A stretch of 42,640 nucleotides of DNA from positions 1 to 42,640 of the IMG/VR virus record IMGVR_UViG_3300027779_000054; one strand, written 5' to 3'. The position numbers and the translations under genes are program-made. The notes beneath the pieces were generated by a model. That model had not been told where the DNA came from, did not search any database, and saw only the letters and a list, made by a program, of their open reading frames with translations. Positions 1 to 42,640 of this stretch are shown here, one piece after another. Positions within the stretch are counted from its first letter, which is position 1; the number at the start of each line of letters is the position of its first letter. Origin of the DNA: a virus.

Positions 1-249
1 GACTTCCCTGCAAAAGAAGAAGAAGATCCAGAAATGGAATGGTTCTTCACAGTAGAAGTATACAGAAAACCAAGTGGTAAGTATGAATATCAACTACAAG
101 TTGACGAAGATATGGATAATGATCTAGACGTAGCAGACGCACTTGCACGTATGGCATTCCAAGTTGCACCAGATGATTGGTCTCAACGTGTAGATGTAGA
201 TGAATTAATTATTGAACCTATAGATGAAAGTGAAACCGATGAAATATAG
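1..249 (+). CDS. Small acidic early protein, 5' end outside window
   Basis: The reading frame is open from base 1, and the first ATG (34) has no convincing ribosome binding site, so the gene probably starts to the left of the window. The visible part ends in a very acidic tail (VDELIIEPIDESETDEI). No family is recognised. The stop overlaps the ATG of the next gene (239). The dense run of very small overlapping genes that follows is typical of the early region of podoviruses, where such proteins often modulate the host, but nothing here shows a specific role. Confidence 0.6.
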   Translation, partial: DFPAKEEEDPEMEWFFTVEVYRKPSGKYEYQLQVDEDMDNDLDVADALARMAFQVAPDDWSQRVDVDELIIEPIDESETDEI

Positions 250-379
250 AGTAATGTTTACATATGATGAAGTCGTAGAAGCTGATGATGTAAGAGAAGC
301 ACTAATCGAAGCTAATCTTGATGACTTATCTGATGTTGTTGACTTTGGTGAAATAACAGTGGAGCCAATGTATGATTAA
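239..379 (+). CDS. 46-aa acidic hypothetical protein
   Basis: The ORF runs ATG 239 to TAA 377-379 and begins MKYRVMFTYDEVVEADDVRE. It overlaps the upstream gene by 11 nt and the downstream gene by 8 nt, which suggests translational coupling. The pattern of a short beta strand followed by VEADDVREALIEA is common in tiny phage proteins with a beta-alpha-beta fold, but I cannot assign a function. The product is strongly acidic and ends VEPMYD, resembling the IIEPID tail of the gene before it. Confidence 0.6.
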   Translation: MKYRVMFTYDEVVEADDVREALIEANLDDLSDVVDFGEITVEPMYD

Positions 380-539
380 AGATAATGCTAAAGAATTATA
401 TACATGGATGACTTCATGTCCAGTAGATTATATCATACTTGATATGGAAAATGCTGAGAAAATAGGTACAGTTAGTGTAGTATTTGACTTAGTTTCACAA
501 GAACATTGGAGAAAATATCAAAAAGAGGACACTCAATAA
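372..539 (+). CDS. 55-aa hypothetical protein
   Basis: The ORF runs ATG 372 to TAA 537-539 and begins MIKDNAKELYTWMTSCPVDY. It overlaps the preceding gene by 8 nt in another frame. A predicted amphipathic start is followed by a short strand (IGTVSVVFDLV) and a charged end. No family is recognised. The compact overlap and the phage-like composition support a real early gene. Confidence 0.55.
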   Translation: MIKDNAKELYTWMTSCPVDYIILDMENAEKIGTVSVVFDLVSQEHWRKYQKEDTQ

Positions 540-557
540 TAAACCGAGAGGTAAAAT

Positions 558-668
558 ATGGGTGAAAAGAAAGAAAAAGAGGATTTCGGAGAAGAACCTG
601 AGGTCCCTAATGATCCTACAGACGATTGGTCTGACAATGTAACCAAACTACCACAGAAAGGTGATTAA
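558..668 (+). CDS. 36-aa charged peptide
   Basis: A short ORF (ATG 558, TAA 666-668) lies behind a good ribosome binding site (GAGAGG about 6 nt upstream). The product is almost entirely charged or disordered (MGEKKEKEDFGEEPEVPNDP onward). It ends immediately before the next ATG (670), and its 3' end supplies that gene's ribosome binding site. No function can be assigned. Confidence 0.5.
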   Translation: MGEKKEKEDFGEEPEVPNDPTDDWSDNVTKLPQKGD

Positions 669-669
669 A

Positions 670-879
670 ATGTTTGATAAATTAGGACGTGAAGAGCAAG
701 TCGAGCATGCATATGAAGCAGGTTTTGATGAAGGTTATGATGAAGCTAGAACTGATGCCATTAATGCACTAAAAGAGTATCAAAAAGATATATATGATAC
801 TGTAATAGGTACAGTAAATAATGACACTATCAACCAATGTATAACTCTAGTAGAATGGAACACAAAAGATGGCCTATAA
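670..879 (+). CDS. 69-aa hypothetical early protein
   Basis: I place the start at ATG 670 rather than the in-frame GTG at 661, because AAAGGTG lies at proper spacing before ATG 670. The product (MFDKLGREEQVEHAYEAGFD onward) is acidic, with alanine/glutamate-rich helical repeats AYEAGFDEGYDEA. It ends with an 11-nt overlap into the following gene. No family is recognised. It belongs to the early cluster of small overlapping ORFs. Confidence 0.55.
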   Translation: MFDKLGREEQVEHAYEAGFDEGYDEARTDAINALKEYQKDIYDTVIGTVNNDTINQCITLVEWNTKDGL

Positions 880-1144
880 TTATCTTAGTAAAGCAAGTAT
901 TAATAAAAGAAATAAAATAATTCAAGACAAATGGGATAACTTCGGTAAACTTAATCCAGAGGAACGAGAAGTTATTAGTGAAGCATATGAAGCAATGAGA
1001 AGTTGTGTCAGTATGTTAACAGATTGTCAAGATCTATACATAAGTGATGTTAGAAAACTAGACATGGCTACATATCACCTCAAAAGTCTATGGGCTATAG
1101 GTCGTGAATTAGAATCTCTTGACGATGCAGAGGAAAAATCATGA
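869..1144 (+). CDS. 91-aa helical hypothetical protein
   Basis: The product begins MAYNYLSKASINKRNKIIQD and appears wholly alpha-helical and charged. The gene overlaps its predecessor by 11 nt and its successor by 4 nt (ATGA at 1141-1144), the usual sign of translational coupling. No motif or known family is recognised. Confidence 0.6.
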   Translation: MAYNYLSKASINKRNKIIQDKWDNFGKLNPEEREVISEAYEAMRSCVSMLTDCQDLYISDVRKLDMATYHLKSLWAIGRELESLDDAEEKS

Positions 1145-1320
1145 TTACAGAAAATGGAATGATCATGATATCCGAAGATGAATATGAAGAATATGGTCAA
1201 ATACAATTCAATGAAGGTTGGAGTGAATTCAAACATTTAGTATTAGATTACATACATCAAAATTACGATGATACAAGATTTGGCGATGGTCTTCATTTAG
1301 ATATAGAAGACCTATGCTAA
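1141..1320 (+). CDS. 59-aa acidic hypothetical protein, last early gene
   Basis: The ORF runs ATG 1141 to TAA 1318-1320 and begins MITENGMIMISEDEYEEYGQ. It is coupled to the gene before it by ATGA and is followed within 10 nt by a strong hairpin terminator, so it closes this plus-strand operon. The product is strongly acidic with aromatic residues. No family is recognised. Confidence 0.55.
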   Translation: MITENGMIMISEDEYEEYGQIQFNEGWSEFKHLVLDYIHQNYDDTRFGDGLHLDIEDLC

Positions 1321-1330
1321 AATAAAAAAC

Positions 1331-1359
1331 CCCCTAGGTACTGTAATAGTACTTAGGGG
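1331..1359. terminator. Bidirectional rho-independent terminator
   Basis: A 12-bp stem (CCCCTAGGTACT / AGTACTTAGGGG, one G-U pair) has a 5-nt loop. On the minus strand it is followed by GTTTTTTATT, a classical U tract; on the plus strand it is followed by an AT-rich tract with TTTT. It lies between the convergent early operon (ending 1320) and the minus-strand gene at 1437-1835, so it can serve both. Confidence 0.85.
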
Positions 1360-1380
1360 TATTATAATATTTTAAAGCTA

Positions 1381-1410
1381 GCCCGTCATCGGTTTGCCCG
1401 TCATCGCATC
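1381..1410. repeat. 15-nt tandem repeat in a GC-rich island
   Basis: Two units of 15 nt begin with the identical 11-mer GCCCGTCATCG (1381-1391 and 1396-1406). The surrounding 1381-1436 is markedly GC-rich compared with the AT-rich phage. It also contains the hairpin ATCGC-TTC-GCGAT (1420-1432). It lies just beyond the end of the terS-like gene. Possible roles are a packaging or recombination site, a virion-polymerase hairpin promoter, or a coding remnant. Confidence 0.6.
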
Positions 1411-1436
1411 ATTGAACGTATCGCTTCGCGATCCGG

Positions 1437-1835
1437 TTACTGTGGATTTCCAAGTGTAGCTTCTTTTAACATTCTATTTAATTCTTCATCTGATAATTCA
1501 TCTACAGATACTTCTGTATTTGTCTGATCAACCCTAGACAACTTAGGCGATTCAAATTCTGCGAGAGACTTCGCAAGGTCTGCTGCTTGTACATAATCAT
1601 CTTCATCTAATGCTTTAACCATTAGTATACGAAGTATGTCAATAGCATTCACCGGATTCTCTTCAAAAGATTCTTTGAATCCCTTAAATTGTTTAACTGT
1701 TAACTTCAACTGCTCTCTAGCTAAGTTATTAGCTTTACGACTAGCAGCTGCCTTTAACTGATACTCTCTAGCATTTTCAGAAGTAAGTAGTGGCTTGAGA
1801 TTCTTTAAACTATTTGGATGTATATTATGAGCCAT
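1437..1835 (-). CDS. terS: Putative terminase small subunit
   Basis: A 132-aa, helix-rich, charged product. The N-terminal part (NSLKNLKPLLTSENAREYQL) resembles the start of many phage small terminase or DUF5681-type proteins. The C-terminal half (AADLAKSLAEFESPKLSRVD, then SVDELSDEELNRML) matches the usual helix, PKLS and acidic-tail layout of small terminase subunits. That subunit recognises phage DNA and hands it to the large subunit and portal. The ribosome binding site AGAGGAG lies 6 nt before the ATG. It is a lone minus-strand gene between two plus-strand blocks, with its own phage-type promoter upstream (1877-1892) and a terminator downstream. No large subunit is in the window. The family call rests on pattern recognition only. 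Confidence 0.5.
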   Translation of the reverse strand: MAHNIHPNSLKNLKPLLTSENAREYQLKAAASRKANNLAREQLKLTVKQFKGFKESFEENPVNAIDILRILMVKALDEDDYVQAADLAKSLAEFESPKLSRVDQTNTEVSVDELSDEELNRMLKEATLGNPQ

Positions 1836-1876
1836 GTAAACTCCTCTTGGCTTAACGTGATATTAGAGAGTATTCT

Positions 1877-1892
1877 CTTTAAGGGGTATATA
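1877..1892 (-). promoter_or_regulatory. Putative T7-like phage promoter, copy 1
   Basis: Read on the minus strand the motif is TATATACCCCTTAAAG, identical over 16 nt to the copy at 34522-34537. The predicted +1 is the G after TTAAA (complement of 1877). The transcript would start GAGAAUACUCUC, and plus positions 1865-1878 form a 5-bp hairpin at its 5' end. The motif is 41 nt upstream of the terS-like start, much as copy 2 lies 45 nt upstream of the RNR gene. The TTAAAGRGA end resembles the TATAGGGAGA end of T7 promoters, and a T7-type polymerase is encoded at 7225. Confidence 0.7.
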
Positions 1893-1918
1893 GAAATTAT
1901 AAAAAGAAAGGATATGTT

Positions 1919-2167
1919 ATGACACAAGATGTTGTAGTAAAACCAGAACATTATACCAGATGGTCTGTAGAACCTATTGTTTTCATTATGGAAAATGATA
2001 TAGAATTCTGGAGAGGGAATATAATAAAGTATACTATGAGAGCTGGTTTCAAAAGATATGACAATCAAGATCAGATATCATCAGAGATAACAGATCTTCG
2101 TAAAGTGATTAGATATTCGGAGATGCGTATAAATCAACTAGAAGGGAGAAAGGCTAATGACATATGA
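1919..2167 (+). CDS. DUF3310 family protein
   Basis: An 82-aa protein with the DUF3310 signature in order: KPEHYTRW, EPIVFI, FWRGNIIKYTMRAGFK and DLRKVIRY. The family occurs in many phages, alone or fused to nucleotide kinase-like domains such as T7 gp1.7. A role in nucleotide metabolism is suspected but unproven. The ribosome binding site AAAGGA lies before the ATG. It is the first gene of the plus-strand replication block and overlaps the next gene by 11 nt. Confidence 0.8.
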   Translation: MTQDVVVKPEHYTRWSVEPIVFIMENDIEFWRGNIIKYTMRAGFKRYDNQDQISSEITDLRKVIRYSEMRINQLEGRKANDI

Positions 2168-2318
2168 AGAAGATGAGCAGAAAGTATCATTCTGGGATTT
2201 CATAGCTCAAAAATATCAATCAGAATATACATGTGTTAAATGTAAAAAGAAATTCAATAGAGTAAGTATAGACAAAGGTAGAACTTGCCCTAAATGTAGC
2301 AACAAAGAAAGAAAATAA
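2157..2318 (+). CDS. 53-aa zinc-ribbon protein
   Basis: The ORF runs ATG 2157 to TAA 2316-2318. Two CxxC pairs (C26/C29 and C44/C47) separated by 14 residues form a standard zinc ribbon in a basic C-terminal half; the N-terminal part is MTYEEDEQKVSFWDFIAQKY. It overlaps the DUF3310 gene and its stop directly abuts the DNA polymerase ATG. The position suggests a small accessory nucleic-acid-binding factor for replication; this is inference. Confidence 0.65.
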   Translation: MTYEEDEQKVSFWDFIAQKYQSEYTCVKCKKKFNRVSIDKGRTCPKCSNKERK

Positions 2319-4151
2319 ATGAAACTATGTTATGATATAGAAACAGATGGTTTCGATGCTAATGTGATATGGTGCATCGTAGCTCAAAACATGGAGACAG
2401 GTGTTGTATATAAATACTCTGACCACGACGATAAACTCCCTTCTATCAAAGATGGGGTTCAAATCCTCTCCAACGCCCAAGTACTTATCGGGCATAACAT
2501 CATCGGATTTGACAACGTACAAGTTGACAAACTCTATGGAACCGACCTTAACTCAAAGAAATGTTACGACACATGGGTCATGTCACAAGTATTACGATAC
2601 AGAAGAACCCATAAGCAAGGACTTGCAGGATGGGGAGAACATTTAAATAGTTCTAAGATCCATTATGATGACTGGTCAAGTTATAGTAGAGAAATGCTTA
2701 GGTACTGTGTACAAGATGTTAAACTAAACGTACTAGTATACAATAAATTACTTCAAGAATTCTCAGATATAAAAGAAACATACCCTCTTATCAGTAAAGG
2801 TCTAGAGATAGAACATGACTCAGCAAAATTCAATGTACTTGCTAGAGAGAAAGGTTGGAAATTTGATATTAAAACAGCCCATACTAATCTAAGAATAATG
2901 GAAGAAAAGATGAACACTATATGTAGTACCATCGAACCTGAAATGGGAGATTATAAAAAGTATATTGATAAAGAACCTAAAACACCTAAGTATAAAAAGA
3001 ATGGTGATTACACTATAGTTACTGCAAGAATACTCTCAGAGTTCCTAGGATACTCTGTAAAATGTGAAGATACACATGTAATGGCAGCAGGTACAGAATT
3101 TCAAAGATTCACTGTAAATAATGTTACATTAGGTCAATTAGATCTTGTCAAAGAATGGTTACTAACTAAGAAAGGTTGGAAACCTGATGAGTTTACTAAG
3201 AAACGTCTGCCAGATGGTAGTTGGATAACTTCAGGACCTAAACTTACCACTACATCGCTTTTAAAGCTCGGTGAGGTGGGAGAGATGATTGATGACTACT
3301 ATACCTTACGAAACAGAACATCGGTTATACGAGGCTGGTTGGAGCAGGTTAAGAGTGGTCGTATTCATGGAAACATGTGGGTTATAGGTACTCCCACGTT
3401 CAGAGCTAGACATGAAGTGATCGTGAACTTACCTAGTATAACTGCAAAATATGGTAAAGAACTTAGAGAATTATTTGTTGCCGATGATAACATGGTTATT
3501 GTAGGTGCAGATAGTAGTGGTAATCAATTACGTGCTCTATGTCATTATGTAGATAACGATACATTCACACATGAAGTATGCTTTGGTGATCAACACCAGA
3601 GGAATGCTGACTCACTTGGATGCACTAGAGGTATCGCTAAAAACTATCTATACGCCTACTTGTTTGGTGCTGGTGATGGTAAACTTGGTCAAGTACTTAC
3701 TGGTAAAACAAATGTAAAAGTTGGAAAAGAATCAAGAGTTAAATTCTCAAAAGGTATTAAAGGATTAGAAGATCTACGAAAATCAATAGGTAGACGATGG
3801 AACAATACATACCACAGTCAAGGTGCTGGTTGGTTCCCTGCATTAGATGGTAGACCTGTATTCCCTACAACAGAACACCAGTGTCTTAACTACCTACTTC
3901 AAACTACTGAAGGTATCACATGTAAAGCAGCGTTATCCTACTCAATGCGTAAGATTAAAGAAGAAGGATTAACAGCAGAACCAAGACTATTCTATCATGA
4001 TGAACTTGCATATGTAGCATCTAAAGAAGATGCCAAACGTGTAGGCGAAATACTACAAGAATCTTTCAGAGAAGCACCTAAAATGTTTGGTGTAACTTGT
4101 ATGGATGGTGGTGATTATGTAATAGGCTCAAGCTATGCAGATGTACACTAA
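2319..4151 (+). CDS. T7-like family A DNA polymerase with 3'-5' exonuclease
   Basis: A 610-aa replicative polymerase, shorter than T7 gp5 (704 aa). The proofreading exonuclease domain has DIE (D6, E8), GHNIIGFD (N60, D65) and YCVQD (Y129, D133). The polymerase domain has motif A VGADSSGNQLR (D398), motif B R437xxxK441xxxY445 (RGIAKNYLYAYLFGAGDGK) and motif C HDE (560-562). Tyr445 matches T7 Tyr526 (E. coli Pol I position 762), the residue controlling dideoxynucleotide discrimination. The residue matching T7 Tyr530 is Phe. No 5'-3' exonuclease domain is fused; that activity is encoded separately at 4485. The thioredoxin-binding insertion cannot be confirmed by eye. Confidence 0.96.
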   Translation: MKLCYDIETDGFDANVIWCIVAQNMETGVVYKYSDHDDKLPSIKDGVQILSNAQVLIGHNIIGFDNVQVDKLYGTDLNSKKCYDTWVMSQVLRYRRTHKQGLAGWGEHLNSSKIHYDDWSSYSREMLRYCVQDVKLNVLVYNKLLQEFSDIKETYPLISKGLEIEHDSAKFNVLAREKGWKFDIKTAHTNLRIMEEKMNTICSTIEPEMGDYKKYIDKEPKTPKYKKNGDYTIVTARILSEFLGYSVKCEDTHVMAAGTEFQRFTVNNVTLGQLDLVKEWLLTKKGWKPDEFTKKRLPDGSWITSGPKLTTTSLLKLGEVGEMIDDYYTLRNRTSVIRGWLEQVKSGRIHGNMWVIGTPTFRARHEVIVNLPSITAKYGKELRELFVADDNMVIVGADSSGNQLRALCHYVDNDTFTHEVCFGDQHQRNADSLGCTRGIAKNYLYAYLFGAGDGKLGQVLTGKTNVKVGKESRVKFSKGIKGLEDLRKSIGRRWNNTYHSQGAGWFPALDGRPVFPTTEHQCLNYLLQTTEGITCKAALSYSMRKIKEEGLTAEPRLFYHDELAYVASKEDAKRVGEILQESFREAPKMFGVTCMDGGDYVIGSSYADVH

Positions 4152-4495
4152 TGGGTAGTCTAGGAGTACCTAAGAATAAACAATATGGTGGATGTAACTA
4201 CACTTCACGATGGGTAAGACAAAGATATCGTAAAGATATTATACACAGATGGAAAAGAATTAGGGGTTGTGAGCGTTGTGGATACAATGCTAATGGAGTA
4301 GCTCTTGATCTTGACCACATAGAACCCGGAAAGAAAGCATTCACCATCAGTCATGGGAGAACCATCTCATCTAAGAAATGGACAACTGTTAAAAAAGAAC
4401 TCTCAAAATGTAGAGTACTATGTAAGAACTGTCATGCAGTAAAGACATACGTTAACCAAGATACTTATAAAGAAAGGAGTAAATATGCAAGATAA
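4151..4495 (+). CDS. HNH endonuclease, free-standing
   Basis: A 114-aa protein with CxxC (C40, C43), then LDLDHIEP (the conserved D-H core), and a C-terminal CRVLCKNCHAVK that supplies the second zinc pair and the final His. This is the layout of small phage HNH endonucleases. It is inserted between the polymerase (1-nt overlap) and exonuclease (11-nt overlap) genes, a frequent location for free-standing homing endonucleases. It could also be a packaging or recombination nuclease, but it is far from the packaging genes. Confidence 0.88.
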   Translation: MGSLGVPKNKQYGGCNYTSRWVRQRYRKDIIHRWKRIRGCERCGYNANGVALDLDHIEPGKKAFTISHGRTISSKKWTTVKKELSKCRVLCKNCHAVKTYVNQDTYKERSKYAR

Positions 4496-5306
4496 AGTAC
4501 AAGAAAAACCTTATCTTCTTATCGATGCTGACTCAATATACTTTAAAGCAGCATGTATAACTAAAAATAAAAAAGAAATAAATAAAATAATAGATAACTT
4601 AATGCTAGAAATAGATTCTAAATTCTTTAGCTCTGAAACAAAAGTTGCTGTTAAAGGCTTTAGGAATTTCAGATATGAGGTATATGATAAATACAAAAGC
4701 AACAGACCAGACTTAGATAAGAAACTAAGAGATGCTTTAAGTCATGGATATAGTCATATGATAAATAAGTATGACGCAATACCTGCAAATGGTATGGAAG
4801 CTGATGACTTAGTAGCTATATGGGCTTATGAAGCTCGTGAAATGGAGATACCATATGTAGTAGTAGGTATAGATAAAGATTTATTACAAATACCCGGTCA
4901 TCATTACAATTTTAATAAATTAACTTATAGATTTATAGATGATGATGAAGCACATAAGTTACTAATGATACAATGCCTAACTGGAGATCGTTCAGATAAC
5001 ATCCCCGGTATAAAAGGGATTGGACCTAAGAAAGCTGAAAAGATATTAGAGGGTGTAAAAACAGATGCTATGTGGAGATATGTAAAGAAAGCATGGTCAG
5101 ACCACAATGCAGGTGATCCTAAAATTTCTTTAAGATTACTATCAATGATAAAGACATGGGAAGAATATGAAAGTATTAAATCATCTATTCAAACTGAAAC
5201 CACTGAGTGCGAACAGGACACTGGGAGCGAGAGGGAAGAAGTCCTTCAAGAGCCAAGTGTATGTGCAGTATCAGAAGGAGATAGCGGAGTTTCTGAAGGA
5301 AGTTGA
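4485..5306 (+). CDS. T7 gp6-like 5'-3' exonuclease (FEN/PIN fold)
   Basis: A 273-aa flap-endonuclease-type exonuclease that would remove primers and degrade host DNA. Acidic metal ligands are LIDADS (D14, D16), MEADDL (E105, D107, D108), GIDKD (D130, D132) and TGDRSDN (D168, D171). They are followed by the helix-3-turn-helix GIKGIGPKKA (175-184). The ribosome binding site AAAGGAG lies before ATG 4485. The last 46 residues (from about 228) are read through the start of the RusA-like gene in another frame and look like low-complexity overprinting (TETTECEQDTGSEREE), so the true functional end may be near residue 227. Confidence 0.93.
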   Translation: MQDKVQEKPYLLIDADSIYFKAACITKNKKEINKIIDNLMLEIDSKFFSSETKVAVKGFRNFRYEVYDKYKSNRPDLDKKLRDALSHGYSHMINKYDAIPANGMEADDLVAIWAYEAREMEIPYVVVGIDKDLLQIPGHHYNFNKLTYRFIDDDEAHKLLMIQCLTGDRSDNIPGIKGIGPKKAEKILEGVKTDAMWRYVKKAWSDHNAGDPKISLRLLSMIKTWEEYESIKSSIQTETTECEQDTGSEREEVLQEPSVCAVSEGDSGVSEGS

Positions 5307-5535
5307 GTGGCCTTTCGGGGTTAATCAAGTAACATTCGAAGTCGAAGGTGGGTTCTCCAATAGAGGAGCCGATCTAGACAACATAATTAAACCAATATTA
5401 GACACATATCAAGGGATATTTGAGGACTTCAATGATAACAGAGTATACAAAATCAAACTCACAAAAAGAATCACTCCAAAAGGAGATGAGTACATCAGAG
5501 TCAGAGTTTACGAAGAGCCAGAACAAGAAGAGTGA
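5167..5535 (+). CDS. RusA-like Holliday junction resolvase
   Basis: A 122-aa protein with the RusA core: N-terminal KPLSANRTLG and S..Y..Y (SFKSQVYVQY), then GADLDNIIKPILDTYQ (D69, D71, K75) and FEDFNDNRV (D90). These match the acidic triad and lysine that cleave Holliday junctions in E. coli RusA. It probably takes the place of T7 endonuclease I in debranching replicating DNA. Its first 140 nt overlap the 3' end of the exonuclease gene in a different frame. The ribosome binding site GGGAAG is 5 nt before the ATG, and the conserved N-terminus lies inside the overlap. Confidence 0.88.
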   Translation: MKVLNHLFKLKPLSANRTLGARGKKSFKSQVYVQYQKEIAEFLKEVEWPFGVNQVTFEVEGGFSNRGADLDNIIKPILDTYQGIFEDFNDNRVYKIKLTKRITPKGDEYIRVRVYEEPEQEE

Positions 5536-5608
5536 TGGTAAAAAACTTAAAAGAAAAATAAATAAATCACACAATAGAAAGCTAAAAGCAGAAAGAGATT
5601 ACTTATGA
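5432..5608 (+). CDS. Possible small basic protein overlapping rusA-like gene
   Basis: A 58-residue ORF starts at ATG 5432, 5 nt after GAGGA, and ends with an ATGA overlap into the primase-helicase start. Its first part is an alternative frame of the RusA-like gene, but the part after 5535 (KKLKRKINKSHNRKLKAERD) fills an otherwise empty gap and is strongly basic. It may be a genuine coupled small protein or only a reading-frame shadow. Confidence 0.33.
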   Translation: MITEYTKSNSQKESLQKEMSTSESEFTKSQNKKSDGKKLKRKINKSHNRKLKAERDYL

Positions 5609-7221
5609 GTAGATATACAATGGGTCCATGTGAATTCTGTGGTTCGTCTGATGCATTTGCGTCTTACGAAGATGGAGTTGGTACATGTTTTAGTTGTAAC
5701 AAATCTAAGAAATTAACTGAGGGAAGGAATGAACCAATCACCTATACAAATACTAATGTCATCACCGACATTGCTAATTATTCTAGTTACCCTATATCTA
5801 GTCGTAACTTATGTAAGGAAGTAATAGATCATTTTGATGTTAAAATGTCAACAACCCCTGATGGAAATCCGGGATCACATTATTACCCTTATACAAAGAA
5901 AGGACAAGTAGTAGCCTATAAAGAAAGAATACTACCTAAAGATTTCAGAATACATGGTAACTTTTCAAACGTAGAATTGTTTGGACAAAATGTAGCAAGT
6001 GGAAATAAAATGTTAATCATAACTGAAGGTGAGTTAGATGCTATGGCAGTGTCCCAAGCTTTCTACAAGAAATATAATAGATTCTTTGCTTGTGTATCTA
6101 TACCTTCTGCATCTGCTACAAAAGTAATACTTGAGCAAAGAAGTTGGATAAATAAGTTTGAAACTGTTATCCTAGCGTTTGATCAAGACGAAGCAGGAGA
6201 AGCCTGTACATCGGCTGTAGCTAAGATGATAGGTGTAGGTAAGGTAAGAGTTGCTTCACTACCTAGGAAGGACGCATGTGACGTCTTAATTGAATTAGGT
6301 GAAGAGGCATTACAAAAATGCATATGGGATGCACAACCTTGGTCACCTGCTGGTATTGTGGTAGGTGAACAGATCTGGAGTCAGTTTAAAGACAGACAAC
6401 TCGTGGAATCTGTACCATATCCTCAATGTTTAGAAGGTCTTAACCAAAAACTAAAAGGTATAAGACATGGTGAGATAACACTATTCACTAGTGGCACTGG
6501 TAGTGGTAAGAGTACTGTTATTAAAGAAATAATACTAGACTTACTAAACAAAACTAATGATAAGATAGGTCTCATATCTCTCGAAGAATCTATTGGTGAT
6601 ACAGCAGAGAAGTTTATCTCTATGCAACTAAGAAAATCTGTGTATAATCCAGACAATGTAACAGAAGAAGAAAGCAGACAAGCCTTTGATAAAGTATTTG
6701 GTAGTGAAAGATTAATACTATTAGATCATGCAGGTTCTGTAAGTGACTCCAGTCTCATAGAGAAGATCGAGTACATGGCGTTGATGGGTTGTAAGTACCT
6801 CGTGTTAGATCACATTACTATAGCTGTCTCTGAGGGATCTGAAGGACTGTCAGGTAATGAAGCAGTAGATAAGATTATGTCTGATCTATTGAAGATTGTT
6901 AAAAGACACAACATATGGTTAGGTCTTATCTCACACTTACGTAAAGCACAAGGTGGTACTAAAAGTTTCGAAGAAGGTAAGCTTGCTTCCATTGATGACA
7001 TCAAAGGATCAGGTTCTATCAAACAAATATCATTTGATATTGTAAGCTTCGCTAGAAACTTGATAGCAGAAGATGATACAGAACGTAATGTTATAAGATT
7101 TAGAGTACTTAAGTCTAGATTTACAGGGCTTACAGGTAATGCTGGATCTTCTATCTATAATCATGAGACTGGTAGACTAAGTGAATCTGGAGGTTTTGAA
7201 TTTCAAGCAGTAGGAGTATAA
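5605..7221 (+). CDS. T7 gp4-like primase-helicase
   Basis: A 538-aa bifunctional replicative primase and DnaB-type helicase. An N-terminal zinc-binding domain (C9, C12, C28, C31) reads template primer sites. The TOPRIM domain has TEGELDAMA (E141) and FDQDEAG (D193, D195). The RecA-like helicase has Walker A GTGSGKST (297-304), catalytic Glu in LISLEES (327) and Walker B YLVLDH (398-403), followed by the ISHLRK motif. The length is close to T7 gp4A (566 aa). It acts with the DNA polymerase at 2319 and is followed 3 nt later by the RNA polymerase. Confidence 0.96.
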   Translation: MSRYTMGPCEFCGSSDAFASYEDGVGTCFSCNKSKKLTEGRNEPITYTNTNVITDIANYSSYPISSRNLCKEVIDHFDVKMSTTPDGNPGSHYYPYTKKGQVVAYKERILPKDFRIHGNFSNVELFGQNVASGNKMLIITEGELDAMAVSQAFYKKYNRFFACVSIPSASATKVILEQRSWINKFETVILAFDQDEAGEACTSAVAKMIGVGKVRVASLPRKDACDVLIELGEEALQKCIWDAQPWSPAGIVVGEQIWSQFKDRQLVESVPYPQCLEGLNQKLKGIRHGEITLFTSGTGSGKSTVIKEIILDLLNKTNDKIGLISLEESIGDTAEKFISMQLRKSVYNPDNVTEEESRQAFDKVFGSERLILLDHAGSVSDSSLIEKIEYMALMGCKYLVLDHITIAVSEGSEGLSGNEAVDKIMSDLLKIVKRHNIWLGLISHLRKAQGGTKSFEEGKLASIDDIKGSGSIKQISFDIVSFARNLIAEDDTERNVIRFRVLKSRFTGLTGNAGSSIYNHETGRLSESGGFEFQAVGV

Positions 7222-7224
7222 TAT

Positions 7225-9534
7225 ATGAAACCTTTTTATGAGGTTACAGAATACCTCATTAATAAAGTGAGGAATATAAATAGTAAAAACCCTAAAGCAA
7301 ATACTGGTGCTGTCATCCTACAGTATGATAAAAACTATGAAGATGATATGGAAAAGTTTGTAAAGTCAGCTCTACAAACTATACAAATATTATTTACAAC
7401 AAGTAGTAGTTCTAATCCTGTAGGTACAGCCAACCTAACTAACATATCATCTAAGATAGGTAGAGAAATAAGTAGGTATCTGAATAGAGAACTTACTTGG
7501 CTCAATCAAATAAGATTGGGCGATCTATTTGTTGAGGGTTTCTACCACTGTGGCTTTGTAGATATCTATTATCCAAAGACTAGAAATACTAGTTACATAG
7601 TATCTGCAACAGCTAGGTGGGTAGAACTAGCAGACATACCCGAAATGTTTTCTAGAGTAAGTCTAATACACACATCTATTACTCCTCCAAGAAGTATTAA
7701 TAGTATGATGCAGAGTATTGGATCAATACAATTCCCTGTAATAAAAGGAAGAACAGGTAAGGATTACTTAGAGTTAGATAGGCCATACATAAGGACTATA
7801 AATAAATTACAAAACTCTGGGTGGAGAATTAACAGAAGAGTACTAGAGATAATAGAAAAGAATAAAGAAGTATTCTCTAGTTCAATACCATTTGAAAATA
7901 ATGATGCTAAAGAATTAAAGCGTAGAAGCCAAGCATTAGAATGGAGTTTCATTATAGCTAAAGCTAACATACTAAAAGATGAAGATGTATTCTATCAGTA
8001 CCTCGATGCTGACTATAGAGGACGCTTGTACTACAAAGAACCATTCCTAAACTATCAAGGGTCAGACATATCTCGTGGAATGTTAAAGTTCGCAAGAGCT
8101 AAACCTATGACACAAGAAGGTTTGTTTTGGTTAGCAGTGCATACAGCATCAAGTTACAATGAAAGCTTCGGGATCAATGAAATACCAGATTGGTGTGAAA
8201 CAAACTACAAATCGTTCTTAGAAGGTGAAGGTCTAGATGATATATCAGTAGACAAAATGACACTAGAAGACAGAGTACGATGGGTTAATGAGCATATGGA
8301 TACCATTGTAGACATAGGGATAAATGGTGAGATAGATACGACAGCAGAAAGGATAGTGACATTCTTAGCTTGTTGTATTGAGTGGGCAGATTACCACAAG
8401 GCTGTAAAAGATAAAAGAATTTACATGTCTCATCTTCCTATACCTATAGATGGATCTAATAATGGATGGCAGCATCTTGGTGCAATATCTAAAGACACAC
8501 AAACAGGAGATCTTGTAGGGTTAATACCTAGCAACATACAGAAAGACTTCTATGTACAGACTGCAAAAGAACTTATCAGTCTTACAGATGATGAAAGATT
8601 AGTAAACATATTAAGTCGAATGCCTATGAAAAGTATACGTAAAGGTATAACTAAACGTGGAAGTATGACCCGTGCCTACTCAGCAGGTGCTAAGAAGATA
8701 GCTGAAAATATGTTCTTTGATTGTAAAGCTGAAGATTATCATACAGAGTATGGTATTACTCAAGATGATTGTAATAAATTTGCTAAGGTATTAATAAAAG
8801 CAATCAACAATGTATGTCCCGGTCCTCTACAGACTATGAGTTACCTTCAAGAGCTTGCTAAGTATGAACTTGGTAAGTTTAATAAGGTTAATGAAGATGG
8901 AGAGGTAGCAGGTGATGACTATAAAGAAGCTGTTAAAAGAAGATCAGAACTATTTAAAACAAAAGACATTACTGATGAAGAGATTGAAGAACTAAACACA
9001 CTTGTAAAGTTTACATCTAAATATAAATCAGTACTTGTACATGGTAATGGTTCCGATAGAATCAAATGGACTACACCATCTGGCTTTGATGTTGAGTACA
9101 CAAAGTTTAGAATGGAACGTAAGAAAGGTAGAGGTACTATTGCAGGGTTCAAGAAATCTAGTGGTGGTCACCAAGGTATTAATCATGTTGCTCAAGCAGC
9201 AACTATATACCCTGACATACAAGGATTCTTGTGTGGTATATCACCAAATGTAATACACTCACTCGATGCAAGTCACATGGCTCTAGTAGTAGATCAGTGG
9301 CATGGAGAGTTTGGTGCAGTACATGATAGCTTCTCTACCCATGCATGTGATGTCGAACATCTTCTTGGAATAACTAAGGTAGTCTTTATAGATATGTATG
9401 ATAAAGAAAACTTTTATAACTGGCTTGAAGAAGAACTAATATCTGAAGACCATGAGGGTCTAGATGTACAACAACCACAGTTAGGTAACTTAGATATCAA
9501 TGATGTCCAAGAGTCTGACTATTTCTTTTCATAG
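7225..9534 (+). CDS. T7-like single-subunit RNA polymerase
   Basis: A 769-aa polymerase, shorter than T7 gp1 (883 aa). Visible signatures are DYRGRLYY (263-270), motif A PIDGSNNGWQH (D409), motif B TKRGSMTRAYS (K477, Y485) and motif C HDSFSTHA near the C-terminus. Where T7 has R627 and G640, this protein has Lys473 and Ser486. The ribosome binding site GGAG lies before the ATG. It sits at the end of the plus-strand replication operon rather than at the genome start as in T7, so it is likely made from early transcripts and then reads the minus-strand late promoters (1877-1892 and 34522-34537). Confidence 0.96.
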   Translation: MKPFYEVTEYLINKVRNINSKNPKANTGAVILQYDKNYEDDMEKFVKSALQTIQILFTTSSSSNPVGTANLTNISSKIGREISRYLNRELTWLNQIRLGDLFVEGFYHCGFVDIYYPKTRNTSYIVSATARWVELADIPEMFSRVSLIHTSITPPRSINSMMQSIGSIQFPVIKGRTGKDYLELDRPYIRTINKLQNSGWRINRRVLEIIEKNKEVFSSSIPFENNDAKELKRRSQALEWSFIIAKANILKDEDVFYQYLDADYRGRLYYKEPFLNYQGSDISRGMLKFARAKPMTQEGLFWLAVHTASSYNESFGINEIPDWCETNYKSFLEGEGLDDISVDKMTLEDRVRWVNEHMDTIVDIGINGEIDTTAERIVTFLACCIEWADYHKAVKDKRIYMSHLPIPIDGSNNGWQHLGAISKDTQTGDLVGLIPSNIQKDFYVQTAKELISLTDDERLVNILSRMPMKSIRKGITKRGSMTRAYSAGAKKIAENMFFDCKAEDYHTEYGITQDDCNKFAKVLIKAINNVCPGPLQTMSYLQELAKYELGKFNKVNEDGEVAGDDYKEAVKRRSELFKTKDITDEEIEELNTLVKFTSKYKSVLVHGNGSDRIKWTTPSGFDVEYTKFRMERKKGRGTIAGFKKSSGGHQGINHVAQAATIYPDIQGFLCGISPNVIHSLDASHMALVVDQWHGEFGAVHDSFSTHACDVEHLLGITKVVFIDMYDKENFYNWLEEELISEDHEGLDVQQPQLGNLDINDVQESDYFFS

Positions 9535-9543
9535 GAGGAACTT

Positions 9544-9795
9544 ATGTCAATAGAATATAATGTCTTAGCACTAAGAGGTGCTGATATAAAGGATCAAGAG
9601 TATGTAGAAATGTATAATCTAGATCCTAGTGTAGCGAATACACCAAAAATAAATGATGCTATGTTAGATTTAATTTATAATGAAAACATAGAGAATGGAA
9701 CAGAAGAAAGAAAAGCAAAAGAGTTAAAAGAAAATGCTAAAAGAGATATCAGAATACTGTTAGCTAAGAAAGGTTTACTACCTGAAGCAACATAA
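9544..9795 (+). CDS. 83-aa hypothetical protein
   Basis: It lies behind a very strong ribosome binding site (AGGAGGAA). The product begins MSIEYNVLALRGADIKDQEY and is mostly helical, charged and lysine-rich at its C-terminus. It is the last gene of the plus-strand replication block, followed within 20 nt by a terminator. No family is recognised. Its placement after the RNA polymerase hints at an accessory role, but nothing in the sequence proves it. Confidence 0.65.
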   Translation: MSIEYNVLALRGADIKDQEYVEMYNLDPSVANTPKINDAMLDLIYNENIENGTEERKAKELKENAKRDIRILLAKKGLLPEAT

Positions 9796-9809
9796 AAATA
9801 AATAAAAAA

Positions 9810-9845
9810 CCCCACTAGGAATCCTTAATTGGAAACTTAGTGGGG
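9810..9845. terminator. Bidirectional rho-independent terminator
   Basis: A 10-bp stem (CCCCACTAGG / CTTAGTGGGG, one G-U pair) continues through a 2x2 internal loop into a 3-bp stem with a TTAATT loop. The plus strand continues TCTTTTTTTTT and the minus strand GTTTTTTATTTATT, giving a U tract on both sides. It separates the convergent replication (plus) and late (minus) operons. The stop codon of the minus-strand gene lies inside the T tract. Confidence 0.92.
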
Positions 9846-9854
9846 TCTTTTTTT

Positions 9855-12800
9855 TTAAATTGTGTAGTAGTTTAAACTTGTAGAAACTCTTTTACCATTC
9901 CTATCAGATATTGGATAGCCATTCTTTTCTATTTCTTTTCTTAATAATATTTTATTTTCTTCAGTCATGTTTGTAAAGTTCCTTAACCTCTCAAATGAAC
10001 TACCACCAAATAGGTAGTCTCTATACAGACGTAAGAATTGCTTTAAGAAATTAACATCTAACTCTGCAGCAGTAACTAATGAACTGTTATATATAAAATC
10101 ACGATGCTGTTCCTTTGATACATCAAAATTATAATCACCATTGTATAAGAAATTAAACAGTTTTGAAAAAGCTTTCTCTTGATCTTTCCTTATCTTAGCA
10201 TGTCTATCATTTAAAGAATCTAAAGCTAAAAAGTATTCAGACTTATGAGATGAAACTAAAGAAGATTCTTTTTTAAACTTCATATCAGAACCAGAAACTA
10301 CAGTCTCCCTTAATCCTTTAACTTTCTTTTCAAACATATTACTATCTGTGTTAAACTGTAACGTATTTAAAACTTCTTTGTCATTCAGACTATTAAAAGA
10401 AACTAAATCTACAATAAAAGCTTTCTCTCTATCAGATAATAGATCAGTTGATGGACGCTTACGAACTAAAGGAGTTGCAGCATCTTGAGAAGTAACAACT
10501 TCAGGTACTGTTATATTTAAAGAATCAATATAGTTATTGAATGCTGTAGTCATTGACGTATGCATTTGTTCAAATGGATTATAGTCTAATGCACTATCAA
10601 AGTTTCTATTTAACTCTCTAACAACTGTATCATATGAACCTATGTCAACCAATGCTGCATCAAATATAGGTAAAAAGAAAGAGTTAGATATACCTTTTGG
10701 GCTTTCCCCATGAGCCATCTTCAATCTCTCTAATGATTTACCTGACGCTGTTTTAGCAATTATATCTGCTTCAACACCATGAATTAACATAGCAACTGCC
10801 GAACTAAACTCTTTACCCCCAGAGAAACCTTCATTCTCTCCAGTTAATTCATTAATTTGATTAGGTGTTGCACTCATATCTTCAATAGTTTTATAATGAG
10901 TTACTGTATAAGTTTTACCAGCTATCGTAGTTTTCTGAGGTGCATTAGCTTCTTCATGTCCTCCTGAACTTTTTGTTGATATCATTAAATCAGTACCCGA
11001 CATAGACTTAATTGGAATAGGTGTATTAATAGCCTGACTTATCTTTGTAAAAGATCTAGCAATACTTTTATACTCTAAAACAAAATCACTAAGTATCTCA
11101 TTCAACCCTTGCATATAGTTAGAATGTATTACTGTTATAGATGGTTCTAAAAGGTCACTGTTATTTAGTCTCTCATAAGCATCTATAAACATCTCTTGCT
11201 CAGGGGTTACCCTTATAGAGCCATCTGGATTTTTTAACTCACGATCAGTAATAGCTTTTTGGTATATAGAATCTACTGTTTTTTGTACATCAGCTTTTAA
11301 TGTAAAGAATTCTACACCATAAGGAGTTTTCATAATAGAATACTTATGCATTTCCCTATCTTTAAAAACACTAAGAGCAATAGTCTTTAGAGTTTCAATG
11401 TAAGCTTCCTTACTATTACCACCTTGTACGTCTTCGATATAAGGAAGATCTTCCCATGTATCTACAGGATTACTTTGTAAGTTTTCATATAAAAGATGCT
11501 GCAGTTGATCTCGAACATCACCTCTATCAGTTAGATTTGAGACACCTTTCCTGTTAATACCTGTAAGATAACTCATATCTAGGTTACCAAGTAGGTGTGT
11601 TAAAATAGCTACACCACTTGTCTTACCATCGGTATGACTATTAAACTTACCATAGAAAGGTTTACCATCGCTTGATCTTTTCCATTTAGCATAGTCAGAG
11701 AACTCCATAAGTCCTTCAATAAATAGTAAACCATCCATACCTTTAGCAGCTATTGCTTTAATTAAATCAAGATCTTCTACTGGATCTAGTTCAACAGTTG
11801 GAAGCTTTGGAAATGTTGGTCTCTTAAATACATCACTTGCACTTGAATTATCTTTTAATATCTCTTCTCTTACTTGGTCAACATTTGTTTCCATACCTTC
11901 AGGAGTTACATTGTATGCAAGTTTTAATCTTTCTCCCCATCCTTCTAATAGATTAGAGTGTTGATCTAAAAGCCGCTCTCTTATCATTGGTAAAGCTTCA
12001 GATCCTTTAACCTTTTTCACACCCATTGCAGCAAAAGTATTTTCATATGCTTCGATCACATCATCTAACGAAGTTACATCAGTCTCTGTTAAAATCATAG
12101 CGTACATCTGTCTAAGATTTGCCTCTGCTCTATTACCTTTTCTAACTACATATACATTTGGGCTTCTTATCATAGCCCTTACTATTTTATTAGATAAGTA
12201 ATTAAAGTATAGTTCTGTAACATCTATTCTTCCAGAGTATCCTTGTCTTGCATGATTAAAATATTTAATTCCATCACTTTCCATAGCTAAAACCTTTACT
12301 GTTTCTAGTACTTCAAGGACAGCTTTATCATACTCATGAGTTTTATCATCAACAGGTTTTTCAGGTAAACCTTTTTTAACTCTACCTTTATTCTTGCTTA
12401 TCTGTTGCTTAATAGATAGTTCAATGTCTGCAACCTTAGTAGAACCAATACCTAAGATATCTAGTTTCCATAGGAGTTCAGGATTAAAAGCAACAGCCGA
12501 TACATAAGTTGCAATATAATTTCTTGAATCTGGTCTAGACATTAAGAAAGGAATAACTGTTTGCATAAATAAACTCAATCTTCTTTTATCTACAACAACA
12601 GGAACATTATTAAAATAATCAGTTGCTTCATTAGATGCTTTAGAAAATAGCTGACCTTTTGATTTACCTCTGATCTTACCAACGTCTAGAGAATTCACCA
12701 GTCTATCAACCCTAGGTCTAGATACCCTACCACCTAACATTCTTCTCCTGAACGCTGAAGTATCTGGACTGTTGATCTTACGATGTCCTTCAGGGGTTAA

Positions 12801-13964
12801 TTGAAACCTTGTTTGTACACCTTTATGACTACCTGAGAATCTTCTTACAAGATCAGGATGTGTTATTTGATATATAGTTTTTGCAAAATCCCCTATAGCA
12901 ACAGCTTCTTCCTTCACTATATCCTTTTCAATACTTTGACCTGTAGCATTCCTATAGTCTTCTATTATTTTTGTACCAAGAGCTTCACTAGATTGATTCT
13001 TAGATACCTGAGGTAATAGTTTACCACTACCCGTCTTCTCAATAGCAGTAGATGCGTCTGAGTTTATTGTACCAGCAAAATATTCTTCTGCATTGATAGA
13101 AGCTATCTGTAAAAATTGATCTCCCGGAACCAAAGAGTCTACATTAATATCCGGACCTTCAATCTTGTCTGTCTTTGGATCTAATACTTTCCCATCAGTT
13201 GTACCTTTATAAGTAAACCTTTTAATTACATGACCTAAGTCGATTGACTTCACAGCATTTAAAGAATACAAAGCAGATCTTAAAGATCCCGGATCATTTC
13301 CTTTAACTTTCATATTATCTCTGACAGTCTGAGCTATCTCTTCAGGTTTTGCATCTGCAACAGGTATAGTCTTAACCCCTTTCACTCTTGGATCAACTGA
13401 GATACTAGAAGGTGGGGTAAGTCCTGTAACTGTCGATGATTTACCAGCTAAGTTAGCAGGATTATTAACAAAATCTACCACACTATCTATTCTCTTTAAC
13501 ATCCCCTCAGATACTATTGGTGTAAATGAATCAGAGTGTCTTGTGAAAGAACCTATAGAATCTTTATCAGAATTATTATCATACTCAGTTTGATTACGTG
13601 TTAAAATATTTGCTGCATTCTCTGGACTAGTATCAACTTTAGCATACTCTTCAGCTGCTTGTTGATTAGTGACAGCTGGAAATGCCCGATTCATTAACTC
13701 ATCCATAGTCATAGCTGTTTGGGGTCCAGATCCTTCTTGAATCTCTACAGCTGGTAAAGTATCTCCCTTTGCAACAGTGTCTAAAGGTTCAGTCCCTCTA
13801 AAAGAAACATCAGGAGTACCCATCAACCGTTGAAAAGTCTTACCTGTTACGTCATTACCAGTTGCTGTTCTTGGCTTACTGTTTTGCATTAGCTTAACAA
13901 GAGGATCTATTAGAATACTATTATTAATCCCTTGACTTGCTGATGTACTGGCTTTTGCTACCAT
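9855..13964 (-). CDS. Putative N4-type virion RNA polymerase
   Basis: A 1369-aa protein and the last late gene. It contains the single-subunit RNA polymerase signatures in order: SGR (577-579) followed by IDVTELYFNYLSNKIVRAMI, like the T7 GR-FN-N region; motif A HTDGKTSGVAI (D779), like T7 VDGSCSGIQ; motif B Rx3Kx7YG (R870, K874, M878, Y882, G883); and motif C PIFDAAL (D1102, with Phe in place of His). A-to-B spacing is 95 residues (94 in T7). About 570 residues precede the first motif. In N4 the related gp50 is packaged and ejected to transcribe early genes. Here the location beside the ejection proteins and far from the T7-like polymerase suggests the same. SD AAGGAG precedes the ATG. Confidence 0.75.
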   Translation of the reverse strand: MVAKASTSASQGINNSILIDPLVKLMQNSKPRTATGNDVTGKTFQRLMGTPDVSFRGTEPLDTVAKGDTLPAVEIQEGSGPQTAMTMDELMNRAFPAVTNQQAAEEYAKVDTSPENAANILTRNQTEYDNNSDKDSIGSFTRHSDSFTPIVSEGMLKRIDSVVDFVNNPANLAGKSSTVTGLTPPSSISVDPRVKGVKTIPVADAKPEEIAQTVRDNMKVKGNDPGSLRSALYSLNAVKSIDLGHVIKRFTYKGTTDGKVLDPKTDKIEGPDINVDSLVPGDQFLQIASINAEEYFAGTINSDASTAIEKTGSGKLLPQVSKNQSSEALGTKIIEDYRNATGQSIEKDIVKEEAVAIGDFAKTIYQITHPDLVRRFSGSHKGVQTRFQLTPEGHRKINSPDTSAFRRRMLGGRVSRPRVDRLVNSLDVGKIRGKSKGQLFSKASNEATDYFNNVPVVVDKRRLSLFMQTVIPFLMSRPDSRNYIATYVSAVAFNPELLWKLDILGIGSTKVADIELSIKQQISKNKGRVKKGLPEKPVDDKTHEYDKAVLEVLETVKVLAMESDGIKYFNHARQGYSGRIDVTELYFNYLSNKIVRAMIRSPNVYVVRKGNRAEANLRQMYAMILTETDVTSLDDVIEAYENTFAAMGVKKVKGSEALPMIRERLLDQHSNLLEGWGERLKLAYNVTPEGMETNVDQVREEILKDNSSASDVFKRPTFPKLPTVELDPVEDLDLIKAIAAKGMDGLLFIEGLMEFSDYAKWKRSSDGKPFYGKFNSHTDGKTSGVAILTHLLGNLDMSYLTGINRKGVSNLTDRGDVRDQLQHLLYENLQSNPVDTWEDLPYIEDVQGGNSKEAYIETLKTIALSVFKDREMHKYSIMKTPYGVEFFTLKADVQKTVDSIYQKAITDRELKNPDGSIRVTPEQEMFIDAYERLNNSDLLEPSITVIHSNYMQGLNEILSDFVLEYKSIARSFTKISQAINTPIPIKSMSGTDLMISTKSSGGHEEANAPQKTTIAGKTYTVTHYKTIEDMSATPNQINELTGENEGFSGGKEFSSAVAMLIHGVEADIIAKTASGKSLERLKMAHGESPKGISNSFFLPIFDAALVDIGSYDTVVRELNRNFDSALDYNPFEQMHTSMTTAFNNYIDSLNITVPEVVTSQDAATPLVRKRPSTDLLSDREKAFIVDLVSFNSLNDKEVLNTLQFNTDSNMFEKKVKGLRETVVSGSDMKFKKESSLVSSHKSEYFLALDSLNDRHAKIRKDQEKAFSKLFNFLYNGDYNFDVSKEQHRDFIYNSSLVTAAELDVNFLKQFLRLYRDYLFGGSSFERLRNFTNMTEENKILLRKEIEKNGYPISDRNGKRVSTSLNYYTI

Positions 13965-13974
13965 GATTTACTCC

Positions 13975-16900
13975 TTAAAATTTTACATTCCCTATAACTT
14001 TCGCCACTGCATCTGATGCACTATCAGTCATATGATTCACTGACCCTACTATAGGAGCAGATTGAAACCATTTCTTAGTTCCCTTTTTAATATCACCTGA
14101 TACAATATCTGATGTACCAGTTATCATTCTCTTTAAGTTACTAATGCCCGGAGATTCAGAAGCAACTGAACTTAGTACCCAGTTACCTATTGTAGTATCC
14201 CCACGTTTACCTTGAGGGTATAAAGGCATGAACTGATCTATAACACGTTCATAAGTACCAAGTAATCCAGATGATCTTACTCCACGTTGAATCCACTGTG
14301 CGTTATCTAAGTATTCATTCTCACCATCTTCATATTTAATCCAATCCTTTAAAGCTTGTGAAGCAAATCCTAACATGATCATACTTCCTACAGTAATAAA
14401 TGTACTGTATCTCATACTTGGGGACCCTCTAACCACTCCTTCATCCCACATTTTCTTTAGGTGGTTAGCTGTAAACGTAGCCATGAACCCTTGGAACTGT
14501 GTGAATAAAGCAAACCTAGGATCTTGATAGATCAATGGTCTGTTCATAGCCATAGGTAATGCAACAGCTTCATTAACAAAATTAAAGACTGCTTCTCTTA
14601 ACTGATCATTCCTAAACTCTAATTCGTCAGGAGTTAAGTAGTATAAATCATTAGAGTTATCGATAAGAATATCACTTGTCTTATTTACTTCTGCATTCCC
14701 TGCAATAATAGCTTTTTGTGCATCAACAATAGCTCGTTGTGATGACTTAGGATTAGCAATTATTTTATACTGTTCACGATTTCTTGCTTCTATGTTCAGT
14801 TGATATCTCATATAGAAATCTACAAATGTTTCAACATCCATACCTAGATTACGTAGATACTCTTTAGCTTGAGTCACTTCTTTAGTAATGATATCAATTT
14901 CTTTTGTATCTAAACTACTAAAAGATCTACCATCTGCAGTAACAATCTCATCATTAACTGAAAGTGTTATGTCTGCAGCATTAGGCTTACCCACTTCTAA
15001 ATTATCTTGTTGAACTAAGTAAGAGTAATCAGCTATAGTTTTTAATTTATCATTAATAAAATCAGTAGCGATTGCAGCTCTAACAGCACGAGTGTAGTTT
15101 GTCCAACCTTGAAGACCATTCCATTTAAAGAACCCCTTCATTATATTCTGCTGCCAAACATTAATCTCAGTAACACCTGTTGTTGTTGCAGCACCTAAAG
15201 AATAATCACCATACCCTAGTAGATTAATAATGCGTTGACCATTACTTAAGTACATAGCAGTTTCAAGATGTGGTGTGGCTCCAGTTGCCTTATTAGCTAC
15301 ATTAGCAATCTCTCCCATGCCTCTCTTTAATAAAGTTGCAAGCTCTACACCTTGTGCTCTTAACACAGTATCAATTTGTTCAGCTCTAAATGACCTACCT
15401 GTTAAAGCAAGCTCAACGAAAGAGGTTATAGCAGATAAAGATAATCCAGCTAAGGTAGTAACTAATAAATAACTTCTTGTAATTGACTCTACTTTTTTAC
15501 CATCCTTTGTTTTAGCCCGTTTATAATTTCCTGACTCAGCGTTAAAAATATTATGTAATTCAAAAGCCATCCTATCAACTTCTAGTTTAGCTTTATCTTT
15601 CCCATAAGCTGGTAAGAAATTCTTCTCTATCTCATTTAATTTTTGAGATATTATCCTAGCATCCTTACCTAGGAATTTAGCATGTGATAGATATCGAGCT
15701 TGACTTTTTGCATATGTCTCTACGTTTTTAAATATATTCTGTTCTAAGAAAGGTTTGAATTCTGGTTTCTCAGACATCCTAAGAGATCTACTTCGCTTAT
15801 ATCCGGGGCTAATTTCACCTTGGGTTACAGAGAAAGCTTCATCTAAATCAAGAATACCTTTAGTAACTACTGCTTCATACATTTCATTTGCTTCAGTTTC
15901 AGTCTTACCATTAGTCATAAGAGCTTTAATAAATTCTGGTTTAAGTTTCCTAACTATATTTGCATCCACTTCTTTACGCTTTAAGAAATAATTCTTTTCT
16001 TTTTCTATAGGTTTAAAGTTTGGATCAGGTATACCATTAACTGTAGCATCTTTTAGAGCTTGATCATTTTGTTTCTCAAGACTTTTATCTGATGCTAAGT
16101 TCATTCTCTCTATAGTTAAAACAATAAAAGCTTTATTAGGATTTGTATCAGGTATTAAGTCTGGATTAAAATCACCATTCTTATCTACAGCAGACCACCA
16201 AATTTTAGATAACTCTTCACTAGCTTTATTCATATTCTTTTGAGTTCTTTTTTGGTTCTTACCTAACATAATCATATAGTATTCTACAGGACTAATAGTT
16301 ATAGATAACATCTTATTCATTTGAGCAATCTTATCAGACTCCCAAGCGGAACCATTAAAAACTTTACTAGTTCCAAGCCCTACTATATCTCTTAATTCAA
16401 CAGCTGCATCACCACCTGCATCAAGTCTGTCTTTATTAAATGTGTAGTTAACACTACTCTTAAACATTTTAGGGAACATCTTTAATGATTCAACTACTCT
16501 ATTAGTACCACCCTTAGCTTCTTGAAGATGACTATGATCGTCAGCTCTTTTAACTATACTTCTAAACCCAAGCTCTTCAGCTGCTTGATCATAAGCATCT
16601 TGATATTCTTCCTTAGTGAAAGTATCTTTTGATAAGGTGTTAGTAAATGTTGGTGGTGCTCCAGAGCTTACTGGCTTTTTCGTCCAATCATAATCTGATT
16701 TAGTATTTAGTGATTGAAATTTACCTGTCTTTGGATTACGCTGTACTGTAGCTCCACCCTTCTTCTTATTTTTCTTTTCTAATATTTCCCAAGCCCTAGT
16801 CTCAATCTTATTAGTTTCTTCTTTTACTTTTTCACTAGCAAAAGATGCATTTGATTCATTAGTTGGGAGAGTTCCTACTCCCCATTTCTTTTTATATTTT

Positions 16901-18540
16901 TCAGCAAATTGATTTGACCAACCCACTTCAGTACCATCCGAAGCTGTCTTACCAAAGGCAACATCAGCCCATGCAACATGGTTACTAACAGCACTTGGTG
17001 TAGAGAATGCCATACCTAATGCGCCACCTGTCACAGCAGCTTGTATCACTCTTCTATTTAATTCTTCCATATCAAATGGTCTATCAGAACCATGTGTAGC
17101 AGCTAAATAATTTGCAACTTCTTGTCCTGTTTCAGTTAATGACTCAGCACCTCCACCTGCAGTAAGTCTCATACCATACATTTTAAAAAGATTTTTAGCA
17201 GCTATTTGTTTCTTAGCTATCTTAGATGCATCACCAACAAACGCTGCCATCTCCCTCTTAGATGCCTGAGCTACTTGAGCTTCAGCAATATTTCTTCTAA
17301 TTGCAGTTGGTATCTTAGCATCTTGTTTTTTAATTAACGCTTCTACTGCTTCATCAATTAACTGTTTTGGCATAACTCCTTTTCTAAAGATAGCATGTAA
17401 ACCTAATCTATCTAGTGTTGCCTGAACAACACCTGAAAGTAGAGCAGCACTAGTACTTTTCTCCCCCTCCATTTCGTTATAAGTATTACCAGCAAATATT
17501 GCAGCAGGTGCAGTAAGACCAAAAGCAACACCACCAATAGTTCCTAATACAGGAGTTGCAATGTTTCCAAGTACAAGACCACCAACTGTAGCAGCCATAT
17601 ATGGAATTGATATTGCACCGTTATTAGTTAACCATCTAATACCTGACCAGAAACCTTCAATATCTCTGAAGTCTGTTAAGGTTGTACCATACTCATCTAG
17701 TTTAGCTCTATATCTTGAGACACCTTCTTCACCTATGTCAGCTAATGTCTCTAGGTCTGCACCTTCACCAATAGCTTCAAGGAAACCAGCACCTCCTTCC
17801 AACACTCCATACCACCCTTGTGCAAAGGAATCTTTAAGAGGATGTAAAGACTCATTGGTTAGAGTACGATCTCTTGATCTTATATTAACTGTAGATTGTT
17901 GATAGAAATCTTCAAAACCTGCTTCATTAGCAGCAGCTAACTCAGCTTCTGTTTCTGCTGTCTTCCTTAAACCTAGAGAGTACTTACCATCTCTAAGTTC
18001 AGCTTCAATAATATCAGAACGAGCTTGATCCCACTCATCTTCAATAGGTCTATTAGGATTATTAAGTCTATCTAGTACACCCATACCAGAGATAACAGTA
18101 TCTAAATTCGAAGAGTATGCTCCGACATTCATTACTCCACCTTCTAAAACTTTTTGTCTGAATGATTCTCCTGCATCGTTAACAAGGTTAGCAAGGATAC
18201 GATTATAAACATCTTTCTGTGGTTTACCATTAGCATCTAACACAGGTACAAGGTTAGTGTACCCAGTATCAGCTGCTAGTTTAGAAAGTATTCCAACAGC
18301 TGCTAGACCACCGGGAGTACCTAACTTATGTGTACCAGCATCTTTACCCTCCATAATAACTTTTTGTATTTCAGGGGTATCAAAACCTGCTAGCCTATAT
18401 CTTACACCATCCTTATCTAGTGTGTCACCGTCTACCCAATAAGGTGCAGTTGTTGTAATGGTTCCTTGATCATCATCACTTAACTTTTCCTCTCCCAATG
18501 TGGGGGCTGTCATTAAATTGATTTGATTAATCCACTCCAT
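13975..18540 (-). CDS. Giant internal virion protein with N-terminal staphylococcal nuclease domain
   Basis: A 1521-aa protein, probably ejected into the host like T7 gp16. Residues 36-142 form an SNase (thermonuclease) domain: VDGDT (D37, D39), YRLAGFDTPE (R49, D54, E57) and DVYNR (R114). These correspond to S. aureus D19, D21, R35, D40, E43 and R87, so the active site is complete. A long hydrophobic, Gly/Ala-rich stretch at about 308-352 and shorter ones near 1021-1045 and 1381-1400 could insert into the host membrane. The C-terminal QDPRFALFTQFQGFMATFTA region is of a kind recurrent in podovirus internal proteins. It lies between the lysozyme protein and the vRNAP-like protein. SD AAGGAG precedes the ATG. 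Confidence 0.8.
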   Translation of the reverse strand: MEWINQINLMTAPTLGEEKLSDDDQGTITTTAPYWVDGDTLDKDGVRYRLAGFDTPEIQKVIMEGKDAGTHKLGTPGGLAAVGILSKLAADTGYTNLVPVLDANGKPQKDVYNRILANLVNDAGESFRQKVLEGGVMNVGAYSSNLDTVISGMGVLDRLNNPNRPIEDEWDQARSDIIEAELRDGKYSLGLRKTAETEAELAAANEAGFEDFYQQSTVNIRSRDRTLTNESLHPLKDSFAQGWYGVLEGGAGFLEAIGEGADLETLADIGEEGVSRYRAKLDEYGTTLTDFRDIEGFWSGIRWLTNNGAISIPYMAATVGGLVLGNIATPVLGTIGGVAFGLTAPAAIFAGNTYNEMEGEKSTSAALLSGVVQATLDRLGLHAIFRKGVMPKQLIDEAVEALIKKQDAKIPTAIRRNIAEAQVAQASKREMAAFVGDASKIAKKQIAAKNLFKMYGMRLTAGGGAESLTETGQEVANYLAATHGSDRPFDMEELNRRVIQAAVTGGALGMAFSTPSAVSNHVAWADVAFGKTASDGTEVGWSNQFAEKYKKKWGVGTLPTNESNASFASEKVKEETNKIETRAWEILEKKNKKKGGATVQRNPKTGKFQSLNTKSDYDWTKKPVSSGAPPTFTNTLSKDTFTKEEYQDAYDQAAEELGFRSIVKRADDHSHLQEAKGGTNRVVESLKMFPKMFKSSVNYTFNKDRLDAGGDAAVELRDIVGLGTSKVFNGSAWESDKIAQMNKMLSITISPVEYYMIMLGKNQKRTQKNMNKASEELSKIWWSAVDKNGDFNPDLIPDTNPNKAFIVLTIERMNLASDKSLEKQNDQALKDATVNGIPDPNFKPIEKEKNYFLKRKEVDANIVRKLKPEFIKALMTNGKTETEANEMYEAVVTKGILDLDEAFSVTQGEISPGYKRSRSLRMSEKPEFKPFLEQNIFKNVETYAKSQARYLSHAKFLGKDARIISQKLNEIEKNFLPAYGKDKAKLEVDRMAFELHNIFNAESGNYKRAKTKDGKKVESITRSYLLVTTLAGLSLSAITSFVELALTGRSFRAEQIDTVLRAQGVELATLLKRGMGEIANVANKATGATPHLETAMYLSNGQRIINLLGYGDYSLGAATTTGVTEINVWQQNIMKGFFKWNGLQGWTNYTRAVRAAIATDFINDKLKTIADYSYLVQQDNLEVGKPNAADITLSVNDEIVTADGRSFSSLDTKEIDIITKEVTQAKEYLRNLGMDVETFVDFYMRYQLNIEARNREQYKIIANPKSSQRAIVDAQKAIIAGNAEVNKTSDILIDNSNDLYYLTPDELEFRNDQLREAVFNFVNEAVALPMAMNRPLIYQDPRFALFTQFQGFMATFTANHLKKMWDEGVVRGSPSMRYSTFITVGSMIMLGFASQALKDWIKYEDGENEYLDNAQWIQRGVRSSGLLGTYERVIDQFMPLYPQGKRGDTTIGNWVLSSVASESPGISNLKRMITGTSDIVSGDIKKGTKKWFQSAPIVGSVNHMTDSASDAVAKVIGNVKF

Positions 18541-18560
18541 CTTGATCTCCTTGTATAGTA

Positions 18561-21500
18561 TTAATTAGTTATTTCTGCAGCACGAGCAGCAAAAATACTT
18601 GCTTCTTGTGTCTTCCATAGTAAGAACAATAAGAACTCACTGTAGCCAGCTGTTCCAGCCTGTCCCGTTTTATCATTATGAAATTGTTTAACTGTTTTTG
18701 CTAGCTCTGCTGTAAGACCTTTCTTTTTAAGATCATCTGGAATAGTGTATACATCATTATCACTTTCGTATGCACCAGTTTCACCTTTGTTTACAAAGCT
18801 TTTCTTCCATTCAGGCCAAGAGACAGCTCCTGATGTATCCTCTGGTAACACTGACATTAATTTAGTAGAGAATTCAACAAGGTCTGCACCTCTGTTCGCA
18901 TCTTCAAATACAAAATCACCATTTGGTTTTTTAGTATCTCTAAGGGCAGTCATCACAGCTGTTATATTAACAGGGTCATCGTACTTAGTCCTTTTCTTGG
19001 ATGTTCCGGGTTCTATTACAAATGCATCTGAACTCCCAATTCTGATCTGAATAAATGCTGAATCCATAAACTCCGCATCAGGTCCAAATATATTAAATAT
19101 AGTCTGTTTGTTTTTATGTGCTGCAGCATTAGCCAAAGCCATTTCTGCAATTTTCATAGTTGTATCTTTATCTAAACCATGTGTTAATGCATAGTTAGTT
19201 AAGTGTTGAGCAGCTGCACCAGAATTATAATGTCCAAATACAGACTGCATCTTATCTGTTTTCTTACCCTTCTTATCTTTAGCAACTTCCATATACTGAG
19301 GTGTTTCCAAAAAGCTAGTAATACGTTTTTCAAAATCATCATACAGTTTATCACTCTTAGCTATATATAGATCACTCCCCGGTACAAGACTATGATCTTG
19401 AACAAAGATATCTGGGTTTGTTATATCTACAGGCTGACCGTTTGGTAGTAGCCATCCTGTCTCTTTATTTTCTCCCTTACCTTTTGAGTATCCTTTTAGC
19501 ATTAACCTTTGAGGTAATCCTAATTTCTTTGCAGTTGCTCTAGTAAGATAAGTAAGTTGAGTTTCTTTTGTTTGCATATATGGAGAGCCACCTTTTAACA
19601 TTAAGTCAGATGTCTTACCAGTTACTCTATAGAGTTCTAAAGATGCCTCTGTGTAATTGCCAACGCTTCTAAGTTTTTTAATATGAGCTAGACGTTTATC
19701 TTTTGCTGCACCAGCAGCTATATCATTTAGATAAATTTTACCAGCAAAACCCATTGCTTGATTAGGTGACATACCTGTAAGTCTACCAGCACAATATAGT
19801 ATAGCAGCTCTAGCTAAAGATTTAGGATCAAACAATTCACCCCAAGCTTCTTGCAAAGCTGACTTACCTTGTTCAATAAATCCTTGAGGAATTTCTTTAG
19901 CTTTTGTAGAGTTACATAATGCTAAGGCTTTATCTTCTTTTATCTTTTGAGCTTCTTCATATTTCTTTTTATCTTCTTGAGTAAACTCTGCACCTAAGTG
20001 TGTACCAGTAGCTGTATTAAGAGCTGCCTCATTAGCTGCTTTTGTTACAGCTGTTACAGTTCCAACTGAGTCGTTATTAATATTGATTTTATCTTTTATA
20101 GTTCCATCATCATCACCTTTATAAATATCAGAATTATTACTGATAGCTGTAACGCTTTGACCTAATGCATCTATTGTATTATCCATTGCTTTTAACATAG
20201 CTGGATCATTAGTTCTTTTTCTTCGTTCTAATAACTCTGATATTTCTTTTGTAGTCCCAGCATCAAGTCTTGCCTTTATCGATCTACTTTTTTCCTGATG
20301 TGAAAGTATCTTAACATGGTTATCATCTATTCTTTTTTGAAATCTTTTAAGATCATAAGGTGTTAGAGTTCCATCTGCATTACCTTTAGTAATTTTATTA
20401 AGTATCTCAGCATTTTCTTTTTCTAACTTAATAACTTTTTCACTGTGACCTTCTATGGCATTTTGGTGACTAGCTTTAGACATCCTTTTATACATATTTG
20501 AAAACATTTCCCAATCTACTTTTTTAAATGCACCAACTGTATCATCATTTTCATTAGCTAGTTCATCAGCGTCTTTTGCTTTCTTACTATTTAACCAGTT
20601 AGCTATAGATCCATTAGGTCCAAACCACCCTTGACTATCCTCTGGTCCTTTAGCTACTTCAGATATTACTTTATCTATTGAGTTGTTGTTATCATCTTTT
20701 GAAGTTACATCATCATCACCACCAAAGACTGAATCCCATCCTTTCTTAGCTTGTTGCGTACCATAACCCGGATCTCCCCACTTTAATTCAGGAGCCTCTT
20801 GTATTACAGGGACCTCTAAATCTTTTGTTGCTGAGTCCTGTATTACAGGCCATGTTATTTCTTCCCTCATTACTGGTGGTACGTAAGTGCCAGTATTAAA
20901 TTCATCAGAGTCCATACCTTCGCCAACAGGCTGTAGTTGATCTCCTCCCCCATACTGTTCTTCTGCTTTTCTAAAAGTCTCTTTAGCTGAAGGGGAAACA
21001 TAAGAAGGTTCAGGGATAGTAAAGCCTGTTTGATTAAACCGATCTCCTTCCATTAAATCAGCATTGACATTAGGAGGTGTGCCCCATTGTTCTTCTCTTT
21101 CTCTAAACTCTTCTTTACGTTCAGGGGAAATGTATTTCTGCTTTGGTTCCCAATTAAATCTATTAAATTCATCAGGGTCCATTGGTGCATCATCTTTTGG
21201 AATTGGTGGCTCTTGATCTCTGAATGCTTTGTTCTTCATTCCCTGTATCATTTGATTGTTTAAGGTTTCTGCATCTGTACTAGATGAAACTGGAGGAGTA
21301 CCCCATTGTTCTTCTTTCCTTTGAACACCTTGTGTGTACCCTGTAGGATACTCTTCATCGTCATCGAATGGATTAAAAGAATCTATTAAACCAGAAACCC
21401 AATCACCCCAACTAGAACCAGAACCTAGGTAACTTACCTTGCCACCTTTACTAAAATTATTCATTCCTTCTTCCTCTTTTGGGATTGGATCAGCAATCAC

Positions 21501-22298
21501 ACCATCACCTCTTGGATCAGACGTTGGCCCAATTAGATTTCGTTGTATTGCACTTGCTAAATAGTTAGCTCTTTTGGGTGTTCCTATTTTAGGTTTAGCC
21601 CAATTTGAACTAAAGACTTCAAAGACAGCTTTCTTATAATCACCATCATTAAAACCTTTAATCATTTCTTTAAACTTTTTTTGCTTACCTTTTCCCATTT
21701 GAAATGCTTGATGTGTTAATGCACCTTGTACTTCTTCAGGTAATATATCAAAGTTATTAATATTACTTCTTGCATCATCCATAGCAATTCTTGTATCTTC
21801 TTTAAAAAGATTTTCTATTTCGTTATGAGTATATAATTCTTCACCCACTCTCTTTGCATATTCCATAGGTAGCTTGTGACCAATACCAATATGAGGTACA
21901 CCTCTAACCATATATACTTTAGTTCTATACTCTTCGAAATCCCTTAATTCTTTTATCCATTTAGGGTTTTCTCCTTTTGGGTCTGGATGTGGACGAGGTA
22001 TTAAAGAAGTTTGCATACCATTACTTGATGATACTAAAGATCTTGCCACTCCACCTTCAGCATAAGCATTACTAGGAGGTGGTACTGTAGGTATAGGCTC
22101 AGTAGAACCCTGAGGTATTGTACCACCCTGTGATTTCTGTACCACTCTACCTCTGTCATTCATTGCCTGTATCTCAGAAGAAAACATACGAGCAGCCTCA
22201 GCATTCATAACGAATTCTCCGGGGGTTAGCCAAGCAGGTACTGTATCAGACCCCTCAGGTTTACCGGGGTGTCTACGTGATGGAAGGGGTTTATTCAT
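18561..22298 (-). CDS. Giant internal virion protein with GH24 lysozyme-like domain
   Basis: A 1245-aa protein. Residues 18-32 hold DTVPAWLTPGEFVMN, a motif frequent in phage tape-measure and internal proteins. Residues about 112-255 resemble T4-type (GH24) lysozyme: catalytic Glu122 (FEEYR), then Y129 and GVPHIGIGH (133-141). At the T4 Asp20 and Thr26 positions it has Val131 and His136. Three degenerate repeats (REEQWGTPP-like plus MDPDEFN-like) occur at about 327-476, followed by long coiled-coil or charged regions. In place of T7 gp16's transglycosylase it would open the wall during DNA ejection. SD AGGAGAAG precedes the ATG. Confidence 0.78.
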   Translation of the reverse strand: MNKPLPSRRHPGKPEGSDTVPAWLTPGEFVMNAEAARMFSSEIQAMNDRGRVVQKSQGGTIPQGSTEPIPTVPPPSNAYAEGGVARSLVSSSNGMQTSLIPRPHPDPKGENPKWIKELRDFEEYRTKVYMVRGVPHIGIGHKLPMEYAKRVGEELYTHNEIENLFKEDTRIAMDDARSNINNFDILPEEVQGALTHQAFQMGKGKQKKFKEMIKGFNDGDYKKAVFEVFSSNWAKPKIGTPKRANYLASAIQRNLIGPTSDPRGDGVIADPIPKEEEGMNNFSKGGKVSYLGSGSSWGDWVSGLIDSFNPFDDDEEYPTGYTQGVQRKEEQWGTPPVSSSTDAETLNNQMIQGMKNKAFRDQEPPIPKDDAPMDPDEFNRFNWEPKQKYISPERKEEFREREEQWGTPPNVNADLMEGDRFNQTGFTIPEPSYVSPSAKETFRKAEEQYGGGDQLQPVGEGMDSDEFNTGTYVPPVMREEITWPVIQDSATKDLEVPVIQEAPELKWGDPGYGTQQAKKGWDSVFGGDDDVTSKDDNNNSIDKVISEVAKGPEDSQGWFGPNGSIANWLNSKKAKDADELANENDDTVGAFKKVDWEMFSNMYKRMSKASHQNAIEGHSEKVIKLEKENAEILNKITKGNADGTLTPYDLKRFQKRIDDNHVKILSHQEKSRSIKARLDAGTTKEISELLERRKRTNDPAMLKAMDNTIDALGQSVTAISNNSDIYKGDDDGTIKDKININNDSVGTVTAVTKAANEAALNTATGTHLGAEFTQEDKKKYEEAQKIKEDKALALCNSTKAKEIPQGFIEQGKSALQEAWGELFDPKSLARAAILYCAGRLTGMSPNQAMGFAGKIYLNDIAAGAAKDKRLAHIKKLRSVGNYTEASLELYRVTGKTSDLMLKGGSPYMQTKETQLTYLTRATAKKLGLPQRLMLKGYSKGKGENKETGWLLPNGQPVDITNPDIFVQDHSLVPGSDLYIAKSDKLYDDFEKRITSFLETPQYMEVAKDKKGKKTDKMQSVFGHYNSGAAAQHLTNYALTHGLDKDTTMKIAEMALANAAAHKNKQTIFNIFGPDAEFMDSAFIQIRIGSSDAFVIEPGTSKKRTKYDDPVNITAVMTALRDTKKPNGDFVFEDANRGADLVEFSTKLMSVLPEDTSGAVSWPEWKKSFVNKGETGAYESDNDVYTIPDDLKKKGLTAELAKTVKQFHNDKTGQAGTAGYSEFLLFLLWKTQEASIFAARAAEITN

Positions 22299-22310
22299 AT
22301 AACTTCTCCT

Positions 22311-23723
22311 TTATGATGCTTCTCTTTTTCTCATCTCTAAATTATGTCTTTCTGTTTTACGAGCCTCATCTGCAAGAAACTTTGTTTTCTTTATATTCAT
22401 ATCATTATCTTGAATCTCATTTGCCATTTGAAGTTTTGTTTTTGTAGATGATAATGGTCCAGCCGCTGGTCCACCATGTTTTAAATATTTAGGTTGACCA
22501 ACAGGTCCACCTTTACTAGCAAACAGAGAAGCCATTACTCCACCAAGTGGACCTAAGACAGTTGAAAAAGCAGTACCTAGTAATGCTTTCTTACCATAAT
22601 CTCCGGCTTGCTTAAGAAGACTATCTTCTCCTTGTGGTACATTAGTATTAGAACCTCTCAATGGTCCCTCATTACCACCTTCGTACTGGTGTGTGTCTAA
22701 GCTATATTTAGAATTCCAAATATTATCTTTACCTGCAAATCCACCACTATCTTTATATTCAATATAACCACCTTGTGCTTTACCTGTTGCTCCTCCACCT
22801 CTTCCAGCTTCACCTACACCACCATAGTCAGCAGAAGGTCCACCACCATCAGGTCCACTATAAGATGGTCCTTCATTACCGGGACCACCATAACTATATC
22901 CACCACTATAATCTCCGACAGATCCACCTTCAGGACCTCCATCGCCCAACGCTTGTTGTACTTGCATCCTTACTTTGATTTCTTCTGTAGTCTTTTTATC
23001 TGCCTTTGCCTGTTCCTCTTTAGCCTTTCTTTCCTTTGCTCGTATTGCTGCTAACTTTTCATAGTTTTTAGTTGTTGGTTTTTGTTCAAAGTTCTTTAGA
23101 GCTGTCTCTTTGTAACCTTTAGGTTGAAACCCTAACTTGTTAAACATCTTTGATAATGGTCCACCTTCAAAGTCGATACCAGATTTACCAGCACCTCCTC
23201 CATCCCACATATCTGACCAAGAAGTGTAACCACCTATATTACCTGTATGACCTTCATTACCTGATCCACTACCAGTCCATTCACCAGCATCATTATATGC
23301 ACCATCACCACCACCACCAGCTGTCATCCATGCTTCGTAATCAGGATGTCCCGGCATTGGTGTACCACTTGGTGTAAGGAGATGACTATAATCTCCATCA
23401 TCGACACTACCATCTCCATCGACACTACCATCTCCATCAGATCCATCGTCTTCAGAAACACCTGATTCATACGTTGTGTCATAAGAACTCTTTTTATTAT
23501 TAAGAGGTCCTGAAAGATAATCAGCTATTGCAGCCGATGCATTACCACCTTGTCCACCCTCTACTAAATTACCTTCATGACTAAATGATGAGTATAGTTC
23601 TAATATTCTTTTCTTTTCTTCTTCTGTAAGGGCACTTGATCCCTCTGATAGATGTTTAACTAGGCCACCTGTATTAAGTTTTAATGGAGTTCCTCCCCCA
23701 CCTGATAACATATCTGACATCAC
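22311..23723 (-). CDS. Gly-rich internal virion protein
   Basis: A 470-aa low-complexity structural protein. A short N-terminal segment (LNTGGLVKHLSEG, then EEEKKRILELYSSF) is followed by an acidic D/G/S repeat, long Gly/Ser/Tyr-rich stretches, a basic helical region, a hydrophobic segment (LLGTAFSTVLGPLGGVMASLF) and a charged coiled-coil end. No enzymatic motif is seen. Its position between the gp14-like gene (4-nt overlap, ATGA) and the lysozyme protein suggests part of the internal core or ejection complex. Confidence 0.65.
   Translation of the reverse strand: MMSDMLSGGGGTPLKLNTGGLVKHLSEGSSALTEEEKKRILELYSSFSHEGNLVEGGQGGNASAAIADYLSGPLNNKKSSYDTTYESGVSEDDGSDGDGSVDGDGSVDDGDYSHLLTPSGTPMPGHPDYEAWMTAGGGGDGAYNDAGEWTGSGSGNEGHTGNIGGYTSWSDMWDGGGAGKSGIDFEGGPLSKMFNKLGFQPKGYKETALKNFEQKPTTKNYEKLAAIRAKERKAKEEQAKADKKTTEEIKVRMQVQQALGDGGPEGGSVGDYSGGYSYGGPGNEGPSYSGPDGGGPSADYGGVGEAGRGGGATGKAQGGYIEYKDSGGFAGKDNIWNSKYSLDTHQYEGGNEGPLRGSNTNVPQGEDSLLKQAGDYGKKALLGTAFSTVLGPLGGVMASLFASKGGPVGQPKYLKHGGPAAGPLSSTKTKLQMANEIQDNDMNIKKTKFLADEARKTERHNLEMRKREAS
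23401..23436. repeat. 18-nt tandem repeat inside Gly/Asp-rich gene
   Basis: Two perfect copies of TCGACACTACCATCTCCA (23401-23418, 23419-23436) lie with a partial copy at their left. They encode the acidic GDGSVD repeats of the 470-aa virion protein. This is recent in-frame slippage of a low-complexity linker. Confidence 0.85.
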
Positions 23724-24496
23724 TTACCTCCTGATGAAGTTGTTGTTTGTGATCCTATAGCAGGAGATCCATATAAACCAAACAATCTTTGTAATCCTTG
23801 ATACCCAGCATCAGCTTGATTTTGATTTTGTTGTTGTATTGCAGACCCAACACCTTCAGTTGCAGCTATGCCTTTACCAAACTGGTTACCAATAGTATCA
23901 CCAGATCCAATAACACCTTGCGCTCCTGATAGAGATGATGCTCGTCTATTAGCTAACTCTGCTGCACCCATTTCTCCAGCAGTTTTTGATAGTGCTGCTG
24001 AGTTCATGGCTTGAGATCTTGCAGATCCTAGTCCACCACCCATTGAGGCAGATCCTTGAAGCTGACCTAGCTGTGCCATTTGTGCATCACCTATTGTATC
24101 TTTCATAGATGTTATCTGATCTCCTAAAGCATTAGCTCCAAATAGACCTGTACCTTCAGCAGCATCTCGATAAGCTCCAGCAGCCCCATAAGAATCAGCA
24201 CCAAGTTGATCTAACATTCCACCTTGTTCACCAAGTGTTAGTTTTCTATCATAAGCATCCTGTTGTTCAGGAGTTAAAGCTTCAACATGAGACATACCTC
24301 CAACATCATATAGATCAGTTGCTGCGTTTGCAGCTGCTTCTACATTGTCTTGTAAGTATTCAGGTACGCCTGTAACTTGAGTACCTGTAGAAGCATGGAC
24401 AACAGATGGCTTTCCACCTCCACCTCCTCCACCTCGGAGTACTGCAGCGTTAGGATGTTGTGTCCATATTGTAGGACTTAGTGGGTTAAAATACAT
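23720..24496 (-). CDS. T7 gp14-like internal virion protein candidate
   Basis: A 258-aa, Ala/Gly/Gln-rich protein. Its layout of a short N-terminus, a poly-Gly stretch (LRGGGGGGGKP), helical repeats with AYRDAAEGTG and SARSQAMNSAALSKTAGEMG, and a C-terminal LQRLFGLYG is like gp14-type ejection proteins of podoviruses, which form the outer-membrane part of the ejected channel. The first of a run of four genes leading to the giant internal proteins, it overlaps the next gene by 4 nt. Assignment is by position and composition, not by a diagnostic motif. Confidence 0.5.
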   Translation of the reverse strand: MYFNPLSPTIWTQHPNAAVLRGGGGGGGKPSVVHASTGTQVTGVPEYLQDNVEAAANAATDLYDVGGMSHVEALTPEQQDAYDRKLTLGEQGGMLDQLGADSYGAAGAYRDAAEGTGLFGANALGDQITSMKDTIGDAQMAQLGQLQGSASMGGGLGSARSQAMNSAALSKTAGEMGAAELANRRASSLSGAQGVIGSGDTIGNQFGKGIAATEGVGSAIQQQNQNQADAGYQGLQRLFGLYGSPAIGSQTTTSSGGK

Positions 24497-24497
24497 A

Positions 24498-24899
24498 TTA
24501 TAGCTCCTTCATTAAAACCGTAAAAGGTTGTTTATATTCTTTTGGCAAGGCTCTTGCCCAACCTTTCCTGCCGTAGACAGATGCATATTTACATCCCATC
24601 TCTTTTGCAAACTCTTCAAACTTAATTAGGATAGGTAGTCCATATTTGAACCAACCTTTACCTGTAGTAGTAACTATAACAAACTCTTTATACTTAGTGT
24701 ACTCTAGTATTCTTGTCATAGCTACTGCTTTAAGTTTATTCTCTTCCTCAAGTACCCAACATTGGGCAATCCCTTTGAGAACTTCAATGTACAAATCATA
24801 GGAAGTCATATCCCCTAATCCATGCTGTAAAGATTTCTCTATCTCTGGAGCTAATTCTCCCCATCTAAGGGTTAGCTCCTCGTGTCCTAACATTCTCAT
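24498..24899 (-). CDS. GNAT-fold-like gp13-type protein
   Basis: A 133-aa protein with the strand-helix order of a compact N-acetyltransferase fold: WVLEEENKLKAVAMTRIL, then EFVIVTTTGKGW, then a helix FEEFAKEMGCKYASVYG. The acetyl-CoA loop (R/QxxGxG/A) is not conserved, so enzymatic activity is doubtful. Small proteins of this size and position (T7 gp13-like) lie beside internal virion genes in T7-like phages. The C-terminal half aligns by eye with the 153-aa protein at 36754-37215 (shared A-E-GC-Y pattern). It is coupled through the 10-aa minicistron to the gene upstream. Confidence 0.55.
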   Translation of the reverse strand: MRMLGHEELTLRWGELAPEIEKSLQHGLGDMTSYDLYIEVLKGIAQCWVLEEENKLKAVAMTRILEYTKYKEFVIVTTTGKGWFKYGLPILIKFEEFAKEMGCKYASVYGRKGWARALPKEYKQPFTVLMKEL

Positions 24900-24928
24900 T
24901 TGTATTCCTTAATTAATTTGTGTATCAT
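24896..24928 (-). CDS. Minicistron MIHKLIKEYK linking adhesin and GNAT-like genes
   Basis: A 10-codon ORF has an ATG that overlaps the stop of the 301-aa protein (ATGA) and a TGA that overlaps the ATG of the 133-aa protein (ATGA). It contains the ribosome binding site AAGGA for the latter. The same arrangement with MIYKLIN occurs at 37212-37250. It is either a translation-coupling leader or the fossil start of a duplicated gene. Confidence 0.4.
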   Translation of the reverse strand: MIHKLIKEYK

Positions 24929-24955
24929 GGTTCTGTTATCCTAAATTGTCCTGAG
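24924..24955. repeat. 32-nt exact repeat, copy B, at the adhesin 3' end
   Basis: All 32 bases match 37246-37277. The repeat spans the last codons of the adhesin gene (FRITEP), its stop and the overlapping minicistron start. Because it extends into the minicistron ATG, the duplication covered the gene junction and not only the protein domain. Confidence 0.9.
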
Positions 24956-25830
24956 TGAAGATAGTTTGATTCTCCACGATCTATTCCTACAGCGGCATTA
25001 GCAGCAGTGTTTACAACTGATACTACTGCACAACCTGATCTACTTGTTCCACCTTGACCTTGTAAATCACCCATTGATTGATCAGTTAATGTTTGCTTGG
25101 CACTACTTCCAATACCAGAAGCATTACCTGATGCCCCATATTGTATGACTACATCTGAAGTAGTATGTGCCGCAATTGTTTGATTACTTAACGCAGACGC
25201 ACTAGTGCCGGGATTAGAAATACCAACGTGAGTAACATTTGAGTTTGAAAGTGGTGCAGCAGGTCTATATAATTGAAAAGTAATAACATTACCTTCACCA
25301 CCAGTGTTAAATCCTTGTGCCCCAGAATAAGAAGCATCAGAGCCAGTAAGAACTTTATAGGATAAACAATAAACTGGGCGGTGTGTAGTAGTAACAACAC
25401 CTTGCTTACCTCCATAATCTACAGAAGTTTGGTAAGTAACACCAAGTCTACTGTCAATAGCAATCATTGCTCCACTAGAATTTAAAGTGGGATGTTGAGA
25501 TACAGAAACACTTGAGTTTGCTCTGGTTTGTGATTGCATACAAAGAAGTATGTCACCCGATTGAGGGTCAAACGTACCTGTTGTATTAATATTGGTTGTA
25601 TTTGTAAAAGTTCCAGTGAATCCAACACCATTTGATCCACCTTCTGTTTTTGTCCAAGTAGCTCTTAAGTATATTTGAAATGGTAAAACTACTTTAGTAT
25701 AAACTTGTCTAACAGTTCCACCTTGATTCACAAATATTTTTGTTGCTTCTCTAACAGTGCTTCCATCTTTAACAAATACTTTAGTTGCTTCTCTAACAGT
25801 ACTGCCATCTTTAACAAATGTCTTAGGCAT
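24925..25830 (-). CDS. Small adhesin-like virion protein, copy B
   Basis: A 301-aa protein. Residues 1-45 are three tandem 14-residue units (FVKDGSTVREATK-like), a recurrent attachment module of marine phage virion proteins. Residues about 55-301 form a beta-rich domain closely related to copy A (37247-38122): shared GTFDPQ.GDIL, SQTRANSSV, YGGKQG.VTTTHRP, SYKVLTGSD, GFN.GGEGN and the C-terminus SGQFRITEP. It sits directly after the 1486-aa fibre gene (12 nt). It is likely a fibre-associated receptor-binding or decoration protein; that function is inferred. Confidence 0.7.
   Translation of the reverse strand: MPKTFVKDGSTVREATKVFVKDGSTVREATKIFVNQGGTVRQVYTKVVLPFQIYLRATWTKTEGGSNGVGFTGTFTNTTNINTTGTFDPQSGDILLCMQSQTRANSSVSVSQHPTLNSSGAMIAIDSRLGVTYQTSVDYGGKQGVVTTTHRPVYCLSYKVLTGSDASYSGAQGFNTGGEGNVITFQLYRPAAPLSNSNVTHVGISNPGTSASALSNQTIAAHTTSDVVIQYGASGNASGIGSSAKQTLTDQSMGDLQGQGGTSRSGCAVVSVVNTAANAAVGIDRGESNYLHSGQFRITEP
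25700..25825. repeat. Three tandem 42-nt repeats encoding adhesin N-terminus
   Basis: Units lie at 25784-25825, 25742-25783 and 25700-25741. The first two differ at only a few positions; the third is divergent. They encode KTFVKDGSTVREAT, KVFVKDGSTVREAT and KIFVNQGGTVRQVY. The copy number of this N-terminal anchor could vary between relatives. Confidence 0.85.
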
Positions 25831-25842
25831 TTAATTCTCCTG

Positions 25843-28800
25843 TTAATATTGTACAACAAATATAGCGTTAGCGTTAGTAAATTCTATTGCATCTGGCGTG
25901 CCAGAATTTTCTGGTTCTATAATAACTTGAATATCAAGAGCATCTCTAACAGCATCAGCTGTTGAAGCACCTGTTCCACCATTAGCAATTGATAAACCTG
26001 TTCCACTCCAGTTACTATTACTTATACTACTTAATGTAGAAATAGTACCAAGACCTAAGTTAGTTCTAGCACCAGATACTGAGGTAGATCCTGTTCCACC
26101 ATTTGCTATAGATACGTTGTCAAGGTTAATAGTAATAGTATTTGCAGGAGTACCTGAACTACCAGTTCCTGCAGTAGTTATACCAGTACCACCTTTAAAA
26201 TTAATTGTTTCAGCAGATGCTTGATCAAGTGTAAAGTCGGGGTTACTACCTCCATCAGCAGATAACTGTATTAGAGAGTTCTGTGCACTCACTCCAGATA
26301 AACTATCTAAGTTTAACTGAGCTAATACACCTGACTCTGTTACATACCCCATACCACCAGAACCACCTGCAGTACCATTTCGAGTACCACTTCCACCAGA
26401 ACCACCACCACCTATTTGAGTTGTATTAATAGTAAATGTTATTGTAGGTAAGTTATCTCCAGACGGATCTGCAGATGTAGGAGCAGTTACGCCAGTTTCA
26501 AGACCTGCTGCTGCCCAAGCTAATTCTTTTAAGTTCTTTATATCAATAATTACAGTATCGGATGAACCTGCAGTACCACCTCCACCACCAAAGAACTCAT
26601 TCATAGTACCACCAAAACCAGCACCACCACCGCCACCTGCTCCAAGACCAAGAGTAGCTGTACCTATCGCAGCACCTGCTGAGTAACTTCCGCTTGATCC
26701 AGAACCACCAGCACCACCAGCCGCTGATAGATTTATTGTAGCAACTTGAACTTCTGCCATTGCATTTTCTGCCCTAGTTCTAGCAGCAGCCGCAGTTGAT
26801 CCAGTACTACCAGTTACAGTTCTAACAATGTTAACTAAAGTAGTAGTACCAGCAGTACCACTACCACCCTGACCAGCAGCTCCACCGCCTCCACCACCTA
26901 CAGCAGATACTGTAAGCTTCTGCCAAGGGTTAGTAGAACTTGAAGCATCTTCGTAAGAGGGTAAATTAGTTATTACGTCAGGACTTGATCCAGATGTATC
27001 AGTCCTTGTTTCTGCTGCATTTGCCACTGCTGTACCTGTTTGTATAACAGGATTCTTTAATATAGTTTGAGCTGAAGATATAGTCACAGCACTTGAAGAA
27101 TCAGCAGTACCAGATGACGTTACAAATGCAAAGTTACCACTATTATCTGTACCTAAAAATACTCCAATCGAAGAATCAGAAGCACTACTTTTTCCTGACT
27201 TAATACCAGCATTATTTTCTATAGTCAATTCACTATTTAAAGTAAGTTTAGATGCATCAATTTTATCAGCATCTATATGAGCAGATGAAATACTTGCTGC
27301 TGTTATTTTTCCACCATCAATTGTAGTTGTGCGACTATTAATTAATTTAGCAAAATCTTCTCGTATCCAAGCACTAGTTGTAGCGTCATATATATGCATC
27401 TCATAAGTATTAGTACCGGGATTTGAACTACCACTTGGTACAACCGAATCAGTGTCAATCCATATATCACCTGCCAACCTACCAGAACTAGAATCAGGTT
27501 CACCATCTTGCCTAAACACTTTTGCTTTACTTACAGCAACATCGTTAGCTGCAGTTGCTGCTGCGGATGCTGATGCAGAATCTTGAGATAGCACCCATTC
27601 ATTTGCTACAATTTGATTTGATCCAGTAGCAGCAGCAATATACATTTTGTTACCTTGGTTAGTACCAGTGTTAATCCAAACATCGCCTATTGATATAGAA
27701 GTAGGTATAGAGCCTGATACTCCAGATACATACGAATCTCTAAACACTCTGGCTTTGGTTAGAGCAAGTGTGTTAGCTGCAGTGCCTAAAGCACCAGCAG
27801 CTGTTGCGTCTTGAGATAAGTACCAACCATCACCAGTAGTAACAATGGCACTAGCTCCAACGATACTAGACGCATACAGTTTATTATCATTATCTGTATC
27901 AATCCAAAGATCTCCAACTGATACAGCTGTCGGTATTCCCGGTTGTCTAAACATCTTAGGAGGTACTAGTAGTGTAGTTGTACCACCTACAGTAGACGAA
28001 AGAGTGTTACCGCTATTAGTAAACTTTACAATACCATCAAAGGTAATTACTTTTACTGCACCACCAAATGTTTCTGTAACAGTACCACCGTTAGTAGCTT
28101 CAGTAGCTGTAAACGTACACTGATAATAAGGGTCGTTATCATTTGTATCTATTTCTGGTGGATTTTGTGACCAACCAGTAGGTAGAGTTACGTTAGTACC
28201 ATTAGTAGAGAACTTATTATAAGTAAATGAGTATTCACTATTAGCATTTGTTGGTGAGGTAGGTATAGAGCTATCAGTTACAGTTCTATATACAAGACCT
28301 GTAGTTTGTCTTTGACCTGTAGGTCCTGTTACAGAAGCACCGGGAGGTCCAGCTTCGGTACTAGCTGCACCAGTTGCACCTATCTTTGACTTAGAAAGAG
28401 ATTGAGATTTTAGAAAATCTATGTTAGTGCTTACGGGTCTAACAGTTATAGTGTAATCTATTTTAACTGTATCTACAGAGTTAGACATACCTGAATGATC
28501 TGCTATTATAATGTTATTACTTGCAGCACTTTTACTACCTTCAGTTATATTAGAGTTATTAGAAACAGCAACTGAAAATTGACTTGCGCTAGGAGTACCT
28601 GAAGCTATACCTACAAGTTGAGTAGCTCCTTTATAAACGGTAATCGTTGTACCAGATCCTGTATAACTAGATACAACACCAGCAGAAGATGATGGAAGTG
28701 TATGCGAATCGTTAGTTAGAATAACAGTGTAAGCATCTGAGCCTTGTTGTACTGCAGGGATAGTAATTCTATCAAAAGCTAATTCATTTTGATCTGCTTC

Positions 28801-30303
28801 TGAAACACCTACTCTAAAGAAAGATGGGTTAGTCCAATCTGCAAACGAAGCTGGAACAGTTACAGACTGCGTATCTTCTAATGCTCCAGTCCCATCAGAG
28901 AAACTAGTTTCATCTGTCATTTCCTCGCCAGTAAATTTAAAGAAACCATTAGTAACATTAGAAGCTGTGGCTGTTAACGTAATTGAAGACGGACTAGGGT
29001 TTAAACCATTCTCATCGTACACAATTGCGTACTTAGAAGAAGTTAACTTAACCGCTTTTGAATCAAGACCTGCAGAACCTGTACCACTCACAACAACTGC
29101 TGCAGAAAACTCTGATGCAGGTATAGAATCTGTAGTTGCATTAGCTACTGCGCTTGCTTGTATAGCCCAAAGATATTGACCAGCAGGAACTGTCGGTCTA
29201 TTCTGTGCCCAACCATCTAAATCACCACCTGATAAAATATTTGTAGCAAAGGTATAAGTAAATGTACCTGTAGGATCAGCTGGTGCTGATGAGTTACTTG
29301 CGTTTACTTTAAACAATTCAACAACAGCTACACTACTGCCGTCAATACCTGCTGCACCTGTTATAGCAGCAGCAGAAAACTCTGATGTAGGTATAGTATC
29401 TGTTGCAGTTGTTGATGAAGCTGTTGCATGTTTCATCCAAAGGTATTCACCTTTAGCTAAATCTGGTAACGTCTGAGACCAGCTATTTAAAGTACCACCT
29501 GATAACACGGCAGTAGAGAATGTATAAGTAAATGTTCCACTTGGATTGGCTGGTGCAGAACTTGCACTAGTATTCTTTTGATATATTGCTACAGTTGCGT
29601 TGTTAGTACCAGCAGCCCCAGCAGCACCTGTAGTTCCACCTTGATAAGGTGTAGTCCAAGTTGTAATAGTAGTGGCTGCTGTAGATGGGTCAAAGATAAC
29701 ACTAGATATCCATACCTGATCGTTACCAGCTGGAACAGATAATGCCCAACTAGCAGAGTTAGTACCTGTTAAAGCACCTGTAGAATAAGTCCATGTCACA
29801 TCAGTCGGAGCTGAAGGAGCACTGCTTACTCTTTTATAAATCTCTACAGCAAACTTACCTTGATCTCCCTTCTCAGCTAGCTTTGTTACTGCTGACCAAG
29901 AGCCTGATCCTATTACTTCAGTAGCAGCTAAATCAGCAACATGCACTGTGGTTACCCATAAGTATCCACCAGATCCTGATGGTACGTTTCTAAACCATAT
30001 GTCATTTGGGCCAAGCCCATTTGATGTACCATCATGACTAGTGCCATTAACTAACACAGCTGTACTATAAGTATATGTAGTTTCTTCGTTCATTGCTAAA
30101 GGTGCAACGTCTGTAGTTGTTCTTGCGTATAGATATATAGTTGCAGCATTAAACCCACTCGCTCCATCAGTCCCAGTACCACCTACTTGAGCAGTTCCAC
30201 CTGCAAAGCTAGCTATCGCACCAGAATTTAATGCTTGGGTAATCTGGTTTGTCCATGAGTCTAAGACTGCATCACCAGTTATAGGGGGTCTAATTACTGT
30301 CAT
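25843..30303 (-). CDS. Giant tail fibre or tip protein with repeat domains and Gly-rich tip
   Basis: A 1486-aa protein. The N-terminus (DAVLDSWTNQITQALNSG) is followed by at least four repeats of about 90 residues with the pattern hydrophobic-IY, AP-P, TYTFSTAVL, GW-Q-P, YLW and IPxSEFSAA, looking like beta-sandwich domains. Later parts carry three W(I)DTD(N) modules (VGDLWIDTD, IGDVWINTG, AGDIWIDTD), then ISSAHIDADKIDASKLTL as in gpJ-like tip proteins, and three long poly-Gly stretches resembling the glycine-rich recognition tip of T4 gp38-type adhesins. Probably a central fibre or host-specificity protein. The start overlaps the preceding stop (TAATG). Confidence 0.75.
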   Translation of the reverse strand: MTVIRPPITGDAVLDSWTNQITQALNSGAIASFAGGTAQVGGTGTDGASGFNAATIYLYARTTTDVAPLAMNEETTYTYSTAVLVNGTSHDGTSNGLGPNDIWFRNVPSGSGGYLWVTTVHVADLAATEVIGSGSWSAVTKLAEKGDQGKFAVEIYKRVSSAPSAPTDVTWTYSTGALTGTNSASWALSVPAGNDQVWISSVIFDPSTAATTITTWTTPYQGGTTGAAGAAGTNNATVAIYQKNTSASSAPANPSGTFTYTFSTAVLSGGTLNSWSQTLPDLAKGEYLWMKHATASSTTATDTIPTSEFSAAAITGAAGIDGSSVAVVELFKVNASNSSAPADPTGTFTYTFATNILSGGDLDGWAQNRPTVPAGQYLWAIQASAVANATTDSIPASEFSAAVVVSGTGSAGLDSKAVKLTSSKYAIVYDENGLNPSPSSITLTATASNVTNGFFKFTGEEMTDETSFSDGTGALEDTQSVTVPASFADWTNPSFFRVGVSEADQNELAFDRITIPAVQQGSDAYTVILTNDSHTLPSSSAGVVSSYTGSGTTITVYKGATQLVGIASGTPSASQFSVAVSNNSNITEGSKSAASNNIIIADHSGMSNSVDTVKIDYTITVRPVSTNIDFLKSQSLSKSKIGATGAASTEAGPPGASVTGPTGQRQTTGLVYRTVTDSSIPTSPTNANSEYSFTYNKFSTNGTNVTLPTGWSQNPPEIDTNDNDPYYQCTFTATEATNGGTVTETFGGAVKVITFDGIVKFTNSGNTLSSTVGGTTTLLVPPKMFRQPGIPTAVSVGDLWIDTDNDNKLYASSIVGASAIVTTGDGWYLSQDATAAGALGTAANTLALTKARVFRDSYVSGVSGSIPTSISIGDVWINTGTNQGNKMYIAAATGSNQIVANEWVLSQDSASASAAATAANDVAVSKAKVFRQDGEPDSSSGRLAGDIWIDTDSVVPSGSSNPGTNTYEMHIYDATTSAWIREDFAKLINSRTTTIDGGKITAASISSAHIDADKIDASKLTLNSELTIENNAGIKSGKSSASDSSIGVFLGTDNSGNFAFVTSSGTADSSSAVTISSAQTILKNPVIQTGTAVANAAETRTDTSGSSPDVITNLPSYEDASSSTNPWQKLTVSAVGGGGGGAAGQGGSGTAGTTTLVNIVRTVTGSTGSTAAAARTRAENAMAEVQVATINLSAAGGAGGSGSSGSYSAGAAIGTATLGLGAGGGGGAGFGGTMNEFFGGGGGTAGSSDTVIIDIKNLKELAWAAAGLETGVTAPTSADPSGDNLPTITFTINTTQIGGGGSGGSGTRNGTAGGSGGMGYVTESGVLAQLNLDSLSGVSAQNSLIQLSADGGSNPDFTLDQASAETINFKGGTGITTAGTGSSGTPANTITINLDNVSIANGGTGSTSVSGARTNLGLGTISTLSSISNSNWSGTGLSIANGGTGASTADAVRDALDIQVIIEPENSGTPDAIEFTNANAIFVVQY

Positions 30304-32156
30304 TACCTTGTTCCACCTTTTATTATTTCAAATTGGTATCCTGTTAGATTCCAAGAAGTTCCTGCTGTAGCAGATTGATCTCCTATTTTATAATTTAAAA
30401 ACCTACCCTGAATACGTGTATCCACTTTGTAATCATCTGCGTAATTAAACGTAAATGAACTTCCACTAGTGATACCTGTTTCGTCTTGAGGTCTACTAGA
30501 TCCTTTTAATTCTATATTAAGATCACTAGTACCACTCATAAGTACAGCTATAGAACTTAACTCCTCAGTATCAAACTCAGGTGTTAGACCTAATCTTTCT
30601 CTTTCAATGAATGAGTCATATACAGTAGTACCGTTTCTTAATGTATAGTTGCCCGGTGAATCTCCGTAAAACACTGCACCTCCATTAGTAATTAAAGGAA
30701 GCGATGAGTTATCATCACCTGAGTAAGGAGCTATATCTGCTGATAGTATATTAGTCTGTGATCTTTTAGTCCATGTATTGTTTCGATAGTTCCATATTAG
30801 TACTTCAGTATCTCCAACAGTAATAGATGGAGTATAAAACCATAGCTCATCGTATCTTCTATTTCTTATTATTTTTATATCATCAGCGTTAAGAGTAGTA
30901 ACAGTTCCATGTAGATAATGTCTAACTCTCATATCAGCTATTGATTGTATATTCCCCGGATGTCCTTGAAATATATATACGTCATCACTTCCTACAACTA
31001 CATGCTTACCATCATATTCCTTTACTGCACCAAGGCAGTTAGCACCGTAACTATCTGTCACAGGTGATACACTAAACGGTATAGCTTGACTACCTGTTCT
31101 TTGTATAGAGTGTATAGACGTATCTGTGTAAACATACATAATACCTTGTAGTTCAGCCATATCCTTTACAGTACCTGTACCAGATAAAGTAAACTCATCT
31201 GCAGTGTTAGCTCCTCTTCTAAATGGATTCCAGCTTGTAGGTATATTACCGGGAGCTGCAACATCTGATGTTCTAATAACTCCGGGGAGCTTTCTTATAA
31301 CTCCATAAGGACTAGCTTGAGCAGTCTCAGTTAAATCTCCAGCTACTAGTAAGTTACCAAAAGACTTTATAACACCACATCTAACATCGATAGATGGTAA
31401 TGTTTGTATAGATATTCTTATAGTATCTCCGGGCAATGCTCCAGTCAATGTATCAGTTCTAACTCTTGGAGTTGCTGTATTATCTACAGCAGCATCCCCA
31501 TTATTATTTATTGTAACTGGAGTACCAGAAGGATTAAGACTAGTCATTTTAAAGTTTAACACAGCTTGTGTTGAGTCTATTGGTATAACAGTATATAGTA
31601 AGCAATGAGTACTAAAGTCTATTACAAGTGTACCTAAAGGTATGTCAGGGTTAAATGAATCCCATTGCATAGATACTAACTCACTCTGCGTAAGATATGA
31701 ATCCCAGTTTGGTAAAGCTGTTAATGTGTTAGTAGCTGCAGGATCTGCTAGATACTTAGGTTTATCTACACCATTATTAATAATGAAATGAAACCCACCA
31801 TTAAATACAGTGTGTGAATAGTTAGCAGAAGCACTGGTTACCATAGTACCTAAAGTTATCCTAGTTCCTAATGCACCTACTATCCATCCATAGACAGTAG
31901 CTAGTACACCAGATTCAGACACAACTATATAGTAGTTATTAGTTGGGCCTTGCCAATATGCTAAATGTTTTATGCCTGATGTAGGACAGTCGGTTAAACT
32001 AATTGCTAGTTCACCCTCCATTTTACGTACAGCACCTGCATTAAATCTTACATTACTTACATCTGAAAACCCATTCGGAGGTAACGATATAGATGGTGCA
32101 TCTAATATAACACCTGCAGACGCTAAGTCTGTAATTGGTATAACTTGTCCTGTCAT
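30303..32156 (-). CDS. Tail nozzle-like structural protein (gp12-like, tentative)
   Basis: A 617-aa all-beta protein. It starts VIPITDLASAGVILDAPSIS and then LPPNGFSDVSNVRFNAGAVR, an N-terminus frequent in podoviral structural genes found next to fibre genes. Many repeating strand motifs (HLAYWQGPTNNYYIVV, VKEYDGKHVVVGSDDVYIFQ, YDELWFYTP, LIWNYRNNTWTKR) suggest a beta-propeller, as in the T7 gp12 nozzle. No gp11-like partner is next to it, so the assignment stays tentative. It is coupled to the 1486-aa fibre gene. Confidence 0.5.
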   Translation of the reverse strand: MTGQVIPITDLASAGVILDAPSISLPPNGFSDVSNVRFNAGAVRKMEGELAISLTDCPTSGIKHLAYWQGPTNNYYIVVSESGVLATVYGWIVGALGTRITLGTMVTSASANYSHTVFNGGFHFIINNGVDKPKYLADPAATNTLTALPNWDSYLTQSELVSMQWDSFNPDIPLGTLVIDFSTHCLLYTVIPIDSTQAVLNFKMTSLNPSGTPVTINNNGDAAVDNTATPRVRTDTLTGALPGDTIRISIQTLPSIDVRCGVIKSFGNLLVAGDLTETAQASPYGVIRKLPGVIRTSDVAAPGNIPTSWNPFRRGANTADEFTLSGTGTVKDMAELQGIMYVYTDTSIHSIQRTGSQAIPFSVSPVTDSYGANCLGAVKEYDGKHVVVGSDDVYIFQGHPGNIQSIADMRVRHYLHGTVTTLNADDIKIIRNRRYDELWFYTPSITVGDTEVLIWNYRNNTWTKRSQTNILSADIAPYSGDDNSSLPLITNGGAVFYGDSPGNYTLRNGTTVYDSFIERERLGLTPEFDTEELSSIAVLMSGTSDLNIELKGSSRPQDETGITSGSSFTFNYADDYKVDTRIQGRFLNYKIGDQSATAGTSWNLTGYQFEIIKGGTR

Positions 32157-32168
32157 TAGAACCTCCTA

Positions 32169-32690
32169 TTATTTTGCGTATGGGTTTCTAAACTTAGCAA
32201 TAGATCCACCAAAGTAGAATGAAACAATTCCAGCGAATACATCTAACATTGTAGTTAACCACATAAGTGGTAATCCAATAACTGAAGTTACCTCTTGAAT
32301 CTCATTACTTGATTTTCCTATCCCAAATAATCCATTATTTTCTATTATAACTGTCTTGATATCAAACCATTCGAAATCATACATAACAACTATATAGGGT
32401 ATTCCAAATGCTAAAGTGATAAGTAGTCCATAAGCAAGCACTCGTCTAGCTACAGATCTATGAGGGTCTGTTTTAGATAAAGATTTCTCATACTTAATTT
32501 TAGCCATCATCATTTTGACTTCAACATCGGCAGCATCATTGTTTGCTTTTGTTACAGCAACCATCATGTCCATCTGATGTTTTCTTTCAGAAGCTTTTAC
32601 TTCTGCGTTTTGGCTCCAGATCTTTCCAGCGAAACCTGTAATGGCTCCGAATCCCGAACTGACCAAAGCTGTTGGTAATCCAAATAACAT
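32169..32690 (-). CDS. Membrane protein, holin-like with about 3 TM segments
   Basis: A 173-aa protein with an N-terminal Gly/Ala-rich hydrophobic segment (PTALVSSGFGAITGFAG), a charged coiled coil (SERKHQMDMMVAVTKANNDA onward), RRVLAYGLLITLAFGIPYIV as a transmembrane helix, and another around VIGLPLMWLTTMLDVFAGIV. The layout fits the three-TM holin family found in marine phages and gene transfer agents. It follows the RNR gene by 22 nt. SD AAAGGAG precedes the ATG. Holin function is not proven. Confidence 0.6.
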   Translation of the reverse strand: MLFGLPTALVSSGFGAITGFAGKIWSQNAEVKASERKHQMDMMVAVTKANNDAADVEVKMMMAKIKYEKSLSKTDPHRSVARRVLAYGLLITLAFGIPYIVVMYDFEWFDIKTVIIENNGLFGIGKSSNEIQEVTSVIGLPLMWLTTMLDVFAGIVSFYFGGSIAKFRNPYAK

Positions 32691-32712
32691 TGTTTACTCC
32701 TTTAATATATTG

Positions 32713-34476
32713 TCAAGCACATTCCTTTTGTCCGGTGAGTGGATCAATAAAGCAAGCCATGTACGCTTCCTCCTCATCGCTACTCTCCTCTGTAAAGATT
32801 TTAGTCTTGATCTTGTCCTTCTTTTCTTCTTCCACGGGCGCATTGAAGATTCCAAATCTTTTCCCTGCCGCTCTGAATGTCGTACATCCTTTCGCTCCAC
32901 CGTTGAAGGCATCCATATAGACCTGTTTGAACTCTTCATACGTTACGCTGTCCCCTACATTACACGTTTTACTACAAGCTGAATCAACATAGTTTTGAGC
33001 CAGTAGTAATACTGACAAGTGTTCATCTACAGTAATTTCATTTGCCGTTCGTCCTTTAACTCCTTGTGAGTAAGCATAGTCCTCAACTCTTTCAACGATT
33101 GGTCCGTCAAAAGTTTGGATGGTACGGTCATAGTAATGTGAAAATACTGGTTCGATTCCTCCACTGACGTTATTCGCCACCAAACTGATCGTACCTGTTG
33201 GAGCAATCGAGGTAAGGTGTGAGTTCCTAATACCATGTTTACGTATCTCCTTTTTAACTGAAGCAGGTAAAGACCTGACAAAATTACTTTTCAAATACTT
33301 TTCTCTATACATAGGGAATGAACCCTTCTCTTCAGCTAACTTAGCAGAAGCTAAATATGTATTATCTCTTAGACATGCAAACACTTTCTCTGCCCATACT
33401 AAAAACTTCTCAGATCCATATGGGTATCCAAGCATTTCTCCAGCATTGGCTAAACCTGTTAGTCCTAACCCCATCCGTCGTTTATTCTTTGCTTCATCTG
33501 CTTGTGGCTTTAATGGATATATTGTACGGTCTATTACATTATCCATTGCTCTTACTACTGCAGGTATATCTTCTTTAAATTGTGTAAAGTTAAAAGTGTA
33601 TGGCTCTCCACTGTGTATTTTAACTAAATACTTTGTAAGATTAAATGAACCAAGTAGACATGCACCATGAGGTGGTAGTGGTTGTTCACCACAAGGATTT
33701 GTTGCTTTTATTTCTTCACAATAATAAAGATTATTCATCTCTTGTATTCTATCAATAAACAGAACTCCGGGTTCTGCCCAGTCCCATGTAGATGACATAA
33801 TAATTTCCCAGATCTCAGAAGCACTTTGCTTACCTCTAGGTACACCATCAAACATTAATTCATACTCTTCATCTTCTTTTAATGCTAACATAAAATCATC
33901 AGTAATACCTACACTGATATTAAAACCAGTGAGCTTATCAGAATTACGTTTAGACATAAGGAAGTCTTTAATATCCGGATGGTCCACCCGTAGAACGCCC
34001 ATCTGCGCCCCTCGTCTATGTCCAGAACTCGCAATGGTTTGGCAAATAGAATCAAAGATACCCATAAAAGAAACGGGGCCAGACGATTTGGAATCAAGGG
34101 ATTTAATAAGATCCCCCTTTGGACGCAGTTGTGAAAAATCATAACCGATACCTCCTCCTCTTCTCATTGTCTCTGCAGCCTCTGCTGCTCTCTTCATTAT
34201 GTTACTCATAGAATCTTCTATAGTACCAGAGACAAAGCAGTTGTAGGCAGTAGTGATCCGTCTAGACCCCATAGCATTCTGTACCCTACCAGCAGGTAGG
34301 AATCTCATATTACCTAATATATCCTGAAGCTCATACTTATGTTCAATAGTATCATGTAACGCACCAGCAATTCTTCTAATCTTATCATCAAACTCTTCAC
34401 CTTCTTGACGATATTTCATCTTGTCAATCTCATTAGAGATAGTCATTGTTGGTGGTTCATAATATACATTGTTCAT
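32713..34476 (-). CDS. nrdJ: Class II (adenosylcobalamin-dependent) ribonucleotide reductase
   Basis: A 587-aa enzyme that reduces ribonucleotides to deoxyribonucleotides for phage DNA synthesis. The radical and redox cysteines are present: C80 (TTAYNCFVSG), C262 in NPCGE with E264, and C273, with the 262-273 spacing of class II enzymes. APTGTISLV (425-433) and a C-terminal pair (C575, C586), probably the thioredoxin-reducible shuttle, follow. No radical-generating small subunit (class I) or glycyl-radical motif (class III) is seen, so the radical should come from host cobalamin. It is the first gene after promoter copy 2, and SD AGAGGA precedes the ATG. Expressing an RNR with late genes is unusual. 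Confidence 0.95.
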   Translation of the reverse strand: MNNVYYEPPTMTISNEIDKMKYRQEGEEFDDKIRRIAGALHDTIEHKYELQDILGNMRFLPAGRVQNAMGSRRITTAYNCFVSGTIEDSMSNIMKRAAEAAETMRRGGGIGYDFSQLRPKGDLIKSLDSKSSGPVSFMGIFDSICQTIASSGHRRGAQMGVLRVDHPDIKDFLMSKRNSDKLTGFNISVGITDDFMLALKEDEEYELMFDGVPRGKQSASEIWEIIMSSTWDWAEPGVLFIDRIQEMNNLYYCEEIKATNPCGEQPLPPHGACLLGSFNLTKYLVKIHSGEPYTFNFTQFKEDIPAVVRAMDNVIDRTIYPLKPQADEAKNKRRMGLGLTGLANAGEMLGYPYGSEKFLVWAEKVFACLRDNTYLASAKLAEEKGSFPMYREKYLKSNFVRSLPASVKKEIRKHGIRNSHLTSIAPTGTISLVANNVSGGIEPVFSHYYDRTIQTFDGPIVERVEDYAYSQGVKGRTANEITVDEHLSVLLLAQNYVDSACSKTCNVGDSVTYEEFKQVYMDAFNGGAKGCTTFRAAGKRFGIFNAPVEEEKKDKIKTKIFTEESSDEEEAYMACFIDPLTGQKECA

Positions 34477-34521
34477 TTATAGTCCTCTTTATGTTATATA
34501 ATTATATGGGATAGCTTCTCC

Positions 34522-34537
34522 CTTTAAGGGGTATATA
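34522..34537 (-). promoter_or_regulatory. Putative T7-like phage promoter, copy 2
   Basis: Read on the minus strand it is TATATACCCCTTAAAG, identical to copy 1, followed by GGAGAAGC. The predicted +1 (complement of 34522) gives a transcript starting GGGAGAAGCUAUCCC, which folds into a GGGA/UCCC hairpin at its very 5' end (plus 34508-34522), as in T7 class III mRNAs. It lies 45 nt upstream of the RNR start and just behind the gene ending at 34538. The same geometry with a different stem sequence occurs at copy 1. Confidence 0.75.
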
Positions 34538-34729
34538 CTATTTCTTTTTCTTCTTTCCTTTATCACAAGTACACTTACCTTCTTCTTTCATAACTAATGC
34601 AAAGACAGCACATACTATTCCTGCCCAGCTTAAAAGTGGCAGTGTGAATATAATCCCAAGTCCTAGTCCAGCAACAGCTGCTGCTCCATAACTTGAAGGT
34701 TCTTTTAATCTTCCTTTAATCCAATCCAT
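34538..34729 (-). CDS. 63-aa small membrane protein, holin-like
   Basis: Layout is MDWIKGRLKEPSSYG, two hydrophobic helices (AAAVAGLGLGIIFTLPLL and SWAGIVCAVFALVM), then a cationic tail EEGKCTCDKGKKKKK. A small size, two TM segments and a poly-Lys C-terminus are typical of class II holins, so it may release the lysozyme or form membrane lesions. It lies directly downstream of the exported barrel gene, within a run of small membrane genes (34538-36118). Other phages have similar short proteins of unknown role, so holin is a tentative call. Confidence 0.55.
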   Translation of the reverse strand: MDWIKGRLKEPSSYGAAAVAGLGLGIIFTLPLLSWAGIVCAVFALVMKEEGKCTCDKGKKKKK

Positions 34730-34738
34730 ATTATTCTC

Positions 34739-35083
34739 CTATTTAAAAGTATACGACATACCAATTGATACGCCATCATATTTTAATTCATTACTTAAAG
34801 ATAACTCTGAGTATACAGAAATATTACTAGCTATTGGAAGAGTACTTACTACTTTAGCACCATCAATACCAATAGAGTTAGAATCTGTATATGACCAATC
34901 AACGGCTGGTCTAATGGAAACTCCATTGAAGCTTGTTGTTACACCAACATCACCTGACCATGAACCAGTTTTGAATGCATACTCAATAGAAGCATCTGGT
35001 ATAAGTGTTGAAGGAATAGCCTCTGCGTTTGCAGAAACTCCTAATAAGGTAACAATAGTACCTGCTATAATAAACTTTCTCAT
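34739..35083 (-). CDS. Secreted outer-membrane beta-barrel-like protein
   Basis: A 114-aa protein with a clear signal peptide: MRK, a hydrophobic core (FIIAGTIVTLLGVSA) and AxA cleavage at ANA|EA (after residue 20). The mature part of about 94 residues alternates polar and aromatic residues in strands (WSGDVGVTTSF, IRPAVDWSYTD, ISVYSELSL, VSIGMSYTF). It ends in an aromatic-Lys C-terminus like small outer membrane barrels, which normally end in Phe. The phage would thus export a protein to the host envelope. Possible roles are receptor masking, lysis assistance or porin mimicry; nothing here distinguishes them. Confidence 0.65.
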   Translation of the reverse strand: MRKFIIAGTIVTLLGVSANAEAIPSTLIPDASIEYAFKTGSWSGDVGVTTSFNGVSIRPAVDWSYTDSNSIGIDGAKVVSTLPIASNISVYSELSLSNELKYDGVSIGMSYTFK

Positions 35084-35099
35084 TTTATATCTTACTCCA

Positions 35100-35423
35100 T
35101 TATTTTGTTTTTGTTCTACTCAAGGCTGTGGCTCCCATGAAGCCTACAATAACTCCTACTTGAGCTACGATAAATGTATTTAGGAATCCTGACACAGCAT
35201 CCATTCTATCTGCAGGTATAATAGGTGTAAGTAATAATGCTACAGATAGTATAGTAACTATCATAGCAACCCACGCCATTATACGCTGTGTATCCATTAA
35301 CTTATCTTCATTCTCTAAACGAATCCACCGTTCATGTCGATCCATCTCTTCATCAGTAATTATACCATCACCATCTGTATCAGCTACTGCATACTTACTG
35401 TTCGCTTGTAATTTCTTAGACAT
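35100..35423 (-). CDS. EF-hand membrane protein
   Basis: Start chosen at ATG 35423 (MSKKLQANSKYAVA), with GAGG 6 nt upstream, rather than the upstream in-frame start inside the neighbour. Residues 15-26 form a canonical EF-hand loop, DTDGDGIITDEE (Ca2+ ligands at positions 1, 3, 5, 12). A charged helix and two hydrophobic helices follow (MAWVAMIVTILSVALLL and TFIVAQVGVIVGFMGATAL). The topology suggests a cytoplasmic Ca2+-binding N-terminus with two TM helices. Small EF-hand membrane proteins occur in marine phages; function is unknown. It lies within the membrane/lysis cluster. Confidence 0.65.
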   Translation of the reverse strand: MSKKLQANSKYAVADTDGDGIITDEEMDRHERWIRLENEDKLMDTQRIMAWVAMIVTILSVALLLTPIIPADRMDAVSGFLNTFIVAQVGVIVGFMGATALSRTKTK

Positions 35424-35424
35424 A

Positions 35425-35730
35425 CTAATCCTCGTTCTTAGCAAAGGCAGAGCCTGTCAATATAGCCCCAAAAGCTAGATGAAATAACCCACCACCCATA
35501 AGAGTAAAAGGATTATGTTGACCTGTAAGCTTTTTCATTAATTCCATTTGAACCATAGGTTCTGTAGTAGAGTTTATAATATCCATAAATTGTGATACGT
35601 CTGGTCTATTGATACCATACCAAATTGGCACAAACATGAAATCATAAAAGCAAATTAATAAATAAATTATTAACGCAGTCCACCTCCAAGTCATTGTAGA
35701 CTTTTGTTGTGGGGTAAGCTTCTTATTCAT
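35425..35730 (-). CDS. Small membrane protein, holin candidate
   Basis: A 101-aa protein (MNKKLTPQQKSTMTWRWTAL) with a TM helix LIIYLLICFYDFMFVPIWYG, an amphipathic middle and a second hydrophobic segment (FTLMGGGLFHLAFGAILTG). It has no ribosome binding site of its own: its ATG directly follows the stop of the 34-aa gene (TAAATG), so it should be translated by coupling. It overlaps or abuts the EF-hand gene. The charge and TM pattern suit a holin, but several genes here are candidates and only one may be the real lysis holin. Confidence 0.5.
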   Translation of the reverse strand: MNKKLTPQQKSTMTWRWTALIIYLLICFYDFMFVPIWYGINRPDVSQFMDIINSTTEPMVQMELMKKLTGQHNPFTLMGGGLFHLAFGAILTGSAFAKNED

Positions 35731-35835
35731 TTAGATACAGGGAGGGGTACACATTTGTAGCTTGGCCCCATAGACCATTATGACTACTAGTATAGTAAGT
35801 ATCAAACCTATCCAAACCCATTTATATTTAATCAT
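35731..35835 (-). CDS. 34-aa single-TM peptide
   Basis: The ORF runs ATG (complement of 35833-35835) to TAA (35731-35733). It consists of MIKYKWVWIGLILTILVVIM and a short external part ending CTPPCI. The ribosome binding site GGAGAAA lies 6-7 nt upstream. Its stop touches the start of the next gene, which lacks its own ribosome binding site. It could be a small lysis or membrane regulator. There is no lipobox, so it is not an obvious Rz1-type lipoprotein. Confidence 0.5.
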   Translation of the reverse strand: MIKYKWVWIGLILTILVVIMVYGAKLQMCTPPCI

Positions 35836-35848
35836 ATTGTTTCTCCAT

Positions 35849-36118
35849 TTAATTCATCTGTGCTAAAGCCATCTTCTCAACTGATGCCCTTATAGCTTTA
35901 ATGTTTTCATCTATCCTGCCTAAAGATACTGCTTGACCTTGCACTGCTGTCTCAAGTGCTAAGGTTCTAGTAGATATCTTTGCGATCTCATTAGCATTCG
36001 CTTGTATGTTAGAGTACATCATTGATGCACTCCAAATAATTGCTACTGCTTGTACGCCAAGACCTACAAGAACTGTGAGAGGTACACTTCGTGTGACCGA
36101 TTGACTATTGATTTGCAT
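35849..36118 (-). CDS. Type II membrane protein with coiled coil (spanin-like)
   Basis: An 89-aa protein with an N-terminal polar part, one TM helix (VPLTVLVGLGVQAVAIIWSA) and a long predicted coiled coil (IQANANEIAKISTRTLALET, then DENIKAIRASVEKM). Such N-in membrane-anchored coiled coils resemble inner-membrane spanins or XhlA-type proteins, which pair with other lysis proteins. SD AGAGG precedes the ATG. No matching outer-membrane lipoprotein is found nearby, so the spanin role remains a suggestion. Confidence 0.5.
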   Translation of the reverse strand: MQINSQSVTRSVPLTVLVGLGVQAVAIIWSASMMYSNIQANANEIAKISTRTLALETAVQGQAVSLGRIDENIKAIRASVEKMALAQMN

Positions 36119-36136
36119 AAAATGTACCTCTTAAAA

Positions 36137-36373
36137 TTAGTTTATAACTTCAGCTTCTTCAACATCACTGTCTTCTTTAGCGAGTGATTCCTCTAGTAGT
36201 TTTACAAAGGTATCCTTACCAACACCGAGTTGGTCAAGGTTGAACTTCATAGAGTCCATTTTCCTACTCAGATCCATGCAATGATTAACCAACATCTTCT
36301 GTTCGTCTGTCATATCCTCTATTATATATTCTTTGTCATTAACTGTGATGGGTGTCTTTTTATCTTTTCCCAT
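36137..36373 (-). CDS. 78-aa helical acidic protein, DUF6447-like
   Basis: MGKDKKTPITVNDKEYIIED, then DEQKMLVNHCMDLSRKMDSM and FVKLLEESLAKEDSDVEEAE. The opening beta strand (ITVNDKEYIIED) followed by two antiparallel helices resembles DUF6447 proteins of marine phages. The recognition is by eye and approximate. Its function is unknown. SD AAGGAG precedes the ATG. It is the first gene after a 69-nt gap in the minus-strand chain. Confidence 0.5.
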   Translation of the reverse strand: MGKDKKTPITVNDKEYIIEDMTDEQKMLVNHCMDLSRKMDSMKFNLDQLGVGKDTFVKLLEESLAKEDSDVEEAEVIN

Positions 36374-36442
36374 TGTATTCTCCTTGTGTTATGTTTAAAT
36401 TACTATGGCAATGTTACTGCCATTATGGTCTTCTTAAGTTTC

Positions 36443-36718
36443 TTATGAAATTACTCCGTTGGCTACCTTATGAGTAAAGCCATCTTTTTGCTGTCCTATT
36501 CGAACAAGCGTTGCGGCTGCATCATACGCACCATCGCTATCGTAACAAACATTAACTGTTCTTGTTTGCGAAACTGCTGGTGCATCACTGCTAAAGGTGA
36601 CTTGAACATCTCTACAGTCAACTTCTGTGGTTATTGTTTCCCCGTCATTGTCAGGATCTGGACTCGTTTGAGATCTTTTCCCGTTAAAGGTTTCATCTAT
36701 TGTATATGTGATTGTCAT
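36443..36718 (-). CDS. 91-aa hypothetical protein
   Basis: A beta-rich product (MTITYTIDETFNGKRSQTSP) with two cysteines (about residues 35 and 58) and no TM segment. SD AAGGA precedes the ATG. It sits between the 153-aa GNAT-like gene and the membrane gene cluster. No family is recognised. It could be a small virion or fibre-associated protein given its neighbours, but this is only by context. Confidence 0.5.
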   Translation of the reverse strand: MTITYTIDETFNGKRSQTSPDPDNDGETITTEVDCRDVQVTFSSDAPAVSQTRTVNVCYDSDGAYDAAATLVRIGQQKDGFTHKVANGVIS

Positions 36719-36753
36719 TTTATTTTATCCTTCTAAAGTTTATACTATTTTCT

Positions 36754-37215
36754 TTATTCTGTGTTCCATACTAAATCTGTTTTCAATGGACCATTTATAG
36801 TTGCTTCCCATAAAGGTAAGCCATTTTTAAGCTGAGTACCAATAGGATAACCTCTATCAGTCCATGCTTTAACTTCATCTGCAGTAGACATAGTTTGATA
36901 TGTGTTACAACCAGCCTCATGAGCTAACCGTATATGACTATCAAACATAAAAGTAAATACACCAGAGCTACGATGAGCTAATAGTACATATGATTGATGT
37001 TCAAACCATAACGTATCAACAAAAGAATTTATTAGAATACCTAATAGCTCTGTACTGTCGTCATTGTATGCGCCATGCACTGTAACATTCTCTTCTAATT
37101 CATAAAAAAGTATAGTGCCGTGTACTCTAAATAATTCAGAAGTATCTTCTTCAGCTAACCTTTTAATATCTATTAGATCACTTATAGTACCCGCATTTAT
37201 TAATTTGTAAATCAT
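36754..37215 (-). CDS. GNAT-fold-like protein, copy A
   Basis: A 153-aa protein. Its central part (LLGILINSFV, YVLLAHRSSGVF, then IRLAHEAGCNTYQTM) lines up by eye with the same region of the 133-aa protein at 24498-24899, including the A-E-GC-Y turn after a long helix. The acetyl-CoA binding loop is not obvious. It follows a small adhesin gene through a minicistron, exactly as the 133-aa protein does, so the two are probably diverged paralogues. The N-terminus MIYKLIN is repeated in the minicistron upstream. Confidence 0.5.
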   Translation of the reverse strand: MIYKLINAGTISDLIDIKRLAEEDTSELFRVHGTILFYELEENVTVHGAYNDDSTELLGILINSFVDTLWFEHQSYVLLAHRSSGVFTFMFDSHIRLAHEAGCNTYQTMSTADEVKAWTDRGYPIGTQLKNGLPLWEATINGPLKTDLVWNTE

Positions 37216-37250
37216 GGTGCTATTCTCCTATTTATTAATTTATAGATCAT
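37212..37250 (-). CDS. Minicistron MIYKLINRRIAP linking adhesin and GNAT-like genes
   Basis: A 12-codon ORF begins within the stop of the adhesin gene (ATGA) and ends within the start of the GNAT-like gene (ATGA). Its first 21 nt match the start of that downstream gene at 19 positions, and its peptide MIYKLIN is identical to that gene's first seven residues. It also carries AGGAG for the next gene. It is likely a leftover start from a local duplication that now provides coupling. Confidence 0.45.
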   Translation of the reverse strand: MIYKLINRRIAP

Positions 37251-37277
37251 GGTTCTGTTATCCTAAATTGTCCTGAG
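37246..37277. repeat. 32-nt exact repeat, copy A, at the adhesin 3' end
   Basis: Identical to 24924-24955. It covers the last codons, the stop and the overlapping minicistron start. It ties the two fibre modules together at the nucleotide level and could still serve as a site for homologous recombination between them (about 12.3 kb apart). Confidence 0.9.
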
Positions 37278-38122
37278 AAAAGATAGTTACTATTCCCTCT
37301 ATCAATACCAACAGCTGCGTTAGTAGTTTTGTTTACTAAAGTAACAAGAGAGTTACTTGTGCTTGATGTTGAACCAGTTGAAGTCATTGAACCAGAAGAC
37401 GTAGTTAATGTTTGAGCCGATGTTGATCCACTTCCTGATGCTCCAAACGCCCATTGAATAACAACATCAGAACTATTAGAAGGTATAGACTGGTTAGCTA
37501 AAGCTCCAGAACTTGTGATAGCTGTTGAAGTAGTTTCAACTGAGGTTACGTTAGAAGAAGATAAAGATGCTGAAGGTCTTAGCAAATGAAACTGATGGCA
37601 ATTACCTTCTCCACCACTATTAAATCCTGCAGCCCCTGAATATCCAGTGTCAGAACCTGTAAGTACCTTGTAAGATACTAAGTAAGCTGGTCTATGTGTA
37701 GTTGTGACAGTGCCTTGCTTCCCCCCATAATTCACGGAAGTTTGCCAAGTAACACCTGCTCTACCATCAATACCTGTATAGCCTGTACCAAATTGGGTAG
37801 TAGCTACACTAGAGTTAGCCCTTGTTTGAGACTGACTAAATAAAAGTATGTCACCAGCTTGAGGATCAAAGGTTCCTGTAGTAGTTCCCTCACTAGCAAA
37901 AGTTGCAGAAAATCCTACACCACTTGATCCACCCTCAGCTAAAGTCCAAGTACCTCTAAGTGTTACGTCAAAAGCACTTAGACCTTGCAGTTGGCTCATA
38001 CTTATAGTTGCAGTTGCAGCCTGACCTATGAAAGCATTAAATTCGCTCATTGTTGTAGGGGACGAACCACCAAACTCATTTTGGACATCTAGAAATGATA
38101 TTTGTCCTGTAGGTGTAGGCAT
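37247..38122 (-). CDS. Small adhesin-like virion protein, copy A
   Basis: A 291-aa protein. The N-terminal module (MPTPTGQISFLDVQNEFGGS, then ATATISMSQLQGLS) is a recurrent marine phage virion attachment sequence and differs from copy B. The remaining 235 or so residues are homologous to copy B (24925-25830), including GGKQGTVTTTHRP, SYKVLTGSD and SGQFRITEP. It sits 1 nt after the S74 fibre gene. The swap of N-terminal anchors on one C-terminal domain points to modular evolution of receptor-binding parts. Confidence 0.7.
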   Translation of the reverse strand: MPTPTGQISFLDVQNEFGGSSPTTMSEFNAFIGQAATATISMSQLQGLSAFDVTLRGTWTLAEGGSSGVGFSATFASEGTTTGTFDPQAGDILLFSQSQTRANSSVATTQFGTGYTGIDGRAGVTWQTSVNYGGKQGTVTTTHRPAYLVSYKVLTGSDTGYSGAAGFNSGGEGNCHQFHLLRPSASLSSSNVTSVETTSTAITSSGALANQSIPSNSSDVVIQWAFGASGSGSTSAQTLTTSSGSMTSTGSTSSTSNSLVTLVNKTTNAAVGIDRGNSNYLFSGQFRITEP

Positions 38123-38123
38123 A

Positions 38124-41100
38124 TTACTTACCCCCTAATTGAACTTTTAATCCGTTAACTTCTTCTTTTAACTCTTTAATCGCTTCAACTAGTAAAGGAA
38201 CAAGGCGAGAGTAGTCCACAGTAAGATAATCTTCTCCTGATTTAGAGGTTATTTCTCCACTAAACTCATCTGTTTCCATATCGCAAGGAGCCAGAGAAAC
38301 TGCTTGAGGCAGAACTCGCTGAACGTCTTGGGCACTTACGGCAACTTGCTCTCTTTCGCTTTTGTAGCCTAATGACTTTGCAACATCATTCTCAACATAG
38401 GTAAATCCATGTAATGACTGAACCTTCTCCAAGGCATTCTCTATCTTGCCTGTCTTGGTCTTTAATCTTTCGTCGGAGTAGTAGGCTGTTATATTTCCCG
38501 TAGCTGCAATACTGTTGGCTACATACAGGGACTTTGAGTTATAGATTTTAACCCAAGTTGTATCCGTACTATGGATTCCACCACCATAAGAAGGAAAGTA
38601 TACACCAGTATCACCCGGTATTCTGCACCAAGTATCTGACCCATTCCAAATGGTAGAACCTTCGATTGCTAGACCACCATTAAGGGTAAGCAGTCCCGTG
38701 GATGTAGCAGCAGCATCACTTCTTAAGAAGCTAGCTGAACTTATACCATCTAACAAATCAGCATCTAAGCCTGAGCCTGCACCATCATTACCACTACCCC
38801 ATTGTTGATTCCATCCGCTCCAAGAGTTATTCGAAACTGTTCTGTGCCACAGTTTGTTTTGTGCGTACTGACCTGCCAATTGCCAGCCATAATGAGTCGA
38901 TGTGTTATGTCTAACCTGTATACCATGAACATGACTTGTACCTGTTGGGAAGTTAGTTCCACTCCAAACATCAAAGAAGCCAGAGCGGTTTCTGGTGGTG
39001 AACAGGTCATTCATGTTCCAACCTGAAGTTCCAACCATCACTCCGTAGATATTATCACCACGATTAAAATATGTGCTATTTATGCCATCGAGTAAGTCAG
39101 CATCAAGACCAGAACCTGAGCCGTCGTTAAATGAGTTATACATTTTCGCCCATGATGACCATCCGCTACCCCAAACTCCACGAAGATAGCAGTATGCAGG
39201 GTTTCCTGCACCAACTAAAAATTGATGCCCGTGTTGAGAACTTGTGCTTGCATAGTGATGCAAAGACTGATGACCCACCCAGTGAGAAGTTTGAGTGGAG
39301 GGCTGGTTAGCAGGGCTAGACCAACCGTCAATGTGACCACTTCCGTATGAAAATACAGTGTCAAAGTCGTTAGCTCCATACCCCATTGTGCCAACCCAGT
39401 AAGCTTGGCTGGCTGTACTTGTCTCTCGACCACCATACCCAGTTTTTGCCGTTACGTTCATCATAGAACGAAATGAGGCTATGTCGTGGTGTCTAATATA
39501 ATCATCGGTTGACGTGTAGACTCTAGTGGCCAAAGTAGCGCCCTGATCACCATTGTATGTATTAATATACCCAGCGTCTATATAACCACTAGCATTGGTT
39601 CTTACAACTTTGTTTGCTACATTGTTTCTGCCTGTGTGAAGTTCAAGGCCATCGAGTAAGTCAGCATCTAAGCCAGAGCCTGAGCCGTCGTTAAGGTTAT
39701 CCCACATAAATCTATGAGCTTGCCACGTTCCGCTATTCTTACCTCTTGTAGATAACTTACCTGTTCTAAAGTCTACAAATAACTGTCCAACCCATGAACT
39801 ATCATATGCTGCCGAGAATCCAGCACCATCAGAGTATCCAGCCGCAGTTGATGTATTAACATAACCAACCATATTAGTAGTAACACTATCAATTGCAATA
39901 GGATTGCCAGAATTACGAGATGTAAATGTAGAGCCACCAAAGTTATATGTAGTGTCTTGATTACCTGCACCACTTCCCCAATAAGTACCCTGTTGACCAT
40001 CCAACAAGTCAGCATCTAAGCCAGAGCCTGAAGCGTCGTTGCCTACATGCCATACGGTATTTGTACCATTCGCGTATATATTGTTAGCTCTAAAGTTTTC
40101 GTATCCAGTACCCGGATTATTCCTAATTAGAATAGCACCTGCGGTATCCATAGATATGTTTGAAGCGACTACACCGCCCCAATGGAAACCTATTCTAGGA
40201 GCGGCATATGAGGATGAAGCTCCAAAAGCTCCTTCTCTTATTTCAATACCAGCGTCACCGTAACCTGTTGAGCTACTACTAGCTGACGCAAACTCGTGAT
40301 TACCTAAATGACTTCCCCCTGCTCTTAGACTAACACTGCCTGTTGCTGTATCAGTAGCATCACTGCGTAAGAATGAAGCACCATGAACGCCATCAAGTAA
40401 ATCTGCATCAAGTCCAGAGCCTGAACCGTCGTTATATGGATGCCATCCGACTGTGCTTGTGTCTGTAGCGGCTATTGTATGAGTTACGTTTTCAAAAGAT
40501 GTTGCAATCGAAACATCCCAGCCATCATCCCAAGTAGTGTTATCATATCCTGAATAGCCAATCATTGCTTCAGTAACCGCTATATGAGGATAAGACCAAA
40601 CAGTACTAGTTTCTCCAATATAAATACAAGCTTTACTATTACTGTCATATCCGAACCTTATTGCATAAGGGCCATGATTAGCTTTAACCGACGAAGTAAT
40701 ATATCCAAAAGGATTGTGTTGCCATGTAAGACCAGTAGGATAATTATATCCTCCACAATGTACTTCAAAAGAGTCATCAGTATTATATTGATAGACAGTA
40801 ACTTTAAAAGATAACATACCATTCGTCATACCAACAGGCAGAGTTATCTTAATTGCGCCAGTTTCGGAACTTCCACTATTTTTCCTTGCGCCACCACCAG
40901 GAAATAGTACCCGTAAAGCTTCGCCAGTAGTAGTAGATGTTAATCCTACATTGTTTCCTAAGTGTAGGTTGCCCGTCAAAGTGCCACCTGCTAGGGGTAG
41001 GTAAGTACTTGCTGGAGCATAATAAGAACCATGCTGTCCATCTAGTAAATCAGCATCTAAGCCTGAGCCTGAGCCGTCGTTGCCATCTGTCCAGATTTTA

Positions 41101-42640
41101 TTATTATAAGATCCAGATGCTGTACTAGCATAGAGGTCTGTCCCATTGTTCAGTATCCAACGCTCGTTTGTGGTACCAAATGATGAAGAACCTGCATGCC
41201 CTTGGGCAAGCATAATTGGACCAGTACGCTGGAAACCTCCAACTTGTAATTTAGCGGAGCTACCTGAACTGATGGGTGTACCTAGATGTACATAGCTAGC
41301 AAAGGTAGCCGTACTACTATAACCCTCGTGGAATACTCGCTTATCTCCACTACCGTCTGAATTAACTACAAGCTGTTTAGATGAATTTATTTTTGCCCTA
41401 TGCACGCCAGCGACATCATCATAAGCCATATAAAATATATTATCACCAACACCAATAGAATAGCGTGTGTCTACACTTCCAACACCAGTACCTCTTAGGT
41501 GAATAATTCCATATCCTGTGGTACCATCTATAGCTAATTCTTTATTACCAGACCCCCAAGAAGCGTCTGTGATAGAAGTTGTACCAATACCCAAACCAGT
41601 TGCTGTTATAGCTCCTGTATAGTCAATTGTTGCTACTGTAGATAATGCAGTACCCGCTGTTGATGATTGAGGTGTAGCCATAAATCTGAATGAATTTAAA
41701 CCATCACTAATATCAGAACTCATTACAAATGCCGCTGACCCAGTTATTCCACCCCAAGTATTATCTTGTGTTGGTAAGTTACTGCTGTTTACTGCTGTAT
41801 CTATATTTACGCCAAGTATTGAAGCCGCATAACCAACACCGCCAGAGGCATTTAATGACTGAATAATTTTAAAATCACCAGTGTCGTTCCCAGCGATTGT
41901 GTTGTTTAATATAAGAGGATGGTTAGCAGTCACTGTGCCACCAAAGGTAGCGTTGCCAGATATATCTGCAATGCCATTAATGTCTAATTCTGTAGCTACA
42001 ATTTTAGTAGCAACATTAAACTGACTATTGCTCATAAATGCTCTAGCAGTACCGCCTATAGCAAACCCTAAGTTGTCTGACGAAGGTCTATATAGTCCTG
42101 TATTAGTATCGCCCGCAAAAGATAATGAAGGTAAAGCAACAGTGCCATTAGCAACCCCTACTGTGCCACCAAAGGTAGCGTTGCCACTATTTTTGACAGT
42201 AAACGCCTCTACATCAGTTCCACCATTTACATTACTGTTTGTACCAATAGCCCTTATTATATTTCCTAAACCAGCATTTTGACCGTCAACCTTAATTAGT
42301 AGACCTTGATTATTATTAGCATTACCACCTTCTCCAGTCTGTTCTATAAATAACGTAGGTGCGTTAGTAGCCACGTTTTGAACTATATGTACTAATCCGT
42401 TAGTAGCACCAAAATCACCGCCTTGAACATGAAGCTTAGAGCTTGGCCCAGTTAGTCCAATACCCACGTTGCCTCCACTCGGCTGAAGCACTAAATTATA
42501 AGATGTGCCAGTACCATCTTCTCGCATCGCCTGTATCCAACCGTTACCGCTTGACCCGTCAACTCCAAGATACATTCCATGAAGTTCGTTAATGGATAGT
42601 CCAAGCACTCCGCTTGCCGTCCCTAATGTTGGATATGTTG
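38124..42640 (-). CDS. Giant tail fibre with S74 chaperone, N-terminus outside window
   Basis: The frame is open to the right edge, so the start lies beyond 42640 and the GTG at 42608 is not a real start. It has trimeric fibre-type sequence with six LDADLLDG repeats linking variable domains. The C-terminus is a peptidase S74 intramolecular chaperone: YYSDERLK gives the Ser (38475-38477) and the Lys five residues on, the self-cleavage dyad. About 117 residues would be cut off after trimerisation. A coiled coil (LVPLLVEAIKELKEEVNGLK) ends it. This is a host-recognition fibre. It abuts the small adhesin by 1 nt. Confidence 0.9.
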   Translation of the reverse strand, partial: TYPTLGTASGVLGLSINELHGMYLGVDGSSGNGWIQAMREDGTGTSYNLVLQPSGGNVGIGLTGPSSKLHVQGGDFGATNGLVHIVQNVATNAPTLFIEQTGEGGNANNNQGLLIKVDGQNAGLGNIIRAIGTNSNVNGGTDVEAFTVKNSGNATFGGTVGVANGTVALPSLSFAGDTNTGLYRPSSDNLGFAIGGTARAFMSNSQFNVATKIVATELDINGIADISGNATFGGTVTANHPLILNNTIAGNDTGDFKIIQSLNASGGVGYAASILGVNIDTAVNSSNLPTQDNTWGGITGSAAFVMSSDISDGLNSFRFMATPQSSTAGTALSTVATIDYTGAITATGLGIGTTSITDASWGSGNKELAIDGTTGYGIIHLRGTGVGSVDTRYSIGVGDNIFYMAYDDVAGVHRAKINSSKQLVVNSDGSGDKRVFHEGYSSTATFASYVHLGTPISSGSSAKLQVGGFQRTGPIMLAQGHAGSSSFGTTNERWILNNGTDLYASTASGSYNNKIWTDGNDGSGSGLDADLLDGQHGSYYAPASTYLPLAGGTLTGNLHLGNNVGLTSTTTGEALRVLFPGGGARKNSGSSETGAIKITLPVGMTNGMLSFKVTVYQYNTDDSFEVHCGGYNYPTGLTWQHNPFGYITSSVKANHGPYAIRFGYDSNSKACIYIGETSTVWSYPHIAVTEAMIGYSGYDNTTWDDGWDVSIATSFENVTHTIAATDTSTVGWHPYNDGSGSGLDADLLDGVHGASFLRSDATDTATGSVSLRAGGSHLGNHEFASASSSSTGYGDAGIEIREGAFGASSSYAAPRIGFHWGGVVASNISMDTAGAILIRNNPGTGYENFRANNIYANGTNTVWHVGNDASGSGLDADLLDGQQGTYWGSGAGNQDTTYNFGGSTFTSRNSGNPIAIDSVTTNMVGYVNTSTAAGYSDGAGFSAAYDSSWVGQLFVDFRTGKLSTRGKNSGTWQAHRFMWDNLNDGSGSGLDADLLDGLELHTGRNNVANKVVRTNASGYIDAGYINTYNGDQGATLATRVYTSTDDYIRHHDIASFRSMMNVTAKTGYGGRETSTASQAYWVGTMGYGANDFDTVFSYGSGHIDGWSSPANQPSTQTSHWVGHQSLHHYASTSSQHGHQFLVGAGNPAYCYLRGVWGSGWSSWAKMYNSFNDGSGSGLDADLLDGINSTYFNRGDNIYGVMVGTSGWNMNDLFTTRNRSGFFDVWSGTNFPTGTSHVHGIQVRHNTSTHYGWQLAGQYAQNKLWHRTVSNNSWSGWNQQWGSGNDGAGSGLDADLLDGISSASFLRSDAAATSTGLLTLNGGLAIEGSTIWNGSDTWCRIPGDTGVYFPSYGGGIHSTDTTWVKIYNSKSLYVANSIAATGNITAYYSDERLKTKTGKIENALEKVQSLHGFTYVENDVAKSLGYKSEREQVAVSAQDVQRVLPQAVSLAPCDMETDEFSGEITSKSGEDYLTVDYSRLVPLLVEAIKELKEEVNGLKVQLGGK
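38743..41088. repeat. Six dispersed LDADLLDG linker repeats in the fibre gene
   Basis: Six copies of the motif N-D-(G/A)-(S/A)-GSGLDADLLDG, each about 45 nt and highly similar in sequence, near 38.75, 39.10, 39.66, 40.01, 40.40 and 41.06 kb. They separate unrelated variable segments. This linker is recurrent in marine phage fibres and is a plausible recombination point for exchanging fibre domains. Confidence 0.9.

Follow-up and report, generated by a model that had tools for sequence, protein, structure and literature searches.

A compact homologue of the N4 virion RNA polymerase encoded at the end of the late operon of a CRP-7-type phage

The window analysed here comprises 42,640 bases from a marine phage. 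It encodes, on its minus strand (9855..13964), a protein of 1369 amino acids with an ATG start and no cysteine, which judged by its sequence is homologous to the gp50-type virion RNA polymerases (vRNAPs). This protein is likely to be a compact member of the N4 gp50 lineage of virion RNA polymerases, one which is packaged and injected and transcribes early genes, the latter three properties being inferred. N4-type vRNAPs have been described as unique to the Schitoviridae and are defined by their giant size (PMC12633501, PMC7650795), and neither a compact vRNAP nor the window gene family was reported in the literature searched. A preliminary description of this DNA had assigned the protein to the single-subunit RNA polymerases (ssRNAPs) and linked it to N4 gp50, and both proposals are upheld by profile-profile comparison, structure search, motif conservation, the lack of cysteine and the position of the gene in the late module.

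The layout of the window is that of the cultured Roseobacter RCA phage CRP-7 (MK613349). The rightward arm encodes a DNA polymerase, an exonuclease, a primase-helicase and a T7-like RNA polymerase (RNAP), and the convergent leftward arm carries the late genes with three very large proteins at its end. CRP-7 gp24, gp28, gp29, gp30, gp34, gp37, gp38, gp43 and gp48 all match the window in tblastn searches with their order kept, and the window phage belongs to the CRP-7-type group, with which it has in common the replication genes, their order and the convergent late arm at the end. The capsid, portal and terminase proteins of CRP-7 find no tblastn match in the window, and the sequence before the RNAP gene measures 14.8 kb in CRP-7 versus 7.2 kb in the window, so the record is probably incomplete and lacks part of the early end together with the capsid, portal and terminase genes. 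The T7-like RNAP is a single chain of 769 amino acids with nine cysteines (7225..9534, plus strand) whose gene is convergent with that of the vRNAP homologue. Its earlier identification as T7-like is confirmed by BLAST against T7 RNAP (E=1e-35), and it is much nearer to T7 RNAP than to N4 gp16. The two-chain RNAPII (gp15 + gp16) that is a trait of the Schitoviridae is thus not met in the window phage, which has this single-chain enzyme instead. A GC-rich inverted repeat with A and T runs on its flanks was read in the sequence between the convergent arms (9810..9845) and is probably a two-way terminator.

The ssRNAP motifs that had been claimed to occur in order in the 1369-residue protein are all present at the residues assigned to them, and the Asp of motif A, the Lys of motif B and the Asp of motif C are invariant in nine homologues. 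The first is GYSGR (residues 575-579; 12228..12242, minus strand, as are all motifs below), the counterpart of TxxGR in N4 and DxRGR in T7, which is followed by FNYLSNKIVR where N4 gp50 has YNPQSAKLVR. As had been remarked, Gly takes the place of Thr in this motif, and in two of the homologues, L042 and L044, the Gly of GR is missing. Motif A, TDGKTSG (residues 778-784; 11613..11633), contains D779 and corresponds to ADGVTNG at D559 of N4 and FDGSCSG at D537 of T7. Motif B is an exact Rx3Kx7YG, REMHKYSIMKTPYG (residues 870-883; 11316..11357), in which K874, M878, Y882 and G883 are found; the equivalent residues are R666, K670 and Y678 in N4 and R627, K631 and Y639 in T7. A residue count bears out the spacing of 95 residues between motifs A and B that had been likened to the 94 of T7, and the same spacing in N4 is 111. 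A fifth ssRNAP block, IHGVEAD (residues 1061-1067; 10764..10784), had been missed; its counterparts are QSxDG in relatives, HSQDG in T7 and IGTGDG in N4. Motif C, PIFDAA (residues 1099-1104; 10653..10670), corresponds to KIFDGM at D951 of N4 and LIHDSF at D812 of T7 and includes F1101 and D1102. The Phe had been singled out as a departure from the usual His; it is indeed present but is no oddity, since N4 gp50 has FD too. Seventeen residues past the motif C Asp lies N1119 (10608..10610), an Asn which is also invariant in N4-type vRNAPs (N968) and is absent from T7-type RNAPs. When the 1369-residue protein is shuffled, an exact Rx3Kx7YG arises in about 1% of cases, and the ordered set GR-DG-Rx3Kx7YG arose in 0 of 5000 shuffles.

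Searches with the single sequence returned no Pfam family, no meaningful PDB sequence match and no phage record, and among PHROG families only a weak hit to phrog_414 (RNA polymerase; E=0.13) that spans motifs A and B. No relative was found in 84,980 bacterial and archaeal genomes. Relatives were instead found via the neighbouring T7-like RNAP, beside which the adjacent convergent ORF was read; loci with enough sequence there all have a leftward ORF, of about 1200-1370 amino acids where complete. Eight loci (L017, L008, L012, L009, L018, L019, L042 and L044) match the window protein with identities ranging from about 59% to 20%. In the nine-way alignment of these with the window protein only 35 of 1697 columns are invariant, among them D779, G780, G784, K874, G883, E885, D1102, D1107 and N1119. 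Y882 is kept in eight of the nine sequences and is Phe in L012. The gene is under purifying selection in each pair tested (dN/dS 0.09-0.37, the CRP-7 gp33 group discussed below included), with values of 0.13-0.37 within the window clade.

An ssRNAP fold is also supported for the protein at the level of a predicted structure. An AlphaFold model of residues 190-1369, built with nine sequences, reached a pLDDT of 65.5 and a pTM of 0.63, with the core blocks mostly at 70-90. The best 50 PDB matches listed by Foldseek were all ssRNAPs (T7, mitochondrial, N4 mini-vRNAP and the RNAP domain of N4 gp50); a predicted structure without this fold had been named beforehand as the outcome that would refute the assignment, and among those 50 it did not materialise. 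The match to T7 RNAP (1cez) has an E-value of 4e-10 and those to N4 mini-vRNAP (2po4/3c3l) 3-4e-9, each with a probability of 1.00, and taken together the matches to 2po4, 3c3l, 9pnq and T7 RNAP range from 4e-10 to 9e-9. A search against viral models gave a mixture of T7-like RNAPs and schitovirus vRNAPs. The TM-scores are modest (0.3-0.5) on a model of moderate confidence, and hence the fold is supported and its exact geometry is not.

The link to the N4 lineage rests on profiles. In hhalign, a profile built from nine homologue cores aligned over 568 columns to one of 14 Schitoviridae vRNAP cores (probability 99%, E=3.9e-18), and the alignment brought the GR motif, motifs A, B and C and the (Q)SxDG block into register. 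Against T7-type RNAPs the window-family profile gave E=2.4e-9, a distance similar to that between N4 and T7 in the same test (8.7e-9), and unrelated large phage proteins used as controls gave 0.23-0.40. Traits which the window family has in common with N4 and not with T7 are the Phe that precedes the Asp in motif C, a DGxTxG that lacks the QH seen in T7, N(P/Y)Q..K.VR after GR, and the Asn at +17. The family thus resembles N4 gp50 and the Schitoviridae enzymes in its ssRNAP core motifs, FD motif C, DGxTxG, downstream Asn, lack of cysteine and position as the last late gene beside ejection proteins. It differs in that N4 gp50 has about 3500 residues and the 1369-residue protein is too short to hold its large N- and C-terminal domains, and in that the family sits in phages with CRP-7-like replication genes where a single T7-like chain, and not a split RNAPII, serves as second polymerase. 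Gp50-type proteins of reference genomes measure 2842-3820 amino acids (PMC10654107), and the giant size with its N- and C-terminal domains is not met by the window protein or its complete homologues (about 1200-1370 amino acids). For this reason the protein is classed as a compact variant of the gp50 lineage and not as a standard gp50. An IMG/VR census that used an N4 vRNAP profile discarded all proteins of fewer than 2500 amino acids (PMC10654107), a length filter which would have hidden the window family.

The counterpart of the gene in CRP-7 itself, gp33 (MK613349, annotated as a hypothetical protein), raises the question of whether all members of the group are catalytically active. Gp33 agrees with the window protein in position, size class and lack of cysteine, and CRP-7 has the same layout of a T7-like RNAP (gp30) followed by the convergent gp33, gp34 and gp35, but there is no direct BLAST similarity between gp33 and the window protein. 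A second clade of CRP-7-like phages (L020, L023, L029, L035 and kin; alignment A4) bridges the two in profile comparisons: it matches the window profile at 90.5% (E=1.3e-6) and gp33 with its close kin at 94% (E=1.3e-7), which makes gp33 a diverged homologue of the window protein. In this intermediate set, at 15-19% identity, the Asp of motif A, the Lys and Tyr of motif B and the Asp of motif C are invariant. In the gp33 group motif B carries Arg in place of Lys and no Asp occurs in motif A at the usual spacing, which suggests that gp33 is perhaps inactive. The AlphaFold model of a close relative of gp33 is poor (pLDDT 47.7), and its leading matches, mitochondrial RNAPs, are non-significant (E about 0.03). 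The CRP-7-like group may accordingly include both active polymerases and proteins that keep only an ejection role. Were the window protein one of the latter, it would be a former virion polymerase that makes no RNA and serves solely as a structural ejection protein, in a job like that of T7 gp16. The altered motifs of the gp33 group speak for this, as does its strong constraint (dN/dS 0.09-0.10), which is what would be expected of a retained non-catalytic function. It is nevertheless unlikely for the window protein, because the invariance of the catalytic Asp, Lys and Asp throughout the window clade and the second CRP-7-like clade is hard to explain without catalysis.

Whether the polymerase enters the virion is addressed by its neighbours. 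The gene is the last of the late operon and directly follows those of two large ejection-type proteins, one of 1521 amino acids which is cysteine-free and homologous to CRP-7 gp34 (13975..18540, minus strand) and one of 1245 amino acids (18561..22298, minus strand) in which a lysozyme-like domain spans roughly residues 113-252 and matches the internal virion lysozyme motif phrog_2083 (E=2.1e-9). This arrangement at the end of the late operon is seen in relatives wherever the stretch is present. N4 is organised in a similar way, with gp50 closing the row of leftward late genes after gp51 and gp52 and abutting convergent rightward genes. All 31 family sequences listed (29 distinct) are devoid of cysteine, as are N4 gp50, gp51 and gp52 and 13 other schitovirus cores, and by analogy with these the absence of cysteine fits passage through the periplasm. 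An active enzyme made late that works in the producing cell and is never packaged would also reside in the late operon, and no virion proteomics exist to rule it out. This is decidedly improbable given the lack of cysteine in the protein, in its 1521-residue neighbour and in the three N4 proteins, as the resident T7-like RNAP, which is cytoplasmic, has nine (T7 RNAP has 12). A virion location, inferred in the absence of proteomics, is favoured by gene position, the N4-like order, the lack of cysteine and purifying selection.

With T7 RNAP and the resident RNAP at 7225 the window protein has in common the ssRNAP fold and catalytic residues, and membership of the same superfamily could suggest that it arose by duplication of the resident enzyme and that the copy was transferred to the late operon. 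However, it lacks DxRGR, the HD of motif C, the QH after motif A and cysteine, and is encoded late; the DxRGR and HDS hallmarks of T7-type RNAPs (Autographiviridae) are not met, the window protein having GYSGR and FDA. A tree of 270 columns without an outside root separates three groups, namely the window clade, the N4-type enzymes and the T7-type enzymes; the resident T7-like RNAPs belong to the T7-type clade and the late proteins do not. The two RNAP genes of the window phage are therefore not recent copies of one another, and with profile similarity far stronger to N4 vRNAP a duplication is scarcely credible. For want of an outgroup the tree cannot place the window clade nearer to N4 or to T7. 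The possibility that an unrelated structural protein matches the motifs by chance, for which the missing Pfam match and the weak PHROG hit of the single sequence could be invoked, is refuted by the conservation, profile-profile and structure results and deserves next to no credence.

A scan for N4-type hairpin promoters found nothing conserved in the window phage group, where the early end of the record is probably incomplete, and the same scan recovered the hairpins directly upstream of N4 gp1, gp2 and gp15 as a positive control. A UUCG-type hairpin in two relatives (L042 and L055) looks like a terminator and was rejected as a promoter, and a ATCGCTTCGCGAT hairpin at position 1420 of the window was rejected as a shared promoter as it was not found in relatives. 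The failure to find hairpin promoters counts against the interpretation as a packaged and injected vRNAP, as do the absence of proteomics, the size of 1369 versus 3500 amino acids, the unrooted three-group tree and the motif B Arg of the CRP-7 sub-clade.

According to this interpretation the vRNAP would be made late and packed into new particles, and would leave with the other ejection proteins via tail and periplasm into the next cell. There it would transcribe the first rightward genes including that of the T7-like RNAP at 7225, which would then take over middle or late transcription, all of which is inferred. The neighbouring ejection proteins may supply the channel and the membrane work in place of the large N- and C-terminal domains of gp50. 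The preliminary description saw a combination of N4 and T7 strategies; the second enzyme is indeed separate and T7-like, but N4 already pairs two ssRNAPs, its vRNAP being followed by the two-chain RNAPII (PMC12633501). By analogy the plan is an N4-like two-enzyme one whose second position is taken by a single-chain T7-like enzyme, and less a merger of strategies.

Virion polymerases have been suggested elsewhere. A Pseudoalteromonas phage outside the Schitoviridae is said to have the vRNAP hallmark (PMC11654794). StenR_269 and members of the Zobellviridae encode a large cysteine-free protein in the late cluster which, like the window protein, has been proposed as a vRNAP, a proposal resting on size, composition and helix content only (PMC10747016); two Zobellviridae large late proteins, compared as single sequences only, gave no match to the window profile. 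The tail-tape-fused RNAP of Thermus phage P23-45 and the crAss-like virion RNAPs are enzymes whose entry into the cell together with the DNA has likewise been proposed or shown, but they have a two-barrel cellular-type RNAP fold and not the T7/N4 fold (PMC10770324). The paper on CRP-7 mentions only its T7-like RNAP (PMC6918029).

A version of about 1300 amino acids that dispenses with the outer domains would reveal what in gp50 is needed for polymerase work and what for ejection, and a compact vRNAP would ease the study of how a polymerase passes the narrow tail, which is an open question. As the cultured relative CRP-7 exists, virion proteomics are feasible now. It is possible, as a tentative and still doubtful extension, that a widespread group of marine podoviruses relies for most of its infection on polymerases which it encodes itself, first a compact N4-type vRNAP that is injected and then a T7-like RNAP, and that the injected enzyme ranges from catalytically intact (the window clade) to altered (CRP-7 gp33), which would form a natural series leading from a virion polymerase to a mere ejection protein. 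If true, this series may point to the origin of other large podovirus ejection proteins.

The motif B tyrosine of the probable N4-type virion RNA polymerase (vRNAP) is replaced by phenylalanine (EAFGKE) in the homologue encoded at 12619-16677 of the related phage locus L012, and the vRNAP of Pseudomonas phage Pa2 likewise carries a phenylalanine at this position. In T7 RNAP the substitution Y639F weakens the preference for ribonucleotides over deoxyribonucleotides. The region 5' of the T7-like RNAP gene contains a hairpin in two further related loci, L042 and L055. One locus has GGAGCC-TTC-GGCTCC and the second GGGGCC-TTC-GGCCCC, so that the stems differ by paired changes. The hairpin is followed by CTTACGGAAACT, which is identical in both loci, and may serve as a terminator or a regulatory element.

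Within the rightward early arm of the window, a 132-aa ORF (1437-1835) lies on the minus strand; no clear family was found for it, and the related loci L007, L012 and L017 match the DNA around it at 80-87% identity. The record is probably partial, as its early end is short and no capsid, portal or terminase genes of the type found in the cultured Roseobacter phage CRP-7 were found in positions 1-42640.

The late, structural arm includes a ribonucleotide reductase gene (32713-34476, minus strand), and CRP-7 likewise has such genes within its late arm. The gene at 38124-42608 (minus strand), which harbours six copies of a 64-nt repeat and reaches nearly to the end of the record, encodes a 1494-aa tail-fibre-like protein whose C-terminus carries a Peptidase_S74 chaperone domain. 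Two other late genes, of 301 and 291 aa (24925-25830 and 37247-38122, both minus strand), resemble each other at 78% identity over segments 78-106 nt long and are preceded by similar repeats; judged from sequence alone, they therefore look like a gene duplication, with the two copies 12 kb apart.
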